Of a stretch of 64,000 nt of DNA, positions 1-64,000 are shown piece by piece. How positions within the stretch are numbered: position 1 is the first letter of the stretch; every line of letters starts with the position of its first letter. Below the pieces are notes generated by a model. That model was not told the origin of the DNA. It ran no database searches and saw nothing but the letters and a program-made list of their open reading frames with translations. This DNA comes from Synechococcus sp. PCC 6312 (GTDB lineage: Bacteria > Cyanobacteriota > Cyanobacteriia > Thermosynechococcales > Thermosynechococcaceae): positions 1,055,501-1,119,500 of the forward strand of contig NC_019680.1 of the NCBI RefSeq assembly GCF_000316685.1, given 5' to 3'. The translations under genes and the position numbers were made by a program.

Positions 1-326
1 GCCTGGGCAATGGCAACTGGATCAAAGTTGTGCCGTAAGACCCCTTTGCTGGGGGAGGCTTTTTTAACTTCGGCGATTAACGCCAACTTTGAGGAGTCGG
101 ATTTTAATGCCTCATAAAATGGTCGGGGGGGTGGGGCCAGTAAGACTTGGCGTTGTAGATCCCGAAGGGGCAGGGTTTCTCGCAGTTGTTCAACTTCTGT
201 TTCCTTGTGCCAAATAATTTCCTCCAAAATGTGCCGAGGTTGTGCGTCAGCATCCGCCATACGGGTTTGGAATTGTAAGCTTTGCACTAGGACGGGGGGG
301 TTAGGAGAGCGGCGGCGAATCTGCAT
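1..326 (-). CDS. trpC: Indole-3-glycerol phosphate synthase, N-terminal part (cut by window edge)
   Basis: This is the first ~108 codons of TrpC, which closes the indole ring in tryptophan synthesis (CdRP to indole-3-glycerol phosphate) in the cytoplasm. The reverse strand begins at the ATG at 326 with [15 protein letters not shown], continues through [19 protein letters not shown], and reaches the family hallmark [16 protein letters not shown], which holds the catalytic lysines and the phosphate-binding start of the beta/alpha barrel. The N-terminal extension before the barrel is the form usual in cyanobacteria. The C-terminal two thirds lie outside the window. No partner trp gene is visible, as expected for cyanobacteria, where trp genes are scattered. 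Confidence 0.95.
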
Positions 327-584
327 ATTAAGAAAACATAAATTTGCGAGATGATGTGCTTACTATAGGCCGAAAAATAGGCGAGATTTGTGAGGAAGAT
401 AACAAAGTCCACTGATCTAGCTCACTACTAAGGGCAGATTCCTCGGTTTTTATGAAAATTTTATAACAGAAATATTAAGTTTTATTCTAAATCCCCTGTG
501 TTTTCGGGAATACCTTTGTTATTTTGGTCTCCAATTCAGCCCAAGGATTTTTTTAATCCTAAGCCTCAATGAGGAGTTGCCGCC

Positions 585-929
585 ATGACCTATTCTTTTC
601 AGCTACTGGGTATTTCCCCAGTGATTCAATTATTCCAAAGCCAGCAACAGGCGATCCAAAGCCGTCCTGATTTGGAGTATGTTGGAGTTCACCACTGCAC
701 CTTGGATGCCTTTGTGGATTCGGTGGAAACGGTAGCCCTGAGTAAAGGCTGGGAGGCAATGCCTGTAGTGAGTACGGTGATCGAATTTTGGGTTAATAAT
801 CCCCAGAAGATTCACTATTGGGCCCAACGACTGCAATCGGCCGGCCACGAAAACCTGCTCATGGCCCGAATCGGTAAATTAGAAGCCCTCAAGTCACGCT
901 TTGATCATCTGTTTACGGTTGGTCAATAG
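585..929 (+). CDS. Conserved hypothetical protein, 114 aa
   Basis: A 114-residue protein that I do not recognise. The start ATG at 585 follows a purine-rich GAGGAG at about 570-575, a good ribosome binding site. The product looks soluble: no signal peptide or membrane segment is evident. It has an amphipathic N-terminus rich in Gln, a central WEAMPVVSTVIEFWVNN stretch, and a basic helical C-terminus. Composition and codon use match neighbouring host genes. It lies alone, divergent from trpC. The long ORF on the opposite strand here is a shadow. No function is assigned. Confidence 0.7.
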   Translation: MTYSFQLLGISPVIQLFQSQQQAIQSRPDLEYVGVHHCTLDAFVDSVETVALSKGWEAMPVVSTVIEFWVNNPQKIHYWAQRLQSAGHENLLMARIGKLEALKSRFDHLFTVGQ

Positions 930-964
930 ATCTGAGGTATCAGCGCGCCCTTAAGTTCTTTGAG

Positions 965-1297
965 TTAGGGTAGTTGTCCTAGCGGGGCATACATGATGAC
1001 AAAAACCCCCAGTAGGACGATCCACCCGCCCAACAGATCAAATTTATCAGGGCCGATTCGATCTACGAGCCAGCCCCATAAAAGGGATAAAGCAACAAAC
1101 ACACCGCCATAGGCTGCATAGGCTCGCCCAAAATGCGTTGGCTGAAGCGTGGGAATGGCCCCATAGAGGCCCAGAATCACCACGCCTAACACCGCTAACC
1201 AGATGGGTTTACCTTCTCGCAGGGATAGCCACACTGAATAGCCCCCACCGAGTTCGCATAACCCAGCAAGGACGAAAAAAAGCATTGACCGAATCAT
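965..1297 (-). CDS. YnfA/UPF0060 family small membrane protein
   Basis: About 110 residues with four hydrophobic segments, the size and layout of the UPF0060 (YnfA) family, which resembles small multidrug resistance transporters. Typical family residues include the [10 protein letters not shown] motif in the first helix, the [20 protein letters not shown] segment, and [10 protein letters not shown] before the last helix. The frame can begin eight codons upstream (1321), but the ATG at 1297 gives the family length and a start directly before the first membrane helix. It lies convergent with the preceding hypothetical gene. Transport substrate is unknown; efflux of small cations or drugs is inferred from the fold only. 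Confidence 0.85.
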
Positions 1298-1540
1298 TAA
1301 TCCACTTTTGCCTAGAGTCAAAGTGATGGCAATGTCAACTAAGGTTTAGTACTTCTCAAGAATTCGTCTGCCTGTTAGCAATGTGCCTTTATTCTATGCT
1401 GGTGTTACATCCACGATGTAGAGGATAAAGGAAGGACTCAATGCCACTCTAAATAGATGCTCACAGCGTTCGCCTCATCATGGCGGCCCCTTGAGAACCC
1501 TGCGTTGATGACTCGCTGTAGGCCTCAGTATCAAGTTTGG

Positions 1541-2677
1541 CTAAATGGTTGTACCCCGGCCTGGGACAAGCCCTGCCGTTAGACGTTTGATCGCCCGGTC
1601 CGCAATATCTCGATAGCGCATTTCACCTGAGAGAATCAATCCCATCCGGCGGGTGGCGGAGGGACGTTTGACTCCAAGTTTATAACCCAGATGGGGAACC
1701 CGATAAAATAATCCGGCTAACCGCTGGGCCCAGGCCATGTCACTTCCCCATTCTTCATTGATGAGGGTTGAATAATCACTCAAGGCATTGCTATCCCCAC
1801 CCAAAGCCCGGTCAATTGCTAACCCCGCCTGCATCCCGCTATACATTGAGGGGCGAATACCTTCGGCGGAAAAGGGATCGACAACACAGGCGGCTTCTCC
1901 GGCTAAGAGGGCATTTTGGGTATGGAGTTTTTGTTTGCCGTCCCACAGACAAATGGGATGACCATACTGGCGGGCCTGGGAAATATCCAGATTAAACAGA
2001 GTCGCATAGTTCTGGAGGATGTTCTTAAAGTCTTGGGGTTCCCCGCCGCGAAATGTGCCAATGCCAACGGAATAACCATCTGCCTTGGGAAAATTCCAGA
2101 TATAACCATTTTTGACCAGACCAAACTCGAAATGTACGGCATGATCTTGATGTTCAACTGGAGCTTCGGCTTCCAAGGCCCCAGCCAGGCGGCGTTTGCG
2201 CTCCTTAAATCCCAATAGTTGGGCCAGTTTGCCCTTACCCCCGTCGGCCGCAATCAGATATTTTCCCTCTATCAAGCCAGCCGAAGTTTTAATTTCCCAG
2301 TGATCACTGTGCCAGGAAATTCCCAAAACCTCTGTACCATCCCGCAGTTCAGCCCCCTGTAATTGAGCTTGTTTGATTAAAAAGTGATCAAACACATCCC
2401 GCCGCACCATCCAAATAGGTTCTTGGGAAGCCAGCTCTACCTCAACCGGATCTTCTTTATTCCAGGTGTAACGAACCGATCTGAGTTTGAGAGAAATAGC
2501 TGGGCTAAAGTCAAAGTCAAACCATTGGGCAACTTGGGGTGAAACGCCTCCCCCACAGGGCTTATAACGGGGCAAGGTTTCTTTTTCCAAAACCAGTACG
2601 GAGCGACCCCGCTTGGCTAAATGATATGCCGCAGATCCACCCGCCGGCCCGGCTCCGACAATGACGCAATCATACAT
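1541..2677 (-). CDS. Geranylgeranyl reductase family FAD-dependent oxidoreductase
   Basis: A 378-residue flavoprotein. The N-terminal dinucleotide-binding motif VGAGPAGGSAAYHLAKRG (residues ~7-24), the following acidic LVLEKE, and the RYKPCGGGVS segment (~37-46) are those of the geranylgeranyl reductase family (COG0644), which includes ChlP. A second FAD-contacting motif, AGEAACVVDPFSAEGIRPSM, lies near residue 265. It is somewhat shorter than ChlP (about 400 residues) and diverges at the C-terminus, so it is more likely a paralogue reducing an isoprenoid or quinone-type substrate than the chlorophyll enzyme itself. It is followed on the same strand by nothing obvious; the htrA-like gene lies upstream with a 52-bp gap, so co-transcription from 3878 is possible. 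Confidence 0.85.
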   Translation of the reverse strand: MYDCVIVGAGPAGGSAAYHLAKRGRSVLVLEKETLPRYKPCGGGVSPQVAQWFDFDFSPAISLKLRSVRYTWNKEDPVEVELASQEPIWMVRRDVFDHFLIKQAQLQGAELRDGTEVLGISWHSDHWEIKTSAGLIEGKYLIAADGGKGKLAQLLGFKERKRRLAGALEAEAPVEHQDHAVHFEFGLVKNGYIWNFPKADGYSVGIGTFRGGEPQDFKNILQNYATLFNLDISQARQYGHPICLWDGKQKLHTQNALLAGEAACVVDPFSAEGIRPSMYSGMQAGLAIDRALGGDSNALSDYSTLINEEWGSDMAWAQRLAGLFYRVPHLGYKLGVKRPSATRRMGLILSGEMRYRDIADRAIKRLTAGLVPGRGTTI

Positions 2678-2729
2678 AAATCAGCCTATTCCTCAATTTC
2701 TGGGGACAGCAATTCTCCCAAATATAGCC

Positions 2730-3878
2730 CTAAGCTGTCCCCGGTAACTCCCCGGTGCGAATGGCAATTTGTTTGATTTGCTCACCTCGACGGATTTTGA
2801 GACTGAGTTGCTGCCCAACATCGGCTTGATCTACCAGGCCTTGGAGTTGATCCGCAGAGGTAATTGTTTCCCCATCCACAGCCGTAATCACATCCCCCCA
2901 TCGTAAACCTGCCCCCGCTGCCGGAGTATTGGCAAAGACCTGGACGACCAAGACACCTTCGACTTCCGGCAACATCACAGGAGAATTGGGGTTGCGATTA
3001 TTTTCCGCGGCCAGACTGGGAGTCAGGTTGGTCATTTGGATGCCGATGTAGGCGTGTTTAATTTTGTCACCGCGGACTAGACGATCCTTGAGGGACTTTG
3101 CTTTATCAATCGGAATCGCAAAGCCAATCCCCATTGCATCAGCCCGAATCGCCGTGTTAATCCCGATTACTTCCCCGGCCTGGTTGAGTAATGGCCCACC
3201 GGAATTCCCCGGATTGATCGCCGCATCGGTTTGAATAAAATCTAAACGCTTATCGGGAATGCCAACTTGAGCACTAGATCGATGGAGAGTGCTGACAATC
3301 CCTAAGGTGACGGTGTTATCCAGGCCTAGAGGGTTACCCACCGCAATGGCCCAATCCCCCACTAGTACGTCCTGCGAATTGCCCAAGGGCGCAACGGGTA
3401 GTTCTCCTTTCACGCCTTTCAGTTTGACAACGGCCAAATCCGAGACCGGATCTGCCCCCCGCACTTCCCCGGCAAAAATATGCCCATCTTTCAGGGTGAC
3501 ATTCACCGTATCTGCATCACTGACGACATGGGCATTAGTGAGGACAATTCCACTGGCATCAATAATGAATCCGGAACCTTGGCCCCGCTGCCGATCTTCC
3601 TGGGGGGGCAGTTGACCCAGGCCGGGAAAGAATTGCCGAAACAGGGGATCGCTAAAAAAAGGATCCACAGTCCGGGTAACAGTCCGCTCTGTATCAATTC
3701 GGACAACGGCTGGGCCAACTCGCGCCACGGCCTCGGCGACAAAACTATGGGGAATCGGGACTTCAGGCTCAGCCCAAACTAAGTTTCCCCCCAGGCCTAG
3801 CCAGCAGATGCTAACCAAAATCGGCAGCACAATCCAGCCAGACCATCTCAGTAGGTGACTCAATTTTGGAATGACCAT
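2730..3878 (-). CDS. HtrA/Deg family serine protease with PDZ domain
   Basis: A 382-residue periplasmic or envelope protease. A hydrophobic N-terminal segment (about residues 13-36, ending in VWAEP) is a signal peptide or anchor. The trypsin-like domain carries the complete triad: His117 in TNAHVV, Asp147 in SDLAVVKL, Ser226 in GNSGGPL. One PDZ domain follows (about 275-375: [33 protein letters not shown]). This is the domain order of cyanobacterial HhoA/HhoB/HtrA, which degrade or refold damaged envelope and thylakoid-lumen proteins. I cannot separate the three paralogues from this sequence. The same-strand flavoprotein gene follows after 52 bp. Confidence 0.93.
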
Positions 3879-4264
3879 AGCTCAGTGTTGTTTGAAAATC
3901 ACAGTTAATCCTGACATTCATTTTAAGCGCGACCCGGACTGGCTGGGGGTGAACTCTCGGTCTTGGCATTTTGGCCTGGAGATAAGCCCGGTTAGGGGGG
4001 GAATTTTACCCGCAAGGCTGAGGGCCACAGACTCGATTACGATCCCCAATATTTTTATTCAGTTATATTTTCCTGACAAATGCTCGACTCAAGGCCTGAA
4101 AATGAACCCAATTGGGGATCAAATCCTTAACAGAACTTGACGAACCTGGGGATCAGCGGCCAAACTGAGTTCATTCTGAAGTGAGTTGGCCAGATTTAGA
4201 TTTAATTCCTTTTCCCTGCCCACTCATTACACAGATCTGACCTCGGTTAATTAGGAGGTGTTAG
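3879..4264. other. Intergenic region between htrA-like gene and DUF4912 gene
   Basis: 386 bp between divergently transcribed genes, so it should hold both promoters. I see no RNA gene and no strong dyad. An AT-rich stretch (TATTTTTATTCAGTTATATTTTCC, 4048-4071) could be a promoter core. A good ribosome binding site, TTAGGAGGTG, at 4251-4260 sets the start at 4265. The 89-aa reading frame at 3871-4140 looks non-coding. Confidence 0.5.
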
Positions 4265-5521
4265 ATGCCGAAAGAACAACCCCCATTGGAAGACATGACA
4301 TTACGCCAACTCCGGCGTGTGGCCAGCGAATTCCAAGTTTCTCGTTACAGTCGGATGCGTAAAGATCAGCTATTGGACGCGATCCGTGAAAAACAAGTCG
4401 TTGTTCCCGCCGCCACCCAACCTGTACCCCCTCGTTTGGAGTCTCAAGAAAAAGTGGAAGCTGCAAAATTTGATCTCGGGCCTGCTGTTGATTTAGATGA
4501 CACCCTAGCCACTGTGGATGAGGGCCTGGGAGATTTACCCGCGGGTTATGGTGCAAGTCGGATTGTCTTAATGCCACGAGACCCTCAGTGGGCTTATACC
4601 TATTGGGACATTCCCAACGAACATCGGGAAGAACTCCGGCGACAAGGGGGACAACAACTGGCGTTACGGATTTATGATGCGACCAACGTTAATTTAGATC
4701 AGCAAATTCCCCACAGCGTCCAGGAATATCCCTGTGATGAATTGGCGCGGGAGTGGTATTTACCGATTCCGGTCAGTGATCGGGACTATGTGGTTGAAAT
4801 TGGTTATCGGTGTGGCGATGGCCGCTGGTTGGCCTTGTCCCGTTCAGCCCCAGTGCGTGTGCCGCCGACCTACCCTTCTGATTGGATCTGGGATCAATTT
4901 ATTACCGTGGATTGGGATCTAGATTTACAGGGCAAAACCCTCTTTAATCTGGGCACTCCTGAGTCTGTCGAAACTGAAGTACCCACCAGCCCAATTTACG
5001 ACAGCATTTTCGGGATGGCGCAGGGAGTGGAAGCCCAACGGGTAGCTGGGTCTTTGTATGGTTCTATGCAAATGATTCCCTCCTCCGCTGAACTATTACC
5101 ATCCCAAGCCATTAGTTCCTATGTTTTCCCCTCTGGTGTGGGCCTGTGGGCTGTACCAACGACTTCTGGTTTAACCATGTCAGGTGTGGGCTTCTCGGCC
5201 TCGGTTCCCCCTGTAAAACCCCGACAGTTCTGGTTAGTGGCTGATGCGGAATTGATTGTCTATGGGGCGACTGAACCCGATGCCACAGTTACCATTGGCG
5301 GCAAAGTCATTGAACTCAGTCCTGATGGCACGTTCCGCTTCCAGATGTCCTTCCAAGATGGTCTGATTGACTTTCCGATTCAGGCTGTGGCGGCTGATGG
5401 GGAACAAAATCGGGAAATCCATATGAAATTCACTCGAGAAACCCCAGCCCGGCGGACGAATGCAAAGGCTGAAGCGGTGCAGGAGTGGTTTGTGAATGGG
5501 GAGTGGAAAGCCCCTGTCTAA
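4265..5521 (+). CDS. Rho_N and DUF4912 domain protein
   Basis: A 418-residue protein. Residues ~8-40 (MTLRQLRRVASEFQVSRYSR, then MRKDQLLDAI) form a Rho termination factor N-terminal (SAP-like) helical domain, which often binds nucleic acid. Residues ~95-190 match DUF4912 (RIVLMPRDPQWAYTYWDIP, then LALRIYDATN and a W-rich core). The C-terminal third contains a beta-sandwich-like segment (ELIVYGATEPDATVTIGGK). The combination is conserved in cyanobacteria and has no established function. AGGAGG five bases before the ATG supports the start. A strong terminator follows 45 bp after the stop. Host-like codon use. Confidence 0.85.
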   Translation: MPKEQPPLEDMTLRQLRRVASEFQVSRYSRMRKDQLLDAIREKQVVVPAATQPVPPRLESQEKVEAAKFDLGPAVDLDDTLATVDEGLGDLPAGYGASRIVLMPRDPQWAYTYWDIPNEHREELRRQGGQQLALRIYDATNVNLDQQIPHSVQEYPCDELAREWYLPIPVSDRDYVVEIGYRCGDGRWLALSRSAPVRVPPTYPSDWIWDQFITVDWDLDLQGKTLFNLGTPESVETEVPTSPIYDSIFGMAQGVEAQRVAGSLYGSMQMIPSSAELLPSQAISSYVFPSGVGLWAVPTTSGLTMSGVGFSASVPPVKPRQFWLVADAELIVYGATEPDATVTIGGKVIELSPDGTFRFQMSFQDGLIDFPIQAVAADGEQNREIHMKFTRETPARRTNAKAEAVQEWFVNGEWKAPV

Positions 5522-5565
5522 GCCCTAACTCCTGAGCTTGTAGTCTAAAATTAAACACTTAAAGG

Positions 5566-5588
5566 CCTTGGATATCCAAGGTTTTTTT
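5566..5588 (+). terminator. Rho-independent terminator of the DUF4912 gene
   Basis: A perfect 8-bp inverted repeat, CCTTGGAT/ATCCAAGG (5566-5581), with no spare loop bases, so the loop must come from opening the central pairs. It is followed at once by seven T residues (5582-5588). It sits 45 bp after the stop codon on the same strand, the classic intrinsic terminator layout. Right after it the base composition drops sharply into the AT-rich island. Confidence 0.8.
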
Positions 5589-5890
5589 ATCAATACGTTT
5601 TTTACGGGAGCTACACACCACAATAGGCTCAAGAGTATTGAACATTAGTATAGTGTTATGCAGACTGTCCTGAGAGAGTAGAAATCTTAACAAGATTGCC
5701 CATAAAGCATTTCCAGGCTTGTCCCAATAAGAACCCTAAATGAGTAACGCTATATCTGACAGAACTGATTTAATATTTATAAGAAAATAAACTAGAACGT
5801 AAATATAGATCAGATATCTCCACGATAGAATTAGAGGTAGATTTTCACTGTATAAATTAAGAATATACAGCCAAAATAGAGCTAATTAAT

Positions 5891-6289
5891 ATGAGTCATG
5901 ACATCTACAAATTGATTTGTCAGAAACCAAAAGACTGTAAACGCTTGATGGGTGTTAACTTTGAGCAACTAGAAGAGCTAATCGAACATTGTAAAAGATT
6001 GCATCAGATAAAACAAGAGGAGATTGAGAACCAGAAGAAACGAGTGATTCGAGCGGGCGGTGGTCAGTCTCCTATCTTGACCCTAGAAAACCAAATTATC
6101 TTAACGCTACTCTATCTCAGACATTATTTAACTTTTCAGCTGCTTGGTTTGATGTTTCACATCAGCGAGTCCACTGCTCATAATGTCTTTAACTATTGGC
6201 AAATACTCCTGGAGGAAGGACTATCACCTAGTCTTTTAGAACAAGTAAAAAGTACCCGGAGGCTGGGGCTGAAACTCTGGCCAAATTAG
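5891..6289 (+). CDS. IS5-like transposase, first frame (orfA)
   Basis: 132 codons encoding the N-terminal part of a DDE_Tnp_4-type transposase. It has a helical DNA-binding segment with QSPILTLENQIILTLLYLR followed by a helix-turn-helix-like LLGLMFHISESTAHNVFNYW. This is the arrangement of IS5-group elements whose transposase is split over two frames. The frame stops at 6289, overlapping the second frame, so the complete enzyme would need a -1 frameshift near 6248. Codon use is AT-rich and unlike the host. No ribosome binding site is obvious before the ATG at 5891. Confidence 0.8.
   Translation: MSHDIYKLICQKPKDCKRLMGVNFEQLEELIEHCKRLHQIKQEEIENQKKRVIRAGGGQSPILTLENQIILTLLYLRHYLTFQLLGLMFHISESTAHNVFNYWQILLEEGLSPSLLEQVKSTRRLGLKLWPN
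6245..6252 (+). other. Putative programmed -1 frameshift site joining orfA and orfB
   Basis: GTAAAAAG at 6245-6252. In the orfA frame it reads GTA AAA AGT; slipping back one base at AAA gives AAG TAC CCG GAG, which continues as KKYPEAGAETLAKLVNQELV and joins smoothly to the catalytic half. The second frame is open from 6232, so the overlap is 58 bp. A-rich slippery sites are common in IS5-group elements. Whether it is used here is inferred; a simple inactivating mutation gives the same picture. Confidence 0.45.
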
Positions 6290-6303
6290 TCAATCAAGAG
6301 TTA

Positions 6304-6801
6304 GTGATAGATAGCACAGAACAAGTCATAGAGCGACCTTCGAGCTATCAGGAGCAGAAGCGTACATATTCTGGCAAAAGGAAGAATTTCACTTTAAAAA
6401 ATCAGTTAATTGTAAGTCCTGTGACTTTAGATATTATTGATGTGGTCGTGGGGATGCCAGGTCGGATAAGTGATATTAGTATCTGGCGAAACAGTCGAAC
6501 TCGCTTTACCCTAGAGCAGTTCTTTATGGGAGATAAAGCTTATGTGGGAGAGAGACAAATTAAAACACCAACGAAAAAGCCTAAGAATGGAGAATTAACG
6601 CGTCAAGAGAAAGAAGATAACAAATCGTTTTCAGCACGACGTATTATCGTAGAACATTTGATTCGTTTTGTGAAAATATTTAGGATTATGCAAGAGCGAT
6701 TCCGACTTCCAATATCTCGATATGATTCAATTTTTCTAACTGTTTGTGGACTAGTGAGATTGCGATTGGGCTGTTTAGAGTTGAGATTAGTTAAACATTA
6801 A
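6304..6801 (+). CDS. IS5-like transposase, second frame (orfB, catalytic half)
   Basis: The catalytic half of the DDE_Tnp_4-type transposase. The open frame begins at 6232 without a start codon of its own. The first catalytic Asp is in LVIDSTEQ just upstream of 6304, the second in MGDKAYVG (residue ~78 of this frame), and the Glu is expected in the RRIIVEHLIRFVKIF segment. The sequence runs intact to its stop at 6801, so the element could still be active if frameshifting works. It is translated only as a fusion with orfA; an independent ATG at 6304 is unlikely to be used because it lies inside the first catalytic motif. Confidence 0.75.
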   Translation: MIDSTEQVIERPSSYQEQKRTYSGKRKNFTLKNQLIVSPVTLDIIDVVVGMPGRISDISIWRNSRTRFTLEQFFMGDKAYVGERQIKTPTKKPKNGELTRQEKEDNKSFSARRIIVEHLIRFVKIFRIMQERFRLPISRYDSIFLTVCGLVRLRLGCLELRLVKH

Positions 6802-7063
6802 GCATATGAGAAAAGTATTATGGTTTATAACCAACATTTAAAGTTAGTGAACTGGTAATAGGGACTGCAAAGCACCGTAAGTCTTTGTTTCTGAGCATCG
6901 TTAAATATTCTTGAAATATAGCTTAAACGGTCACCCATTATGGATTACAGGTTTTTGGAGATGTCTATCGCAAATAAAGTCTAATTTTCATGAGACAGCT
7001 TACAGCGTTGGTCTTGAATCAGAAAAATTACATCGCCTTATCATTTATTACAGATCATCTTGA
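6802..7063. other. AT-rich right flank of the IS5-like element
   Basis: Non-coding. Its last ~80 bp (about 6985-7063) match the right part of the deleted copy at 13630-13713, so they belong to the element. I see no gene. Confidence 0.5.
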
Positions 7064-7161
7064 TATATAGTAAAATAATTTCGTTCATGAGATAGCAATC
7101 CTTACAAAATGGAGTTTTTAGACTTTACTATGCTCATAAATCATCTGTGTTTGCTATATGT
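7064..7161. mobile_element. Short non-coding IS630-type miniature element (MITE), ~98 bp
   Basis: The left end ATATATAGTAAAATAATTTC with CATGAG shortly inside, and the right end TTTGCTATATGTAT with GCTCATAAATC inside, mirror each other (TATAGTAAA against TATAGCAAA on the opposite strand). They closely resemble the two ends of the IS630-type element at 47826-48939 (TATAGTAATCC...CATGAGA and TCTCATGA...GTTTGCTATAT). Only ~70 bp lie between the ends, with no reading frame. A MITE mobilised by an IS630-type transposase is the simplest reading. It abuts the right end of the IS5-like element. Confidence 0.5.
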
Positions 7162-7417
7162 ATCAAGTCATTCTCAAGGCTGCTAATGATTTAGTAATTC
7201 ATATCCTATACTTCAAAACCTATGAAGCACTCTAAAATTCATTACCGAAACAGAATATTTAGCAGGTGCCTGCAACCTCTGAGCATCAGTTATTTCAGGC
7301 TGGCCAAAGTCTATGAGTATTGAGTTTAATACTTCAGTCCGATATATGAGATTCAGTGATCATAATTCAAATTACTAAACTTATCTTTATCGGAGCAATC
7401 GAGGGACTTTAAAAGTC
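7162..7417. other. AT-rich non-coding stretch downstream of the response regulator
   Basis: No reading frame or RNA gene is recognised. A perfect dyad GGACTTT-A-AAAGTCC (7404-7418) abuts the response regulator stop codon on the reverse strand, but no T-run follows it, so it is not a canonical terminator. Confidence 0.4.
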
Positions 7418-8044
7418 CTAAAGTAAATGACGATGTGCCCACAATGCAGCCTGAACCCGATCTCGCATTTCCAACTTACTTAAGATTTGAGTAACGTGAT
7501 TTTTAACTGTTCCTTCGCTCAGAAAGAGTGATTGAGCGATTTCTAGATTATTTTTACCCTCTCCGACAAGCTTTAACACTTGAATCTCTCGTTTGGTCAA
7601 GAGATCAGGAGCAATATCTTTAACTGAAGGCTTAAGTTGAGAAAAAGCTTTGGGTGCGATTGTCGGTCCCAGCTGACTGTAACCTTGAGCCACAGACCGG
7701 ATCGCAGCAGCAATCTCAGATACAGGAGTCCGCTTCAGTAGATAGCCTAGTGCCCCAGCTTGAAGGGATCGTAAAATATATTCGTCATCATCGAATGTGG
7801 TCAGTACTAAAATCCGAATCCACGGATAGTATTGATGGATTTCGCTTGTAGCTTGTACCCCATCGCAAATAGGCATTCGGACATCCATTAAAATAACTTG
7901 GGGTTGCCATAGCTTTGCCGCATGAAATGCTTCTTTTCCATTCGATGCTTGTCCCACAATATTTAAATCCCCTTCAACAGAGAGCATTGTGGCCAGTCCT
8001 TGTCGAAATAGCTCTTGGTCATCTGCAAGTAGCAGGCGAATCAT
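7418..8044 (-). CDS. NarL/LuxR-type response regulator
   Basis: A 208-residue transcription factor. An N-terminal receiver domain (1-120) has the acidic pocket near residue 9 (LLADDQ), the phospho-acceptor Asp54 in ILMDVRMP, the switch Thr in LVLTTFDDD, and Lys in GYLLKR. A C-terminal LuxR-type helix-turn-helix (about 142-205) shows LTKREIQVLKLVGEGKNNLE and GTVKNHVTQILSKL. The start overlaps the stop of the upstream histidine kinase by 4 bp, so the two are translationally coupled. It most likely controls the divergent exporter operon starting at 9377; a dyad at 9255-9266 is a candidate operator. AT-rich codon use, inside the IS-bracketed island. Confidence 0.93.
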   Translation of the reverse strand: MIRLLLADDQELFRQGLATMLSVEGDLNIVGQASNGKEAFHAAKLWQPQVILMDVRMPICDGVQATSEIHQYYPWIRILVLTTFDDDEYILRSLQAGALGYLLKRTPVSEIAAAIRSVAQGYSQLGPTIAPKAFSQLKPSVKDIAPDLLTKREIQVLKLVGEGKNNLEIAQSLFLSEGTVKNHVTQILSKLEMRDRVQAALWAHRHLL

Positions 8045-9183
8045 AATGGAAGAGTGATATGAATTTGAGTGCCTTGGGCGTAAGCGGTTTGAATATCGAG
8101 TTGTCCACCTAATAACTGGACTCGTTCAATCATACCTTGAAGCCCAAAGCCTGGATGAATTGCAGCGAGATCAAAGCCAATACCATTATCTTTTAACTCT
8201 AAGTAGATGCTTTTGGACTTCTGATGAGAAAAAAAACTGACTTGAGAAGCTTGAGCATGTTTCTGAATATTCATCAATCCCTCCTTGACAATGCAATAGA
8301 TTTGATAGCTCTGATAAATAGGTAAGACTGGGAGATTCACTGTCCACTGGACTTGTAAAGTTGATGTCTCCCGCAGTTGTTCTAGTAGGGCAATCAGAGC
8401 TTGATTGAGATCGAAATCAGATTGACGCATTCGATCGAGAGCTTTGCTCACATCTTCAATGCACTGTCTAGCAAGAAACTTAGCAGTGTCAATAGCTTGA
8501 AAGGCTTGAGTTGGGTTCTGAGATCGCAAGGTTTGTGCAACAGCTAATTGGGTATCTAAATCTGTTAGAGTATGACCGAGTGAATCATGAATTTCTCGTG
8601 CAATTCGCGTTCGCTCTAATGTGGTAGCCAATGCTTCAACTTGTTCTGAAAGTTCTTTAATCTTTTGATAGCTGCTTTGTTGGTCTACCAGCATCTGACT
8701 TAGCATGATGGTAAAGAAACTAGCGGCCGTATACGTCGCCAGTGAAAAGAGGGCGAAGCGTACTGGGTTTGTTGGATCAAGTCCTAACGATTCAACAATT
8801 TGTAGCTGTTGAGATCGGCTCAGAACGCCAATATACTCACTGAGAGTAGAAGGAATAGCGGTTATAACGATTAAAGCGATCGTAGTATAACGCCCCAGCA
8901 GAAAATAGCTTTTGCCAAAAAAAATGAATTTAAAGATACTCAGATCAACGTTGAGACTCCTTGCTGATAAGACGATGGCTAATTCAAGCACGATGTAAAT
9001 AAACCGTATCCAGCGAGGATATTGGATTGGGAACACCCAGCTCATAAGAAAAAGTGTGATAGAGAAACCAAAGGCAAGTGGCAAATTGTAACCAGACCCA
9101 CTGAGCCACATACCTAAGTACGCTGCAAGAAATACGCACTCTAATGAACGGAAGGATTGAGGTAACGATCGCAGGAAAAACAT
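8041..9183 (-). CDS. Membrane sensor histidine kinase (HisKA_3 / DesK-LiaS-like)
   Basis: 380 residues. The first ~170 carry about five to six hydrophobic segments and no large extracellular loop, suggesting that it senses membrane state or an intramembrane cue. A short coiled linker (~170-190) leads to the HisKA_3 dimerisation box with the phospho-acceptor His in RIAREIHDSLGHTL. The HATPase domain follows, with the N-box in EGLMNIQKHAQAS, the G1 box DNGIGFD, and PGFGLQGMIERVQLLGG. This is the NarL-partner kinase class. It is coupled to the downstream response regulator by a 4-bp overlap and is divergent from the exporter operon, the arrangement of many stress-sensing export modules. Confidence 0.92.
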   Translation of the reverse strand: MFFLRSLPQSFRSLECVFLAAYLGMWLSGSGYNLPLAFGFSITLFLMSWVFPIQYPRWIRFIYIVLELAIVLSARSLNVDLSIFKFIFFGKSYFLLGRYTTIALIVITAIPSTLSEYIGVLSRSQQLQIVESLGLDPTNPVRFALFSLATYTAASFFTIMLSQMLVDQQSSYQKIKELSEQVEALATTLERTRIAREIHDSLGHTLTDLDTQLAVAQTLRSQNPTQAFQAIDTAKFLARQCIEDVSKALDRMRQSDFDLNQALIALLEQLRETSTLQVQWTVNLPVLPIYQSYQIYCIVKEGLMNIQKHAQASQVSFFSHQKSKSIYLELKDNGIGFDLAAIHPGFGLQGMIERVQLLGGQLDIQTAYAQGTQIHITLPL

Positions 9184-9254
9184 TATAAAAAAACAATTTT
9201 TGTAGTTAATGTATTAAACATTAAATTCTAGTGCATGCTTCCAACTGAAAAAAG

Positions 9255-9266
9255 TGACCTGGGTCA
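9255..9266. promoter_or_regulatory. Perfect dyad TGACC-TG-GGTCA, candidate operator of the response regulator
   Basis: A perfect 5-bp inverted repeat with 2-bp spacing in the 193-bp region between the divergent histidine kinase and exporter genes. Its size suits a dimeric LuxR-type regulator. No other equally good dyad is seen in this gap. The assignment to the neighbouring regulator is inference. Confidence 0.4.
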
Positions 9267-9376
9267 TAAATTTCTATGCTTCATAAGACTATTTTCGTAA
9301 ATACCGTTCTCCTAATGTAATGAATAGATGTCTGCTAATGAATTCGCAACTACCTATTTAAATCCCTAAAGATATA

Positions 9377-10564
9377 ATGCTAAGTCGATTTGAAGCAAGT
9401 AAACTCAAGCCTCTAAACCGTAAATGGTTGATTGGGATAGGCATTGCTTGCCTAATCGGAATCGGACTAATTACTTTGCGTCTAAAATCCTCAATTCCTA
9501 CAGCGCCAGCACCAATTTCACCCCCACCGACTTTGCCCACAGTAAATGCGCTAGGGCGACTTGAACCAGAGGGAGAGGTGATTAAGGTTTCTGCTCCAAG
9601 TCAATTTATGGGAGGGAGCCAAGTTATGGAACTGCGAGTTAAAGAGGGTGATGTTGTCCAAGCTGGTCAAATCCTTGCTGTTCTGGATTCTCGAGATCGC
9701 TTACAATCTAGTTTACTAGAAGCCCAAAAACAGGTTCAGGTCTATCGATCCCGCCTTGAAGATGTTAAAGCAGGTGCAAAACGGGGAGAAATCACAGCAG
9801 CACAAGCTGAAATTCAGAATCTAGAAGCACAACTTTCGGGTGAGGTTGAAACGCAACAAGCAACGATCGATCGCCTACAAGCTGAGCTGGAGAATGCTGA
9901 AAAAGAGTTACAGCGAAATCAAATTCTGTTTGAGGAAGGTGCGATCGCTGCATCAGTTCTCGATACTCGTAAACTTGCAGTTATAACTGCACAGAAACGC
10001 CTCAAAGAAGCAACCTCTATTTCCAACCGAACTCAAGGTACCTTGACAGCTCAAATACAAAAGGCGAAAGCAATTTTATCTCAAACTGCAGAAGTTCAAT
10101 CTACAGAGATAAGTATTGCAAAAGCAGAAGTTGATCGTGCAATTGCAGCAGTAAAACGAATTCAAACCGAACTGAATCAATCATATGTCCGTGCACCGAA
10201 ATCTGGACGGATTCTTAAAATCCAGACGTATGAGGGAGAGATTACTAGTAGTGACGGTATTGTTGAACTAGCAGCCACAGATCAAATGATTGTGATTGCA
10301 GAAGTCTATGAAAGCGATATAAAAAAAGTGCAGAAAGGTCAAACAGCAATCATTACAAGTCCTAGTAATGTTTTTTCAAATAAAATACTTGGAATAGTTC
10401 AGCAAATTGGGTCTCAAATTGCCAAAAAAGATATTTTGAATAGTGACCCAACAGCTGCAACAGATGCGAGAGTCATAGAGGTTAAGATTCAGCTTGATCG
10501 AGAAGTAAGTAAAAAAGTCGCAAATCTGATCAATCTTCAGGTCGACGTGGAGTTACAACCATGA
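9377..10564 (+). CDS. devB: DevB-type periplasmic adaptor (HlyD family) of an ABC exporter
   Basis: 395 residues. A single N-terminal membrane anchor (about 17-37) is followed by a biotinyl-lipoyl-like half motif (VNALGRLEPEGEVIKVSAP), a long periplasmic coiled-coil hairpin (~110-260, rich in Gln/Glu/Ala heptads), the second lipoyl half and a beta-barrel domain. This is the DevB/HlyD adaptor architecture that links an inner-membrane ABC transporter to an outer-membrane channel. It overlaps the permease gene by 4 bp. DevBCA homologues export glycolipids in heterocyst formers; in a unicellular host the cargo is unknown and could be a lipid, a peptide or a toxic compound. Contains a HIP1 octamer (GCGATCGC) near 9942. 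Confidence 0.9.
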   Translation: MLSRFEASKLKPLNRKWLIGIGIACLIGIGLITLRLKSSIPTAPAPISPPPTLPTVNALGRLEPEGEVIKVSAPSQFMGGSQVMELRVKEGDVVQAGQILAVLDSRDRLQSSLLEAQKQVQVYRSRLEDVKAGAKRGEITAAQAEIQNLEAQLSGEVETQQATIDRLQAELENAEKELQRNQILFEEGAIAASVLDTRKLAVITAQKRLKEATSISNRTQGTLTAQIQKAKAILSQTAEVQSTEISIAKAEVDRAIAAVKRIQTELNQSYVRAPKSGRILKIQTYEGEITSSDGIVELAATDQMIVIAEVYESDIKKVQKGQTAIITSPSNVFSNKILGIVQQIGSQIAKKDILNSDPTAATDARVIEVKIQLDREVSKKVANLINLQVDVELQP

Positions 10565-11718
10565 TCAAACGTAGAATTTTTCTAGCTTGGCGACAATTAA
10601 TGAGCCGTAAAGGACGGTTTCTTGTTGCTCTTGCTGGGATTGGATTTGCAGATATTTTAATTATGACGCAGTTGGGATTTAAGAGTGCGCTGTTGGATAG
10701 TAATACTCGCCTGCCCAGCATTCTAAATGCTGATTTGATTATCGTGAGTTCTCAAGCTCAGAACTTCGGAGTATTGAAAGACTTTTCTCGTCGTCGACTG
10801 TTTCAGGCTAAGAATTTGACCGAAATAGTCAGGGCGGAGCCATTGTACTTGAACTTAGCCACTTGGAAGAATCCTCAAACAAACTCAGAATCTTCAATCC
10901 TGGTATTTGGATTTAATCCTGCACAATCTGCGTTTCGTCTTCCTGAATTAACCCAAAGTTCAAGATTAATTCAATATCCGGATGTAGTTCTGTTCGATCG
11001 TGCCTCAAATGGACAGTATGAAAATGTTATCGCGCAAATTGAACAGGGTAAAAAAGTGTATACAGAAATACAGGGGAGAAAAAAACAGATCATTGGACTC
11101 TATCAAGTAGGAGCTTCGTTTATTGCAGATGGCAGTTTGATAACGAGTGATCAGAATTTTTTGAGAATCTTTAATAGCCGCAATGCTGGAGCAGTTAGCT
11201 TAGGATTAGTTACTCTTAAGGCTGGAAGCAATCCAAATCAAGTTGCAGAAAAGTTACAAAAAGAACTTCCCGGTGATGTAAAAGTCTTTACTCGACAAGC
11301 CTATATTGAAAGTGAAAGATTATATTGGGAAAAAAACACTTCAATTGGCTTTGTATTCTCCTTTGGAGTTATTGTTGGAATCTTTGTAGGAGTAATAATT
11401 GTGTATCAAATTCTATTTAGTGATGTCTCTGATCATCTTTCAGAATATGCCACACTTAAGGCAATTGGATATAATGATAGTTACTTATTGGGTGTAGTAT
11501 TTCAAGAAGCCATTATTCTTGCAATCGTTGGCTTTGTTCCTGGTAGTTTGATCTCAATAGGTCTATACAACTTAATTAGCAATGCAACAAATTTACCATT
11601 GTTGATCACTACAACTCGATTACTTGAAGTTTTTTTATTGACTCTTGGAATGTGCGCTCTATCTGGTGCAATCGCAATGCGAAAACTTAGATCTGCTGAT
11701 CCGGCAGATATTTTTTAG
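10561..11718 (+). CDS. devC: DevC-type ABC transporter permease (FtsX-like)
   Basis: 385 residues. One membrane helix lies near the N-terminus (about 18-42), then a large soluble periplasmic domain (~45-260), then three C-terminal helices (about 265-290, 315-345, 352-375). This is the MacB/FtsX-like type VII ABC topology of DevC. Motifs include FSFGVIVGIFVGVIIVYQIL and the coupling region YATLKAIGYNDSYLL before the second helix. It has a 4-bp overlap with the adaptor gene and 10 bp to the next gene, whose ribosome binding site (TAGGAG) overlaps its end, so it is part of one operon. Confidence 0.9.
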   Translation: MIKRRIFLAWRQLMSRKGRFLVALAGIGFADILIMTQLGFKSALLDSNTRLPSILNADLIIVSSQAQNFGVLKDFSRRRLFQAKNLTEIVRAEPLYLNLATWKNPQTNSESSILVFGFNPAQSAFRLPELTQSSRLIQYPDVVLFDRASNGQYENVIAQIEQGKKVYTEIQGRKKQIIGLYQVGASFIADGSLITSDQNFLRIFNSRNAGAVSLGLVTLKAGSNPNQVAEKLQKELPGDVKVFTRQAYIESERLYWEKNTSIGFVFSFGVIVGIFVGVIIVYQILFSDVSDHLSEYATLKAIGYNDSYLLGVVFQEAIILAIVGFVPGSLISIGLYNLISNATNLPLLITTTRLLEVFLLTLGMCALSGAIAMRKLRSADPADIF

Positions 11719-11728
11719 GAGTAATTGT

Positions 11729-12283
11729 ATGAACCTTATTCAGCGAATTTTAACAGTAATTAGCATTATTACAATCACAAGTAATCATGCATATGCAGAA
11801 ATTGTGAATCCTCAATACCAACTGAGATCAGAAGCGATACAACTGTCTCAAGATTCCGAAACAAAACAACCAACTCGGAAAAATCGACGTAGCTATATCG
11901 GGTTGGGTGGAGGATTAGGTTTAAGTGGGGGTGAAACCGGATTAGCAGATGGTGGAATTTCTATTGTGTCTCGTTTTGGGATTACTGATAATATTTCAAT
12001 TCATAACTCTACCATTTTTGGTAATCAGACCTCGTCAATGCCTGCATTGACTATTGGCATCCCAATTCGTAATGAGAATACCACTGAGATAGTTGCTTAT
12101 CCTTTCCTTGGAGGTGGTATCAACATCAATACATCCCAGAATTTTGAGGTTGATCCGCTACTCGTTACAGGAGTTGATGTTCCCGTTACCGATCAAATTA
12201 TGGCGACCACTCGATTCAATTATAGTTTTGGTGAAAACGAAAATGATTTTGGTGTTTTGTTAGGAATTGGCTACCGTTTTTAA
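11729..12283 (+). CDS. Secreted, probably outer-membrane beta-barrel protein of the exporter operon
   Basis: 184 residues from the ATG at 11729, chosen because TAGGAG lies 8 bp before it and because it gives a clean signal peptide (about 1-25, ending AYA-E). A longer frame starting at 11645 is rejected since it overlaps devC deeply. The mature part is rich in Gly and alternating hydrophobic residues (YIGLGGGLGLSGGE, EIVAYPFLGGGINI, TRFNYSFGENE) and ends in FGVLLGIGYRF, with a C-terminal Phe as in outer-membrane barrels. With about 160 mature residues it could form an 8-strand barrel. I do not recognise a named family. Its position between devC and devA implies a role in the same export path. 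Confidence 0.75.
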   Translation: MNLIQRILTVISIITITSNHAYAEIVNPQYQLRSEAIQLSQDSETKQPTRKNRRSYIGLGGGLGLSGGETGLADGGISIVSRFGITDNISIHNSTIFGNQTSSMPALTIGIPIRNENTTEIVAYPFLGGGININTSQNFEVDPLLVTGVDVPVTDQIMATTRFNYSFGENENDFGVLLGIGYRF

Positions 12284-12289
12284 ATTATT

Positions 12290-13015
12290 ATGATGCAACT
12301 CTCTTTTTCACAATCATCCTTGAAGACTTTAGAAGTAGTCCCACCCATTGCAATTAGTAACCTTAATTATTGTTTTGGCGATGGACGACTGCAAAAATCT
12401 GTCTTGTCTGACATCAATCTCGATATTGAAGCAGGTGAGATTGTTATTATGACAGGGCCTTCCGGATCTGGGAAAACAACACTACTTTCCTTAATCGGTG
12501 GACTGAGAGCTTGTCAAGATGGAAGCTTAAAGGTCGTTGGGCAAGAGCTTTGTGGTGCAACACAATCTCAGCTAGTTCAAATCAGACAAAACATTGGCTA
12601 TATTTTTCAAGCACATAATTTACTTGATAGCTTATCGGCTCTGGAGAATGTGCAAATGTCCCTAGATCTGTATCCAAGAATTCCATGGGATGTTCGTAAA
12701 CAGAAGGCAAGACAAATGCTCGAAATTGTAGGTTTAGGTGATCGTATATCCTATTATCCAAACAACCTTTCAGGAGGCCAAAAACAACGTGTGGCGATAG
12801 CTCGTGCTTTAGTTACAAATCCAAAAATTGTTCTTGCCGATGAACCGACAGCCGCACTCGACAAAAAATCAGGACGTGATGTTGTAGAACTACTACAACG
12901 ACTGGCTAAAAACCAAGCTTGTACTATTTTGCTCGTTACTCACGATAATCGCATTCTCGATATTGCTGATCGCATTATCGAGATGGAAGATGGATGCTTA
13001 ATCCAGAAAGAATAA
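12290..13015 (+). CDS. devA: DevA-type ABC transporter ATPase
   Basis: 241 residues with the full ABC ATPase set: Walker A GPSGSGKTT (~residue 56), Q-loop in IGYIFQAHNLL, signature LSGGQKQRVAIARAL (~159), Walker B KIVLADEPTAALD and the switch His in LLVTHD. It is of the LolD/MacB class that pairs with FtsX-like permeases. Two Met codons (12290, 12293) are possible starts and no strong ribosome binding site is visible. The gene follows the barrel protein by 6 bp, so the operon order is devB-devC-barrel-devA, unusual in that a further gene separates the permease from the ATPase. Confidence 0.92.
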   Translation: MMQLSFSQSSLKTLEVVPPIAISNLNYCFGDGRLQKSVLSDINLDIEAGEIVIMTGPSGSGKTTLLSLIGGLRACQDGSLKVVGQELCGATQSQLVQIRQNIGYIFQAHNLLDSLSALENVQMSLDLYPRIPWDVRKQKARQMLEIVGLGDRISYYPNNLSGGQKQRVAIARALVTNPKIVLADEPTAALDKKSGRDVVELLQRLAKNQACTILLVTHDNRILDIADRIIEMEDGCLIQKE

Positions 13016-13057
13016 GCTTTTCAAAAATTGTTTGCAACTAATCTTTAGAAGTATTTT

Positions 13058-13519
13058 ATGATGACTGGGATGAGAGGATTATTGATTGCTACACTATTGG
13101 TTTCATTTTTTGGAAATAAGATAATGTTGTCAACTGCAAGTGCATCCCCTACTAGTAAGTTAACCATTGAAATTAGTGGATTGAAAAATCGGAGCGGAAC
13201 TCTGTGTCTCAGTTTATTTTCGAGCGAGAAAGGGTTTCCAACTCAGAGTGATCTTGCTCTTGCTTCTCTTTGTGTCCCAGCTGAAGAAACCTCAGCTAGC
13301 TTTCAAGAGTTAGTTCCTGGACGTTATGCAGTTGCAGTTATTCATGACTTTAATAATGATGGAAAACTTAATACTAACTTCCTTGGAATTCCTAATGAGG
13401 GCTTTGGATTTTCGCGTAATCCTAGAATTATAAACCGTGCACCTAGCTTTACAGATACAGCTTTTATTGTATCAGAAAAAATAACAAAAATCCAGATCAA
13501 CTTGAAGTATTTATTCTAA
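13058..13519 (+). CDS. Secreted DUF2141 family protein
   Basis: 153 residues. An N-terminal signal peptide (about 1-28: LLIATLLVSFFGNKIMLSTAS) precedes a DUF2141 domain (LTIEISGLKNRSGTLCLSLF, then AVAVIHDFNNDGKLNTNFLG and GIPNEGFGFSRN). DUF2141 proteins are small periplasmic or outer-membrane-associated beta-sandwich proteins of unknown function. The gene follows devA by 42 bp on the same strand and is probably the last gene of the exporter operon. It is immediately followed by the deleted IS relative that ends the island. Confidence 0.85.
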   Translation: MMTGMRGLLIATLLVSFFGNKIMLSTASASPTSKLTIEISGLKNRSGTLCLSLFSSEKGFPTQSDLALASLCVPAEETSASFQELVPGRYAVAVIHDFNNDGKLNTNFLGIPNEGFGFSRNPRIINRAPSFTDTAFIVSEKITKIQINLKYLF

Positions 13520-13554
13520 AAACATTGTCCCAATAAGCACTCTTAATCAGGAAT

Positions 13555-13713
13555 ACTATATCTGACAGAACTTATTTATATCGGTAAATAAACTAGAATA
13601 TAAATATTTTATAAAGAAAAAATGTAATTTTATGAGCTAACTTATCGCGTTAAATTTGAACCAGAAAAATTACATCGCCTTATCATCTATTCCAGATCAG
13701 CTTCATATAGTGT
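13555..13713. mobile_element. Internally deleted relative of the IS5-like element (MITE-like)
   Basis: The left half, around ACTATATCTGACAGAACTT then AAATAAACTAGAATATAAAT, matches the left end of the element at 5751. The right half, around AGAAAAATTACATCGCCTTA then CAGATCA, matches the element's right end near 7020-7060. The transposase frames are gone. Outer ends ACTATAT (left) and ACTATAT (reverse complement of the right end) agree. Similarity begins a little outside, at TTGTCCCAATAAG (~13527). It lies at the right edge of the AT-rich exporter island, in the same orientation as the full copy at the left edge. Confidence 0.6.
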
Positions 13714-13782
13714 TAACTAGGCTCGCCTAGCTTAGGAAAATCTAGAAATTTTGCCAGTAGAACATATCCTAACTTGGCCCAA

Positions 13783-14847
13783 TCAGTGCCTTGAATGAGT
13801 ATCACAAACCTGCTTAAGGTATTTAAGCTGCTGCTTTACCTGACCAGAATCTAATAATTCAGCCGCCAGTTGAATCCCCGCCGTCAAGTTTTCACAACTA
13901 TTACGCTGCCATAGATAAAAGCCACTATTCCAAAGCAGGGCTTGACGAAGTTGATTAAAGCGACCATCTAAAACTGCTTCCATGGCTACTATTGCATCAT
14001 TCAGATTGACCCAGGCCGGGTTCTTGCCCCCTAAACCATAATCTTGGGCATGAAGGCGTAGTCGAGTTAGATTCAATTGACCATGGGAGGCTGTATGTAA
14101 GCCAATAATGGCGGTGCGTTCTTGGGGTAAATCACAACTGCCCTCCAGGCCCTTGACTGTTGTAAATTCCGTTACCCCTCTTAAGGTCAACGCCTCCTGG
14201 ATCATCGTTTCCGTAGGGGGATGAACAAATCCAGCGACGACATGACAAGGCCCGGCATAGGGTGACCAAATCAATTCCAAGGTGGCTAAGGGGGGGCGTT
14301 TACCAATTTGGTCGCGATAGGGAACCAGGGCCTGGGCCTGGGGAAAATGGGTCGGTAAATAAACAAATCCCAGGTTTGTGGCTTCTAAAATCTGATGTAT
14401 CTGAGCCAGAGAACAGCCTGACCAATCCACCCCCAGGCCCTGCCACAAATCAATTAACGGTATTCCTTCTTTGGTGGGCATCCGCTCCCCCCCATGTTGC
14501 AAGACCGGACAACCCGCTGCGGCCAAAATTAACGCCGTTAAGACACTCAAGGGCATTGTCCGATCTCGGCCATCATAGGGTTGACTTAAAAGCACCACAG
14601 GTTGAGCGGAATTGATAGGAGGAACTTTCGGGCCAAGCTGTTCATACGCATCCAACATTCCGGCTAGCTCTTCGCCTGTAGGTCGCTTAATCCGATGGGC
14701 AATTAAAAATGCACCAATCTGGGCCGGAGTTGCCTCTTGGGTGAGCATCATGGTCATGGCCTGGGCCGCTTCAGAGCGAGTTAAATCTTTACTTGTATGG
14801 GCCCCACTGCCAACTTTTTTTAATAACTCCCGAAACGCTCGACTCAT
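13783..14847 (-). CDS. Anthranilate phosphoribosyltransferase-like protein (TrpD2-type paralogue)
   Basis: 354 residues with the nucleoside phosphorylase/TrpD fold: a helical N-terminal domain (LTRSEAAQAMTMMLTQEATP, AFLIAHRIKRPTGEELAGM) and an alpha/beta C-terminal domain. The PRPP-binding glycine-rich loop of true TrpD (GTGGD) is replaced by QPYDGRDRTMPLS near residue 90, so it is unlikely to be the tryptophan enzyme. The gene lies 26 bp downstream of ntcB on the same strand, facing away from nirA, suggesting an operon and a nitrogen-related role. Function is not established. Confidence 0.8.
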   Translation of the reverse strand: MSRAFRELLKKVGSGAHTSKDLTRSEAAQAMTMMLTQEATPAQIGAFLIAHRIKRPTGEELAGMLDAYEQLGPKVPPINSAQPVVLLSQPYDGRDRTMPLSVLTALILAAAGCPVLQHGGERMPTKEGIPLIDLWQGLGVDWSGCSLAQIHQILEATNLGFVYLPTHFPQAQALVPYRDQIGKRPPLATLELIWSPYAGPCHVVAGFVHPPTETMIQEALTLRGVTEFTTVKGLEGSCDLPQERTAIIGLHTASHGQLNLTRLRLHAQDYGLGGKNPAWVNLNDAIVAMEAVLDGRFNQLRQALLWNSGFYLWQRNSCENLTAGIQLAAELLDSGQVKQQLKYLKQVCDTHSRH

Positions 14848-14873
14848 GATGTTCTCAAAATAATTAACTATGA

Positions 14874-15812
14874 TTAAACCGCTAAAAGCTGAGGTGTGAT
14901 AGCTAACTTTTTGGTGATCAGGTGAAAGAAGTCAGCAATCGGGGGAATCTTGAGTCGATCAACAGTCGTAACAACCGTGACTTCTCGTTGTAAATCAATC
15001 CCATCGGATGAGTTTTTCTTGTTAAAATAACGGACAACTAATTCAGGATTTTTGGCAGCATCGCCTAACATTGACTCTGGCAATAACGCTAACATTTGAC
15101 TCGAACTAACTACGGCATTAAAGGCATCCGGTGTATTGAGTTCAAGAGCCGCAATTAATGGAGTATTTTGTCGGGAAAACTCATCTTCTACTAACCGCCG
15201 CATCCCATAGCCATCTTTAAAAACCACATGGGGATAGGCCGCAATCTGCTCCCAAGTAATAGTTGTCTTTTCGACTAACGGATGATTCGCCGCCATTAAC
15301 AGGCCAATGGGTTCGTGATACAGGGGGTGAACCACCAACTCCGCCGTCTGAGCTAAATTCCGATGACTCATAACAATCGCCACATCCACCAGGCCATCCC
15401 GCAAGACCTTTAAAGCCCGATCACTGCCCAACGCGGTTACTCGTAATTGCACCTGGGGATAGTGTTGACAAAACTGAGGCAATAGCGGGGGTAATACCGT
15501 CGCGCAAACGGAATGAATTGCTGCTACACATAATTCTGTTTGTTTGCCTTGATGAAATTCACTCAGTTCTTGATTTGCAGTTTGCCACTCTTGCCAAATT
15601 TTACGGGCCCGCTTCAGAAACATTGTTCCCGATACGGTGAGCTTGGCTTGGGCACTCCGATGAAATAAACAAGTTGCTAGTTCTGTTTCTAAGGCTTGAA
15701 TTTGGCGACTGATGGTTGATTGATTGACACCACATTCAAGGGCAGCTTGTTGAAAACTTCCCCGTTCCGCCACTTCCAAAAAGGCCTGTAATTGCTCTAA
15801 ACGCACCGCCAA
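14874..15812 (-). CDS. ntcB: LysR-type nitrogen assimilation activator NtcB
   Basis: 312 residues. An N-terminal LysR winged helix (about 1-62: MAVRLEQLQAFLEVAERGSF, CGVNQSTISRQIQALE) is followed by a periplasmic-binding-like effector domain. NtcB enhances transcription of nitrate assimilation genes in response to nitrite, in cooperation with NtcA. Assignment rests on the LysR fold plus its divergent position next to nirA, the conserved location of ntcB in several cyanobacteria, and a near-perfect TGCA-N5-TGCA-like site at 15974-15986 between the two genes. A different LysR regulator, such as a CbbR-like one, is less likely here. Confidence 0.85.
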   Translation of the reverse strand: MAVRLEQLQAFLEVAERGSFQQAALECGVNQSTISRQIQALETELATCLFHRSAQAKLTVSGTMFLKRARKIWQEWQTANQELSEFHQGKQTELCVAAIHSVCATVLPPLLPQFCQHYPQVQLRVTALGSDRALKVLRDGLVDVAIVMSHRNLAQTAELVVHPLYHEPIGLLMAANHPLVEKTTITWEQIAAYPHVVFKDGYGMRRLVEDEFSRQNTPLIAALELNTPDAFNAVVSSSQMLALLPESMLGDAAKNPELVVRYFNKKNSSDGIDLQREVTVVTTVDRLKIPPIADFFHLITKKLAITPQLLAV

Positions 15813-15972
15813 AATTGTGACTCCTGAGGCTGTCGGGAAGATTTCATTTGATTGAGGGATGACTTAGGGATTAAACCGTAGCGGATTTCTCGATGAGATT
15901 TAGTAAAATAAGATACATTCCTTTGATTCCGATATCAGGTTCTTGTTGGAAAAATGTATATTCAATAACACT

Positions 15973-15987
15973 ATGCAGAAGCCGCAT
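15973..15987. promoter_or_regulatory. Candidate NtcB binding site upstream of nirA
   Basis: ATGC-N7-GCAT at 15973-15987. Read the other way it is TGCA-N5-CGCA, one base from the TGCA-N5-TGCA motif described for NtcB in nirA promoters. It also fits the T-N11-A core of LysR regulators. It lies 37 bp upstream of the NtcA site. Confidence 0.6.
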
Positions 15988-16024
15988 CACTGACATGATG
16001 ATATTGCATTGATATCAAGAAAAT

Positions 16025-16067
16025 GTAGTTTAAGTTACAAAACCCTCCTGAAATAAATTCATACAGT
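16025..16067 (+). promoter_or_regulatory. NtcA-activated promoter of nirA
   Basis: GTA-GTTTAAGT-TAC at 16025-16038 is a perfect GTA-N8-TAC NtcA box. After 23 bp follows TACAGT (16062-16067), a TAN3T -10 element. This is the class II NtcA promoter layout (box replacing the -35, 20-24 bp to the -10). Transcription would start near 16075, some 20 bp before the nirA start. Under nitrogen limitation NtcA with 2-oxoglutarate should drive nirA and the genes downstream of it. Confidence 0.85.
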
Positions 16068-16095
16068 GACGGCTATTGTGACCTAGCAATCAGTT

Positions 16096-17649
16096 GTGGC
16101 TAATAAATTTGAGGCGGTCAAAGCAGTTAAAGATGGCCTGGCAGTCCAGAGCGAGTTGGAGCATTTTGCCGCCATCGGTTGGGAGAATATTCCCGAAGAT
16201 GACCGGGATTTGCGCTTGAAATGGTTGGGCATCTTTTTCCGCCCCGTCACCCCCGGCCAATTTATGCTGCGGCTGCGGATTCCCCACGGGATTTTGACCA
16301 GTGACCAACTCCAGGCCATTGGTGAAATTGTCCAACGCTATGGCGACAGTGGCAGTGGCGATATTACCACCCGGCAAAACCTGCAAATTCGTGGGATTCG
16401 GATTGAGGATATTCCCGATATTTTTGACCGTCTCCAGGCCTGTGGCTTAACGTCAATCCAATCGGGGATGGACAATGTCCGCAATATTACCGGCTCGCCT
16501 GTCGCTGGGATTGAGCGGGATGAACTGATTGATACCCGCCCTCTGGTGGCCCAACTCCAGGCCATGATTACCAATAACGGCCAAGGCAACTCGGAGTTTA
16601 GTAATCTGCCCCGCAAGTTTAATATTGCCCTTGAGGGGGGTCGCGATAATTCTGTCCATGCCGAAATCAACGACATTGCCTTTGTCCCGGCCTATCGAGA
16701 AGGAGTCTTAGGATTTAACGTCTTGGTGGGGGGCTTTTTCTCATCCCGACGCTGTGAAGCAGCGGTTCCATTGGATGCTTGGGTAACTCCCGATCAGGCC
16801 GTGATTGATCTGTGCCGGGCAATTTTGGAACTGTTTCGGGATCATGGCCCCCGGACGAATCGGCAAAAGTCCCGCTTGATGTGGTTGATTGACCAGTGGG
16901 GCCTGGCCAAATTTCGCCAAGAAGTGGCCGCTAAGTTAGCTTTTCCACTCCTCAATGCTGCCCCTGAGGATGAAATTAACTGGGAAAAGCGAGATCATCT
17001 TGGGGTTTATCCGCAGAAGCAACCAGGACTCAATTATGTCGGCCTCCATATTCCCGTGGGGCGGCTGTATGCCTCCGATTTTCTGGGACTGGGGCGGCTG
17101 GCTCAAACCTATGGCAGCGGGGAAGTGCGGCTGACTGTCGAACAGAATTTTATTCTCACCCACATTCCCGATGCTCAACTCCCTGGCCTGTTGGCGGAAC
17201 CCATTTTGAGTCGGTTTGGCATTGACCCAACTCCTTTACATCGTTCCCTGGTCTCTTGTACGGGGGCTCAGTTTTGTAACTTTGCCCTGATTGAAACCAA
17301 AAGTCGGGCCGTGGCTATGAGTACGGCTCTGGAAGCCGAATTGGAACTATCTCGGCCGGTGCGGATTCACTGGACAGGTTGCCCCAACTCCTGTGGCCAA
17401 CCCCAGGTGGCGGATATTGGCCTGATGGGAACAAAAGTCCGGCGCAATGGGGAAACCGTGGACGGGGTGGATCTCTATCTCGGTGGCAAAGTTGGCAAAG
17501 ATGCAAAGTTGGGAACCTGTGTCCGCAAAAGTATTCCCTGCGATGAACTCCAGGCCATTTTGGCTGACCTATTAATTGAACGGTTTGATGCTCGGCCCCG
17601 GGCACCGGCGGTCAAAACAGCAACAGATCCCAAGTTGATTCTCGTTTAA
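16096..17649 (+). CDS. nirA: Ferredoxin-nitrite reductase
   Basis: 517 residues. NirA reduces nitrite to ammonium with six electrons from ferredoxin, using siroheme and a 4Fe-4S cluster. Two ferredoxin-like halves are visible (RLKWLGIFFRPVTPGQFMLR near the start, NYVGLHIPVGRLYASD in the second half). The cluster and siroheme ligands are C-x5-C in SCTGAQFC (~residue 387) and C-x3-C in GCPNSCG (~427). The start is the GTG at 16096: an in-frame TAG at 16084 excludes anything further upstream, and the product begins directly with the conserved NKFEAVKA. It is the first gene of the nirA-nrtP-narB set. Confidence 0.97.
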   Translation: MANKFEAVKAVKDGLAVQSELEHFAAIGWENIPEDDRDLRLKWLGIFFRPVTPGQFMLRLRIPHGILTSDQLQAIGEIVQRYGDSGSGDITTRQNLQIRGIRIEDIPDIFDRLQACGLTSIQSGMDNVRNITGSPVAGIERDELIDTRPLVAQLQAMITNNGQGNSEFSNLPRKFNIALEGGRDNSVHAEINDIAFVPAYREGVLGFNVLVGGFFSSRRCEAAVPLDAWVTPDQAVIDLCRAILELFRDHGPRTNRQKSRLMWLIDQWGLAKFRQEVAAKLAFPLLNAAPEDEINWEKRDHLGVYPQKQPGLNYVGLHIPVGRLYASDFLGLGRLAQTYGSGEVRLTVEQNFILTHIPDAQLPGLLAEPILSRFGIDPTPLHRSLVSCTGAQFCNFALIETKSRAVAMSTALEAELELSRPVRIHWTGCPNSCGQPQVADIGLMGTKVRRNGETVDGVDLYLGGKVGKDAKLGTCVRKSIPCDELQAILADLLIERFDARPRAPAVKTATDPKLILV

Positions 17650-17771
17650 GGAACTTGAATTTAACCTCTATCAATCGGCTGGGTGAACCGGCTGATGGGG
17701 TTTTGCAGTCGCTTTTCCAGATTTCCTGACCCCCATTCTCAATTTGCTTTGTAGTCATTTAGGACTTGATT

Positions 17772-19298
17772 ATGTTACGAGAGCTTTTTTCATTCCGAGA
17801 TCGATACCGCATTCTCCATTTAACTTGGTTTGCGTTTTTCTTAACCTTTGTGGTCTGGTTTAACTTGGCCCCTTTGTCCTCAATGATTAAAGCGGACTTA
17901 GGTTTGACAACAGGCCAAATTCGGACGTTGGCCATCTGTAATGTGGCGTTAACTGTGCCAGCTCGGATCATCATTGGCATGATTTTGGATCGGTATGGGC
18001 CACGGATAACCTACAGTTGCTTATTGGGCTTTGCCGCAATTCCTTGTGTGATGTTTGCCATGGCTCAAGACTTTTATTGGCTAGTCATTAGTCGCTTATT
18101 ACTAAGTATTGTCGGAGCTGGTTTTGTCATTGGCATTCGCTTGGTTTCAGAATGGTTTCCGCCCAAGGAAATTGGCGTCTCTCAAGGTATCTATGCCGGT
18201 TGGGGAAATTTTGGCTCGGCAGCCGCAGCCTTTGCATTGCCTTCTATTGCGTTAGGGTTAGCGTTTTTCTCGGGGGGTGAAGGTAACTGGCGCTTAACGA
18301 TTGCTTTGACTGGAATTGCTGCTGCAATCTATGGGGTGATTTATTATCTCAATGTTACTGATACACCTGCGGGTAAAGTTTACCAAAAACCCCAGCGACA
18401 TGGCGGCATTGAAGTCACGAGTATTCGAGATTTTTGGTTGATGTTGGCCACTAATATCCCGCTGAATGCCGTTTTAGGACTGCTGGCCTGGCGATTAGAA
18501 AAAGTCGGCTTGATCGATGCGGCAACTATGGGCCTGATTTGGATTGGTTTAGTCGGATTATATTTATTCCAATCCTACAAATGTTGGGATGTTAACAAAG
18601 CATTATTTACCGAAAATAAACGCTACCCAGCAACGGATCGGTATCGATTTGGTCAAGTTTTCTTGTTGGAGTTGACCTACATCGTTAATTTCGGCTCTGA
18701 ATTAGCGGTAGTTTCCATGCTGCCCACCTTCTTTGAATCAACCTATGGCTTACCTAAAGCTTATGCTGGCATGATTGCAGCGAGCTATGCCGGGATGGTT
18801 ATCATCGCGCGGCCGGGGGGTGGGGTGATTTCAGATCGGTTTGGGAGTCGGAAATGGACAATGGTTCTGGTGACTGCGGGGATGGGCCTGTGCTATTTAT
18901 TTATGGCAGGGCAAAATAGTACCTGGTGGCTCCCTGTTGCTCTGATGGTTACCGCAGTTTGTGGCTTTTTTGTCCACCTGGGTACAGGTTCAACCTTTTC
19001 AATTGTGCCGCTGATTAAACGGCGGGTCACGGGGCAAATTGCCGGCAATGTTGGGGCCTATGGCAATGTCGGGGCGGTCTGTTATACAACGCTCTACAGT
19101 TTGTTACCCGAAGGTGCAGTGGGTAATCAAATTTTCTTCCAAACTCTTGGTGTAGCTGCTTTAATCGTGACGTTTCTCTGTGTCTTCTTCTTACGTGAAC
19201 CCCAAGGCTCTTTTGCAGCCCATCACGAAGGAGAGTTATTACCCCTAGAACCAGGCCTGGACTCTGATCCAATCATTTTGACTCACTCTCCTGATTAG
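17772..19298 (+). CDS. nrtP: Nitrate/nitrite permease of the MFS type (NrtP)
   Basis: 508 residues from ATG 17772, with a TTG two codons upstream as an alternative. Twelve membrane helices of the major facilitator NNP family are visible. Family marks include the RDRYRILHLTWFAFFLTFVV start, GWGNFGSAAAAF (nitrate signature in helix 5) and a second GNVGAYGNVGA glycine-rich motif in helix 11. NrtP takes up nitrate and nitrite by secondary transport and replaces the ABC-type NrtABCD found in other cyanobacteria. It lies 122 bp after nirA and 15 bp before narB, consistent with one operon under the NtcA promoter. Confidence 0.95.
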   Translation: MLRELFSFRDRYRILHLTWFAFFLTFVVWFNLAPLSSMIKADLGLTTGQIRTLAICNVALTVPARIIIGMILDRYGPRITYSCLLGFAAIPCVMFAMAQDFYWLVISRLLLSIVGAGFVIGIRLVSEWFPPKEIGVSQGIYAGWGNFGSAAAAFALPSIALGLAFFSGGEGNWRLTIALTGIAAAIYGVIYYLNVTDTPAGKVYQKPQRHGGIEVTSIRDFWLMLATNIPLNAVLGLLAWRLEKVGLIDAATMGLIWIGLVGLYLFQSYKCWDVNKALFTENKRYPATDRYRFGQVFLLELTYIVNFGSELAVVSMLPTFFESTYGLPKAYAGMIAASYAGMVIIARPGGGVISDRFGSRKWTMVLVTAGMGLCYLFMAGQNSTWWLPVALMVTAVCGFFVHLGTGSTFSIVPLIKRRVTGQIAGNVGAYGNVGAVCYTTLYSLLPEGAVGNQIFFQTLGVAALIVTFLCVFFLREPQGSFAAHHEGELLPLEPGLDSDPIILTHSPD

Positions 19299-19313
19299 GG
19301 AACTGTAACGAAG

Positions 19314-21791
19314 ATGGATGACTTTCCCACCCAGGCCACCTTGGCTGTGCAAACGCCCCTGCACCTCTGTTATTACCGCAATATATCTGAAGAATTACAG
19401 GTAATCCGGTTAGTGCAAGATGGGGCCTGGGAGCGGGTCGTCTTTCCCGGACAACAGATATTGTTTGGGGCTAATCCAGACGATGAAGTTAAGGTTTACC
19501 ATCAAGCTCATCCCAACCAAATTGCCGAGGTTATCCCCTGCCAGCAGCTTTTAGTCCGAGAGACTCGTTCATCATCTCGGGCGAATAAGCCAGACCCCAT
19601 TAACCCACCGACTAATGTTTCAACGCTTTGCCCCTACTGTGGGGTTGGTTGTGGCCTGGAAGCGGTTCCTCACAGCCAATCGGCAACGGGTTATAAAATC
19701 CGGGGAGATCGGGAGCATCCCTCTAGTCAGGGGATGATTTGTGTCAAAGGGGCAACCATTCTCGAATCTGTGGATCAGCAGCGATTGCTCTATCCCTTGT
19801 GGCGAGACCGCTTGGATCAATCTTTTCAACGGATTAGTTGGGATGAGGCCTTTGATCACATTGTTAAGCGAATTCAATCCGTTCGGTTTACCCAGGGGGC
19901 TGATGCCATCTGTATGTATGGTTCCGGGCAGTTCCAGACGGAAGATTACTATATGGCTCAAAAGTTGCTTAAGGGCTGTTTAGGGACGAATAACTTTGAT
20001 GCCAATTCCCGGCTCTGTATGTCTTCGGCGGTGGCGGCTTATATCAACAGCTTTGGCTCTGATGGCCCCCCCTGTTGTTATGACGACTTAGAACTGACGG
20101 ACTGTGCGTTTTTGATTGGCACGAATACGGCCGAATGTCATCCGATTGTCTTTAATCGTCTCCGTAAGCACCATAAATTTAATCCCAAGGTGAAGCTGAT
20201 TGTTGTGGATCCCCGCTCTACTCCTACGGCCGAGGTGGCGGATTTACATTTAGCGATTAACCCTGGCACCGATATTGATTTACTCCACGGCATGGGGCAT
20301 TTGCTCTTAAAGTGGCGGCTAATTGATGCGGAATTTATTGATGAGTGTACCCAAGGGTTTGCCCAATATATTCAGGTGGTGGCCGAATATCCACCCGAAA
20401 TGGTAGCCGAGCGTTGTGGCATTACGGTAACTGACCTGGAAAAAGCAGCCCGGTATTGGGGCCAGGCCAAGGCAGTATTATCCCTCTGGTCAATGGGAAT
20501 TAACCAATCTTCTGAAGGAACCGCCAAAGCCCGCAGCTTAATTAATCTCCATTTGTTGACGGGGCAAATTGGCCGGCCGGGAAGTGGGCCGTTTTCCTTG
20601 ACGGGGCAACCCAATGCCATGGGCGGGCGAGAAGCGGGGGGACTGTCCCATCTTTTACCCGGGTATCGGCTCGTCAAAAATCCCCAACATCGGCAAGACC
20701 TGGAAGAATTTTGGCAATTACCCCCAGGCCAGATTTCTCCTGCTCCTGGCCGTTCGGTGTGGGAGATGATTCGGGGCCTGGAAACCGGAGATGTGGGCTG
20801 TTTATGGATTGCGGCCACCAATCCAGCGGTGAGTTTACCGGATATAGAACGGGTAAAAAAAGCTTTATTACGTTCCCCTTTCACGATTTATCAGGATGCC
20901 TATTTCCCCACCGAAACCGCTGCCTATGCCCATTTGGTTTTACCCGCAGCCCAGTGGAGCGAAAAAACAGGGACAATGACAAATTCAGAACGGCGAGTTA
21001 CACTATGCCCAAAGTTTAGAGAGCCTCCCGGATCAGCCCGGCCAGATTGGGAGATTTTTGCCGAAGTGGGGCGGCGATTGGGCTTTGCCGATAAATTCAA
21101 TTTTGCTGATGCGGCGGCTGTCTATGGTGAGTTTGTCCAGTTAACCCAGGGGCGAGTCTGTGATCAATCGGGCATCAGTCATCAACGACTCCAAGAATTA
21201 GGCCCGCTGCAATGGCCCTGTGATGTTAATGCCAGTGATGAAATAGCTAAACAAACAAAGCGGCTTTATACGGATTTCCAATTTTTAACTCCAAATCATC
21301 GGGCTAAATTTGCCTTGGAACATTCTCGGGGCCTGGCAGAACCTGCGGATGATGAATTTCCTTTTGTTTTAACAACCGGGCGACTTTATGGCCATTGGCA
21401 TACGCAAACCCGCACTGGCCATATTGCCAAAATTACGAAAATGCACCCCAGGCCCCTGTTAGAAATTCATCCCCGTGATGCCAAACAACTGGGTCTGAAA
21501 CCTGATGATCTGGTCGAAATTAAATCTCGCCGGGGCCTGGCCTGTTTACCAGTGCTGATTACCAAAGCGATTACGCCGGGAACTGTTTTTATGCCGATGC
21601 ATTGGGGATTTCTTTGGGGGGATAATACCGAAGTAAATGCCTTAACCCATCCCGAAGCCTGTCCCATTTCCTTACAACCTGAACTCAAGGCCTGTGCCGT
21701 ACAATTGATTCCGGTCAGATCAGTAACCGCAACGTCCCAACTTGCCACACCAGCAGAGCAAGGTAATATCAATATTCCTGCCTTACGTTAG
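19314..21791 (+). CDS. narB: Ferredoxin-nitrate reductase with N-terminal DUF1830 domain
   Basis: 825 residues, about 95 more than a usual NarB. Residues ~15-85 match DUF1830 ([37 protein letters not shown]). After a polar linker (~86-103) the NarB part starts with the 4Fe-4S motif [11 protein letters not shown] (~105) and GMICVKG. Molybdopterin domains follow, including the [11 protein letters not shown] segment and the C-terminal dinucleotide-binding domain ([16 protein letters not shown]). The enzyme reduces nitrate to nitrite using ferredoxin and bis-MGD. One uninterrupted frame joins both parts, so this is a real fusion unless an internal start is used. The gene follows nrtP by 15 bp. 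Confidence 0.95.
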
Positions 21792-22373
21792 AAGACTCTG
21801 GGGTGAGTTCAAAAAAGCCTTAACCGCAATTCGACAGTTGGGAAATGCCAGGGGTGTAACCGTGTCCTGTTCCGTTAATTGTTGCTCATCCTGGTATCCG
21901 CTTGGGCTAGGTTGACGAAAGACATAAAGACATCGCTGCTGCACATCTAAAATCCAATATTCCCTGATGCCAGACTGTCCATAAACGGGAACTTTTAGGT
22001 CACGGTCTCGCCTCAGTGTACTATCTGCCACTTCAATGAGTAGAAAGATTTCAGCGGGAGTGGGGTGATGGTCTTCATAGTCCAACGGGTCAACTTTAAC
22101 AATGGCAATATCCGGTTCTGGCTCGGAAAAATCACTGAGCTGGACTGGGTCTTGCAAGCGTAATAGGGCCTGGTTGGCTAATTGCTGGGAGAATATCCGA
22201 TCAATGCGAGTCACGGCTGCACTATGGGCTGTCCCTTTTGCTGTCATCTTGTAAAGTTGCCCCTGAATCAACTCAACCCGCTCATCACTGGCCAAAATGC
22301 CCGCCTCAATCATGTGGTGATACTCTTGAACCGTAAGAGTTCTCAGGTCAGTGGTCAGTGTCATTCCCCTCAC
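21783..22373 (-). CDS. Uma2 family (DUF820) putative endonuclease
   Basis: 196 residues of the Uma2/DUF820 PD-(D/E)xK family, which is strongly expanded in cyanobacteria. Motifs: [21 protein letters not shown] at the N-terminus, [11 protein letters not shown] (catalytic Asp region, ~95), [14 protein letters not shown] (Glu-x-Lys-like core, ~120), and [16 protein letters not shown]. Biological role is unsettled. Its 3' end overlaps the narB stop by 9 bp in convergent orientation. Host-like codon use. Another family member lies at 33868. Confidence 0.88.
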
Positions 22374-22757
22374 CTCCGCGGATTTTGGCTGATGGCTTTC
22401 TCTATTTTGACATTCTTAATGATTTTAAATAGAACAAGCCTTGTTCAGATAACCCAGATATTTTCCTTAAGGCTCTGAGAGTTGTAATTTTTAAGTCTTG
22501 ATTGCAATAAATAGAGATTGTGAGAATTTTCTCTATGTCCAGGTGATTATAGGGATGACGACTACCAGTTATTCGTTGTTACACTCACCTTTTTTTCTAA
22601 AATCTTGCAAAAATGACCATCAGAAATAGGCTTTGTACAGCAATTTAAACAACTCGATCCATTGATGAAATGGGACTATAACTGTTTGCAACACCCAGCC
22701 AAATAGCAACGGTATCCTGCAAAAATGGTTACATAGATTTTCATTCTAGTTATTCGT
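22374..22757. other. AT-rich intergenic region upstream of narM
   Basis: 384 bp between divergent genes. I find no RNA gene, no intact GTA-N8-TAC box and no convincing terminator. It probably holds the promoters for narM and for the Uma2 gene. Confidence 0.4.
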
Positions 22758-23222
22758 ATGTTCTTTGAATTTGAGACTGAATTTGTTGATTCTCTGCGCT
22801 GTATTCCGATGATTGTTCGTTATCGGTTGGATACCTGTGGGGTGAAGCTGAAGTTGAATCATTGGCATCAGTTTTCGATGACCCAACGACAAGATTTGAT
22901 TGATTGCCCGTTTGATTCCCCAGAAGAGATTGGTGCTTACGCTGAAAAACTCCAGGCCTGGGTAACTGCCCATGCAGGAACGCCTGCCAAAACCTTAGAA
23001 ATTTCTGAAAACCCGGCCTGGTTGAATCCTACCCAAATTCCAGATCAAGTGATTGGAGAATTTATCCTGAAAATAGGAGAAAGTTTGTTCTCAGTCGAGG
23101 CCTGGGCTAAGTTAACGCCACTCCAGCGGTTTGCCCTGATTAAACTGAGTCAACCTGGCCATGAAAACCGTAATTTCCTGCCCGCCCTCCGAGAATTTGG
23201 CATCATGGCCAACAAAGACTAA
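22758..23222 (+). CDS. narM: Nitrate reductase associated protein NarM
   Basis: 154 residues matching the cyanobacterial nitrate reductase associated family (start FFEFETEFVDSLRCIPMIVR, centre WHQFSMTQRQDLIDCP, end FALIKLSQPGHENRNFLPAL). In Synechococcus elongatus NarM is required for active NarB, probably for assembly or cofactor loading. Placement 1 kb from narB in the nitrate cluster agrees. The protein looks soluble. It is transcribed from its own upstream region, separate from the nirA operon because the reverse-strand Uma2 gene lies between. Confidence 0.92.
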   Translation: MFFEFETEFVDSLRCIPMIVRYRLDTCGVKLKLNHWHQFSMTQRQDLIDCPFDSPEEIGAYAEKLQAWVTAHAGTPAKTLEISENPAWLNPTQIPDQVIGEFILKIGESLFSVEAWAKLTPLQRFALIKLSQPGHENRNFLPALREFGIMANKD

Positions 23223-23229
23223 AGTTTTA

Positions 23230-23904
23230 TCAATTAATCTTAGTCACAACAATATCTAAATGTCCGGTTTTGACCCAAATCGTACAGCCCATCTCACTAA
23301 AGGGCGTGTGAATACTGTTGGGTGGGTTGCGCAACCAGGCCCCGGCGGGATAGGTTCCCTGTTCATCCGCAAAGACCCCTTCTAACACATAGATTTCTTC
23401 GCCGCCCCAATGTCGATGAGTTTGAAACTGAGTTCCCGGTTCCCATTTGACGAGGGCAACATTTTCTGTGCCAAAGGTATGTAGCGGCATTACGTTTAAC
23501 CCCGGAACCAGGCCTGGAAACCAGTGCTGTTCAGATGTCTGAATCACAACCCGTGTTTGGTCTGCTGGATCCATTTGCCAGAGTTTAACGAAAATTATGC
23601 AACCGTCACGACTAAAGGGGCGATGGGACGATCCACAGGGATTACGGACATAGGTTCCAGGGGGATAATCTCCCCATTCATCCGAGAATGTGCCGGACAA
23701 AACTAGAAATTCTTCCCCGCCGTCGTGGGTATGGGGGGCAAAGTAACTGTTAGGGGCGTACTGGACAATGGATGTGGCTCTGGCAACTTCATCCCCATCC
23801 CGATCTAACATGCGTCTTTGCACTCCTGGAAGCGGGGAATCCACCCAGGCCAGGCTATTGGTATCCACAACTACCCGTTGACTGAAATCAGCATGGAGCT
23901 TCAT
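23230..23904 (-). CDS. Tandem cupin (ChrR-like) domain protein
   Basis: 224 residues with two ChrR-type cupin folds in tandem. Domain 1 has HTHDGGEEFLVLSGTFSDEW (~63) and domain 2 has HRHWGGEEIYVLEGVFADE (~165); each shows the HxH...E metal-binding pattern. The start is set at 23904: this ATG overlaps the stop of the upstream oxidase gene as ATGA, whereas the longer frame from 23976 would run deep into that gene. Metal-dependent dioxygenase, sugar-isomerase-like or sensing roles are all possible; function unknown. It forms a two-gene operon with the oxidase-like gene. Confidence 0.8.
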   Translation of the reverse strand: MKLHADFSQRVVVDTNSLAWVDSPLPGVQRRMLDRDGDEVARATSIVQYAPNSYFAPHTHDGGEEFLVLSGTFSDEWGDYPPGTYVRNPCGSSHRPFSRDGCIIFVKLWQMDPADQTRVVIQTSEQHWFPGLVPGLNVMPLHTFGTENVALVKWEPGTQFQTHRHWGGEEIYVLEGVFADEQGTYPAGAWLRNPPNSIHTPFSEMGCTIWVKTGHLDIVVTKIN

Positions 23905-24884
23905 AAACCCTTTTCCTCTGGCGCAACCCACGGCCCCATATCCTGTAAAAAAGGGGAAAAGTCTGGCTCTGACCAACGCACGGGTAAGGTATTCTTTCCG
24001 TAATAGCCTTCATCAAGCTCAAACCGGAGTAACCGCTCGGCTCCCTCATAGGTGGCAATTTCGTCTCCATCCCAAATCACCCAGGCCCGGCCAGTGAGAT
24101 AGAGCACATCACCCCCGATAAAATCAATAAAAATCAAGCCTGCGAGAGGGTTTAACTCTAAATTGCCAAAGGTATTGAATTGGAGATTGCCGGAAAAATC
24201 AGGAATGGTGAGTGTACGACCCTCAATCTTGACAAACCCCGGTTTTCCGCCCCGATGAGACACATCCACACCCCGACCTCGCCCGGCAGACTCATCCTGA
24301 TAGGCCGTAGCAATGAAAAATGTATCCGCTGCTTGAATCAGAGTTTGCTCGGCCAGGCCCAGGCCTGGAATGGAACGGACTGATGCGGCTGAATTGGAGC
24401 CACGATCCACAAATTCAACCGTCCGGGCTTGAATATACTGGGGGCAATTGCCAAAACTCTGGCCCACTTCCACGACAAAATGATCGGGATAAACCGCTGT
24501 CACCACCCCATTCAACCGATTGCGCCGCCGACTGTGGAGTTCAATCCCCAAGAAACCAATATCAACCCCGGTCGCGAGGTTTTGAATCAGGGGATCCCCA
24601 GGCCAAAGCTGAGTTGAAACCACCAAAGTGCGTTCATCTGGAGATGAGAGAAACCCCGGCTGACCCACGAGAATGGAAGCCCAAGGCCTGCCTAAAGTAT
24701 CTACCAACCCGACAATGACATAGGGAAGTTGTTGAAAAAATTGCCGCTGCTGTTCCGGTAAATAATCTCGGATGATCCGCCGCCCTTGTTTATCGATGCG
24801 CTCCTGGACACCCAAGCGAGTTTGAATCGCCAATTCACCGGCATGAAACGGGGATTCAGGATAGGCCCAACCAGGATTTGTCAT
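23901..24884 (-). CDS. Pyridoxamine 5'-phosphate oxidase-like flavin-binding protein
   Basis: 327 residues with a split-barrel flavin-binding fold of the PNPOx-like superfamily: LPYVIVGLVDTLGRPWASIL and AGRGRGVDVSHRGGKPGFVK are typical for the large bacterial group. The C-terminal part (NPLAGLIFIDFIGGDVLYLT, AWVIWDGDE) continues the barrel. Substrate unknown. Translationally coupled to the downstream cupin gene by a 4-bp overlap. Some relatives are fused to ferredoxin reductase domains; this one ends shortly after the barrel. Confidence 0.82.
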   Translation of the reverse strand: MTNPGWAYPESPFHAGELAIQTRLGVQERIDKQGRRIIRDYLPEQQRQFFQQLPYVIVGLVDTLGRPWASILVGQPGFLSSPDERTLVVSTQLWPGDPLIQNLATGVDIGFLGIELHSRRRNRLNGVVTAVYPDHFVVEVGQSFGNCPQYIQARTVEFVDRGSNSAASVRSIPGLGLAEQTLIQAADTFFIATAYQDESAGRGRGVDVSHRGGKPGFVKIEGRTLTIPDFSGNLQFNTFGNLELNPLAGLIFIDFIGGDVLYLTGRAWVIWDGDEIATYEGAERLLRFELDEGYYGKNTLPVRWSEPDFSPFLQDMGPWVAPEEKGL

Positions 24885-24918
24885 CAGGTTTCTCTCCTAA
24901 TATTTAGAGGTTACATTC

Positions 24919-25050
24919 CTACAAACCAGCCATGGGGAGATAACCCAGTAATTGTTTCACCCGTTCGATCCAGGCCTGGACATGGGCGTAAGGGGCTAGT
25001 TCAATTTTGCCATCTGCCACTATTCATCACCACATCAGCCGTTTACCTGT
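24919..25050 (-). pseudogene. Glutathione S-transferase, C-terminal remnant
   Basis: Reading from ~25020 down to the TAG at 24919 gives VADGKIELAPYAHVQAWIER followed by VKQLLGYLPMAGL, the typical end of a bacterial GST. Immediately upstream the frame meets two TGA codons, and the plausible continuation (ADVVMNS) lies in another frame, so only a frameshifted fragment remains. It marks the edge of the AT-rich insertion holding the methyltransferase. Confidence 0.65.
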
Positions 25051-25249
25051 TTTAGATAAAGCTGGGGCCTGGTGGGAATTATTACCCGTTATGATCTGAT
25101 GCAAGCCTTAAATGCCTAAAATATCAGTTAACTGTATTAAGTCTCCAAATATTATGCATTAGAGTAATTTAAGAGGAAAACTAAAACTGTATAGTAAGGC
25201 TAACTCATAAAGCTAAATCCGTGCACATTTTATAAAAAATAGATAAACC

Positions 25250-26401
25250 ATGGCATCTATCAAGACAAACTTAAATGAATTAAGTGTTATTATAGGCATC
25301 GGAAGTAGATTAAATAATAATTTAGTTCAGTCCATCGATTGTATATTTGATTTCAATCGATACACAAATTTATATTGCAACAATATTACATGTTATTCGA
25401 CTCAAATTTCAAGAATAACCAACCAAGATATTTATGAATATCAAAACTCAATCACAAATGGCTTGATCCTTGGAAGATATATTGTTGACAAATTAAATCA
25501 GAAGCAGCAAATTCTACAGACATCCGATCCAATTTTATGGTTAGGGCCGCAAACACAATCTCAATGTCCATTTGATATTAAAGTTGGTCAGATTGGATTT
25601 TCAATAAAAGAAGATAGTTTTATCTTGAAAAATCCTGGCTTTAATAACTATATAAATGATCTTACTCAAATACAGCCGAGATTTAAGAAAGGACTTCATA
25701 TCTTTCGGTATTTTTCCCATAAAGAACTTGAAGAATGGTTTAGATATTGTTATGTCAAGCTAAAACTAGATATCAGAAGATCCCAAAAAATACAGTTTAT
25801 AAGGAGCAATGGGCAAATATACAATGTAGAAAAAAATGGTTTCTCACTAGAATTTAAAAATCAACAAAGATCAGCTTCAATATCTTTTGTCGAAAAAGTA
25901 AGAGAGCAATCTTTTAATAATCGTCTTGGTGGAGATATTGTAGAACATACTTTTAGCAAATGGATTAGTAATAATCTGGAAGGGACTGACAATAGATATG
26001 AATACTTAAAGAGAAGTTGTGCTATCGAATCTGGAAATGCTGTTGTTGAGTTTATAAATAAAAATCTTAATCCTGACGTGGATAAAATTCTTGAATGGTT
26101 TCAAATTTATGATTATGAATACTATTACGCTAAATGCTACAAACAACATCCTGTTCTTTATAAAGTTCCCTCAAAACACAATTGTCAAGTAATTACTAAG
26201 CCAGCAGTACCCAATGTTCCAGTGTCTCAACTAAATATATATATTGACTTTGACTTTTATATTCAGGATAATGGAAGCGTTAAAGTTTTTAGTGATGTAC
26301 GAATGCGAATTGAATGCAGATATTCTCATGGACAGCTAAAAGGAGTTCCAGAAGCTAAGTTTTATCTTCAATCGGATCCTCCATTTATTTTAATTACCTA
26401 G
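25250..26401 (+). CDS. Unknown 383-aa protein, possible type II restriction endonuclease
   Basis: I do not recognise this family. The protein is soluble-looking, rich in Asn, Ile, Lys and Tyr, with AT-rich codon use very unlike host genes. No clear PD-(D/E)xK or HNH signature stands out. The C-terminal third has a beta-rich stretch (LNIYIDFDFYIQDNGSVKVF, then SDVRMRIECRYSHG). It ends 32 bp before a beta-class DNA methyltransferase on the same strand. Such neighbours of solitary methylases are most often the cognate restriction enzyme, so that role is inferred from context only. Alternatives are a second specificity or toxin-like component. Confidence 0.6.
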   Translation: MASIKTNLNELSVIIGIGSRLNNNLVQSIDCIFDFNRYTNLYCNNITCYSTQISRITNQDIYEYQNSITNGLILGRYIVDKLNQKQQILQTSDPILWLGPQTQSQCPFDIKVGQIGFSIKEDSFILKNPGFNNYINDLTQIQPRFKKGLHIFRYFSHKELEEWFRYCYVKLKLDIRRSQKIQFIRSNGQIYNVEKNGFSLEFKNQQRSASISFVEKVREQSFNNRLGGDIVEHTFSKWISNNLEGTDNRYEYLKRSCAIESGNAVVEFINKNLNPDVDKILEWFQIYDYEYYYAKCYKQHPVLYKVPSKHNCQVITKPAVPNVPVSQLNIYIDFDFYIQDNGSVKVFSDVRMRIECRYSHGQLKGVPEAKFYLQSDPPFILIT

Positions 26402-26433
26402 GTATTTAGAAATTATTTTTCAGGATATTGGAC

Positions 26434-27333
26434 ATGAAATCTGGTTCAAAGACAAGTAAGTTTGGCTCAACATCTCGAATTAATCACGACTCGTCTGATT
26501 ATTACAACTCAAAACTGTATTCAAAATTCAAAAAAAAGATAGCATCTTTTCCTGAAATAGAAAATGATTTTCCTTGTGAATATCTAGATAGTATTATTTG
26601 GGGAAGCTCTGAAAAAATGGTACAGATTCCAGATAATTCTATTCATTTGATGATTACATCACCACCCTACAATGTTTCTAAAGAATATGATAAAGACTTT
26701 TCACTTGAAGAATATCTGAAATTCCTTAAAAATGTTTTTCAGGAAACCTATCGAGTTTTGGTGAATGGTGGCCGAGCCTGTATTAATGTTGCTAATTTAG
26801 GACGAAAACCCTATATTCCTTTATCTGATTATATTTCTCAAATAATGATTGAAATAGGCTTTCTCATGCGAGGAGAAATTATTTGGCAAAAAGGCGCTGG
26901 GGCTGGTGTCTCCATGGCCTGGGGTAGCTGGCAGTCAGCTTCAAATCCAGTCTTGCGAGATACACATGAATATATTTTGGTGTTTTCTAAAGGCACTTTT
27001 GAACGAAAAAAGGAGCATCGAGAAAATACCATCACCAAAGAGCAGTTCATGGAGTGGACAAAATCGGTTTGGACGATGAATCCAGAATCAGCTAAAAAAG
27101 TTGGACATCCCGCTCCCTTTCCCACTGAATTACCATTTCGTTTAATTCAGCTTTATAGCTATAAAAACGACATCATCCTTGATCCTTTTATTGGAAGTGG
27201 TTCTACAGCAATTTCAGCAATTAATACTAAACGTCACTTCATTGGCTATGAATTAGATAAGAGCTATGTTGAGTTAGCAAATAACCGAATTGAGCCACTT
27301 TTAACTCAAAAAAATATAGAGTTTATTTCGTGA
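26434..27333 (+). CDS. Site-specific DNA methyltransferase (N4-cytosine or N6-adenine, beta class)
   Basis: 299 residues from the ATG at 26434, preferred over a TTG two codons earlier because CAGGA lies at a suitable distance. The catalytic motif IV TSPPYN (~residue 72) precedes the AdoMet-binding motif I DPFIGSGSTA (~251); this order defines the beta class. TSPPYN is compatible with either N4mC or N6mA. The end HFIGYELDKSYVELANNRI is the motif II/III region. AT-rich codon use. It pairs with the unknown upstream gene as a probable type II restriction-modification unit inserted between the nitrate and molybdenum clusters. Confidence 0.92.
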   Translation: MKSGSKTSKFGSTSRINHDSSDYYNSKLYSKFKKKIASFPEIENDFPCEYLDSIIWGSSEKMVQIPDNSIHLMITSPPYNVSKEYDKDFSLEEYLKFLKNVFQETYRVLVNGGRACINVANLGRKPYIPLSDYISQIMIEIGFLMRGEIIWQKGAGAGVSMAWGSWQSASNPVLRDTHEYILVFSKGTFERKKEHRENTITKEQFMEWTKSVWTMNPESAKKVGHPAPFPTELPFRLIQLYSYKNDIILDPFIGSGSTAISAINTKRHFIGYELDKSYVELANNRIEPLLTQKNIEFIS

Positions 27334-27537
27334 TATTGTTGTTTGTCGTCTCATCAAAATTGCCAAGGATATCAAATTGGAAAGTGAGAGAAAAAAGATA
27401 AATGATCGTAACGATAGAAAAGGGAATACGGGCAAAGTTATAGAGTGGCCGTTTATTCAAGATTGTGGCAGTTTTCGGCTATCTTAAGAACTTAGTTTTG
27501 ACTACACCTAACATTTCAATACTTGGCTGAGTACCCT

Positions 27538-28710
27538 ATGCAGTACCCCCGGCTTCGATTTAATTGTCAAGAATTCAGTGGCAGTTTTGGCGATATTGGC
27601 ACCGATTTACCATTGTTGGTCGGGTTGATCACCGTTGCCCATTTAAGCAGTGCCAGTGTGTTTACCCTGTTTGGCCTGGGGCAAGTGCTTTCCGGGGTGA
27701 TCTATGGTTTACCGATGCCGCTGCAACCGTTGAAAGCCATGGCCGTAATTGTCATGACACAAAAGCTATCGGGTCAGACGTTATGGGCAGGAGGATTTTT
27801 AATTGCGCTGATTATGCTGGCCTTGAGTCTTTCCGGGGCGTTGTCCTGGTTAGCCCGAGTCATTCCCTTGCCCGTGGTGCGAGGCTGTCAGTTTGGCCTG
27901 GGGTTATCGTTGGCCTCTTTAGCCTTAAAAACCTATATTCCCGATGGCAATACTTGGGGCTATCTTCTGGCCGGCCTGGGCTTTTTAATCTTGGTGGGTT
28001 TACCGAAACAAAAGGGAATTCCTGCCGGACTAGTCGTCATCGGATTAGGCTTGCTTTATGCCTGTAGCATTGGTTTACCCTGGTCAAGGATTATCACCGG
28101 AATTCAGTGGCAAACACCGGAATTTCAAACCTTAGACCCCGCTGCCCTTCTGCCAGGCCTGTTTCTGTTAGCCTTACCTCAATTGCCCTTGTCTATTTCC
28201 AATGCTGTGATTTCGACGCAACAAACCGCCCAAGATTTATTTCCGGAAAAACCTTTGAGTATTCGCCGGATTGGCTTGACCTATGGCCTGGTGAATTTAA
28301 TTGTGCCGTTTTTTGGCGGTGTGCCCGTTTGTCATGGCTGTGGGGGCCTGGTGGGGCATTATGCCTTAGGTGCAAGAACCGGGGGAGCCGTGGTCATGTA
28401 TGGCGGGCTGTATTTAATCGTAGGCTTGCTCTTTAGTGCCGTCTTTAATGATGTCTTAGGAATTTTCCCAATGCCGATTTTGGGGGTGATTCTTCTGTTT
28501 GAGGCCTGGGGGTTGCTGAGTTTAATTGGGGATCAGGTGCAGGAGTCTCAAGATTGGATGATTGCGTTGTTGGTGGCGGTGATTGCGTTTAGTGTCCCCC
28601 AAGGATTTTTGATTGGTACGGTTGTCGGTACAGGATTGTATTACTTGGGGCAATATACGCCGCTCAATCTCCAGAAAGTGAAACCGGAGTCACCCCCATG
28701 TCAGCCTTGA
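27538..28710 (+). CDS. MOT1-type molybdate (sulfate) transporter
   Basis: 390 residues from ATG 27538; a TTG at 27523 is a possible alternative. About ten to eleven membrane helices of the SulP-related MOT1 family are visible, with the signatures FSGSFGDIGTDLPLLVGLI near the N-terminus and PFFGGVPVCHGCGGLVGHYA in the second half. MOT1 proteins are high-affinity molybdate importers. It is the first gene of the molybdenum cofactor operon and overlaps moeA by 13 bp, which strongly supports molybdate rather than sulfate as substrate. Confidence 0.9.
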   Translation: MQYPRLRFNCQEFSGSFGDIGTDLPLLVGLITVAHLSSASVFTLFGLGQVLSGVIYGLPMPLQPLKAMAVIVMTQKLSGQTLWAGGFLIALIMLALSLSGALSWLARVIPLPVVRGCQFGLGLSLASLALKTYIPDGNTWGYLLAGLGFLILVGLPKQKGIPAGLVVIGLGLLYACSIGLPWSRIITGIQWQTPEFQTLDPAALLPGLFLLALPQLPLSISNAVISTQQTAQDLFPEKPLSIRRIGLTYGLVNLIVPFFGGVPVCHGCGGLVGHYALGARTGGAVVMYGGLYLIVGLLFSAVFNDVLGIFPMPILGVILLFEAWGLLSLIGDQVQESQDWMIALLVAVIAFSVPQGFLIGTVVGTGLYYLGQYTPLNLQKVKPESPPCQP

Positions 28711-29891
28711 TTAGTGTTGAAGCTGCTGTTGAAATTATCAAAACCCATTTACCGGATTGGGGGCGGGAAGCCGTTGACATTGAACAGGTACGGTCGGGAA
28801 TTTTGGCTGAAACCATTACCGCTGATCGAGCCTATCCCGCTGCCCACCGAATCATGATGGATGGTATTGCTCTGGCCTGGAAGGCTTATGATCACGGTCA
28901 ACGTGCATTTAGAGTCTTAGGAACAATTGCGGCGGGTGAACCGAAACTAACATTAACCGATCCATTGGCCTGTTATGAAGTCATGACTGGAGCAGTGTTA
29001 CCTAATGGCTGTGATTTGGTGATTCCCTATGAAGAAATTGAGATTACGTCTGAGGGGGAGTCACGGATTGCTGAGATCATCCATGACCAGGCCTGGGCAC
29101 CAATGGCGAATATTCATCCCCAAGGGAGTGATTTTAGTTTAGGTGAGGTGTTGTTACGGCCTGGGGTGAAATTGAACGGGCCGGCCTGGGGAATTTTAGC
29201 TTCTGTCGGTCAAAGCCAAGTGCTGATCAAACGCTATCCCCGGATCAAAATTATTGCCACAGGCCAAGAGTTAATTCCAGTCCACCAGGCCCCGCAACCG
29301 CACCAAGTTCGTATGTCAAATCCCTATGCCCTCAAAGCTTCTTTAATCCGTCAGGGTTATCCCCATATTGACCTTGATTATGTTCCCGATGATCCAGAAT
29401 TAATGACAAAGCATTACCAAGCCCAAACAACCCATTATGATCTCTTGATTTATTGCGGCGGAGTTTCCAAAGGCAAGTTTGATTATTTACCCACGGTTTG
29501 GACTCAAGCTGGCGTTAAAAACTATATTCATGGCGTGGCCCAACGGCCGGGAAAACCGCTATGGTTTGGGGTTGATCATGATCAGCAAACGGCTGTCTTT
29601 GGCCTCCCCGGAAATCCGGTTTCTAGTTTAGTTTGTTTACATCGATATATTATTAATCAGCGACCGATGTTTGCCCAATTAACCACCGATTTTGAATTTC
29701 CGAAACCCCTAACTTATTTTTTGCCAGTGCAATCCCATCTCAGTTCTGATGCCCGCATCTTAGCGAAACCCCATCCTATGAAAAACTCCGGTGATTTTGT
29801 GGCATTGGCCCCAACGGATGGCTTTGTGGAATTACCCGCAGATCGCTCGATATTTAAGGCAGGTGAATCATTTCCGTTCTTTCCTTGGTAA
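28698..29891 (+). CDS. moeA: Molybdopterin molybdotransferase
   Basis: 397 residues. MoeA inserts molybdate into adenylylated molybdopterin. Domains are in the usual order: the N-terminal linker with RAYPAAHRIMMDGIAL, the beta domain with PNGCDLVIPYEEIE, the MoCF-type central domain with YDLLIYCGGVSKGKFDYLP (where most family members have TGGxSxG) and FGLPGNPVSSLV, and a C-terminal barrel. The start overlaps the transporter stop. It is followed after 6 bp by moaA. Confidence 0.95.
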   Translation: MSALISVEAAVEIIKTHLPDWGREAVDIEQVRSGILAETITADRAYPAAHRIMMDGIALAWKAYDHGQRAFRVLGTIAAGEPKLTLTDPLACYEVMTGAVLPNGCDLVIPYEEIEITSEGESRIAEIIHDQAWAPMANIHPQGSDFSLGEVLLRPGVKLNGPAWGILASVGQSQVLIKRYPRIKIIATGQELIPVHQAPQPHQVRMSNPYALKASLIRQGYPHIDLDYVPDDPELMTKHYQAQTTHYDLLIYCGGVSKGKFDYLPTVWTQAGVKNYIHGVAQRPGKPLWFGVDHDQQTAVFGLPGNPVSSLVCLHRYIINQRPMFAQLTTDFEFPKPLTYFLPVQSHLSSDARILAKPHPMKNSGDFVALAPTDGFVELPADRSIFKAGESFPFFPW

Positions 29892-29897
29892 ATCGGT

Positions 29898-30833
29898 ATG
29901 TTGGTTGATAGTTATGGTCGCCGAATTCGGAAGCTGCGGGTTTCACTCACCGATCAGTGTAATTTGCGTTGTCATTACTGTATGCCAATCCATGCTGAGT
30001 TTATGGAGGTTAACCGCTATCTCAGACCGAAAGAATACGGGGAAATTATTAATGAGTTAGTCACGCTGGGCCTGGAAGAAGTTCGCTTAACGGGAGGAGA
30101 ACCCCTCTTACGCCAGGCCCTGCCCGAAATCTTAACTACTATTAGTCGTTGTCATCTGAAAAAAATATCTCTGACAACTAATGGTATCCTGTTACATCGC
30201 TATTTAGAACTCTTATGCCAACATCAAATTTTAGATTTGAACATTAGTTTAGATAGCTTAAATCCAGAAATTTTTACCCAAATTACCCACGGCCGCAACC
30301 TTCGACAAATTCAAGCAAATATTACCTTAGCAAAACAACAGGGCTTTCGGATTAAAATCAACGCGGTCATGATGCGGGGCGTTAATGATCAAGAATTGTT
30401 TGATTTTGTCGAATATGCCAAACATGAAGCTGTGGAAGTCCGGTTTTTAGAACTGATGCGAATTGGCCAGGCCTGTCCACAACAACAGGATCAATTTATT
30501 GCCGCCCAAGAACTGATTGATCGCCTCAAAACAAGATACACACTCCAGGCCCAGGCCATGCCCCTTGACTCCACGGCCTTTAACTTTCGGACTGACTGTG
30601 GGGCCAGCATTGGTTTTATTGCCTCAGAATCTCAACCTTTTTGTGGTCATTGTTCTCGCTGGCGACTGTCCGCTGATGGGATTTTACGGGCCTGTTTACT
30701 CAAAACTGATGGGCATTCAATCCGGGGACTAAATCATGAGCAACGATTCGCAGTCTATGAACAACTGTTAGGAATGAAACCCTATTTAAGACCACCGGAA
30801 GTGACCCATCTCATGCACCAAATTGGAGGCTAA
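29898..30833 (+). CDS. moaA: GTP 3',8-cyclase
   Basis: 311 residues. A radical SAM enzyme that, with MoaC, converts GTP to cyclic pyranopterin phosphate. The N-terminal cluster motif is SLTDQCNLRCHYCMP (C-x3-C-x2-C); TGGEPLL is the SAM-binding GGE motif. The C-terminal second cluster is C-x2-C in CGHCSRWRLSADG with a third Cys in RACLL. It is somewhat short (usual 320-340) and lacks the very C-terminal double-Gly tail; it ends in HQIGG. Directly abutted by the moaC-mobA fusion gene: the stop at 30831-30833 is followed at once by ATG. Confidence 0.95.
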   Translation: MLVDSYGRRIRKLRVSLTDQCNLRCHYCMPIHAEFMEVNRYLRPKEYGEIINELVTLGLEEVRLTGGEPLLRQALPEILTTISRCHLKKISLTTNGILLHRYLELLCQHQILDLNISLDSLNPEIFTQITHGRNLRQIQANITLAKQQGFRIKINAVMMRGVNDQELFDFVEYAKHEAVEVRFLELMRIGQACPQQQDQFIAAQELIDRLKTRYTLQAQAMPLDSTAFNFRTDCGASIGFIASESQPFCGHCSRWRLSADGILRACLLKTDGHSIRGLNHEQRFAVYEQLLGMKPYLRPPEVTHLMHQIGG

Positions 30834-31883
30834 ATGCTGAGCCATATTGATCCGAATAATCAGCCAACAATGGTGGATATTAGCGAGAAATCAGACAGTC
30901 AACGGCAAGCTGTAGCCCAAACTTTAATACAATTACCGCTGGCTTTAAAACCCTATTTACAGGGGGAAGAACTCATTCTCAAAAAGGGGCCGGTGATTCA
31001 AACGGCAATCATTGCGGGAACCATGGCCGTGAAGAAAACCAGTGATCTGATTCCCTTTTGTCATCAAATTCCCATCGAGTCCTGTAAGTTTGTCATTGAG
31101 ATTGACTCAACCCTGAAGGTGATGATTACCTGTGAAGTCAAAACCAGCTATAAAACCGGCGTGGAAATGGAAGCCCTCTGTGGAGCTTCGGTCGCTGCAT
31201 TAACGATTTATGATATGTGCAAAGCAGTTTCCCCACAGATAACTATTTCTCAGACAAAACTCTTAACTAAAACCGGGGGTAAAACAAACTTTAAGCGAGT
31301 GCCGCAACCCCTCTATGGCCTGGTGCTGACTGGGGGGAAAAGTAAACGGATGCAGCAGGATAAAGCACTCCTAAAATATTATGACCAACCCCATGCTAAG
31401 CACATTTTTGATCTCCTAAGTAACTATTGTGAATACGTTTATCTCTCGGCCCGCAGAGAGCAATGGTGCAACACAGAATTAGCTTCATTACCGACCCTTG
31501 TAGATCATGATGACGATCTGGGGCCATTGGGGGGCATTTTAACCGCCTTAGAAACCCATCCAGAGGCCTGTTGGCTGATCATGGCCTGTGATTTAGCCTA
31601 TGTGAACGCTGGTACGATTGAAAAACTACTGGAAAATTATCATGATGAGGTGGTTGCCACCTGTTATCAAAACCCAGAACATGGTTTTCCTGAACCCCTT
31701 TGCGCCCTTTATACCCCTCAGGCCCTGAAACAATTTCAACGCGCTAAAACAGCCAAGATTTATTGTCCAGTCAAAGTCCTGCAAATGAGTAATTGTTACT
31801 TTATCACCCCAGGCCTGGCTCAAGAAATCGCTAATATTAATACCCCTGATGAATATCACCAAGTCCGCCATGAACACCATTAA
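30834..31883 (+). CDS. MoaC-MobA fusion: cyclic pyranopterin monophosphate synthase / molybdenum cofactor guanylyltransferase
   Basis: 349 residues with two enzyme domains in one frame. Residues ~10-155 are MoaC (MVDISEKSDSQRQ, TSDLIPFCHQIP, KTGVEMEALCGASVAALTIY, DMCKA), the second step of cofactor synthesis. Residues ~158-345 are MobA, with the nucleotide-binding loop VLTGGKSKRMQQDKALL, VDHDDDLGPLGGI and MACDLAYV. MobA attaches GMP to make the bis-MGD cofactor that NarB uses. The MobA loop has GGKSKRM in place of the more usual GGxxxRMG. The gene sits between moaA and moaD and overlaps moaD by 14 bp. Confidence 0.93.
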   Translation: MLSHIDPNNQPTMVDISEKSDSQRQAVAQTLIQLPLALKPYLQGEELILKKGPVIQTAIIAGTMAVKKTSDLIPFCHQIPIESCKFVIEIDSTLKVMITCEVKTSYKTGVEMEALCGASVAALTIYDMCKAVSPQITISQTKLLTKTGGKTNFKRVPQPLYGLVLTGGKSKRMQQDKALLKYYDQPHAKHIFDLLSNYCEYVYLSARREQWCNTELASLPTLVDHDDDLGPLGGILTALETHPEACWLIMACDLAYVNAGTIEKLLENYHDEVVATCYQNPEHGFPEPLCALYTPQALKQFQRAKTAKIYCPVKVLQMSNCYFITPGLAQEIANINTPDEYHQVRHEHH

Positions 31884-32112
31884 CGTTCGTTATTTTGCCG
31901 CCTTACAAGAGCAAGCCCAACTGAGCGAAGAAATCATCACCACCGATCTAAAAACCTATGGTGAACTCTATCAATGGTTAGCCAGTCGGTATCGGTTTTC
32001 TCTACCCTTAAGTCAGGTTCAAGTGGCCGTTAATGATCATTTTTTGCAACTGACTGACCAAATTACTGACCAGGCCCAGGTAGTCTTTATTCCCCCGGTT
32101 GCTGGAGGTTAG
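31870..32112 (+). CDS. moaD: Molybdopterin synthase sulfur carrier subunit
   Basis: 80 residues from ATG 31870, chosen because it starts with [15 protein letters not shown], the normal beta-grasp N-terminus; an upstream start at 31849 would add seven residues. The product ends in PPVAGG, the Gly-Gly tail that is thiocarboxylated and donates sulfur to precursor Z. It overlaps the previous gene by 14 bp and is 5 bp from moaE. Confidence 0.93.
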
Positions 32113-32117
32113 GATTT

Positions 32118-32561
32118 ATGACATTCACCATTAGCTTGGCTCCGATTGATCCTGAACAGTTACAAACCGGATTAGTAAATTCCCAGGCCGGGGCCTTAGT
32201 GGTTTTCCAGGGCTGGGTGCGCAATCATAATCAAGGCAAAATGGTCACATCTTTGGAATATCAGGTTTATCCCGAACTAGCAATCAATGAAGGCCTAAAA
32301 ATCTTAGTCGAAGCCACCGAAAAATTTGAGTTACATGGAGCCGTGGCCTGTCATCGCTATGGACATTTGGAGATTGGCGAAATTGCCGTTTGGGTCGGAA
32401 CCACTGCTAGTCACCGCCAGGCCGCCTTTGCCGGAACCGAATATATCATTGCGCAAATCAAAACCCGCCTCCCCATCTGGAAAAAAGAGCATTATCGAGA
32501 CTATCCGGCAGTTTGGGTCAATTGTTTAGATCATGAACATTCACTTAACTCCCCTCCCTAA
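32118..32561 (+). CDS. moaE: Molybdopterin synthase catalytic subunit
   Basis: 147 residues. MoaE dimer subunits bind MoaD and transfer sulfur to cyclic pyranopterin phosphate. Motifs: [17 protein letters not shown] near the N-terminus, [23 protein letters not shown] (conserved His/Arg), and the active-site lysine region [15 protein letters not shown]. AGGAtt 5 bp before the ATG is the ribosome binding site. Last gene of the molybdenum cofactor operon; moaB/mog is not present here. Confidence 0.95.
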
Positions 32562-32624
32562 AAAGAGAGATAGGTCAATTAGGATCTGGATTCTGTCATC
32601 TCCCTCTTCAAGCTCACCCAACAG

Positions 32625-33770
32625 TCATCGCCCCAGGCCAATCACCGCATTTTGCCCCCCAAATCCATAACTACAGCAAAGAATCCTCTCTAAGGGCCTG
32701 GCCTGGAGACTGGTGATAAAGTTCAAATCAAACGCCGGATTCCCTAAACCAACTGTTGGAAATAGGACGTGATCCCGGAGAGAAAGCAGCGAAAATACGG
32801 TGGCAATGGCTCCAGCGGCTCCGAGGGTGTGGCCTGTAGATCCTTTACTGGCACTAATGGGGACATCAGGGCAAAGCTGCTGAATCCATAGAGCTTCGGC
32901 TTGGTCGTTGAGTTGGGTGCCAGTGCCGTGGGCGTGAATATGATCAATTTCGGTAGCCGCAAGACGGGCCTGGGTCAAACAGGTTTTAACGGCAGATAGC
33001 ATTCCCCCGGCCTGGTGATCTGGTGCTGTTAAATACAGTCCATCGGCGGTCAACCCCACCCCAAGAATCTGACCATAAATTTTGGCCTGGCGTGCAATGG
33101 CTGAGGCTTGGGTTTCCAAGAGCAATAATGCCCCCCCTTCCCCTAAGGCAAATCCTTGGCGTTGGCGATCAAAGGGATGCACTCCGGTTTGACATAAGGC
33201 CCCCATCTGCTTAAAACCAGCTAAGGTCAGCGGGGTAATCGGTGTTTCCACGGCCCCCACAATGACTTGCTGACATTGACCCGATTTAATTAATAATATC
33301 CCGTGGGCAATTGACCAAATCCCCGTTGCACAGGCGGCCGTTGGTGAGAGAACAGGGGCTTGGGTTTGGAGCTTAGTGGCCACACTCAAGGCTAAGGATT
33401 GGGGTAAAGATTCCCACCAGGCCCCAAGATCTAAATCATGCCCCGCTTGATGACGTAACCGTAACCAGGCCTCCCATTGGTGTTGCAGGCCGCGACTAGA
33501 GCCAATCACAATTCCGCAATGGGGTAAAGGGGCGCAGAGGTTGGTATCGGTGAGGAGGGCCTGGAGGAGTTGATCCAGGAGGGTTAAGCAATCGGTTGGC
33601 TGGCTGTAAATCAGTCCCAGGGGTAAGGGGGGATGTTCAGGATAGGGTTGTTGAACCTGCAAGCCAGATTGACCCAAGCAAAGTCGCTGCCAAGATGCTT
33701 CCGCAGAATGTCCTAAGGCAGAAACTAAACTGATCCCCGTGACAACGATGGGGGCTTGGGAGGAAGGCAA
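32625..33770 (-). CDS. Beta-ketoacyl-ACP synthase (FabF-like paralogue)
   Basis: 381 residues with the thiolase-like fold and a full Cys-His-His site: Cys in SPTAACATGIWS (~147), His in HAHGTGTQLND (~280), and His in KGSTGHTLGAAGAIA (~315). It is about 30 residues shorter than the housekeeping FabF. The N-terminal half is divergent, so it may be a specialised condensing enzyme. No acyl carrier protein or other lipid gene lies next to it. Convergent with the molybdenum operon. Confidence 0.85.
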   Translation of the reverse strand: MPSSQAPIVVTGISLVSALGHSAEASWQRLCLGQSGLQVQQPYPEHPPLPLGLIYSQPTDCLTLLDQLLQALLTDTNLCAPLPHCGIVIGSSRGLQHQWEAWLRLRHQAGHDLDLGAWWESLPQSLALSVATKLQTQAPVLSPTAACATGIWSIAHGILLIKSGQCQQVIVGAVETPITPLTLAGFKQMGALCQTGVHPFDRQRQGFALGEGGALLLLETQASAIARQAKIYGQILGVGLTADGLYLTAPDHQAGGMLSAVKTCLTQARLAATEIDHIHAHGTGTQLNDQAEALWIQQLCPDVPISASKGSTGHTLGAAGAIATVFSLLSLRDHVLFPTVGLGNPAFDLNFITSLQARPLERILCCSYGFGGQNAVIGLGR

Positions 33771-33867
33771 AAGACAAAAGTAATATTTTTGAAGAAACTG
33801 AATTAACTATAACATTGGCTCAGGTTTTAGAGTAGAACTAGAACCATCCTGCAATGGGGTATCTGTG

Positions 33868-34446
33868 ATGACCACCTTTACTCTAGATTTGAGTCCACTC
33901 CCCCACTATACCGATGAGCAATTTGAAAAACTCTGCCAGGCCAACCCTGATCTCAAATTTGAACGGACAAGCCGAGGAGAATTAGTGATTGTGGCTCCAA
34001 CAGGGGGAATCAGCGGATGTCGTAATGCTGACTTGATGATTGATATTGGGAATTGGAATCGGCGGACTCAATTAGGGGTAGTGTTCGATTCTTCCACCTG
34101 TTTTCGATTTCCCAATGGGGCGATGCGCTCTCCCGATGTGACCTGGATTAGAACTGAGCGTTGGCAAAGTCTGAGCTTAGAGCAGCAGCAAAAATTTCCC
34201 CCCATTGCCCCGGATTTTGTTTTGGAACTCCGCTCGCTCAGTGATGGACTAGCCATGCTCCAGGCCAAGATGCAGGAATATCTCGATAATGGGGTGCGCT
34301 TAGGGTGGCTCATTGATCCGCTGAATCGGTCTGTGGAGGTTTACCGGCCTGGGAGTTCCGTAGAGGTGTTAGAAGCTCCAGCAACAATATCTGATACAGA
34401 CGTTTTACCGGGATTAAGTCTTGGCCTGGCCTGGTTATGGGGATAG
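33868..34446 (+). CDS. Uma2 family (DUF820) putative endonuclease
   Basis: 192 residues from ATG 33868 (a GTG one codon earlier is possible). Typical Uma2 segments: DLKFERTSRGELVIVAPTGG, RSPDVTWIRTERW (catalytic Asp, ~90), PDFVLELRSLSDGLAMLQAK (Glu core, ~118), and LGWLIDPLNRSVEVYRPG. Role unknown; the family is widespread and often multi-copy in cyanobacteria. It lies alone, convergent with the next gene, and is only distantly similar to the family member at 21783. Confidence 0.88.
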   Translation: MTTFTLDLSPLPHYTDEQFEKLCQANPDLKFERTSRGELVIVAPTGGISGCRNADLMIDIGNWNRRTQLGVVFDSSTCFRFPNGAMRSPDVTWIRTERWQSLSLEQQQKFPPIAPDFVLELRSLSDGLAMLQAKMQEYLDNGVRLGWLIDPLNRSVEVYRPGSSVEVLEAPATISDTDVLPGLSLGLAWLWG

Positions 34447-34456
34447 GGAGCTTTGA

Positions 34457-35089
34457 TTAAAAATACATACTTTTTTGGGAAACTTTGCCAGATTGAAAGT
34501 CAATTTGAATTGCACCTTTAGATGTTTTCCACGAGAGTTGGGAGTATGGTTCGCTTGTATCCGCTGGCTTATCCATGATTGACTCCAACATTTTTAGGGT
34601 GATAGGGGGGCGTAAGGCCTGGATGGCTTTATACTTCGATTCTAAGGAACCCCGATTGTTCGTTGGGTTAACAAAAAAATAGTCTGATCCAGCAATTCTT
34701 TGACCAACTAAAAGCACGCTAATACTGTCATTTACGTTAGCCTGGCGCGCCCTAAACCAAGTGTAATTTACACCACTTTCCTGAGTAATTGGAGTTCCCA
34801 AGATGGAAATAACCTCCTTTAAGCTCATTCCCAACTTTATGAGTTCATAGAGTTTCCTATCAGTAACACGGTTGGGACTGGTTGCCGGGACTGATTGAGT
34901 AGGACTGGTTGTAGGCTTGACAGGAATTGGCTGTGAACGAAGGTTAAGACATTCAACTTGTCCTGTTTTAGGGTTAGTCCAAAAATTTAGACATTGAGCA
35001 GGAACTTGGGCAATACCATCATTAATAAATGCCAGGGTAAAATAGCCTATTAAGATAATTATTTGAATCCCGGAGATTTTAATAATCAT
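34457..35089 (-). CDS. Hypothetical secreted protein with a SmpA/BamE-like repeat
   Basis: 210 residues. A hydrophobic N-terminus (about 8-27) looks like a signal peptide, followed by a Cys-containing segment and a Pro/Thr/Ser-rich linker (~50-75). The central YELIKLGMSLKEVISILGTP (~83-102) resembles the helix-helix start of the SmpA/OmlA (BamE) fold, and the C-terminal LESIMDKPADTSEPYSQLSW looks like a second degenerate copy of the same motif. I cannot assign a function. It is downstream of the lasso-type protease gene on the same strand with a 161-bp gap, so functional linkage is uncertain. Confidence 0.65.
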   Translation of the reverse strand: MIIKISGIQIIILIGYFTLAFINDGIAQVPAQCLNFWTNPKTGQVECLNLRSQPIPVKPTTSPTQSVPATSPNRVTDRKLYELIKLGMSLKEVISILGTPITQESGVNYTWFRARQANVNDSISVLLVGQRIAGSDYFFVNPTNNRGSLESKYKAIQALRPPITLKMLESIMDKPADTSEPYSQLSWKTSKGAIQIDFQSGKVSQKSMYF

Positions 35090-35250
35090 AGTTTAATTTG
35101 ATTTTCATGAAACATTTCATTGATTTTTCGATAGATTCTCTCTATTGGTAAGCACAGTTGAGTGACAATCAGGGCATGGCGATAACTAACCATCATTACC
35201 TCTAGACTCTAGGTGCTGGCCGACTCCTGTTTAAGCCGAAAGGGGGCGTT

Positions 35251-35676
35251 TTATAGAAGGGGCTTAAAGCAATCTAAATTCGGTAATTGTCCAATTACAA
35301 CGGCTTGCTGATGGGTAATCCAGGCATGGGCTGCAAGTTTTTTCTGCTCATCTAACATTACCCCCACACAGAGCCGAGCTTCATAGCCATAGGTTTGCAA
35401 CAGGGTTTGAGCTGCCAAGGCCTGGGTCAGACAGGTGGCTTTTGGAATACGTCTGGCGGTAATTTTGATACTCCAGATCAGCTTTTTGAGGGGAATTGAT
35501 TGCAATGGGACAGATTTATGCAACCGTTGACTGAGAAAGTCTGGAAACCGCCGTAATCGAGCAAAGGGCAAAAACCACAATCCCAAACGAAACCCCAAGA
35601 CTAACACCCCTGCTTGCACAACCAAAAGACGGTGAGAAGGTGATAAGTTGAACCAGGTTTTGAAGGGCTTCAACAT
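35251..35676 (-). CDS. Lasso peptide biosynthesis B2-type transglutaminase-like protease
   Basis: 141 residues of the Transglut_core3/lasso B2 family. A hydrophobic N-terminal half (VVQAGVLVLGFRLGLWFLPF) is followed by the protease core: catalytic Cys in ATCLTQALAAQTLLQ (~80), conserved GYEARLCVGV, His in LAAHAWI (~116), and an acidic residue near the C-terminal LPNLDCF. B2 removes the leader peptide in lasso peptide maturation. Upstream on the same strand lies a 66-codon ORF with the leader motif this protease recognises. No B1 recognition protein and no C cyclase are found within the window. Confidence 0.85.
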   Translation of the reverse strand: MLKPFKTWFNLSPSHRLLVVQAGVLVLGFRLGLWFLPFARLRRFPDFLSQRLHKSVPLQSIPLKKLIWSIKITARRIPKATCLTQALAAQTLLQTYGYEARLCVGVMLDEQKKLAAHAWITHQQAVVIGQLPNLDCFKPLL

Positions 35677-35860
35677 TGCGAGGGTGGAATTTCCGGTATC
35701 TGGTTAGAGTTCGTCGGAGGTATCAAGCTGATCAGCCCCAAGCATTAACCTCTATCGCAATCTCACCTGAGTCAAGCAGGAGCCAAAGCTGTCAGCCGAG
35801 TCAAATCAACACTCAGGTTCCCAAAGTCTATCAGGATGACTTTAGTGTGACCCTATTGTC
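35677..35860. other. Gap between lasso precursor-like ORF and B2 gene
   Basis: 184 bp. I translated the reverse strand here in three frames looking for a B1 (PqqD-like) gene and found only short frames broken by stops. The place where B1 often sits is therefore empty or decayed. Confidence 0.5.
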
Positions 35861-36061
35861 TCACGAAGAACCACAAGAAAAGTCAATGCCGAAACCATCA
35901 TCATTAGGGACAAGATCATTTGGAGTTAAATTTCCACAATGACCGAAGCATTCTAATTTGGGCTGGCTGTAGGGCTTACGAGTAAAATCTAAGCTGGGCT
36001 GAGCTTGATCAATCGGGTCGCACAAACTATCGAAATCAGGCTGAAAGAAACTCGACTGCAT
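35861..36061 (-). CDS. Candidate lasso peptide precursor, 66 aa
   Basis: A short ORF whose residues ~31-46 read YSQPKLECFGHCGNLT. This fits the lasso leader consensus Y-x2-P-x-L-x3-G-x5-T exactly. The tail after the Thr is PNDLVPNDDGFGIDFSCGSS; if the Thr is at the usual -2 position, the core would start at Asn with Asp residues at ring positions 7 and 8. Core position 1 is usually Gly, so an Asn start is odd. It lies directly upstream of the B2 protease gene on the same strand. No convincing ribosome binding site precedes the ATG at 36061, so the gene could be decayed or misstarted. Confidence 0.55.
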   Translation of the reverse strand: MQSSFFQPDFDSLCDPIDQAQPSLDFTRKPYSQPKLECFGHCGNLTPNDLVPNDDGFGIDFSCGSS

Positions 36062-36495
36062 CGTCGCAACACATAGGCGGTCAGATCGGCATTCAGAGTG
36101 TCCTGAGAGTGACCAAAGTTAGAATTGCTATTTGCCATGGGTTTACCCTAATACCCAACTTGTGCGGATTCTACCATTGAAATTAATATCAATAACGGCA
36201 GAAGTGCTGAAAGTTAGCTTATTACAGCTTTCAATATTTCTGATCCAGGCCATAAAACTGATTCGGGATGACAAAATTAATCCCTTGGGTTATCGGGGCG
36301 CGGCGGCGATCAGCAGTCTTATAAAGTCTTGAAACGGGGCCTGGGAGATCATAAAACCCTATCAGAATTGCCCTCAACCCCAAACACACCCAAACTGGGC
36401 AGGGAGCATTATGGAAATATTAACTCATCAGTCAATAAAAACAAGTAAAATCATCATCAAGAACTGTGCCTGAACCCCATTACGTTAAATCCCCC
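36062..36495. other. Intergenic region upstream of the lasso-like ORF
   Basis: Divergent gap. On the reverse strand a 49-codon frame (36139 down to ~35990, starting MANSNSNFGHSQDTLNADLT) overlaps the precursor ORF out of frame; it may be a remnant or noise. On the forward strand a 66-codon frame (36132-36332) ends in NPLGYRGAAAISSLIKS and cannot be assigned. No RNA gene is recognised. Confidence 0.35.
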
Positions 36496-37323
36496 ATGAT
36501 TCCCTATACCCTCAGTCAGCCCGATATTTTTGGAATTATGGTCGGGGTCATGTTTGGCATGGTCGTGGTGCGGTTTTTGGCGGTGGCTGGAGTTTTTGCC
36601 GCTTTTGCAGCTTTGGCCCGGCGAACCTTTTGGCGACATCGTTGGGTTAATTTACGCCCCTACAAGAAACATCAATTTTGCCAAGAACTGGCCTGGTCAT
36701 TACTCACTTCGGGGATTTTTGCCTTGACTGGTGCAATTACGGCCGTCCTCTGGCAATGGGGCTATACAGCGGTGTATGTGGAGATTGGGGGCTGGGGTTA
36801 TCTTTACTTTGTTCTGAGCCTGCTGATTGCGTTACTGGTTCATGAAACCTATTACTACTGGCTCCATCGCTGGATGCATCATCCGAAAATTTACCCTTGG
36901 ATGCACAAAGTCCACCATCAAAGCATCACTACCTCGGCCTGGACAGCCTTTTCCTTTCATCCCCTTGAAGCTCTCGCCCAGGCCCTTTTTTTGCCAATCT
37001 TAGTGTTTGTGCTACCCCTCCATCCCTACGCCATTGTTATTTTGCTCACCGTGATGACCTTCTCCAGCGTGATTAACCATTTGAACCTAGAGCTTTATCC
37101 AGCCCACTTTAATCGGCATTGGTTGGGACGTTTTTTGATTGGAGCCACCCACCACAGTCTGCATCACAGTCAATTTCGCTATAACTTTGGGCTTTATTTC
37201 ACCTTTTGGGATCACCTGATGGGGACAGAAAGCGAGACTTACAATGCTCTATTTGATCAAAAGACCCAAGTGATCACCCCCCTGCCCGTCAGCCTCAACC
37301 CATCTCGGCTGGACAGCAACTAA
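36496..37323 (+). CDS. Sterol desaturase / fatty acid hydroxylase family membrane protein
   Basis: 275 residues from ATG 36496; a GTG at 36466 could add ten. Several hydrophobic segments surround the di-iron histidine clusters HETYYYWLHRWMHHP, MHKVHHQS and HHSLHHSQFRYNFG, the pattern of PF04116. Family members hydroxylate or desaturate sterols, fatty acids, carotenoids or alkylglycerol ethers; the substrate here is not predictable. GTESETYNALFDQ near the end is typical of the bacterial sterol-desaturase group. It is convergent with the P-type ATPase gene (7-bp gap). Confidence 0.85.
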   Translation: MIPYTLSQPDIFGIMVGVMFGMVVVRFLAVAGVFAAFAALARRTFWRHRWVNLRPYKKHQFCQELAWSLLTSGIFALTGAITAVLWQWGYTAVYVEIGGWGYLYFVLSLLIALLVHETYYYWLHRWMHHPKIYPWMHKVHHQSITTSAWTAFSFHPLEALAQALFLPILVFVLPLHPYAIVILLTVMTFSSVINHLNLELYPAHFNRHWLGRFLIGATHHSLHHSQFRYNFGLYFTFWDHLMGTESETYNALFDQKTQVITPLPVSLNPSRLDSN

Positions 37324-37329
37324 GAGAAA

Positions 37330-39822
37330 TTAGCTCAAGCTCACTCCCAAAAAGCGATCTAACAGCCGCCACCGCCACATAGACCGTAAAATCAGGGCCC
37401 AGGCCATGACAATTAATAAACAAATCCCATAGTCTTCCCAACGCAGTAATTCTAATTCGAGAAAATTTCGCAGGCCTGGGATTAAAAGGATGAACACATA
37501 GCCCAGCAGTAAGAGACTCGCCATCACTGGATATCGCCAATTTTTACTTAAGGGCGCGCCCCCAACCCAGGCCCCGTGTGGCGGTTTCAAAAATAAAATC
37601 ATTGCCAAGGAAGCCAGCAGTAAGACGGTCACTAGGGCACTCCGAGCGACTTCAATCCCTTCTCGAAACTTATTCCGCTCAATGACGGTGGAAATTTGAT
37701 CGAGGGCAACTGTTCCTTGTAACAAGTCCACTAGGGGTAAAATCTGATTGGCTAAATAGCCCCAATAGACCAACAGCCCTAATAAACACAAACTCAGGGA
37801 GGCCGGCAGCACAAAGTGGAGTAAGGAAGGGATCAGGGGTTTTTCTTGACGCGGGCCTGGAACCGCCCAAAGGGCCAAACCAATCGTGGGAATCCCAACT
37901 CCAAATAGGGTCAAGAGCGAGTTTTGTTTAATCAGCAAGGGAAACGCCCGCCCGGCAATCACCGATGTCATGAACAAGAGGCTAAAACTCAAAACCCGGA
38001 CTAAAAACAGCCGCGTTACATCTTGAATCCCATTGTGAATCCGTTGTCCCTCCCGAAACGCTGCCGGTAAGGCCGCAAAGGAATCGTGCCGTAAAATAAT
38101 GTCTGCCACCCCCCGCGTAATCGCACTACCGCTTTCCATGGCAATCCCAATATTGGCCTGCTTCAAAGAAAGAACATCATTCACCCCATCCCCAATCATT
38201 GCCACATGGAGACCTTGATCCCGTAAGGCTTTGACCAGTTGGCTTTTTTGTTCCGGGGTAATGCGTCCAAAGATGGTTGTTTCTCGGGCTGCTTGCCGAA
38301 ATTCGCTTGGGTTCATTTTTGCTAACTCGGCCCCGGAGATAATCCGTAAGGCTCCCCCCAAGTTTTCCCCCACTCCCACCTGTTTGGCCAAGGCTAAGAC
38401 CGTTTTCGGATGATCTCCAGAAATAATTTTGATCGCAATCCCGGCCTGGGTAAAACGTTCTAATACTTCTTGGCTTTGGGGCCGCAGTTGATCCCGTAAC
38501 AGGACTAGGCCGAGGGGAGTTAACTCTAAAGGCAGTTGGGGGGCCTGGGTCGGATCGGGCCAGTGGGGATCCGCATCACTGTGGGCCACCATTAAAACTC
38601 TTGTGCCGTGGGCAATGGCGGTTTCAATCTCTAAGAGAATCTCTGGGGATAGGCGATCTCCGGGAAACAAAACATCGGGCGCGCCCAAAATCATAGCTCC
38701 AGGTAAATCCTCCCAGGCCAAGGCACTCCATTTATGACTAGAGGCAAAGGGAATTTCGATCCGGGGGGGGCTGGGGGGGGCTGGACAGGCCTGGGCAATG
38801 GCTGCACTGGTTTGATTCGCCACCGTCAGGCTATGGGCAAAACGTCCCAATAACTGCTGTAGTTCGGGTTCAGAGCCTTGGAGCGGGTGAATAGTTTGCA
38901 CTTCCAGGGCGTTAGCGGTTAAGGTGCCGGTTTTATCCAAACAAAGGACATTGATATTACTAAGGGACTCCATCGCATTGGCCTGTTGTACCAAAACTTC
39001 CTGTTTGGCAATCCGCACCGCCCCCACGGCATAGGTCAAGGTAATGGTTAAATACAACCCCACTGGGACTAGCCCGGCCACCACCGCCGCTGTTTGCACG
39101 GCCATCGGAAAACTACTCAAGCCCACTAGCAAGGACAGCAAGACCAAAATCCAGAGGAACATGGCCAAAACGAGAATCACCCGAATGATCAAGTTGATGT
39201 CTTTTTGCAAGGGGGTCAATTCGCGGCGGAAGGCTTTGGCACTGGCGGTCACTTGGTTGGCGGTACTGGCAGATCCCACTTTCTCGGCCTGGTAGTAGGC
39301 AAATCCTTGGACGCAATAACTGCCGGAATAGACCAAATCCCCTGGTTCTTTATTAATTAAGTCCGATTCCCCCGTCAGGAGCGATTCATCCACCTGGATT
39401 TGCCCCGTTCCGACCACCCGCCCATCGGCAATAATTTGATCCCCCGGCCGCACCACCAAAATATCATCTTGGACAATGGCATCGGGGGTGACGGAAATTT
39501 CTTGGCTATCGCGCATGACAGCGACATGGGGACGGGTTAAGAGGGCAATTTGATCCAACTGTTGTTTGGCCCGGACTTCCTGCACCAAGCTGAGGATCGT
39601 ATTCAGAAAAACCACAATGGCAATGACCAGCACATCTCCAGGCCGGCCCAAACCCAATAAAACAATGCTGATAAAAAAGAACACTCCATTGATGAACGTG
39701 AATAAATTGTCTTTGCAGATTTCTTTATAGGTGCGGCTCGTGGCCGGGGGTTGTTGGTTATCCAGGCCAATCCGGCGGCGTTCATCAACTTCAGCAGCAG
39801 ATAATCCGGTCAAGGTGGTCAT
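37330..39822 (-). CDS. Cation-transporting P-type ATPase (CtpE-like)
   Basis: 830 residues with a complete P-type ATPase: actuator loop TGESDLI (~152), phosphorylation motif DKTGTLT (~296), KWSALAWEDLPGA nucleotide domain, hinge GDGVNDVLSLKQANIGIAM (~540), and C-terminal helices. The core helix 4 motif is LVPVGLYLTIT rather than the PEGL of Ca-ATPases, and no N-terminal heavy-metal domain or CPx motif exists. This puts it near the HAD-IC/CtpE group, linked to calcium or other light cations in other bacteria. A universal stress protein gene lies 45 bp upstream on the same strand, suggesting a stress-responsive operon. Confidence 0.88.
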   Translation of the reverse strand: MTTLTGLSAAEVDERRRIGLDNQQPPATSRTYKEICKDNLFTFINGVFFFISIVLLGLGRPGDVLVIAIVVFLNTILSLVQEVRAKQQLDQIALLTRPHVAVMRDSQEISVTPDAIVQDDILVVRPGDQIIADGRVVGTGQIQVDESLLTGESDLINKEPGDLVYSGSYCVQGFAYYQAEKVGSASTANQVTASAKAFRRELTPLQKDINLIIRVILVLAMFLWILVLLSLLVGLSSFPMAVQTAAVVAGLVPVGLYLTITLTYAVGAVRIAKQEVLVQQANAMESLSNINVLCLDKTGTLTANALEVQTIHPLQGSEPELQQLLGRFAHSLTVANQTSAAIAQACPAPPSPPRIEIPFASSHKWSALAWEDLPGAMILGAPDVLFPGDRLSPEILLEIETAIAHGTRVLMVAHSDADPHWPDPTQAPQLPLELTPLGLVLLRDQLRPQSQEVLERFTQAGIAIKIISGDHPKTVLALAKQVGVGENLGGALRIISGAELAKMNPSEFRQAARETTIFGRITPEQKSQLVKALRDQGLHVAMIGDGVNDVLSLKQANIGIAMESGSAITRGVADIILRHDSFAALPAAFREGQRIHNGIQDVTRLFLVRVLSFSLLFMTSVIAGRAFPLLIKQNSLLTLFGVGIPTIGLALWAVPGPRQEKPLIPSLLHFVLPASLSLCLLGLLVYWGYLANQILPLVDLLQGTVALDQISTVIERNKFREGIEVARSALVTVLLLASLAMILFLKPPHGAWVGGAPLSKNWRYPVMASLLLLGYVFILLIPGLRNFLELELLRWEDYGICLLIVMAWALILRSMWRWRLLDRFLGVSLS

Positions 39823-39867
39823 AAAATACCGTCAAGGAAATAATGGCAATACTCAACAAGATTGGCG

Positions 39868-40311
39868 TTAGCCCGATGGACTGGATTTCACCACAAAGAC
39901 GGAACAGGGGGCTTCCTCCACAACCTGACCACTGACAGACCCCTTTAAAATCCGAGACACTCCGGTTAAGCCCCGACTCCCTAAAAGAATTAACTCGGCC
40001 TGGTGAATATGGGCCAAGCGGATAATTTCCGTAGCGGGCTCCCCTGCCACTATTTCGAGGAGAACATCTACCGTATTTTCAAAGAGTTCATTCACCTCTT
40101 GGCAATAGTCCTCTAGGCGTGACTCTAGGTTTTGCCAATGACCCGTGGGTTGAGAAACATCCGCCGACTGCCCCAGACCTGACTCTGCCGGAGAAATAAC
40201 ATGGGTCAGCACCACTAAGCTCTCTGGAACTAGATCTAACTGCCCCAGGGCCTCGATCACCTCTGCCGCCATATCCGAATCATCAACCGCCACTAAAATC
40301 CGTTTGAACAC
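39868..40311 (-). CDS. Universal stress protein (UspA family)
   Basis: 147 residues with the UspA fold: N-terminal MFKRILVAVDDSDMAAEVIE and the C-terminal ATP-binding motif G-x2-G-x9-G-S/T in GSRGLTGVSRILKGSVSGQV, ending PCSVFVVK. The ATP-binding type dimerises and is usually induced by stress or starvation. It is the first gene of an apparent operon with the P-type ATPase. Confidence 0.92.
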   Translation of the reverse strand: MFKRILVAVDDSDMAAEVIEALGQLDLVPESLVVLTHVISPAESGLGQSADVSQPTGHWQNLESRLEDYCQEVNELFENTVDVLLEIVAGEPATEIIRLAHIHQAELILLGSRGLTGVSRILKGSVSGQVVEEAPCSVFVVKSSPSG

Positions 40312-40701
40312 GCTTGGGGATAACTCATTGCTTCGTTCTTAGTATATCCAGGCCTGGGAATTATCAAGGGAGAAGTAAATTCTACTTTTGGTTTGTTCCC
40401 TAGAAAAGTCCTGAAAATATCGAAACTGGCCAGCGTCAAAATCATCTCAGCATTGCTTAATATCTTGTCCTTGCTGAACTGCCTGATTTCTTAATAATAT
40501 CTCTATTTTTTGGATAAATATTAATAATGATTGAGATAGTTTTGCTTGTTTTTACTTTTTATATGATCAGTTAACCAATATTTTCGGAATTGCTGATTAA
40601 ATCAGGACTATTCACACCTTAATATTGTCGATAAGCAAAGAAGTTGAAAGCCGCTTTCCTGGTTTTGAATGGACTGCAATCAAGACTAAGGAGATAGTTG
40701 T
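40312..40701. other. AT-rich intergenic region between usp and TauE-like gene
   Basis: 390 bp between divergent genes. One host palindrome (CCAGGCCTGG) lies near 40350. The centre is AT-rich (about 40480-40580) and probably holds promoters. AAGGAGATAG at 40687-40696 is the ribosome binding site that fixes the GTG start at 40702. No RNA gene seen. Confidence 0.45.
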
Positions 40702-41541
40702 GTGACAGTTCTGGAATTAACTGGTATTACCTTGATTGGCTCAGTTTTTGCTGGCGGATTAGGGGCAATGACCGGCCTGGGGGGTGGCGTAGTCATTATT
40801 CCCCTGCTAACCCTCGGCCTGGGGGTGGATATTCGCTATGCGATTGGGGCCGCCCTAATTTCCGTCATTGCCACCTCTTCTGGAGCCGCCGCTGCCTACG
40901 TCAAGGAAGGCTTTAGTAATGTGCGGATTGGGATGTTTTTAGAAGTTGCAACCACCATTGGGGCCATTTCGGGGGCCTATATTGCCACTTGGATGCCCAC
41001 TGCTGGCATTTCTATCATCTTTGGGCTGGCTCTCCTCTGGTCAATTTATGCCACTAATCAACCCCATAAGGATCATCTGAGTGATGTTGGCCCAAATCCT
41101 CTGGCTACCTCCTTAGGGATGAATAGCTGTTACCCGACTAGCGGGGGCTGGGAAGATTATTTTCCCCAAAATGTTCCAGGTGGTTTTGGTTTGATGTATG
41201 TGGCTGGGGTTCTATCCGGGTTGCTGGGGATTGGTTCGGGGATGGTCAAGGTCTTAGCCATGGATCAGGTGATGCAGTTGCCCTTCAAAGTTTCTACCAC
41301 CACCAGTAACTTTATGATTGGGGTGACGGCAGCAGCGAGTGCAGGCATTTATTTTAGTCGGGGTTATATTGATCCTGGCCTGTGTTTACCCGTGGTCTTA
41401 GGGGTCTTGTTTGGTTCTCTAGTTGGCGCGAAATTATTAGTCCATGCCCCTGTCAAACTATTACGCATTGTGTTCAGTGTGGTTTTAGGGATTGTCGCCG
41501 TACAAATGTTGTGGCAAGGAATCAGTGGGTTAAAACTATGA
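40702..41541 (+). CDS. TauE/SafE family sulfite exporter-like membrane protein
   Basis: 279 residues, about eight membrane helices in two repeats. The N-terminal repeat has GLGAMTGLGGGVVIIPLL and the second GVLSGLLGIGSGMVKVLAMD, the glycine-rich signatures of PF01925. Members export sulfite, sulfoacetate or other organosulfur anions; the substrate here is unknown. GTG start with a strong ribosome binding site. Its stop overlaps the next start as ATGA, so it is coupled to a DUF1634 protein, a pairing seen in other bacteria. Confidence 0.9.
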   Translation: MTVLELTGITLIGSVFAGGLGAMTGLGGGVVIIPLLTLGLGVDIRYAIGAALISVIATSSGAAAAYVKEGFSNVRIGMFLEVATTIGAISGAYIATWMPTAGISIIFGLALLWSIYATNQPHKDHLSDVGPNPLATSLGMNSCYPTSGGWEDYFPQNVPGGFGLMYVAGVLSGLLGIGSGMVKVLAMDQVMQLPFKVSTTTSNFMIGVTAAASAGIYFSRGYIDPGLCLPVVLGVLFGSLVGAKLLVHAPVKLLRIVFSVVLGIVAVQMLWQGISGLKL

Positions 41542-41921
41542 CCTTTGAGCAGCGCAATCGGGATGATGAAAAAATGGATCAACTCCTGGGGAATGTTCTC
41601 CGGGGCGGGGTGGTTCTCTCGGCTACGGTTATTTTTATTGGTGGCATGATCTATATCTGGAGAAATGGGCAGGAAACTGTTGCCTTAAGTGTTTTTAAGG
41701 GCGAGCCGACCTATCTAAAATTGCTTCCTGATCTCTTGGCTGCCGATGCTCAAACTCACGGTCGCGCCATCATTCAAACTGGAATTCTACTCTTATTGCT
41801 CACCCCCATTACCCGGGTCGCTCTTTCCCTGCTAATTTTCTTACGTCAGCGTGATTTTACCTATGTCTTGGTGACAGCGATTGTCTTAGCCGTATTACTC
41901 CACAGTCTCTTGACGGTTTAA
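41538..41921 (+). CDS. DUF1634 domain membrane protein
   Basis: 127 residues from the ATG at 41538, which overlaps the TauE stop by 4 bp. Three hydrophobic segments (about 24-42, 78-98, 105-125) and the typical start EKMDQLLGNVLRGGVVLSAT identify DUF1634. These small proteins occur beside TauE/SafE exporters and may be an accessory subunit. A much longer frame beginning at 41382 inside the exporter gene is a shadow. Confidence 0.88.
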   Translation: MTFEQRNRDDEKMDQLLGNVLRGGVVLSATVIFIGGMIYIWRNGQETVALSVFKGEPTYLKLLPDLLAADAQTHGRAIIQTGILLLLLTPITRVALSLLIFLRQRDFTYVLVTAIVLAVLLHSLLTV

Positions 41922-42075
41922 GGGATATTGATGCCCTTGGTTCCAGGCCTGGTGTTGCTCCTCTAGGGGTTCACGGCTAATCACTGGGAGGATGATTGTG
42001 ATGGTTTGAAGTCCTACTGCCCTTGCTAGGCTGGAATCAGACTAGTTATTCTCATAGATCACCCTGGAAATTCTG

Positions 42076-43248
42076 ATGTTACCCCTCGCCCATCGTCTCA
42101 CTGGCTTACAAAGTAATGTTTTTGCCGATATGGATCAGGCCAAGGCTTTAGCACGCCGAGCCGGACAGGACATGATTGACTTATCCTTGGGGTCTTCTGA
42201 TTTACCCGTTGATCCCCTCATTACCCAGGCCATTGGGGCGGCCCTTGGAGATACAGCGACTCACGGTTATCTGTTATTTCATGGCACCCAAGAATTTCGT
42301 CGCGCCGCTGGGGCCTGGTATAGCCAAAAATTCGGAATTGCCGTTGATCCAGAGACAGAGATTTTACCCCTCATTGGCTCCCAGGAAGGTACCGCTCATC
42401 TCCCTTTGGCCATCATGAATCCAGGGGATTATGCTCTTTTACTCGACCCAGGTTATCCATCCCATGCTGGCGGCGTTCATTTAGCCGGGGGACAAATCCA
42501 TACCCTCCCGTTACTGGCTGAAAATCATTTTTTACCCGACTTGAGTTCTATTCCGAACGCGATTCTGCACCAGGCCCGGCTGTTAGTCCTCAGCTATCCC
42601 CACAATCCCACCACCGCAGTTGCCCCCCTGGAATTTTTCCAAACCGCCATCCAATTTTGCCAGGCCCACAACCTTGTCCTCGCCCATGACTTTCCTTATC
42701 TGGATATGGCCTTTACCCCCGCCCCGCCACCTTCCATTTTGCAAGCGGATCTGGATAAGTCTGTGAGTATCGAATTTTTCTCCCTATCCAAGTCCTACAA
42801 CATGGGCGGTTTTCGGGTTGGTTTTGCCATTGGTAACAGCACACTTATTAAAGCTCTCAGACAAGTTAAAGCCGTCGTTGATTTTAACCAATATCTGGGC
42901 ATTTTACGGGGTGCAACCGTTGCCTTGAGCCAGGGACACCAGATTCCGCCAATCACCCGCAACATCTTCAGACACCGCCGCGATGCCTTTGTCCAAACCC
43001 TGAATCAACTCGGCTGGTCAGTCCCAATGCCCCTGGCTACGATGTATGTCTGGGCTAAACTCCCGCAGCCTTGGCAATCGGACTCTATTGGCTTTTGTCA
43101 GCAACTTGTTCAAGCAACGGGGGTGGCAGCTTCTCCAGGGGCCGGCTTTGGTGCGGCAGGTGAAGGGTATGTTCGTTTTGCCCTAGTTCGAGAGCCAGAA
43201 ATCCTCGCCCAGGCCGCGCAACGGGTAATGGCATTTTTGGGCCGGTGA
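42076..43248 (+). CDS. Class I/II PLP-dependent aminotransferase
   Basis: 390 residues, fold type I aminotransferase. The PLP lysine lies in SLSKSYNMGGFRVGFAIGN (~240). Also visible: the phosphate-binding GSQEGTAHLPLAIMNPGD, SYPHNPTTAV (the NPT motif that contacts the substrate carboxylate), and RFALVREPE near the end. It resembles the LL-diaminopimelate aminotransferase/AlaC-like group, but the exact amino acid pair cannot be read from sequence. It stands alone between the DUF1634 gene and a convergent hypothetical gene. Confidence 0.88.
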   Translation: MLPLAHRLTGLQSNVFADMDQAKALARRAGQDMIDLSLGSSDLPVDPLITQAIGAALGDTATHGYLLFHGTQEFRRAAGAWYSQKFGIAVDPETEILPLIGSQEGTAHLPLAIMNPGDYALLLDPGYPSHAGGVHLAGGQIHTLPLLAENHFLPDLSSIPNAILHQARLLVLSYPHNPTTAVAPLEFFQTAIQFCQAHNLVLAHDFPYLDMAFTPAPPPSILQADLDKSVSIEFFSLSKSYNMGGFRVGFAIGNSTLIKALRQVKAVVDFNQYLGILRGATVALSQGHQIPPITRNIFRHRRDAFVQTLNQLGWSVPMPLATMYVWAKLPQPWQSDSIGFCQQLVQATGVAASPGAGFGAAGEGYVRFALVREPEILAQAAQRVMAFLGR

Positions 43249-43275
43249 TAAACGTTACAAGGGGTCAATCCAGCG

Positions 43276-43716
43276 TTACGCCTTTGCAGCCATAAACTGA
43301 TGGATACTGCGGGCTAAGGATTGCTGTTGTGCCACATGGGTTGTTGGAAAACGGGTTAAGGCAATTTGCTCTCCGGCCTGGGTGTAGAAATAAACCCGAT
43401 AAAACTCTGTTCCAAGGAATACTTCTTTTTTGACTATGACGCGTTTTAGCTGCTCTAGATGATAGGATTTTCGCCCCAGAGAGTTTCTCAAGGTTAATAA
43501 CCCTGTTTCTCGGTTAAGGGTACAGTCTTCTTGGGCCGTCAGTTGATAGCCCAGGCCAGCTGTCGTTAAACCAATTAGCCCAATGCCATCCACGGGAGAC
43601 TCATACCCTAAGAACAAGAACAATCCCAGGCCGGCACAAAACGCGCACAAATACCTGAGACCGACCAAGCGTTGCCGCAAAACTAAACGGGTGGCTGATT
43701 GTTGAATGATTCGCAT
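43276..43716 (-). CDS. Hypothetical membrane protein, 146 aa
   Basis: Two adjacent hydrophobic segments (about residues 17-50: RYLCAFCAGLGLFLFLGYES and IGLIGLTTAGLGYQL) precede a small beta-rich cytosolic domain (CTLNRETGLLTLRNSLGRKS, EFYRVYFYTQAGEQIALT), a PH-like layout found in many bacterial two-helix proteins. The start ATG at 43716 is preferred to one at 43779 because MRIIQQS directly precedes the first beta strand and helix. Function unknown. Located 82 bp downstream of crtR on the same strand. Confidence 0.7.
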   Translation of the reverse strand: MRIIQQSATRLVLRQRLVGLRYLCAFCAGLGLFLFLGYESPVDGIGLIGLTTAGLGYQLTAQEDCTLNRETGLLTLRNSLGRKSYHLEQLKRVIVKKEVFLGTEFYRVYFYTQAGEQIALTRFPTTHVAQQQSLARSIHQFMAAKA

Positions 43717-43798
43717 AACAAAACAGGGATTCGCAAAACTGACACTCTGTCTTGAGTCTAGCGAACTGGCCTGGGGCAATGCCGGGTTAAATTCGATC

Positions 43799-44755
43799 CT
43801 AAAGTTTGACGGAACTACGTTGAGGTTCCGGATGGGATTCGGGTACGGGAATGTTCAACTGAGTGTGGGACGGAAGCGAAGTCGAGTGCGGCCAATGAAT
43901 CCCAATCAGAGCATCATACAAAAAGGGGCCAACGTTACCAGGCTCAAAAATCCCGAGGGTTTGTTTACAGCCTTTGGCATCTAAAAGGGGTTTGACAGAA
44001 TAGTAAGCCGGTTGGACTTTATACCAGGGAATACTGGGCCACAGGTGATGGATGAGGTGATAGTTTTGCCCCAAAATTAGGAAATTCAAAATCGGACTGG
44101 GATAAACTCGGGCATTGTGCCAGCGATTCCGTTCCACATGGGGCCTGTGGGGAAAATAGTCAAAAAATAGGCCCAACATCAAGCCCACTACACCGGCTGG
44201 GGAAAACCAGAAATTCAGTACATAATCCAGATGTCCATGCATGGCCGCCAATGTCACCACCGTAATCAACAGGCCCCGACTAATGGCCCACTCCCACAGT
44301 TCATGATTCCGCCACAGCCGCCGCTTAAAGAAGAAAATTTCATGATAGAAAAAGCGCGGGGCAATTAGCCACAACGGCCCACCCTTGGAGACATAATGAT
44401 CTGGGTCATTTTCCGGATCGTTGACATGGGCGTGGTGTTGAATATGGACGCGGGTAAACACCGGAAAGACAAATCCCAACATCAGCGCACTGCCATGACC
44501 CAAGACGGCATTCACGAGGGGATTGCGATGGGCCACGTTATGGGAGGCATCATGAATGACGGTTCCGACCAAATGCAACGCCACAATATTGACACCAAAG
44601 GTACACCAGGCCGGCCAATCCCATTGAAAGTGACCAACGGTGGAGATGACGGCAAGGCTGATGGCCGCAATAAACATGACTACAGTGGGGTTAAAATCTC
44701 CCGGCGGCCCTAAAAATTCCCGGCTAATTAGGGTGCTGCTGCCTCCGTCCTTCAA
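43799..44755 (-). CDS. crtR: Beta-carotene hydroxylase (CrtR type)
   Basis: 318 residues of the membrane fatty-acid-desaturase superfamily, CrtR branch. The three histidine clusters are HDASHNVAHRN (~68), RVHIQHHAHVNDPENDPDHY (~102) and NYHLIHHLWPSIPWYKVQPA (~245). In cyanobacteria CrtR adds 3-hydroxyl groups to beta-carotene or deoxymyxol, giving zeaxanthin and myxol derivatives in the thylakoid and cell membranes. Length and motif spacing fit the family. It is transcribed from its own upstream region. Confidence 0.93.
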   Translation of the reverse strand: MKDGGSSTLISREFLGPPGDFNPTVVMFIAAISLAVISTVGHFQWDWPAWCTFGVNIVALHLVGTVIHDASHNVAHRNPLVNAVLGHGSALMLGFVFPVFTRVHIQHHAHVNDPENDPDHYVSKGGPLWLIAPRFFYHEIFFFKRRLWRNHELWEWAISRGLLITVVTLAAMHGHLDYVLNFWFSPAGVVGLMLGLFFDYFPHRPHVERNRWHNARVYPSPILNFLILGQNYHLIHHLWPSIPWYKVQPAYYSVKPLLDAKGCKQTLGIFEPGNVGPFLYDALIGIHWPHSTSLPSHTQLNIPVPESHPEPQRSSVKL

Positions 44756-45042
44756 TCCGATACTCCTTACCGCTGATACACCAAATAGGGGATAGGCGGA
44801 TCCACTCAGATTTGTAGATCTATCTCGCTAGTAGTATAAAGTAGTTGCCCCGGACAGAGGGATAGGGATCAGGGAATTTAGGAGAAAGTCAGGGTATTCT
44901 CCAAGACTCAGCCCCCCATCGCGAGTCCCACAGGCTCCCTAGGTTTACCAGATTGCAAGGTTACAGGGATTTCACTCATCCTTTCAGCCCCAAGCCTACA
45001 GGTGTCAGTTTCGTTAAGGCGCATGGCTAGGATTTAGGAGAA

Positions 45043-45447
45043 TTAGAGAAGATTAGCAAATTTTGCCAGGATCTCTGCTTCGGTTAAATTGACAGTTTGA
45101 TTCGCAAATTCATAATAGCTTGGCTTCATGTCAATAAAGATTTGCTCTGTGAACTCAAAGTTGATGCTATCTGGAAATAGACCGGCCGGTAGGAAATACT
45201 CTTGGGTTGGGAGTAACTTGTAGTAAATATGAGACCCACATTCGCCACAAAAGGCCCGTTCAGCCCAATCTGATGACTGATAGACCTTTAATTTTTCGAT
45301 TCCGGCCAATTCCACATCCGTACCACAGGAAATTCCCAGAGCTGGCCCACCACCCCAGCGCCGACACATCCCACAATGACAGGCATCAAGGCTTGTTTTA
45401 TCGGGTGTTTGGACGGTGATTGCACCACAGAGACACTTACCTTCCAT
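45043..45447 (-). CDS. GFA family (glutathione-dependent formaldehyde-activating-like) protein
   Basis: 134 residues with the Mss4-like zinc-binding fold: CLCGAI at residues 5-10, CHCGMCRRWGGG (~24), and CGECGSHIYYK (~87), giving the Cys pairs of the two zinc sites. Most GFA family proteins have no proven glutathione chemistry, so only the fold is asserted. Divergent from glyS. The 287-bp gap on its downstream side holds nothing I can identify. Confidence 0.9.
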   Translation of the reverse strand: MEGKCLCGAITVQTPDKTSLDACHCGMCRRWGGGPALGISCGTDVELAGIEKLKVYQSSDWAERAFCGECGSHIYYKLLPTQEYFLPAGLFPDSINFEFTEQIFIDMKPSYYEFANQTVNLTEAEILAKFANLL

Positions 45448-45623
45448 GTCAATCTCCTGGATAATCTGGTAATTTTGGAGTTGATTTTAGCACTGACTGA
45501 AGCTGGCCTGGGTTGCTGGCACGACAATCATCCTCAAAACACTGTATGGACTTGGCGAGTCGTTGTTTGCTGGGGCCTGGGGTCACAGTAGGATAAAGGA
45601 GTTGCTGATTTCAATTCAGGTAC

Positions 45624-47792
45624 ATGGCTGCTAACTCCGACCCGCGGGCTGATTTTTTGCTGGAAGTAGGGACAGAAGAACTCCCGGCCGCGTTTGTGAG
45701 TTCGGCAATTTCTCAATGGCAACAACGGATTCCCCCGGATTTGGCGGCTCAAGGGCTAACCCCGGCCAGGATTGAAATTTTTGGAACTCCCCGGCGGCTG
45801 GCGGTTTTGATCCCAGGCCTGGAGATTCATCCCCCCGACCAAATTGAAGACATCAAAGGCCCTTCCGTTACTGCGGCCTATAAAGACGGAGAACCCACCA
45901 AAGCGTTACTGGGATTTCTCAAGTCAAAAGGGGCAAGTCTGGAGGACATTACAGTTAAACAAACCGAAAAAGGGGAATTTATTTATTTAACTCAGACAAA
46001 ATCGGCTAAACCGACCGGGGAACTGCTCCAGGCCTGGGTGTTGGACTGGATTAGCAAACTTGAAGGTAAACGGCTGATGCGCTGGGGTGATGGGGATTTT
46101 CGTTTTTCCCGGCCAATTCGCTGGTTAGTCGCCCTGTGGCAAGAGCAAGTGTTACCAATCAGAATTTCTAATGGTTCCGGAGAAATTGTCAGCGGTGATT
46201 TCAGTTATGGGCATCGAGTCCTGCATCCAGGCCCCGTCAACATCACCCAGGCCAAGGACTATGCCTCAATTCTGCGGGCGGCGTTTGTCGAAGTGGAACC
46301 AACGCAACGGGAAACCTTAATCAAAGAGCAAATCGAGGCCGTAGCAAAAACAGTTCAAGGAACCGCCGAAATTCCAGATGATTTACTTGCAGAAGTGGTG
46401 CAACTCGTTGAATGGCCGACCGCGCTGTTAGGTAATTTTGAACCGGAATTTTTGCAACTCCCCCCGGAAGTGATCACAACGGTTATGGTGACCCATCAAC
46501 GGTATTTTCCGGTTTACGATAAAAATAACAAACTCCTGCCCCATTTCATCACGATCAGTAACGGGGATCCGGCTGCATCCGAGACGATTCGGTTGGGCAA
46601 TGAACGGGTAATTCGAGCCAGGTTAGCCGATGGCAAATTTTTCTATGATGCGGATTTGTCGCAACCCCTAGAAGCCTATTTACTCAAGCTGGAAACCGTC
46701 ACCTTCCAAGATGAATTGGGGTCAATGGCGGTTAAGGTTGAACGGATTAAAACCATTGCCAGTGAGATCGCCGTTAACTTAGATTTAAACGATCACCAAA
46801 AATTGATAATTGATAAAACTGCTCAACTCTGTAAAGCGGATTTAGTCACCCAACTGGTGGGGGAATTTCCCGAACTTCAGGGCCGGATGGGAGAAATTTA
46901 TGCCCAGGCCGGGGGAGAATCAGACCTCGTTGCTAAGGGGATTTTTGAGCATTATTTACCCCAAGGTGCGGGTGATGCCTTACCGACAACGATTACCGGG
47001 CAAGTGGTGGCGATTGCGGACAAGTTGGATACCGTAGTCAGTATTTTTGGCCTGGGGCGGATTCCGACGGGTTCCTCAGATCCTTTCGCTCTAAGACGAG
47101 CCGCCAATGGGATTATTAACATCATTTGGAGTGCGAAACTACCCCTAAATCTCGGTCAGCTCCTGAAGCAAACCATTAGCAACTTTACCCAGGCCTTCCC
47201 GAAAGCCACCCAAGCTGAACCCTTAACCACCCAACTCCAAGACTTTTTTGGGCAACGATTACGCTCACTTCTGCTTGATGAACAGGGAATTGATTACGAC
47301 TTGGTCAATGCGGTTTTGGGTGAAGATAATCCAACCTTGATTCAACGGGGCCTGGGGGATGTGGTGGATGTCCTGGTGCGGGCAAAATTCTTACAAACTA
47401 TTCGCCATGATGGCCGGATGACTCAAATCTATGAAACGGTGAACCGGGCCACCCGTCTGGCGCGTCAAGGAGATTTAGCAGCGGATTGTTTGGATGTTAA
47501 AGCGGTGATTAATCTGAAAGCCCTCAAACAACCTATCGAAACCGAGTTTTATCAAGCCCTGACTCAGCAACTCCCCCACGTCCAAACCGCCCAAGACACT
47601 TGCAACTACACCTTACTTTTGGATGCCTTGACTGCCCTTTCCCCCACCGTCAGCCGCTTTTTTGATGGCCCCGATAGTGTTTTAGTCATGGATGAAGATG
47701 CAACTATTCGGCAAAATCGGTTAAATCTTTTGGGATTAGTGAGAAATGCTGCCTCTGGCCTGGGGGATTTTGGCGCAATTGTTAAACAGTAA
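45624..47792 (+). CDS. glyS: Glycine-tRNA ligase beta subunit
   Basis: 722 residues. The beta subunit of the heterotetrameric bacterial glycyl-tRNA synthetase, which binds tRNA(Gly). Signature regions: DFLLEVGTEELPAAFVSSAI at the N-terminus, MRWGDGDFRFSRPIRWLVAL (~155), VMVTHQRYFPVYDKN, and an HD-like and anticodon-binding C-terminal part with PTGSSDPFALRRAANGII. It is complete and uninterrupted. The IS630-type element begins ~33 bp after its stop, so the insertion may have removed its terminator. Confidence 0.97.
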   Translation: MAANSDPRADFLLEVGTEELPAAFVSSAISQWQQRIPPDLAAQGLTPARIEIFGTPRRLAVLIPGLEIHPPDQIEDIKGPSVTAAYKDGEPTKALLGFLKSKGASLEDITVKQTEKGEFIYLTQTKSAKPTGELLQAWVLDWISKLEGKRLMRWGDGDFRFSRPIRWLVALWQEQVLPIRISNGSGEIVSGDFSYGHRVLHPGPVNITQAKDYASILRAAFVEVEPTQRETLIKEQIEAVAKTVQGTAEIPDDLLAEVVQLVEWPTALLGNFEPEFLQLPPEVITTVMVTHQRYFPVYDKNNKLLPHFITISNGDPAASETIRLGNERVIRARLADGKFFYDADLSQPLEAYLLKLETVTFQDELGSMAVKVERIKTIASEIAVNLDLNDHQKLIIDKTAQLCKADLVTQLVGEFPELQGRMGEIYAQAGGESDLVAKGIFEHYLPQGAGDALPTTITGQVVAIADKLDTVVSIFGLGRIPTGSSDPFALRRAANGIINIIWSAKLPLNLGQLLKQTISNFTQAFPKATQAEPLTTQLQDFFGQRLRSLLLDEQGIDYDLVNAVLGEDNPTLIQRGLGDVVDVLVRAKFLQTIRHDGRMTQIYETVNRATRLARQGDLAADCLDVKAVINLKALKQPIETEFYQALTQQLPHVQTAQDTCNYTLLLDALTALSPTVSRFFDGPDSVLVMDEDATIRQNRLNLLGLVRNAASGLGDFGAIVKQ

Positions 47793-47825
47793 TTCTCATG
47801 AGAGTTTGTTGAAGCAAGATGATTG

Positions 47826-48939
47826 ATATAGTAATCCATTTTTATACATGAGATAATTAGAGCATGATTTAGATGGTCTTATGGATGAACTCAACCAATT
47901 TATTGATGCTTGTCTAGATTCAAGATAGACTAAGCGCGCTCTAGCGGCAAAAATGACACCAGAAGGATTTACGCATCAGCAGATTATGAATATCCTCCGA
48001 GTTTCATCAGGATTTTGCCACGCACGACCTTCGTCCTATACAAAGTGGAAGTAAGCTTTTTTATTGTCAGGCGTTAATGGACTAAAACTGGGCTAAAAAG
48101 GTAAAGTCGCATATTTGACAGAGGTTGAAAAACAACAGGTACTTGATTGGTTAAAGCAACAGAATTATTGGAATCTTGAAGAGTTAGAGGAGTATATTTT
48201 AGAGACATTTAACGTTGTCTATTCTGTAAAGTCTAGCCATTATAATTTTTTACATAAAGCGGGCCTATCCTGTCAAAAAGCACAGGTCACTCATCCCTTA
48301 AAAGACCGAGATCAAGTTGCTTTAAAAAAAGAGATTTGCCAGTATTTATAAACTAATCGAGTTTCAATGGAATAGAGAAAAACTGTTGTCTACTGCGTGG
48401 ATCAGCGTCATCTTATTTCCGGGAATACTTGTGGATAAGCTTGAGGTAAAACGGATGAAAGAATACAGGTTCCCATCAAAAATATAAAAGAGAGGCAAAC
48501 ATATTATGGTGCAATTAACTATGTCACAGGTCACCTAATTGTAAAACCTTATTCGAGTGGAAATAGCCAGAATATGATTCAGTTTCTCAAAGGGATAAAG
48601 GCGATTCATCCCAATCAGAAAGTTATTGTGATTTGGGATGGTGCAGCATATTATAGCAGTCATGATTTTCGCAATTATTTACATCAAGTCAATGAAGATA
48701 AGCCAGAACAAGAATGGCCTATTCGCTGCATCAAATTAGCCCCATACGTACCGAAACAAAATCCGATTGAAGCAGTGTGGTCGCAAGTTAAAAACTTCTT
48801 GAGGAATATGTGTCACTTATTAAAGACGTTTAAGATTACTAAATGGCTGTTTGAATTGTTTTTAAGCCATTTTGTTCTCCATTCTTCTCATGTTAATATG
48901 TATGGTACGTTCTCATGAATAATTCATGTTTGCTATATA
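47826..48939 (+). mobile_element. Decayed IS630-type (Tc1/mariner) insertion sequence
   Basis: The ends are imperfect inverted repeats: left ATATAGTAATCC then CATGAGA, right TCTCATGAATAATTC then GTTTGCTATAT. They enclose a broken transposase. A TA target at both outer edges fits IS630 insertion. The right end abuts an open coding frame with no start (48940-49440), so the element interrupted or truncated a gene. The ~98-bp MITE at 7064 has the same end sequences. Confidence 0.7.
47881..48918 (+). pseudogene. IS630-type transposase, inactivated
   Basis: Recognisable IS630 transposase pieces in order: MDELNQFIDACLDSR then an in-frame TAG; TKRALAAKMTPEGFTHQQIM (winged-helix part); WLKQQNYWNLEELEEYILET (48140-48210); a broken stretch with stops around 48350-48430; then the DDE half with VIVIWDGAAYYSS (second Asp) and YVPKQNPIEAVWSQVKNF (Glu), ending KWLFELFLSHF. 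Several stops and frame changes make it inactive. Intact relatives are about 340-350 residues. Confidence 0.8.
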
Positions 48940-49440
48940 GCTGGCGATGCCCCAAACTTTGAAGACGACATACTAATTTTGCCCGCCACAAATCGATCGT
49001 ATATTATTCATTCAAATAACGGGCTTTCGGGCAAAGTTTTCCTGCCACCCAACGAAGATTTCAATCCCGGAGACTGGATTGAAATTATCTATTCCTACAG
49101 GGACGACTTATTTGTCTTTGGCAATGAGCGTCAAATGATTGTGGCTGCGGAGGAATTGACCGATCTTTATTGGAACAATACCGCTTCCTCGGCTAGCGTC
49201 TTTTATTACAACCCAGACATCAAGAGATATTATGGAGCGGCATATCCAAAGCTACAAGGTGAGTCCGAAAGCTGCAAGAGTAGGGACATCGTCAAGCTTG
49301 TTTGTGCAAATATTCTGGAGCAGGTCTTCTTTTTCCCCACCACTGACTCCGATGGGGACTATACAACCAGCCCGCTCACGCCCGAAACCGTCAACGGATG
49401 CAATGTCTGGATAGCTTTTCACTACAACTCTTCGCCTTGA
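48940..49440 (+). pseudogene. Unknown gene, 5' end removed by the IS630-type element
   Basis: The frame is open from the IS junction: AGDAPNFEDDILILPATNRS, then YIIHSNNGLSGKVFLPPNED and a C-terminal NGCNVWIAFHYNSSP. The only in-frame starts after the junction are weak (for example TTG at 48979, inside what looks like conserved sequence). The product is soluble-looking and balanced in composition; I do not recognise it. A start upstream of the insertion (a TTG just left of the element) is conceivable if the element is removed. Transcription into the CRISPR flank is possible. Confidence 0.55.
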
Positions 49441-49470
49441 TTAATAATTTTTGCTTATATGTGGTCGCAT

Positions 49471-49533
49471 AATTCTGGATCAAATCTGTCAGAGAGAATG
49501 ATCCAAAAATCACTGATTTTTTGATCCAGAATT
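49471..49533. repeat. AATTCTGGATCA inverted repeats, left flank of the CRISPR array
   Basis: AATTCTGGATCA at 49471-49482, a degenerate reverse copy TGATCCAAAAAT at 49499-49510, and an exact reverse copy TGATCCAGAATT at 49522-49533. The first and third copies make a 12-bp perfect inverted repeat around ~40 bp. The same 12-mer recurs three times on the other side of the array. The inner border lies 15 bp before the spacer-like segment at 49549. Confidence 0.85.
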
Positions 49534-49548
49534 ACGTGACTCGTTACA

Positions 49549-49583
49549 AAGAAAACCAGGCAAGCCGAGGCTCGGCAACAAAT
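49549..49583. other. Spacer-like segment matching the MuA-like transposase gene
   Basis: 35 nt directly left of the first CRISPR repeat, equal to the commonest spacer length in this array. It matches 55359-55393, inside the transposase gene at 55029-57293, at 33 of 35 positions (mismatches at positions 12 and 33 of the segment). Identity stops at both expected spacer borders. No recognisable repeat lies on its left; the AATTCTGGATCA element stands there instead. Most likely a genuine leader-distal spacer whose terminal repeat was lost. Confidence 0.75.
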
Positions 49584-51982
49584 GTGCTCAACGCCTTACG
49601 GCATCTAAGGTAGAGGAACCTCTTGCCGAAATGGTTGACTGGATTTGTGACAATCTGTGCTCAACGCCTTACGGCATCTAAGGTAGAGGAACATCAATAC
49701 CCCAATCGGTGTTTCCACTTTATAGGAGTGCTCAACGCCTTACGGCATCTAAGGTAGAGGAACAGGAACACGCCACCGATAGGTAACAAAATCAATTTGT
49801 GCTCAACGCCTTACGGCATCTAAGGTAGAGGAACTGTGGCAGTGGTAGCCGCATTTCCATCGTCATCTTGTGCTCAACGCCTTACGGCATCTAAGGTAGA
49901 GGAACTACCCACAAAGGTCTAGGGATTTTTTAATACTCTTGTGCTCAACGCCTTACGGCATCTAAGGTAGAGGAACTTTACTAAATTCAGATGGGTGAAT
50001 CATCTTTTTTGCGTGCTCAACGCCTTACGGCATCTAAGGTAGAGGAACCAGTCTGGGGAAATAGTCTCTTTGTACGAAGCTCGATGTGCTCAACGCCTTA
50101 CGGCATCTAAGGTAGAGGAACATCAATACCCCAATCGGTGTTTCCACTTTATAGGAGTGCTCAACGCCTTACGGCATCTAAGGTAGAGGAACTACCCACA
50201 AAGGTCTAGGGATTTTTTAATACTCTTGTGCTCAACGCCTTACGGCATCTAAGGTAGAGGAACCCGGGAACTCAGTCACAGGATAGGGTAGCGGGATGTG
50301 CTCAACGCCTTACGGCATCTAAGGTAGAGGAACAGTCCACTCGCTCACTGACGATCAACTGATTGCCCAGTGCTCAACGCCTTACGGCATCTAAGGTAGA
50401 GGAACTTTCTTGACTGCTAACGAATCACTGACTTTATACGTGCTCAACGCCTTACGGCATCTAAGGTAGAGGAACTACTAATTATGCTAATCCCATAACC
50501 AATCGAGGTAGTGCTCAACGCCTTACGGCATCTAAGGTAGAGGAACGCTCAACGTGCCTATTTCAAAACGCGCCATCATTATGTGCTCAACGCCTTACGG
50601 CATCTAAGGTAGAGGAACGCTCAACGTGCCTATTTCAAAACGCGCCATCATTATGTGCTCAACGCCTTACGGCATCTAAGGTAGAGGAACAATAAGTGCC
50701 GGGGTATCTTGACTTCCCCAGAACTGTGCTCAACGCCTTACGGCATCTAAGGTAGAGGAACTAGTAACCCAAATTAAAGAGCTAATAAAAGAATCTTGTG
50801 CTCAACGCCTTACGGCATCTAAGGTAGAGGAACCCGGATAGCGGGGGAAATTTGGAAACTATTCACCGTGCTCAACGCCTTACGGCATCTAAGGTAGAGG
50901 AACCAGGCCAGCATTACCCGAGCGCAAAACCGGATCAGTGCTCAACGCCTTACGGCATCTAAGGTAGAGGAACCAAAATGTTAGTAACTCTATCAAAGTG
51001 CAACTTAACGTGCTCAACGCCTTACGGCATCTAAGGTAGAGGAACCGGCGGGTTGCCAGAATTGCTATGCCATCAACCAAGTAGTGCTCAACGCCTTACG
51101 GCATCTAAGGTAGAGGAACAATAGATAACCTTCAGGAAAACTCCAATTTAATACTTGTGCTCAACGCCTTACGGCATCTAAGGTAGAGGAACAAAAGGGT
51201 TTCCATTTTTGTTAACTGCGTACACTTGTGCTCAACGCCTTACGGCATCTAAGGTAGAGGAACCCTCGATTTTCGAGTACGGTCGTATTGTTTTACTTTG
51301 TGCTCAACGCCTTACGGCATCTAAGGTAGAGGAACAGTTAATCTCATCATTGAGCTTGTAGGGAATAAAGTGTGCTCAACGCCTTACGGCATCTAAGGTA
51401 GAGGAACAATTAAGGAAGCAACTCTCAAATTCTCTGCCTGGAGGTGCTCAACGCCTTACGGCATCTAAGGTAGAGGAACCAGCGACATCGGCAATAAACT
51501 TGAGTTATCAGAGAGTGCTCAACGCCTTACGGCATCTAAGGTAGAGGAACCCTCGATTTTCGAGTACGGTCGTATTGTTTTACTTTGTGCTCAACGCCTT
51601 ACGGCATCTAAGGTAGAGGAACTCTGGGTTTGAGGGCAATAATGGCAATGATGGAAAAAGTGCTCAACGCCTTACGGCATCTAAGGTAGAGGAACTGTTC
51701 ATCCTGGCTAATCAAAGGCTCATGAGCATGTGCTCAACGCCTTACGGCATCTAAGGTAGAGGAACACGGATGTCTTATGAAAAGCTGCTTTGGTTTATCT
51801 GGGTGCTCAACGCCTTACGGCATCTAAGGTAGAGGAACGCTATCAATGGATTTGTGATTGAGTTAGCCAAAAAAGTGCTCAACGCCTTACGGCATCTAAG
51901 GTAGAGGAACAATTTGGGAAGATGTCTCGTCAATTTCTACCCCAATGTGCTCAACGCCTTACGGCATCTAAGGTAGAGGAAC
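49584..51982. CRISPR. CRISPR array, 34 repeats and 33 spacers, no cas genes in window
   Basis: The 36-nt repeat starts GTGCTCAACGCCTTACGGCA and ends TCTAAGGTAGAGGAAC. I located 34 copies, the first at 49584-49619 and the last at 51947-51982, all apparently identical. Spacers are 34-38 nt. The repeat can fold by GCC-TTAC-GGC or CCTTA-7-TAAGG. Four spacers occur twice: 49693=50122, 49906=50193, 50547=50619 (adjacent), 51264=51551. CRISPR type and direction cannot be fixed: no cas gene is present, and I could not place the repeat in a known type. A truncated left end would suggest the leader is at the right (51983-52257). Confidence 0.98.
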
Positions 51983-51999
51983 TATGTAAGCAGTCATTT

Positions 52000-52168
52000 A
52001 ATTCTGGATCAGGGGGGTTTTAGTGAAATGGGGCGAAACGTGACGCGACTAAGTGAAATAGAGACTTGCAGGCATCGGCGGCCGGTTGCCTAGAAAACGA
52101 ACTGATCACGGAATTCTGGATCAACACGAAAACAAGAGTATTTCTCTGAGAGAGGTTGATCCAGAATT
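52000..52168. repeat. AATTCTGGATCA repeats, right flank of the CRISPR array
   Basis: Exact copies at 52000-52011 (forward), 52112-52123 (forward) and 52157-52168 (reverse). The last two form a 14-bp perfect inverted repeat (AATTCTGGATCAAC / GTTGATCCAGAATT) around a ~31-bp centre whose CTGAGAGAGGTTGATCC resembles the left-flank GTCAGAGAGAATGATCC. Between copies lie GTGAAATGGGGCGAAACGTG and AAGTGAAATAG, repeats of a GTGAAA core (52023-52060), and a hairpin AGGCA...TGCCT at 52070-52091. Transposase end-binding sites, or a leader with regulatory sites, are both possible. Confidence 0.8.
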
Positions 52169-52257
52169 AAATGATCACTTTTTGGGGGGTTGGTTTTGTG
52201 GCTCTGGGTTGCTCATGGGTGAACCTTTGAGGGGTGCTTTATTGTATTGGGGCGGCG

Positions 52258-52506
52258 CTAATCGCTTGTAAGAAGTAGGGTTGTTAGCCTTTCGATAGAC
52301 GATTCATAGTCTTCTTGGGTGTATCCTTCAGTTGCGGCTTGTTGTGAGAGGAAGGTCTCTCGGGCAAAGGCTTCGATTTCCGATGCCGTGACGTTGGTCG
52401 CCAGGGTTTTGAGGAATTCAATGATCATGGGATGGAAGCCATAGTCTTCGGATGCGTTGAGCATATCCAAGACTTCGTAGAGGTCGGTGGTGAGTTGTCG
52501 GTTCAT
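52258..52506 (-). CDS. Hypothetical protein, 82 aa, prophage left operon
   Basis: A small acidic, helical protein (LYEVLDMLNASEDYGFHPMI, IEAFARETFLSQQAATEGYT) without membrane segments. I do not recognise it. It is the last gene of the leftward group and separated by 134 bp from the HNH gene. Clear start ATG at 52506 preceded by an A/T-rich stretch (reverse strand). Function unknown. Confidence 0.6.
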   Translation of the reverse strand: MNRQLTTDLYEVLDMLNASEDYGFHPMIIEFLKTLATNVTASEIEAFARETFLSQQAATEGYTQEDYESSIERLTTLLLTSD

Positions 52507-52640
52507 CGTGATTCTATTTTTCTAACTATTCTAAGCCTTGCTTCCTGTCGGCATTCTTAATCGTTTTCCCCAGGCCATTAGGAAACTCGTGGCATGATTT
52601 TCCTAATGTGTTGATTTTGGCGGTTTTTGTCACCTGGAGC

Positions 52641-53600
52641 TTAGGCTGCGGGCTGTTTGCCCAGTGGGGTGGGCGGATATGGGGCGTAGAGCCTGGTGCG
52701 GAAGCGGTTGAGGGTTATTAGTGAGGTTCGGTATTCGGGATAGAGTTGGACGATGAAGCGGATGAGGTCGTCAATGGTGCAGGGCTGGTTCGTGCCGCCC
52801 ATCCAGGCGTGGAATTCGCAGTGGAGTGCGGTGCTAATGGTGAGTAGGTTATCGAGACTGTCTTCGAGCTGGGGGTAGTGTTTGGCGTTATAGAGATGGT
52901 GAACGTCCACTTCGATTTGCCCCTTAAGCCCGGAAAAGCCGGTGATTTGACATTTGTGTTTGTCTCGCTCTAGGGCTTGCTCTTTGGCTTTGTCGATGAT
53001 TTGTTTTTTGGTGAGTCCGGTTAGTTGTGGGTATAGGTGTTTGACGTTGATGACAACGGTGTTGCACCACTTTTTGCGAGCGGAATTGCTAAGGTGATCT
53101 GCTAGGAATTCGCCGATTCGATAGATGCCCGAAAGCGAGATATATGTGACTCCTTCTATGTAGGTAAAATGCTCGTCGGCTTTTAACGGTTTTTCTGATT
53201 GTTTTATTTTGCCTAAGACTTGTTGAAACGTTTTAGACTCGGTGCGAAAGATTCTGATGGTTTCTTGGATGGTGATGTAGTTGGATTTGTTGATAGTCTT
53301 GAGGCTTTGGCAGTTTTCGATGACGACTTGAGTGACCTGAGCGGATAGGTGTTCTTCTTTCTTTTGCTCAATTAACTGTTTGAGTTTGGCGGCAGCGGCT
53401 TGATTCTTGCCTTGGGCAAGGGCTTGGTAGATTATCTTGAGTCCTGGAACGAGGTAAATTCTAATCTTTTTGCCTTGATTGATGACCTTGTAATGCTCAC
53501 CTGGAATGAGTTTTATTCTGTCAACTGTGGCGTTGAAATGGGCGACATGAGTACCAATGGCGATGGCGATGTCTTGGTCTTTGATTTGAAGTTCGTTCAT
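52641..53600 (-). CDS. HNH nuclease domain protein of the prophage left operon
   Basis: 319 residues. The C-terminal part (~215-285) is HNH-like: KHKCQITGF, the VDVHHLYNAKHYPQLEDSLD segment with the paired His, NLL, and HCEFHAWMGG as the last His element. The N-terminal 200 residues are a helical, Lys/Gln-rich region with two phage-regulator-like segments (LIPGEHYKVINQGKKIRIYL and EHFTYIEGVTYISLSGIYRI). It overlaps the J-domain gene stop by 4 bp, so they form one operon. It could be a nicking/homing enzyme or a defence-type nuclease carried by the prophage. Confidence 0.75.
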   Translation of the reverse strand: MNELQIKDQDIAIAIGTHVAHFNATVDRIKLIPGEHYKVINQGKKIRIYLVPGLKIIYQALAQGKNQAAAAKLKQLIEQKKEEHLSAQVTQVVIENCQSLKTINKSNYITIQETIRIFRTESKTFQQVLGKIKQSEKPLKADEHFTYIEGVTYISLSGIYRIGEFLADHLSNSARKKWCNTVVINVKHLYPQLTGLTKKQIIDKAKEQALERDKHKCQITGFSGLKGQIEVDVHHLYNAKHYPQLEDSLDNLLTISTALHCEFHAWMGGTNQPCTIDDLIRFIVQLYPEYRTSLITLNRFRTRLYAPYPPTPLGKQPAA

Positions 53601-54175
53601 GGGGCTTGATTGAGGCTACGGTACATCTGTTCGAGGCGTTCAAAGATGCGTCTGTTGCCTGTTTCGGTGTTGTCGGGGTGGTAGGTTTTACTGAGGCGGT
53701 AGTATGCGTCTTTGATGTCTTTTTCGGTGGCAGTTTGAGGGTCTAGGTTGAAGACTTGCCAGGGACGGAAGTAGTTAAAAATGTTCACGCCGTTGATGCA
53801 CTCAGGGCCGGCTTGGTGTTCTTCGTCGGGGAGTGTGCCAATGAGGTCTCGGTAAAGCTGTTCCCAGGTTGCTTTGATGGCGTAGTTGAGGGCATCCATG
53901 CCGTCTGTGGCCATCTGAAACTTGCCGCTTTTGCGGAGGGCGGCGGTGCTGGTGACGTTGAATTTTTTGTAAAGGGCTTGTTTGAGTTGGGTGACGGTGA
54001 GGGGCTTGACAGTGGGGGGCTTGACAGTGGGGGACTTGGGTTCCTTTGGGGGTTTGGGGGGTTTGGCGAGGACTAGGTGGGCAAAAGTTTGAAGGATTTG
54101 GGGGTCGTAGCCATGATCCCGGTGCAGCCGCTCGATTTCGGCAAGGATATGCGGGGCGAGGGGCTTGGCAGGCAT
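53597..54175 (-). CDS. J-domain (DnaJ-like) protein of the prophage left operon
   Basis: 192 residues. The C-terminal ~60 residues are a J-domain: WQVFNLDPQTATEKDIKDAY, then YRLSKTYHPDN with the HPD tripeptide required to stimulate DnaK. The N-terminus is a Lys/Pro-rich segment with short repeats (PKPPKEPKSPTVKPPTVKPL) and a helical middle. J-domains at the C-terminus are uncommon compared with N-terminal ones. It is coupled to the HNH gene by overlap. Possible roles: recruiting host DnaK for prophage replication, repressor or transpososome remodelling. Inference only. Confidence 0.85.
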   Translation of the reverse strand: MPAKPLAPHILAEIERLHRDHGYDPQILQTFAHLVLAKPPKPPKEPKSPTVKPPTVKPLTVTQLKQALYKKFNVTSTAALRKSGKFQMATDGMDALNYAIKATWEQLYRDLIGTLPDEEHQAGPECINGVNIFNYFRPWQVFNLDPQTATEKDIKDAYYRLSKTYHPDNTETGNRRIFERLEQMYRSLNQAP

Positions 54176-54192
54176 GAGAGCGAGGAGAGGAA

Positions 54193-54286
54193 CTTGAATG
54201 TCGTTTTTCAGGAACTTGAATGATCTTGAAGGCTAACTTGAATGAACTTGAACGATCTTGAAGGTTAACTTGAACGTTAACTTGAA
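54193..54286. repeat. Helically spaced CTTGAA repeats upstream of the J-domain gene
   Basis: Eight copies of CTTGAA, at 54193, 54215, 54225, 54237, 54247, 54257, 54269 and 54281. From the second copy on the spacing is 10-12 bp, one helical turn. Most copies are preceded by AA and several followed by CG or GG. They lie between the start of the J-domain gene and the end of the repressor gene. A cooperative operator array or transposase/enhancer-like site is possible. Confidence 0.8.
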
Positions 54287-54324
54287 GGTTTGGTAGCTAA
54301 ACCCGCATAAGTGAAACTTATCAG

Positions 54325-54651
54325 TTAGGCAACAGTGAGGTACTCCAACCCCTTCTCCATTACCTTGGCTAGAGAGGCTTTTGGTAAACGGCTAAGTTGC
54401 CGAATGATGGTGTCCTCATTGAACTGTGCTGCACCTTCCAGGTATTCCATCAGATCTGAGTGGGACTGTCCGGTTGCTTTTGCAATCTTCTCAAGGCTGA
54501 GAACGCTGGGGAAGTGGGTGCGGTTGTACCAGTTTTGTATTGCTGTATAGGAAATCCCGAACTCTTTTGCGAGTTCCCGCTGACTCATATTCCGTGTGCG
54601 CTGCTCTTTCTGTAGCAGACAAATTAACCGTTCGCGTGCGTTTTCGTTCAT
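54325..54651 (-). CDS. Prophage repressor-like XRE family regulator
   Basis: 108 residues from the ATG at 54651, which has AAGGGGGG upstream; a longer frame to 54684 is less likely. The N-terminal helix-turn-helix is clear (MSQRELAKEFGISYTAIQNW, then YNRTHFPSVLSLEKIAKATG), followed by a short C-terminal helical region. It is divergent from the Ner-like gene, in the place of the Mu c repressor. Three or more ACTTGTC-N5-GACAAGT dyads between the two genes are its probable operators. Confidence 0.85.
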   Translation of the reverse strand: MNENARERLICLLQKEQRTRNMSQRELAKEFGISYTAIQNWYNRTHFPSVLSLEKIAKATGQSHSDLMEYLEGAAQFNEDTIIRQLSRLPKASLAKVMEKGLEYLTVA

Positions 54652-54695
54652 AAAGTACCCCCCTTCCAAGAGAACTGGGCGCATAGCTATATCTT

Positions 54696-54799
54696 ACTTG
54701 TCAGACTGACAAAAGCAAGTGAAAGAGACCGAACTTGCCATATTGACAAGTAAGATTGTCGGAACTAAACTGACAAATGAACTTGTCGGATCGACAAAT
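54696..54799. promoter_or_regulatory. Operator cluster between repressor and ner-like genes
   Basis: Dyads of the form TTGTC-N5-GACAA: 54698-54712 (TTGTC-AGACT-GACAA), 54735-54749 (TTGCC-ATATT-GACAA, one mismatch) and 54783-54797 (TTGTC-GGATC-GACAA). A wider pair TTGTC-N11-GACAA lies at 54756-54776. Centre spacing is 37 and 48 bp. The layout recalls multi-site phage operators. The rightmost dyad touches the start codons of the ner-like gene, so binding there would block its expression. Confidence 0.8.
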
Positions 54800-55019
54800 G
54801 CACCCAGAAGATATTAAGGCTGAATTACGGAAAAAAGGCTTTACTGGAGCGTCAATCGCCAGAAACCTGGGACTGACAAGGAGTACAGTTTCTTCTGTCG
54901 TCAGGCGCAAAGGGCGTTCTGCCAAGGTTGAGGTTGAAATTAGCAGAATCCTGGGGAAGCCCGTAGAGGAAATTTTCCCTGAGATTCCGTTGGATCGTCT
55001 TTTTTTGAAATCGAATTAG
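54777..55019 (+). CDS. Ner/Nlp-like DNA-binding protein
   Basis: 80 residues if started at 54777; a second ATG at 54798 gives 73 and matches Mu Ner length better, while the first lies upstream of the right operator. The sequence HPEDIKAELRKKGFTGASIA, RNLGLTRSTVSSVVRRKG aligns with Mu Ner (helix-turn-helix of the Nlp family), and the C-terminus KPVEEIFPEI is characteristic. Ner switches off the repressor and tunes early transcription. It lies 9 bp upstream of the transposase gene and is co-transcribed with it. Confidence 0.88.
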   Translation: MNLSDRQMHPEDIKAELRKKGFTGASIARNLGLTRSTVSSVVRRKGRSAKVEVEISRILGKPVEEIFPEIPLDRLFLKSN

Positions 55020-55028
55020 GGGTTAGCC

Positions 55029-57293
55029 ATGTGGTTTTCCGCCCAAGAGCTAACTGGATTGCCGGGACTCCCTGGCACTGTTCAGAGCATTAATCAAAAA
55101 GCCAAGCGAGAGGGCTGGCAGTTTAGGAACCGGTCTGGCAAGGGGGGCGGGAAGGAGTATCACGTTTCTAGTTTGCCAACTGAGGCCCAGGCCCGGCTTT
55201 TGGAACTCGAAAACACACCTATATATAAGGAGAAAACCGATGAATTGTGTGGAAGTGCTTTACCAGGCTTCGATTCTGTGCTTTGTGGTGCTGACGGCGA
55301 TTTTGTTGATTCGCATTGTGATTTTACTTCGAGACTATTAACCGAAGCGCCCAAAGACAAGAAAACCAGACAAGCCGAGGCTCGGCAACAGATCCTCCTG
55401 ACGTTGCAGGACTATTTGACTCGGCAAAATGCGGTCGGTTTAGGCAGAGTGCGCTATTGCCGCCAGGCCTTTGTGGATGCCTATAACGATCCCCTGGCCC
55501 CCAAGGGAGAACTGAGGCTGCCCTGGTGGGTGTATGGCGAGGTCAAAAGTATTAGCTATCAAACCCTTTACTCATGGGAGTTGAAGCGGGATGTGGCGGG
55601 GGTTTCAGGGTTAGCCCGGAAACAGGGTAAGCGAACTACAACCATTGAAGCTACCCCGGAACTGAAGCAGGCCTGCTTGGATTTGCTGCTGGCTCACCCA
55701 GATATTTCGGTGGTGGGGATGTGGCATGAGATGTGCGAACGGTTTGAGGATTGCCCTAGTTTGCCGACATTGCGGCGGTTTGTCCGGGGTTGGAAGGCAG
55801 AAAACAGCGACATTTTTGATTTTGCAGACTCACGGAAAGGCTGGAGAAACCGACACATGAAGGCGTTTGGGAGCTATCGGGCAACTCGGTTTAACCAACG
55901 TTGGGAGATTGACTCCACCCTGGCTGACATTGTTTGGGAGTTGGACGACGGGTTTGGCGGCTTCCAGCGATACGCCCTAGTGGTGGCCGTGGAGGTCTAT
56001 TCCCGGATGGCCAGGGTATTGGTTTGCCGAACCAGTAACAGTTTGGCGATTGCGGCGATTTTGCGGGAGTGCCTAATTGATTGGGGTGTGCCGGAGAGCG
56101 TCAAAACCGATAACGGAAAGGATTACCTGAGTCGTCACATCCTTAATATATTGAGTGTTTTGGGGATTGAGCATAAGAAATGTGTGCCATTCAATCCGCA
56201 GCAAAAACCATACGTCGAAAGATTTAACCACACGCTGAATCACGGTGCGGCGATGGTGCTGCACCCCAGATATTTGGGCCATGACGTGGTGACTCGGCAG
56301 AAAATCAGAAGCCGGGAACTGTGGCCGGAGAAGGCAAAGCGGAAGGGGGATGAGAGCGAGATTGAGGTGGTGCGGATCAATAAGAGTCTGCGGCAGATGC
56401 AGTGCTTCATTGAGGAGTGGTTGATTGATTATCACAACACCCCCCACGAAGGCCTTGGGCAAATCCGAGACGGGGCGGGGAATTTACGGCATTTGACCCC
56501 CTACGAAGCGGCGGCAAATCAACCGGCCAAGCGAATTGAGAATGTCCGGGCGTTGGATGTGTTGATGATGCCTGCACCCCAGGGTGGCTATCGGGCGACG
56601 GCTGGGAAGAAGGGGATCCGAGTGGGAAATTTGCCCGATGGGACTCCGGCTTATTACTGGCACGAGTGCTTGGTGGAGGTGGGACGGCGGTTTGAGCGGG
56701 TGTTTGTGAAGCTCGACCCGAATCCGGCGTTGATTCACCTGTTCGACAGTGAGGATTGCACCGAGTATCTGGGGGTTTGCGAGTGTTACGAAATCAGTGG
56801 AAACGACCCAATGCCGGGGATTATTGCGACGCGGCGGGCTGAGAAAGAGTCCCGAAAACTGGTGGCGGCGGCGCGGTTGTCTCGGCGGCGGCTGGAGAAA
56901 ACAGAACTGACCCCAGGCCGGGAGGTGGCGTTGCTCAAGGGGCAGGGTGAAATCCATGAGACTCCGGCTCTGAAGGCGGCGGCGAATCTGCAACCTGCTC
57001 GGAACACCACGGTGATTGGGATTGGCCCGATTAAGGAGTCTGCGCCGTTGCCGTTGCCCAACCCTGGGGCCCCACGCCTGGAGCGGGAGGTGGTGATTCC
57101 CCGTGTGTTGAACCAGTGGTATGCCGGGGAGCCGGTTGATCCGGTGGAGTTGGCGTTTGTGGGGCGGCAATTTGAGCTGAATCGCGGCGGCGTGACGCTG
57201 GTTGAGTGTTTGGTGCGTGACCGGGAGGATTTTTTCAAGTTCAGACGATGGGTGCTGGCTCAGTTAAGCGAGGGAATCCAGCAGACAGGTTGA
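55029..57293 (+). CDS. MuA-like DDE transposase
   Basis: 754 residues. An N-terminal Mu-type DNA-binding domain (MWFSAQELTGLPGLPGTVQS) is followed by further helical DNA-binding domains and the rve catalytic core: Asp in RWEIDSTLADIV (~297), Asp in VKTDNGKDYLS (~360), Glu in QKPYVERFNHTLNHG (~398). A basic beta-barrel and C-terminal domain follow, with a MuB-contact tail expected. Mu transposase cuts and joins prophage ends during replicative transposition. The segment 55359-55393 near the N-terminus is the one matched by the CRISPR spacer-like sequence. Frame is intact. Confidence 0.95.
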   Translation: MWFSAQELTGLPGLPGTVQSINQKAKREGWQFRNRSGKGGGKEYHVSSLPTEAQARLLELENTPIYKEKTDELCGSALPGFDSVLCGADGDFVDSHCDFTSRLLTEAPKDKKTRQAEARQQILLTLQDYLTRQNAVGLGRVRYCRQAFVDAYNDPLAPKGELRLPWWVYGEVKSISYQTLYSWELKRDVAGVSGLARKQGKRTTTIEATPELKQACLDLLLAHPDISVVGMWHEMCERFEDCPSLPTLRRFVRGWKAENSDIFDFADSRKGWRNRHMKAFGSYRATRFNQRWEIDSTLADIVWELDDGFGGFQRYALVVAVEVYSRMARVLVCRTSNSLAIAAILRECLIDWGVPESVKTDNGKDYLSRHILNILSVLGIEHKKCVPFNPQQKPYVERFNHTLNHGAAMVLHPRYLGHDVVTRQKIRSRELWPEKAKRKGDESEIEVVRINKSLRQMQCFIEEWLIDYHNTPHEGLGQIRDGAGNLRHLTPYEAAANQPAKRIENVRALDVLMMPAPQGGYRATAGKKGIRVGNLPDGTPAYYWHECLVEVGRRFERVFVKLDPNPALIHLFDSEDCTEYLGVCECYEISGNDPMPGIIATRRAEKESRKLVAAARLSRRRLEKTELTPGREVALLKGQGEIHETPALKAAANLQPARNTTVIGIGPIKESAPLPLPNPGAPRLEREVVIPRVLNQWYAGEPVDPVELAFVGRQFELNRGGVTLVECLVRDREDFFKFRRWVLAQLSEGIQQTG

Positions 57294-57318
57294 TTCAAAA
57301 AAACATTAGGAGGTGGCT

Positions 57319-57603
57319 ATGAACACAGTTGTTATTCAAATTGGCAATTCAGACGACAGGCTAAGTCAGCGTGATTGGGTGAGATTCAGGGCCCGTGTTC
57401 GGGAGGTTGTTTGTCGGTATTGCGCCCAGATCCACTTTGATGGGCACAGCAACAGTGACGCTGTTTGGCAAAATGCCTGCTTTGTTGCCGAGATTCCCGA
57501 GGGGCTGAGCGAGGTTGCCCTGAAGGACGTTTTGAGTGAAATCTCAGACGAGTTTGGGCAGGATTCGATTGCTTTCACTACTGGTACGACGGAGTTTGTC
57601 TAA
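57319..57603 (+). CDS. Hypothetical small prophage protein, 94 aa
   Basis: ATG at 57319 with a strong TAGGAGG before it; a GTG two codons upstream is the alternative. The sequence begins NTVVIQIGNSDDRLSQRDWV and has a two-layer alpha/beta look (beta strand, helix with RARVREVVCRYC, strand, helix SEVALKDVLSEI, strand). I do not recognise it. It lies between the MuA- and MuB-like genes, where Mu has none. Confidence 0.7.
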   Translation: MNTVVIQIGNSDDRLSQRDWVRFRARVREVVCRYCAQIHFDGHSNSDAVWQNACFVAEIPEGLSEVALKDVLSEISDEFGQDSIAFTTGTTEFV

Positions 57604-57612
57604 AAAGAGAAA

Positions 57613-57633
57613 CCCCTTGCGGGGCCAGTTTTT
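57613..57633 (+). terminator. Short hairpin between small gene and MuB-like gene (attenuator?)
   Basis: CCCC-TTGC-GGGG (57613-57624) followed after four bases by five T residues (57629-57633). The 4-bp GC stem is short, so it is a weak terminator at best; partial termination would lower MuB relative to MuA. Confidence 0.35.
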
Positions 57634-57654
57634 ATATCTACAGGAGATCATAAC

Positions 57655-58377
57655 GTGCAAAATATTGCGATTACAAAAAACCTGAAAAGGTTTCAGGGAG
57701 CGTTTGGGGATTTAATTGGCCGCAGTGAACGAATCCCAGGCCTTGGACTCGTTACCGGCCCGGCCGGGACGGGCAAGACGGTGGCGGCGACCCATATTTG
57801 CCACAAGCAAAATGCGATCTACGTGTTGGCGGATCCGTTTTGGACGGCCTCCTCGATGCTAGGAGCGATCCTGCACAAGTTAAGCGTCAACCCCGGTCGG
57901 GTGAGTAATGCCGAGGCGTTTCGGTTGGCCGTGGAGAGGATGCGGGACACGGGGCGGTCGCTGCTGGTGGACGACGCGGATTTTCTCTTTGACAGTTCTG
58001 ACCGAAATCGGCTGGTGGAGGGGCTTCGCAGTTTGCATGACAAGTCTCAGCAGCCGGTGATCATGATTGGGATGGAAAAAATTCGCTCGAAACTCCACCG
58101 TTACCCACAAGTCTTGGGTCGGATGTCTCGGTCGGTGGACTTTGAATATTTAGACCTGGAAGACACGCGGGCGGTGTTGGAGGTGATTTGCAAGGTCAGC
58201 ATCGCGCCTGACCTGTCGCAGGTGATCCACCAACGAACTAAGGGCGCGCTCCGGTTGATTGTGGTGGCAGCGGAAACCATTGAGGCGGAAGCGACGGCCC
58301 AGGGCTGGGAAGTGGTTACGGCCGATCAGTGGGGAGACGCTGTTCTCTTTACGGGTGATTCTCGGAGGGCCGCATGA
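57655..58377 (+). CDS. MuB-like AAA+ ATPase
   Basis: 240 residues. Walker A GPAGTGKTVAATH (~34), Walker B SLLVDDADF (~103), sensor-like VIMIGMEKIRSK and a C-terminal helical domain with TKGALRLIVVAAETIEAEA. MuB binds target DNA and delivers it to MuA, and gives target immunity. GTG start with CAGGAG at 57641. The stop overlaps the next gene as ATGA. It lacks the N-terminal helix-turn-helix domain of Mu B (about 310 residues), as in many shorter MuB/TnsC-like ATPases. Confidence 0.93.
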   Translation: MQNIAITKNLKRFQGAFGDLIGRSERIPGLGLVTGPAGTGKTVAATHICHKQNAIYVLADPFWTASSMLGAILHKLSVNPGRVSNAEAFRLAVERMRDTGRSLLVDDADFLFDSSDRNRLVEGLRSLHDKSQQPVIMIGMEKIRSKLHRYPQVLGRMSRSVDFEYLDLEDTRAVLEVICKVSIAPDLSQVIHQRTKGALRLIVVAAETIEAEATAQGWEVVTADQWGDAVLFTGDSRRAA

Positions 58378-58913
58378 GATTTTGTTTGCCCAGGCAGATT
58401 GTTTGGACGGCAATTGCGCCCCGTGTGGGTGAAGTGGTGGATTTTGCGCCGTTGTTTGAGTCTGTGGGGACGACCGTGGTGCTTCAGCGCAGTTGGTTGC
58501 TGGCGTTGTCGCGGGCGGGGTATTTGTTGCGCCAGGGACGGGGGGGGCGGTTTCAGGTGCTGCGACATACGGGGGTGCTGGCCCCAATGCGGCGTAAGGA
58601 CGGCAGCTTGTATGACCCTAATACTGCCGGGCCGATTGAGCTGGGCGCGCTCCGGGTTTGGGTGGCGTTGCTGATTAACAAAGTCTTAACCCAGCCCGAG
58701 GCGGCGGCGTTGTGTGATTTGTCGGTGCAGCGGGTAGCTGAATTGCTCAGTGCCTGGCAACGGGTTGGGGCTGTCCGGGTTAGTCGTGTCGGGACTGGGA
58801 ATGGGCTTGAATACCGGATTGTGCGAGATCAGCCGATTTGCCCGATTGTTACGCCCCACGGTGTTTTTGATGTGTATCTCAATAAATTTTTGGAGGTTGC
58901 AAATGATGGGTAA
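58374..58913 (+). CDS. Hypothetical prophage protein with winged-helix-like segments, 179 aa
   Basis: Overlaps the MuB-like gene by 4 bp. A first half resembling a helix-turn-helix/wing (SWLLALSRAGYLLRQGRGGR, then FQVLRHTG) and a second helical segment (LTQPEAAALCDLSVQRVAEL, then SAWQRVGAVRVSRVG) suggest two winged-helix-like modules. The C-terminus is short and hydrophobic. Probably DNA-binding; no family recognised. High-GC codon use typical of this prophage. Confidence 0.7.
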   Translation: MRFCLPRQIVWTAIAPRVGEVVDFAPLFESVGTTVVLQRSWLLALSRAGYLLRQGRGGRFQVLRHTGVLAPMRRKDGSLYDPNTAGPIELGALRVWVALLINKVLTQPEAAALCDLSVQRVAELLSAWQRVGAVRVSRVGTGNGLEYRIVRDQPICPIVTPHGVFDVYLNKFLEVANDG

Positions 58914-59283
58914 TCGGTTAGCGTTTCGTCCCAAGGCCGGCCATTTTATTGATTGTGAACGGCTGGGTAACGGCACTTTCCGGGTGGAGATTCAGCAGGG
59001 GGTGAAGGTGTGCTACGGGGTGCTGACTCCTGAGGATGCTCGGATGACGGCCCGGATGATGGCCGGGATGGGCCCGGTTCGGTTAGTGTTTCGGCCCCAG
59101 ACCGGCCATCTTATTGATTTTGAGCGGCTGGAGAACGGCACTGTCCGGATGGAGATTCGGCAGGAATTAGAGGTCTGCTATGCGGTGCTAACCCCTGAGG
59201 ATGCTCGGATGCTGGGGCGGATGTTAATGGCTGGGTCTGGGCCAGTTTTGCCGGGGTTCACCCAAATGCGGAGGGCGGGTTGA
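58903..59283 (+). CDS. Small protein made of two tandem ~55-residue repeats
   Basis: 126 residues from the ATG at 58903 (GGAGG 8 bp upstream); a longer frame from 58750 is a shadow of the previous gene. Residues ~5-59 (RLAFRPKAGHFIDCERLGNG ... LTPEDARMTARMMAGMGPV) and ~60-114 (RLVFRPQTGHLIDFERLENG ... LTPEDARMLGRMLMAGSGPV) are clearly duplicated, with a beta-hairpin plus helix look. Function unknown. It overlaps both neighbours by a few bases. Confidence 0.75.
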   Translation: MMGNRLAFRPKAGHFIDCERLGNGTFRVEIQQGVKVCYGVLTPEDARMTARMMAGMGPVRLVFRPQTGHLIDFERLENGTVRMEIRQELEVCYAVLTPEDARMLGRMLMAGSGPVLPGFTQMRRAG

Positions 59284-59603
59284 TGAGAGCCCCCCACCCT
59301 GAAGGGACTATCGAGCGGGAGTTAACTTGCGAACTCTTTCGCCGGGAAGTGTTGGGTTGTTGCAACCTGCGAGAGTTGCGGTACCGACTGCTGTGGACGC
59401 ACAAGATGTTGCTGTCCGCCTATGACGAGATCGAGATTTTCGAGGCGGAATTATCTGAGGCCTTGGATGGGCGGGAGCGTGATTTTCGCCGCTTTATTGG
59501 CCAGTTGGATGAGTTGTGTCTGGAGTTGGATCGACTGGAGGCGGTGGTAGACCCCCAAGGGGGAGCAGTAGAGGCGTTGTTGCTGGGAGGTGATTGTGTC
59601 TGA
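59283..59603 (+). CDS. Hypothetical helical prophage protein, 106 aa
   Basis: Starts at the ATG overlapping the previous stop (TGATG). Predominantly helical and acidic (LRELRYRLLWTHKMLLSAYD, EIEIFEAELSEALDGRERDF, LDELCLELDRLEAVV); coiled coil likely in the second half. No family recognised. The end overlaps the next gene. Confidence 0.65.
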   Translation: MRAPHPEGTIERELTCELFRREVLGCCNLRELRYRLLWTHKMLLSAYDEIEIFEAELSEALDGRERDFRRFIGQLDELCLELDRLEAVVDPQGGAVEALLLGGDCV

Positions 59604-60162
59604 ACTGGAACGGCTAAAAAACTACTTGTTTGAGCACTGCTATGGCCAGGCCCGTGGTCAAAAAATGGCTGATATTGCCCTGGCGCTGGGGCGATGCTCG
59701 CGAGAGTTGCGGTATTTAGTGCAGGAGTTGCGGTTGCGAGGCTGCCCAATTTGCGCGCACCCAAACACAGGCTATTACTGGGCGGAAACTCCTGAGGAAT
59801 TGGAGGTGGCGTTGGGCTTTCTGCGAGGTCGGGCGTTGTGCAGCCTGAGACAGGTGGCGCGGTTGCAGCGTCATGCGTTGCCGTTGTTGGCAGGGCAGTT
59901 GGTGATTGGGGAATTGCCTCCTGTACCCGAAGGGGCCCCAGGGGCAGAATACGGGGGATTGGTGGCCTTGGAAGTTGCGCTGCCCTACACCCTGCATGAG
60001 CGGGTGGAAGCCTATTTGGAAAACCGCTTTTGGCTGAGTCAGGACGATCTGATTCGGCAAGCGGTGGCTCAGTTTTTGGCGTTGCAAGGGGTGGTGTTGC
60101 CCCCTAACCTGTTGGCGGAATTGGCGGAAGAAATCATTGAAGGAGAACTAATCCATGAGTAA
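59596..60162 (+). CDS. Hypothetical prophage protein with N-terminal HTH-like domain, 188 aa
   Basis: GTG at 59596 chosen because GGAGG lies 6 bp before it; a GTG two codons earlier is the alternative. Residues ~15-65 (RGQKMADIALALGRCSRELR, YLVQELRLRGCPICAHPNTG) look like a winged helix with a YYWA wing, common in phage proteins. The C-terminal part has a possible ribbon-helix-helix-like segment (LHERVEAYLENRFWLSQDDL, IRQAVAQFLALQ). Both parts point to DNA binding. Overlaps the next gene by 8 bp. Confidence 0.7.
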   Translation: MSELERLKNYLFEHCYGQARGQKMADIALALGRCSRELRYLVQELRLRGCPICAHPNTGYYWAETPEELEVALGFLRGRALCSLRQVARLQRHALPLLAGQLVIGELPPVPEGAPGAEYGGLVALEVALPYTLHERVEAYLENRFWLSQDDLIRQAVAQFLALQGVVLPPNLLAELAEEIIEGELIHE

Positions 60163-60955
60163 TTTAAAACCCCAAAAGGAAACATTTGAGCAGTTGAGTT
60201 TGATTGAGCGGTCGGATTTGGAGCGACTGGAGCAAACGATCCGGGCTGGGTTGAATACCTTTGTTGAGGTGGGCCAAGCTCTCCAGAAAATCCGAGAGCA
60301 ACGGTTGTACCGAGAAACCCACCAAACCTTTGAGGCCTATTGCGAAGACAAATTTGACTTGAGGCGGAACTATGCCGATAAAACCATTGCGGCTTCATCC
60401 TTTGTAGAGAGAATCAGTACAATTGGCGTGATTCTACCAACGAATGAAAGTCAAGTTCGGGAGATTTTGACGCTGCCTGAGGATCGACAAGTCGAGGCCT
60501 GGCGTGAGGTGGCGGAAGCGGCGGCCAGTGAGGGCAAGTTGACGGCGGATTTAGTCAAGACGGTGGTGAAGCGGTTGCGAGAGGTGCGGCTTCCGGGTGG
60601 AAATGATCCTCAATCCCCTGATGTGGCTAGTGGGCCGAGGGTGGCCGGGCCTGAAGTGCCGTTGTCGTTGCTAGAGGCGGGGCAGTTGGTGCTGACGGGT
60701 GTGGGTGAGGAGATGTTGCACTTTCGGGATCTCTCTGAGGCTCAGGATTTGGCAGGTCGGCCGCTGTATCCGCAGTGGATTGGATTTGGCCCAAGTTGCT
60801 TGCTACGGGAGTTGTTGCCGCTGTTTCGGGACGGGCTGTTTTGTCTGTATTTCGGCTGGTTGGCGGTGTATGTCGGTGATAGTCCGATTGAGTTTTACGA
60901 GGCGTTTGTGGGACTCGGGGATATTTGGGCCCGGCAGGAGGTGGGGGATGAATGA
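60155..60955 (+). CDS. Phage-type protein with DUF3102/ParB-like helical N-domain, 266 aa
   Basis: The N-terminal ~110 residues (LERLEQTIRAGLNTFVEVGQ, ALQKIREQRLYRETHQTFEA, YCEDKFDLRRNYADKTI) match a module frequent in phage and plasmid proteins, close to DUF3102-like or ParB-type HTH proteins. The C-terminal half is different: a Trp/Phe-rich alpha/beta part (LLPLFRDGLFCLYFGWLAVY). Likely DNA-binding with an unknown effector half. The stop overlaps the next start as ATGA. Confidence 0.7.
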   Translation: MSNLKPQKETFEQLSLIERSDLERLEQTIRAGLNTFVEVGQALQKIREQRLYRETHQTFEAYCEDKFDLRRNYADKTIAASSFVERISTIGVILPTNESQVREILTLPEDRQVEAWREVAEAAASEGKLTADLVKTVVKRLREVRLPGGNDPQSPDVASGPRVAGPEVPLSLLEAGQLVLTGVGEEMLHFRDLSEAQDLAGRPLYPQWIGFGPSCLLRELLPLFRDGLFCLYFGWLAVYVGDSPIEFYEAFVGLGDIWARQEVGDE

Positions 60956-61188
60956 CCCCTTGGCGGCTCGGTTTGATAATCCCGGACAAGGTACGCGGTG
61001 GCGATTGGGGTTGGTTGGTGCAACGGGAAGAGGAGGCTAATTCGGTGGGAAAAAGCGAACAAAACCCTGAAGCCCAGGCTAGCAAAGAGTTACCCAAGCG
61101 CCTAAACGAAATGTCTGAAGCAGAACGGGCAGAGGCGGCGGCGGCGATTGAAAAAGCACGAGCAAATTTAAGGAGGGGGCATGAGTAG
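60952..61188 (+). CDS. Hypothetical small prophage protein, 78 aa
   Basis: Short, charged, with a helical Ala/Glu-rich C-terminal half (LNEMSEAERAEAAAAIEKAR). Starts in a 4-bp overlap with the previous gene and overlaps the next by 8 bp, which supports expression. No family recognised. Confidence 0.55.
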   Translation: MTPWRLGLIIPDKVRGGDWGWLVQREEEANSVGKSEQNPEAQASKELPKRLNEMSEAERAEAAAAIEKARANLRRGHE

Positions 61189-61429
61189 GACGACACCTGT
61201 TACAATTCTGGACTTTCTGAGTCGCCAAACTCGGTCTATTGGTTTTAGGTCGCTAGCCAAGGGCTGCAACAGCCGTTTAGGGGTGGAAAAGTTTCACCAT
61301 TTACTTTGGCTTCTGATAATTCATGGACTCGTCCGCTATAGCTCTACTGATCCTCGCAAGACAACTCTCTATCAAATCACTGAGGAGGGTCGGAAGCTTT
61401 TGCAGGAGTTTCGTGAAAAGGGGATTTGA
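61181..61429 (+). CDS. Winged-helix DNA-binding protein, 82 aa
   Basis: A compact winged helix: TILDFLSRQTRSIGFRSLAK (helices 1-2), LGVEKFHHLLWLLIIHGLVR (recognition helix and strand), YQITEEGRKLLQEF (wing and last helix), as in small PadR/ArsR-like folds. GGAGG precedes the ATG at 61181. Probably an accessory transcription factor of the early region. Confidence 0.75.
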   Translation: MSRTTPVTILDFLSRQTRSIGFRSLAKGCNSRLGVEKFHHLLWLLIIHGLVRYSSTDPRKTTLYQITEEGRKLLQEFREKGI

Positions 61430-61458
61430 GCTAGGTAGGTTGTCACAGGAGATTCAAG

Positions 61459-61656
61459 ATGTTGATTGAGCAGTATTTAGACAGGCTGGCGGCGGAACGG
61501 GTTGAGTGGGAAGTCCTGTGTCAACAGGCCTACAGCCCGGAAGAGAAGCAGGTGGTGGTGGAGAAGATTCGGGATTTGCTGGCGGTGATGCGCTCGCAGC
61601 GGGAGTGGTTACAGGCGGGGCTAAAAAGCGTGAAGGAAAAGGAGCAGGGGCTATGA
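61459..61656 (+). CDS. Hypothetical small helical protein, 65 aa
   Basis: All-helical, strongly charged (MLIEQYLDRLAAERVEWEVL, VVEKIRDLLAVMRSQREWLQ). CAGGAG precedes the ATG. Ends with a 4-bp overlap (ATGA) with the NblA-like gene, so the two are coupled. No family recognised. Confidence 0.6.
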   Translation: MLIEQYLDRLAAERVEWEVLCQQAYSPEEKQVVVEKIRDLLAVMRSQREWLQAGLKSVKEKEQGL

Positions 61657-61838
61657 ATTTACCCCATTTAGACCCGGATTTGATCCAGTTGAGCCTGGAG
61701 CAACAGGTATTGATTGAGACAATTAAGTGGCAAATTCCGCAAATGAGCCGGGGACAGTTGGAGGAACGGTTGTTGCAGATGACGCAGCTAGCCGAGGCGA
61801 GACAGGCGGTGATTCGGGCAATGGTCAAGGGAGGTTGA
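61653..61838 (+). CDS. NblA-like small protein, 61 aa
   Basis: Residues ~10-55 align without gaps to the NblA family: LSLEQQVLIETIKWQIPQMS then RGQLEERLLQMTQLAEARQA and a final Lys in MVK. It keeps the SLEQ motif, the Q and MS positions, and the spacing to the end helix seen in Synechocystis NblA. Identity by eye is modest (about a dozen of 43), so this is a distant relative. NblA proteins bind phycobiliproteins and Clp to dismantle phycobilisomes; some cyanophages carry nblA. Coupled to the upstream small gene by ATGA overlap. A generic helical hairpin is the alternative. Confidence 0.6.
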   Translation: MNLPHLDPDLIQLSLEQQVLIETIKWQIPQMSRGQLEERLLQMTQLAEARQAVIRAMVKGG

Positions 61839-61839
61839 G

Positions 61840-62097
61840 GTGAAACGTGAGCAGGAATTGCTGAGGGATTACGACCTCGAATTAACAAACGCTCGGCGCA
61901 AGATTCGCGAGCTTGAGGCCTTTGTGTCTGAGGTAAAGGCGATGCGCGTACTTCAGAAGCGGTATTTTGTGGGGCGATCTCGAACGGTCTTGCAAGAGTC
62001 AAAAAACCAGGAACGGTGCGTGGATCGGCTGGTTGACTCTTTGTTGGAAGACTCCACGGTTGCCCAGGGTGATTTATTTGGGGGCAGCAATGGCTAG
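61840..62097 (+). CDS. Hypothetical coiled-coil prophage protein, 85 aa
   Basis: GTG start 1 bp after the previous stop, with GAGGTTGAGG upstream. The N-terminal half is a coiled coil (REQELLRDYDLELTNARRKI, RELEAFVSEVKAM). The remainder is basic and then acidic. Overlaps the next gene by 8 bp. No family recognised. Confidence 0.6.
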   Translation: MKREQELLRDYDLELTNARRKIRELEAFVSEVKAMRVLQKRYFVGRSRTVLQESKNQERCVDRLVDSLLEDSTVAQGDLFGGSNG

Positions 62098-62467
62098 CCC
62101 AAAAGAGCCACTGAGTTTTCGAGTGCTGAAGCTGCTTGAGGCGGGGGAGTTTCGGTCTGTAAAGTCCGCTGCTTTATTGTTGCAGTGCTCGACGGCCGAG
62201 GTGGCAGAGGCGTTGCGAATGTGCCAGAAACGGGGTTGCGTTGTTCGCAGAAGGGGTGAACTCATGCGATTGGCAAAGCCCAAGCTGAGAGGCGGGGAGC
62301 CATTGAGTTATCGAGTGTTGCAGTTACTGGAAGCCAACCAGTTTGGGTCTGTGAGTAAGGCGGCAAAGCGGTTGCAGTGCTCGGTGGCTGAGGTGGTGGA
62401 GGCGTTGCAACTGTGTCGGATTGCAGGTTGTGTTGTACGGAGGAGAGGGAAGTGGCTGAGTCTGTGA
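62090..62467 (+). CDS. Tandem duplicated helix-turn-helix protein, 125 aa
   Basis: From ATG 62090; a longer frame upstream is a shadow. Two ~55-residue copies: PLSFRVLKLLEAGEFRSVKS ... CVVRRRGELMRL (residues ~6-61) and PLSYRVLQLLEANQFGSVSK ... CVVRRRGKWLSL (~69-124). Each has a helix-turn-helix (AALLLQCSTAEVAEAL / AAKRLQCSVAEVVEAL) and a basic wing, so one chain could bind as a built-in dimer to direct repeats. Function in prophage regulation is inferred. Confidence 0.8.
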   Translation: MASPKEPLSFRVLKLLEAGEFRSVKSAALLLQCSTAEVAEALRMCQKRGCVVRRRGELMRLAKPKLRGGEPLSYRVLQLLEANQFGSVSKAAKRLQCSVAEVVEALQLCRIAGCVVRRRGKWLSL

Positions 62468-62919
62468 GGCGGTCGCTACTGGCAAAAATCCACGTTGCCA
62501 AGAAGCAGTTGGGGCTAAGTGAAGACCAATATCGGGCGATTGTGGCTGGCGAGGGCGGGGCTGAGTCCTGCTCGGAGCTAACCCTGGATGAGTTGGGCTT
62601 GGTGCTGTCGGAGATGGAGCGACTCGGGTTTAAGGCAAAGCAAAGTGAGTCGCTGTCGCCCAGGAGCCGTGACAAAACGGTGAAAACCCAGACCGACCGA
62701 TTGGTGGCGTTGTGGATTAACCTTTACCAGGCCGGGGCAGTCAAAAATCGCTCCCACCAGGCCCTGCAAGAGTTTGTGATCAAGTTCCTGGGGGCAAATG
62801 TGAAAGTTATGCCGGGGGTTGACCCGCTGCAGGCTTTGAGTTGGCGGCAAAAGCAGAAAACAATTGGGGCGTTGGAGAAGTGGTTGAGGAAGGTCAGAGA
62901 GGAGGCGAAGCAGGCGTGA
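62452..62919 (+). CDS. GemA-like regulatory protein (DUF1018, Mu gp16)
   Basis: 155 residues from GTG 62452 (GGAGG 7 bp upstream). Begins RRSLLAKIHVAKKQLGLSED followed by QYRAIVAGEGGAESCSELT, the DUF1018 signature. The C-terminal half (DRLVALWINLYQAGAVKNRS, ALSWRQKQKTIGALEKWLRK) is likewise typical. In Mu, GemA modulates host gene expression early in infection. The position just before the Mor gene matches Mu gene order. Confidence 0.92.
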   Translation: MAESVRRSLLAKIHVAKKQLGLSEDQYRAIVAGEGGAESCSELTLDELGLVLSEMERLGFKAKQSESLSPRSRDKTVKTQTDRLVALWINLYQAGAVKNRSHQALQEFVIKFLGANVKVMPGVDPLQALSWRQKQKTIGALEKWLRKVREEAKQA

Positions 62920-63584
62920 GTGAGCAGGAGCGGATTGCTAAGGGCCTGGCGATGATTCGGCACGAGTTGCGGCGGTTGGGACTGCGGGAGTCGTCGCCGT
63001 TGGTGCTGATTCTGTGCAACCAATACAAGGCTGCGAATTTGCAGGGGTTGGATATTGATGGACTGTTGGCGGTTTATGGGGTGTTGAAACGCTCTAATGC
63101 TGAACCCGATTTCTCGGGACAGCGTGATTTGAGTCCTGAGTTGGATTCGGTTTTGTTCCGATTAAAGGAGTTGGATTTGAGTCCGCGTGAATTTGTGATC
63201 ACGGCCTGGTGTCAGGCACACGGCTATCAGGGTTTTGATGATCTGGATGCGGAGGGTTTGAATCTGCTGGCGGCTGTTCTTGAAAGATCAAGGTTGCGGC
63301 GGTTAACAGGCTCGTCTTTGCAAGAGTTTGTGCGCCTTGAGTGGTGGTTGAGGCTAACGATTGCGGCTCTGAATGGGCTGGCTGGCGTGGGCGAATTTGA
63401 GGCTGCGTTGCAGATTCTAAATGCCAAGATTGCCGCCAACGACGCAGTAGATGAGCGGATCGAGCAGCGGATGATCCTTGAGCTAACGAAAAATTGCTCC
63501 CCAGAAGATTTGGCCCGGGAAGTGTCCGAAGTTAGGCGTTTGGCGCGGGTGTGGCAGCCGTGGAGACGGGAGGAGGCGCGGTGA
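62916..63584 (+). CDS. Hypothetical prophage protein, 222 aa
   Basis: GTG start in a 4-bp overlap (GTGA) with gemA; a longer upstream frame is a shadow. Helical protein with two related Leu-rich segments (LVLILCNQYKAANLQGLDID and FVITAWCQAHGYQGFDDLDA), suggesting an internal repeat. No family recognised. Coupled to the Mor-like gene downstream by another GTGA overlap. Confidence 0.65.
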   Translation: MSEQERIAKGLAMIRHELRRLGLRESSPLVLILCNQYKAANLQGLDIDGLLAVYGVLKRSNAEPDFSGQRDLSPELDSVLFRLKELDLSPREFVITAWCQAHGYQGFDDLDAEGLNLLAAVLERSRLRRLTGSSLQEFVRLEWWLRLTIAALNGLAGVGEFEAALQILNAKIAANDAVDERIEQRMILELTKNCSPEDLAREVSEVRRLARVWQPWRREEAR

Positions 63585-63901
63585 TTATCGAGGATTTGCG
63601 GCGGGTGCTGGAGGATAAGGCAGATGCCTTTTTTGCGGCGTTTGGGGGGCAGGAGCTTTATATCCCCAAATGCCCGACCGCTGATCACTCGATTAGTTTG
63701 GAGATTGGCGTTGAGGCGGCAACCCGTTTGGGAGCCTATTTTGGCGGGACAACAATCTACGTTCCTTGGTCTGAGACGCGAGCCTCTCGCAACCGGGAGA
63801 TTGCCGCAGATTTGGCGGCTGGTACCTGTAGCTTGCAGGAGTTGTCACGGCGTTACGGGTTGTCACGCCGGCATTTGCGGCGGCTGAAGGGCAGTTCTTA
63901 G
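63581..63901 (+). CDS. Mor transcription activator family protein
   Basis: 106 residues. The N-terminal dimerisation part (VIIEDLRRVLEDKADAFFAA) is followed by the Mor/Mga signature ATRLGAYFGGTTIYVPWSET and a C-terminal helix-turn-helix (LQELSRRYGLSRRHLRRLKG). In Mu, Mor activates the middle promoter Pm directly downstream. Here the last early gene is likewise followed by a non-coding gap before the next frame at the window edge. Confidence 0.92.
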   Translation: MIIEDLRRVLEDKADAFFAAFGGQELYIPKCPTADHSISLEIGVEAATRLGAYFGGTTIYVPWSETRASRNREIAADLAAGTCSLQELSRRYGLSRRHLRRLKGSS

Positions 63902-63905
63902 ACTT

Positions 63906-63964
63906 TTGTCCTGTTGTTTGGCGGGGGCGGCTCGAACAAGATGGGGGCAAGCCTGAGAGGACAA
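63906..63964. promoter_or_regulatory. Inverted repeat downstream of mor (possible middle promoter region)
   Basis: TTGTCCT at 63906-63912 and its reverse complement AGGACAA at 63958-63964 frame ~45 bp just after the Mor gene, where Mu has its Mor-activated Pm promoter. The repeat may be fortuitous; the location is the main argument. Confidence 0.3.
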
Positions 63965-63969
63965 GCTGC

Positions 63970-64000
63970 GTGAAAGAGTTTTTATTGCCACTGGTATTTG
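63970..64000 (+). CDS. Start of a possible next prophage gene (cut by window edge)
   Basis: A GTG at 63970 opens a frame reading VKEFLLPLVF to the window end, a hydrophobic start as in holin-like or membrane proteins that begin Mu-type lysis regions. Too short for any confident call. Confidence 0.25.
   Translation, partial: MKEFLLPLVF

Follow-up and report, generated by a model that had tools for sequence, protein, structure and literature searches.

The window analyzed here is a 64-kb stretch (G000:C1:1055501-1119500) of the Synechococcus sp. PCC 6312 genome, which comprises 3.72 Mb in two contigs. Two adjacent genes on its minus strand are the subject of this report. The downstream gene (35251..35676, minus strand) encodes a 141-aa lasso B2 leader peptidase, a transglutaminase-like Cys protease, which matches the lasso_biosyn_B2 model NF033537 (E-value 1.4e-24, 87 bits, cut-off 33) and PF13471 (E-value 6.2e-20). 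The presumed nucleophile Cys82 (codon at 35431..35433, minus strand) and the presumed catalytic His117 (codon at 35326..35328, minus strand) are each invariant in 31/31 aligned B2 proteins, in agreement with the first-pass annotation, which had called this gene a B2 protease with its Cys and His. It is the sole PF13471 gene of the whole genome. Searching the PDB with this protein gave 0 matches, and searching genome contigs gave two distant loci, both from Alphaproteobacteria or Paracoccus. In a tree of 31 B2 proteins, chosen from 62 B2 places listed, the window B2 has a long branch (2.12), which could reflect relaxed constraint.

Directly upstream on the same strand, separated by 184 bp, is a 66-aa ORF, A1 (35861..36061, minus strand), predicted to be a precursor peptide gene with a 47-aa leader and a 19-aa core. 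The leader contains YSQPKLECFGHCGNLT (35924..35971, minus strand), an exact Y-x2-P-x-L-x3-G-x5-T motif, as had been reported from the first reading of this DNA, and the ORF, its coordinates and its strand are also as first given. Counting back from the core, the conserved residues are Tyr-17, Pro-14, Leu-12 and Thr-2, and this numbering agrees with that of lasso leaders in the accessible part of PMC10368454. The predicted core, NDLVPNDDGFGIDFSCGSS (35864..35920, minus strand), was placed from Thr-2 and has Asn1, Asp7, Asp8 and a C-terminal Ser. Two features of lasso pathways are therefore present in A1, a YxxPxL-type leader with Thr at -2 and an Asp within core positions 7-9. From the sequence, Asp7 and Asp8 are possible ring acceptors, and the C-terminal Ser is a possible kinase site by analogy with PadeK-type kinases, which act on C-terminal Ser according to the accessible text of PMC9266682.

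The 184-bp gap (35677..35860) has no intact B1 frame, and the ORF list together with a PqqD search ruled out a hidden B1 either there or in the rest of the window. Whole-genome searches with PF05402 (PqqD, for B1) and PF00733 (Asn-synthase, for the cyclase C) found four matches each, two of the latter being long, and all of them lie outside the 64-kb window. Both absences had been noted in the first-pass annotation. Elsewhere in the window, we observed a 349-aa ORF (30834-31883, plus strand) which we take, by eye, to be MoaC-MobA fusion-like, with MoaA-, MoaD- and MoaE-like ORFs adjoining it. The GC skew rises in the last 12 kb (52001-64000) up to about +0.17 to +0.31, while the rest stays mostly within ±0.15.

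No Pfam or NCBIfam model matched A1. A matrix derived from 47 leaders found in other genomes scores its leader at 26.4 bits; when the window was randomized 100 times with a first-order Markov model, the top score was 17.1 bits, and the strict motif occurred 0.03 times per copy. At the scale of the whole genome, an antisense chance match inside a phosphoribosyltransferase-like ORF scored 26.8 bits, level with A1, and in a profile search the two had E-values of 0.0074 and 0.0067, respectively. We rejected this match as a precursor, as it lies antisense in another gene and has a 6-residue tail. Since the A1 leader is thus comparable with one chance match at genome scale, the case for A1 is made jointly by the leader, its strand, its position adjacent to the sole B2 and the composition of the core, and taken in this context the observation is more than chance. 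The frame of A1 is the best of six by codon usage, with a value that overlaps those of spurious ORFs. A1 has Pro at -1, which is found at that position in 0/47 leaders of relatives among the residues listed. A homologue search with A1 of 97 relatives, none of them identified as belonging to the same genus, gave matches in 8/97 at E <= 0.1, its own genome included, and all the others were weaker than E 0.01.

Lasso genes at other sites in PCC 6312

The first-pass annotation described the locus as an orphan, a label that came from the 64-kb view and does not hold for the genome, in which homologues of B1 and C, as well as more precursors, are found elsewhere. At about 2.69 Mb, a 631-aa candidate cyclase, C_a (L010:7911-9806), adjoins a PqqD protein, B1_a (L010:7603-7878). 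C_a keeps the SGGLDS motif and matches the lasso cyclase model NF033535 at 3e-115 and 386 bits, below the model cut-off of 525; cyclases of other genomes scored 389 (G034), 359 (G037), 1013 (G110) and 1073 bits (G253). B1_a is above the Pfam PqqD cut-off, matches NF033536, although its scores stay under the cut-offs of both NF033536 and NF033530, and matches the solved lasso RRE TbiB1 (5v1u) at 1.5e-10. Neither a B2 nor a motif-bearing precursor was found in the 15 kb examined at this site.

The exact leader motif occurs in three further short ORFs, none of them inside longer genes. A2 and A3 are found beside an HprK-like kinase at about 2.92 Mb (L020), with an ISL3 transposase fragment adjoining, and A4 stands alone at about 0.46 Mb, where an IS200-like transposase is close by. 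The A1 leader ranks third of four by profile. The motif pattern alone has no weight absent ORF context, because it gave 10 matches in the genome and 11 in a reversed control; five other pattern matches (L029, L032, L035, L036, L037) were rejected as precursors. At a fifth site, at about 3.57 Mb (L011), a second cyclase-like gene (C_b) is accompanied by a kinase, a second PqqD protein (B1_b), a glycosyltransferase-like gene and a 53-aa ORF, A5, the leader of which is of the Trp type; no B2 is found at the locus. We also noted at this site (L011:6268-11667) that C_b has SSGLDS in place of SGGLDS, that cupin genes are present, and that A5 has a possible Ala1-Asp9 core. The place of A5 is a guess, because its leader does not fit the matrix (-7.2 bits).

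Besides A1, the candidate cores are AGENDGADFDNLGS (A2), AISIVDVFRGRTAAAS (A3), VECGGGDDGLGSGTGPGGCSAP (A4) and ASFAGSGADGGFYS (A5). Asp is found at positions 7-9 in A1, A2, A4 and A5, while A3 has no acidic residue there, and four of the five end in Ser, A4 being the exception. Lasso genes therefore occupy five chromosomal sites with one B2, which is 1.60 Mb from C_a and 2.48 Mb from C_b, so that the single-locus clustering that is usual, though not strictly required, for lasso pathways is not found in PCC 6312.

The other two PqqD matches are 142-aa proteins at 2.27 Mb (L012:6187-6615) and 1.94 Mb (L013:6998-7426). Their C-terminal tails contain leader-like stretches (SYRSPILNIY... and KSFVEPKLCKY...), and HprK-like and glycosyltransferase-like ORFs adjoin both genes, with no cyclase. 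These proteins are possibly an RRE and its substrate fused in one protein.

Precursors, cyclases and B2 genes in other cyanobacteria

PF13471 was detected in 29/145 genomes searched, PCC 6312 included. The usual cyanobacterial set, B1-B2-C-A-kinase, holds most of the B2 genes of the relatives, and measured against this arrangement every part is found in PCC 6312, in pieces. From 57 loci of relatives we collected 53 motif-bearing ORFs, giving 52 distinct tails after one antisense-type match (L077) was removed by hand, before the leader matrix was built and the cores were counted. Conservation of the motif in the 53 is by construction, because the motif was the filter; the positions of Asp and Glu and the first residues of the cores are unaffected by it. 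An acidic residue occurs at positions 7-9 in 36/52 of these cores (mean 13 and maximum 24 in shuffled cores); Asp at position 7 occurs in 2, against 12 for position 8 and 26 for position 9. The first residue is Gln in 14, Ala in 14, Asn in 8 and Gly in 4, with others making up the rest. The core of A1 had been called unusual for a lasso ring on account of both its Asn1 and its Asp at 7/8. The worry about Asn1 can be dropped as an argument against a lasso peptide, given that 8/52 relative cores begin with Asn and that it is ordinary in cyanobacteria, while the part concerning Asp at 7 stands, as it is rare (2/52).

Two loci of relatives (L084 in G136 and L155 in G282) have B2, B1, ABC transporter-like, HprK-like kinase and nucleotidyltransferase-like genes and two precursors, with no cyclase within 20 kb. 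The cores there (QVGGSGGF...) have no Asp or Glu at ring positions, and from their sequences the B2 of these loci may serve linear peptides.

A search of 388 genomes of the class with C_a (E <= 1e-40) gave 51 cyclase places in 44 genomes, with a B2 within 15 kb at 40/51. The 11 exceptions are two each in PCC 6312, G253 and G023, and one each in G006, G034, G037, G045 and G286. Eight places in six genomes are informative, because those of G023 (two) and G286 (one) sit on short contigs. In G253, which is near-complete in 4 contigs, a kinase-A-C-B1 set at 2.27 Mb and a C-A-kinase set at 2.33 Mb are both more than 1.4 Mb from a lone B2, which is found among other genes at 3.80 Mb; a second B2 in this genome is accompanied by a B1 of its own and by a C of a different type. 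G006, G037 and G045 each have a single PqqD match, which adjoins their only B2, and the C-A-kinase set is on another contig. The arrangement in G034 is the same, with a second, weaker PqqD match elsewhere. These four are draft assemblies, though both the B1-B2 pairs and the cyclases are internal to their contigs and flanked by other genes. We also observed in G006 (L164:7952-9366, contig 62) an HprK-like kinase preceded by a precursor whose leader is WKKPKLISFGSIESVT; neither B1 nor B2 nor C was found in 18 kb, and the pair resembles the A2/A3 satellite of PCC 6312.

In a tree of 32 cyclases from chosen loci, six of them outside the 51 matches to C_a, C_a falls among the cyclases of lasso loci. 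C_a and C_b pair as sisters (100/100), and this pair groups (95/91) with the cyclases of G034, G037 and G045, all of which have no local B2. The B2 proteins of G034, G037 and G045 are of a different subtype from the window B2, the position of which is not placed by the 31-protein B2 tree, and so the splits are probably parallel, having arisen more than once.

A probable dispersed pathway and its alternatives

The first-pass annotation had proposed a split pathway, a relic, or a B2 used only for peptide cleavage. We favor the split, given the B1, C and precursor genes elsewhere in the genome and the recurrence of such splits: on the sequence evidence, the A1-B2 locus is probably the precursor and peptidase piece of a lasso pathway dispersed over the chromosome, with B2 acting in trans. 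In such a pathway an RRE, most likely B1_a, would bind the YxxPxL leaders of A1, A2, A3 and A4 and present them to the single window B2, which would cut after Thr(-2)-X(-1). C_a, with ATP, would then link the freed N-terminus with Asp7 or Asp8, and the kinase beside A2 and A3 may phosphorylate the C-terminal Ser of those cores that end in Ser. B2 would act on all lasso precursors that the cell encodes, perhaps also for the C_b-B1_b locus. In the accessible parts of PMC13381572 and PMC10368454, discrete RREs bind [Y/W]xxPx[L/V/..] leaders, pass them to B2 and aid the cyclase, and the former also describes an RRE, FusB1, that binds non-cognate leaders. The weak points of a dispersed pathway are the C_a score below the cut-off, the long B2 branch, the A1 leader score that only equals a chance match, the Pro at -1, the rarity of Asp7, the absence of a ring acid in A3 and the different B2 subtype of G034, G037 and G045.

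Alternatively, a once-complete B1-B2-C-A-kinase cluster may have been broken by rearrangement, its pieces persisting with no lasso peptide made now. This is the main rival, and in its favor are the transposase sequences beside A2/A3 and A4, the long branches of both the window B2 and C_b, the A3 core and the Pro at -1 of A1. However, the frames are all intact, the key residues are kept, A1, A2 and A4 retain both leader and ring Asp, and five further cyanobacterial genomes show comparable splits, a pattern that chance decay would not favor, so we regard a relic as unlikely. The 66-aa ORF might instead match by chance and happen to adjoin a genuine B2, the true substrates of which (A2, A4, A5) are encoded elsewhere; the near-equality of the ORF with the antisense match in the profile search, its Pro at -1 and its codon usage value would all fit. 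Yet the ORF immediately precedes the genome's single B2 gene on the same strand, its reading frame outscores the other five in codon usage, and it shares the ring Asp and C-terminal Ser with A2. Leader scores taken together with position led us to set this aside as the leading reading and to keep it as a rival of low probability.

Slightly less probable still is that B2 here serves leader removal only, A1 giving a linear and perhaps phosphorylated peptide while C_a and C_b act on other substrates. The clusters at L084 and L155 show B2, B1, a kinase, an ABC transporter-like gene and precursors together in the absence of C, and the accessible part of PMC13381572 describes linear phosphorylated RiPPs whose leaders are lasso-like, but with a different peptidase. 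The cores of those clusters have no Asp or Glu at 7-9, unlike A1, A2 and A4, and it is the Asp7 and Asp8 of A1 that speak against the cleavage-only reading of the first-pass annotation; C_a, moreover, adjoins a B1.

The dispersed pathway that we favor shares its gene families, leader motif and HprK-like kinase with the clustered cyanobacterial lasso loci of G110, G128 and G130, in which Asn, Gln and Ala are seen at core position 1, but the genes of those loci lie within about 10 kb. With paeninodin/pseudomycoidin-type systems, as far as the accessible part of PMC9266682 describes them, it shares the kinase family and the C-terminal Ser of most candidate cores, whereas the kinase of PCC 6312 is found at the A2/A3 site and not beside A1, and phosphorylation is putative. 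Unclustered lanthipeptide proteases, of another RiPP class, likewise have a leader peptidase gene far from the modifying enzymes (from excerpts of PMC8960859); in PCC 6312 the protease belongs to a lasso-specific family, and the dispersal extends to the cyclase, RRE and precursors. The linear phosphorylated (LPP) RiPPs have a YxxP leader, a discrete RRE and an HprK-like kinase with no cyclase alongside, but their peptidase is SpI-like, a serine peptidase, and no cyclase is involved in the accessible text (PMC13381572), whereas the peptidase beside A1 is a B2.

More tentatively, and with some doubt, we suggest that some cyanobacteria may have a hub-and-satellite lasso system, in which a single B2, together with one or two B1 and C enzymes, would serve scattered single-gene or A-kinase precursors. 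Moving a 150-bp precursor gene, and not an entire cluster, would then be the way in which new lasso peptides originate, and the system would have lasted long enough to mark a cyclase lineage out of contact with B2. We found no paper on dispersed lasso pathways in the literature searched, the coverage of which mostly leaves out subscription papers.

Genome mining for lasso peptides usually seeks B2, B1 and C close together. Dispersed lasso pathways would escape proximity-based mining or be classed as orphans or relics. Should the enzymes act in trans, one set of RRE, B2 and C must accept several leaders and cores, the cross-pathway specificity of lasso enzymes could be tested directly in nature, and PCC 6312 would offer a natural precedent for plug-in precursor genes.

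Follow-up and report, generated by a model that had tools for sequence, protein, structure and literature searches.

Why does a short segment at the edge of a CRISPR array in Synechococcus sp. PCC 6312 resemble the transposase gene of a Mu-like prophage carried by the same genome? The window analyzed here is a 64,000-nucleotide stretch of that genome (contig NC_019680.1, positions 1,055,501 to 1,119,500), and positions refer to the window unless they are marked as genome positions. Alignment demonstrated that the segment, 49549-49583 (hereafter o0), is identical to 55359-55393 in the MuA-like gene at 33 of 35 positions on the same strand, as an initial annotation of this DNA had claimed. About 3e-11 matches of this quality are expected by chance in the 3.72-Mb genome, assuming equal base frequencies, and a search of the genome with up to three mismatches returned these two places only. 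Both differences between o0 and the MuA gene are synonymous, and thus o0 records another allele of this gene; at the sequence level this supports the earlier proposal that o0 is an old anti-Mu spacer. A duplicated gene fragment was ruled out by the array register, the two silent changes and the lack of homology past the segment. We conclude that 49549-49583 is a true spacer, located at the leader-distal end of a type I-B CRISPR array.

The identity had also been described as stopping exactly at the spacer borders. Both borders are real, but only the right one is a CRISPR repeat, the first of the array, which begins at 49584. The left border is 49548, the terminal base of a Mu-like phage end (CGTGACTCGTTACA; the letters leading up to 49548 are TTTGATCCAGAATTACGTGACTCGTTACA), and therefore was set by insertion. 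Over the 134-bp stretch before 49548, identity with the right end of a second element, prophage 2 (at genome 1147326), is ~83%, and the exact TTACA and the internal motifs are shared. This stretch includes 49513-49548, where a degenerate repeat had been suspected; the candidate was rejected, as phage-end DNA lies there. The left repeat of o0 is thus missing because the right end of the first phage (phage 1) inserted at the spacer edge, and up to ~4 nt of o0 may have been lost with it, given that the spacers of the array are 33-39 nt long.

A scan of the genome for ends of this kind, allowing up to two mismatches, identified three places, namely 49548, genome 1147326 and the inverse related end at 51985. 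The same scan revealed no left end of phage 1 anywhere in the genome. The phage 1 remnant is bounded on its left by an IS630-like element, which itself abuts glyS, and the left end of phage 1, together with the array that once lay beyond it, was probably removed by deletion. Several inverted copies of a TTAATTCTGGATCA motif, probably transposase-binding sites, are found in the phage ends (51994-52174 and 49471-49535).

The prophage that carries the MuA-like gene had been regarded as adjacent to the array, a target that integrated 4 kb away. Instead, prophage 2 (39,842 bp, genome 1107485-1147326) lies within the same CRISPR array and splits it. Its ends, TGTAA...TTACA, have AACTA on either side, a target duplication, and the array resumes beyond them: 34 copies of the 36-nt repeat are found in 49584-51982 (part 1) and another 39 at genome 1147365-1150114, on the same strand, and all 73 are identical. 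When the flanks of prophage 2 are rejoined, a repeat, a normal 35-nt spacer and a repeat are restored. The right junction of prophage 2 is like that at 49548, with the phage end followed by a full spacer and then a repeat. No unsplit version of the array was found among relatives, and the open literature searched on Synechococcus sp. PCC 6312 yielded nothing about this array. Within part 1, four spacers are present twice (49693-51586; 2 = 8, 5 = 9, 14 = 15 and 24 = 28), which points to recombination inside the array. The features of the locus are listed in Table 1.

Table 1. Features of the split CRISPR array and its Mu-like elements, in window coordinates unless marked as genome.
Feature	Position	Strand	Remarks
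Degraded IS630-like element	47793..48922 (limits approximate)	+	Between glyS and phage 1 remnant; DDE_3 domain
Mu-like phage 1 remnant	48923..49548 (left limit approximate)	+	~0.6 kb; right end adjoins o0
Orphan spacer o0	49549..49583	- (crRNA sense)	Leader-distal, matches MuA; right repeat kept, left repeat gone
Array part 1	49584..51982	-	34 identical 36-nt repeats, 33 complete spacers; severed from leader
Spacer a11	50334..50369	-	Matches prophage 2 (genome 1144662-1144697) at 32/36
Target-site duplication AACTA	51980..51984; second copy genome 1147327-1147331	.	Perfect, 5 bp
Prophage 2, left part	51985..64000	+	Runs past the window, to genome 1147326
Leftward prophage genes	52258..54684	-	cI-like repressor at head; possible crRNA-sense read-through into array part 1
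MuA-like transposase gene	55029..57293	+	phrog_310; Mu DNA-binding and rve domains
o0 protospacer in MuA gene	55359..55393	-	AGG is the 5' flank on the crRNA-sense strand
MuB-like DNA transposition protein (AAA+)	57655..58377	+	phrog_296

Prophage 2 encodes MuA- and MuB-like proteins, cI-like and Ner-like regulators, an endolysin, a terminase, a portal, a head protease, a major head protein and a tail-fibre-like protein. As in Mu-like phages, MuA and MuB are accompanied by head, packaging and tail genes, by related inverted ends and by a 5-bp target duplication, and to judge from its genes the element looks like a complete Mu-like prophage. The initial annotation had alternatively suggested that o0 is a guide that regulates or excludes related transposons, for which no positive support emerged. 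A related reading, in which the transposon uses o0 as a guide or is controlled by it, brings to mind CRISPR-associated transposons (PMC11406308), where a DDE transposase and an AAA+ partner likewise lie near a CRISPR array in a cyanobacterium; moreover, a crRNA made from o0 would run antisense to MuA, and o0 adjoins a transposon end. However, the element here is a phage with head, packaging and tail genes, the array is the host's own, and o0 is part of this ordinary array with full cas genes. In addition, the protospacer lies inside the element rather than beside its insertion site, and a scan of a subset of the element's ORFs showed neither a cas gene nor TniQ. We therefore consider RNA-guided regulation or transposition very improbable.

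Beyond prophage 2, the 39 identical repeats are followed by the leader and then by the cas operon. ORF model matches placed Cas6, Cas3, Cas8, Cas7, Cas5, Cas4-1 and Cas2 to the right of the array on the minus strand, and Cas8 and Cas5 fit a MYXAN-like type I-B system. In four arrays of related genomes with similar repeats, conservation is seen in the right flanks and not in the left ones, and the repeat stem in crRNA sense directly precedes the 8-nt handle TTGAGCAC. These observations, together with the cas genes to the right, place the leader on the right and transcription leftward, so that o0 is leader-distal. Left-to-right transcription, which would leave o0 without a 5' handle, was ruled out by the conserved right flanks and the stem position. 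A degenerate repeat (24/36) that keeps the handle is present in the leader, 51 nt leaderward of the first repeat (genome 1150166-1150201).

With this orientation, the absence of the left repeat reported earlier concerns the 3' repeat only, and o0 retains the repeat that supplies its 5' handle (49584-49619). In the type I-B system of Haloferax, loss of the 3' handle is tolerated, that of the 5' handle is not, and the seed spans ~10 nt (PMC4326828). Therefore, the absent repeat alone need not inactivate o0. Of the two routes to tolerance that had been proposed, a missing repeat and mismatches, the latter is plausible, since crRNA seed position 3 is mismatched.

A second spacer of part 1, a11, also matches prophage 2, in the ORF preceding the tail-fibre-like gene, and three of its four differences are synonymous; o0 and a11 thus record alleles of this phage family other than those in prophage 2. 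In crRNA sense, the mismatches fall at positions 3 and 24 for o0 and at positions 5, 26, 29 and 31 for a11, which puts one of them in the seed of each (position 3 and position 5, respectively). The 5' flanks of these two protospacers, the only two available, are AGG (o0) and ATG (a11). Together with the TTG of a predicted guide target described below, these very few sites hint at an NTG PAM, for which AGG would be poor. The remaining spacers of the array match prophage 2 with 11-12 mismatches at best, as they do three host segments and the reversed prophage, and these weaker matches were discarded as background. None of the spacers on the leader side matches prophage 2 better than background. 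The genome also contains a second CRISPR system, whose different repeat is present 78 times at genome 2809537-2815131 and which has its own Cas1 at 2815737. It gave no good match to prophage 2 (the best, with 9 mismatches, was set aside), and the plasmid gave no good match either.

Prophage 2 is placed between the leader and the whole of part 1, with o0 and a11 included. We propose the following order of events. In earlier encounters with this phage family, the host would have acquired o0, taken from a phage closely related to the resident one, and a11. Afterwards the array itself would have received two Mu-like phages by transposition. Phage 1 would have landed with its right end at the leader-distal edge of o0, taking away the 3' repeat of the spacer, and most of phage 1 would have been deleted later. 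Prophage 2 would have inserted 2.4 kb off at another repeat/spacer border, splitting the array and leaving the leader 39.8 kb from part 1. Transcription of part 1 was then probably lost and its anti-Mu records switched off, and the severed leader, combined with the seed mismatch in each crRNA, would allow the host to tolerate prophage 2. We regard this account as a whole, with anti-Mu spacers, two phage insertions in the array, a part 1 cut from its leader and a tolerated prophage, as reasonably probable.

All copies of this kind in the genome, three Mu ends and one MuA gene, are in the array, which makes up ~0.14% of the genome. Two insertions in so small a target are unlikely if insertion is uniform and not under selection, and this would be explained if a phage persists most readily at sites where inserting harms the matching immunity. 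Most likely, the array insertion was kept, through tolerance or selection, because it made the host less immune to the phage. Consistent with this account, both prophage-matching spacers are on the leader-distal side; the statistics are weak, as two of two would be distal with a probability of ~0.2 by chance. Moreover, the seed mismatches alone may block targeting, leaving little to select. It might also be supposed that two neutral insertions struck a dispensable array that happened to hold an unrelated old spacer. An insertion target such as an array is dispensable, and spacers against common phages come as no surprise; however, given the first insertion, a second one in the same 5.2 kb has a likelihood of ~0.14% if insertion is uniform, and plain coincidence seems a poor explanation to us.

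The main rival to selection is an insertion hot spot, in which the transposase or MuB physically prefers repeat-rich array DNA whatever the spacers say, and the match reflects that the family infects this host. Two independent insertions 2.4 kb apart, each a few bases from a repeat/spacer border, and the lack of any other copy in the genome are what such a preference would produce. Nevertheless, the two junctions are at least 3 bp apart in register, and closeness of this degree arises by chance in ~1/5 of cases. Searches for relatives also bear on this point. No close MuA relatives were found, only relatives of 34-37% identity, and none of four more distant relatives lies in or beside a CRISPR array within the flanking DNA examined, which argues against a hot spot. 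We consider a hot spot rather unlikely, yet a serious competitor. The protospacer cores were not found in viral contigs, and the capsid relatives in viral contigs lacked the protospacers of these spacers.

The silencing of part 1 could be countered by the prophage itself, as its leftward genes may transcribe part 1. In this alternative, leftward transcription from the prophage expresses the severed part 1 in lysogens and guards them against other Mu-like phages, and the seed mismatches spare the resident. The leftward genes, headed by a repressor, point into part 1 in crRNA sense, o0 has its 5' handle, and the 3' handle is not needed in type I-B (PMC4326828). Moreover, a consensus scan, which is weak for cyanobacteria, revealed no leftward terminator-like site between these genes and the array. 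On the other hand, 276 bp and a Mu end separate the last leftward ORF from the array. A substitute promoter of this kind, the other main rival, is in our judgment rather unlikely. A DnaJ-domain gene (53597-54175) is present among the leftward genes, between the prophage repressor and the array.

When temperate phages escape CRISPR, mutated targets, anti-CRISPR proteins or a deleted CRISPR locus are usually invoked. Under our preferred account, selection for array insertion, this locus suggests a gentler escape, in which a transposable phage in the array unplugs the matching spacers from their promoter and the rest of immunity is kept. In general form, transposable phages would overcome CRISPR memory by settling between leader and matching spacers, silencing the older part with the newer part and the cas genes intact, and prophage leftward transcription might control the severed spacers; we put this forward tentatively, as a somewhat doubtful generalization. 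It predicts that, compared with chance, transposable prophages are over-represented within arrays at sites leaderward of the spacers that match them, which can be checked in public genomes.

Phage-mediated CRISPR loss is itself already known from Mu-like lysogens studied in the laboratory. P. aeruginosa PA14 lysogenic for the Mu-like phage DMS3 escapes self-targeting when the spacer or cas genes mutate or when transposition of the phage deletes DNA at the CRISPR locus (PMC11406979). That case resembles ours in combining a Mu-like prophage with an imperfect spacer match and in the changes to the CRISPR locus, some by phage transposition, in polylysogens; it differs in that the system is type I-F, the locus is deleted or the spacer or cas genes are mutated, and the setting is a 12-day experiment. 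In contrast, the locus described here belongs to a natural genome in which the prophage severs the older half of the array, and the newer half and the cas genes are kept. Self-targeting prophage spacers (PMC6990116) are likewise known with mismatched matches to a prophage of the same genome, and mutation of the spacer, the target or the locus is a known escape; here, however, the array contains the target prophage itself, leaderward of the matching spacers. We found no published case of the natural split-array form in the open literature searched.

Upstream of cas6, ~41 kb past the window (genome 1160657-1160756, minus strand), two degenerate repeats flank a guide, TAACTGTTTGAGTGCATATTGGG, with the handle described above. 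Guide positions 1-5, 7-11 and 13-14 agree with the presumed promoter of the cas operon at 1160548, interrupted by mismatches at precisely positions 6 and 12, and no other such site was found in 203.5 kb. The predicted target has TTG on the PAM side. From these sequence features, the guide looks like a regulatory RNA of the CreR or CreA type, kinds that are reviewed in PMC12737573.
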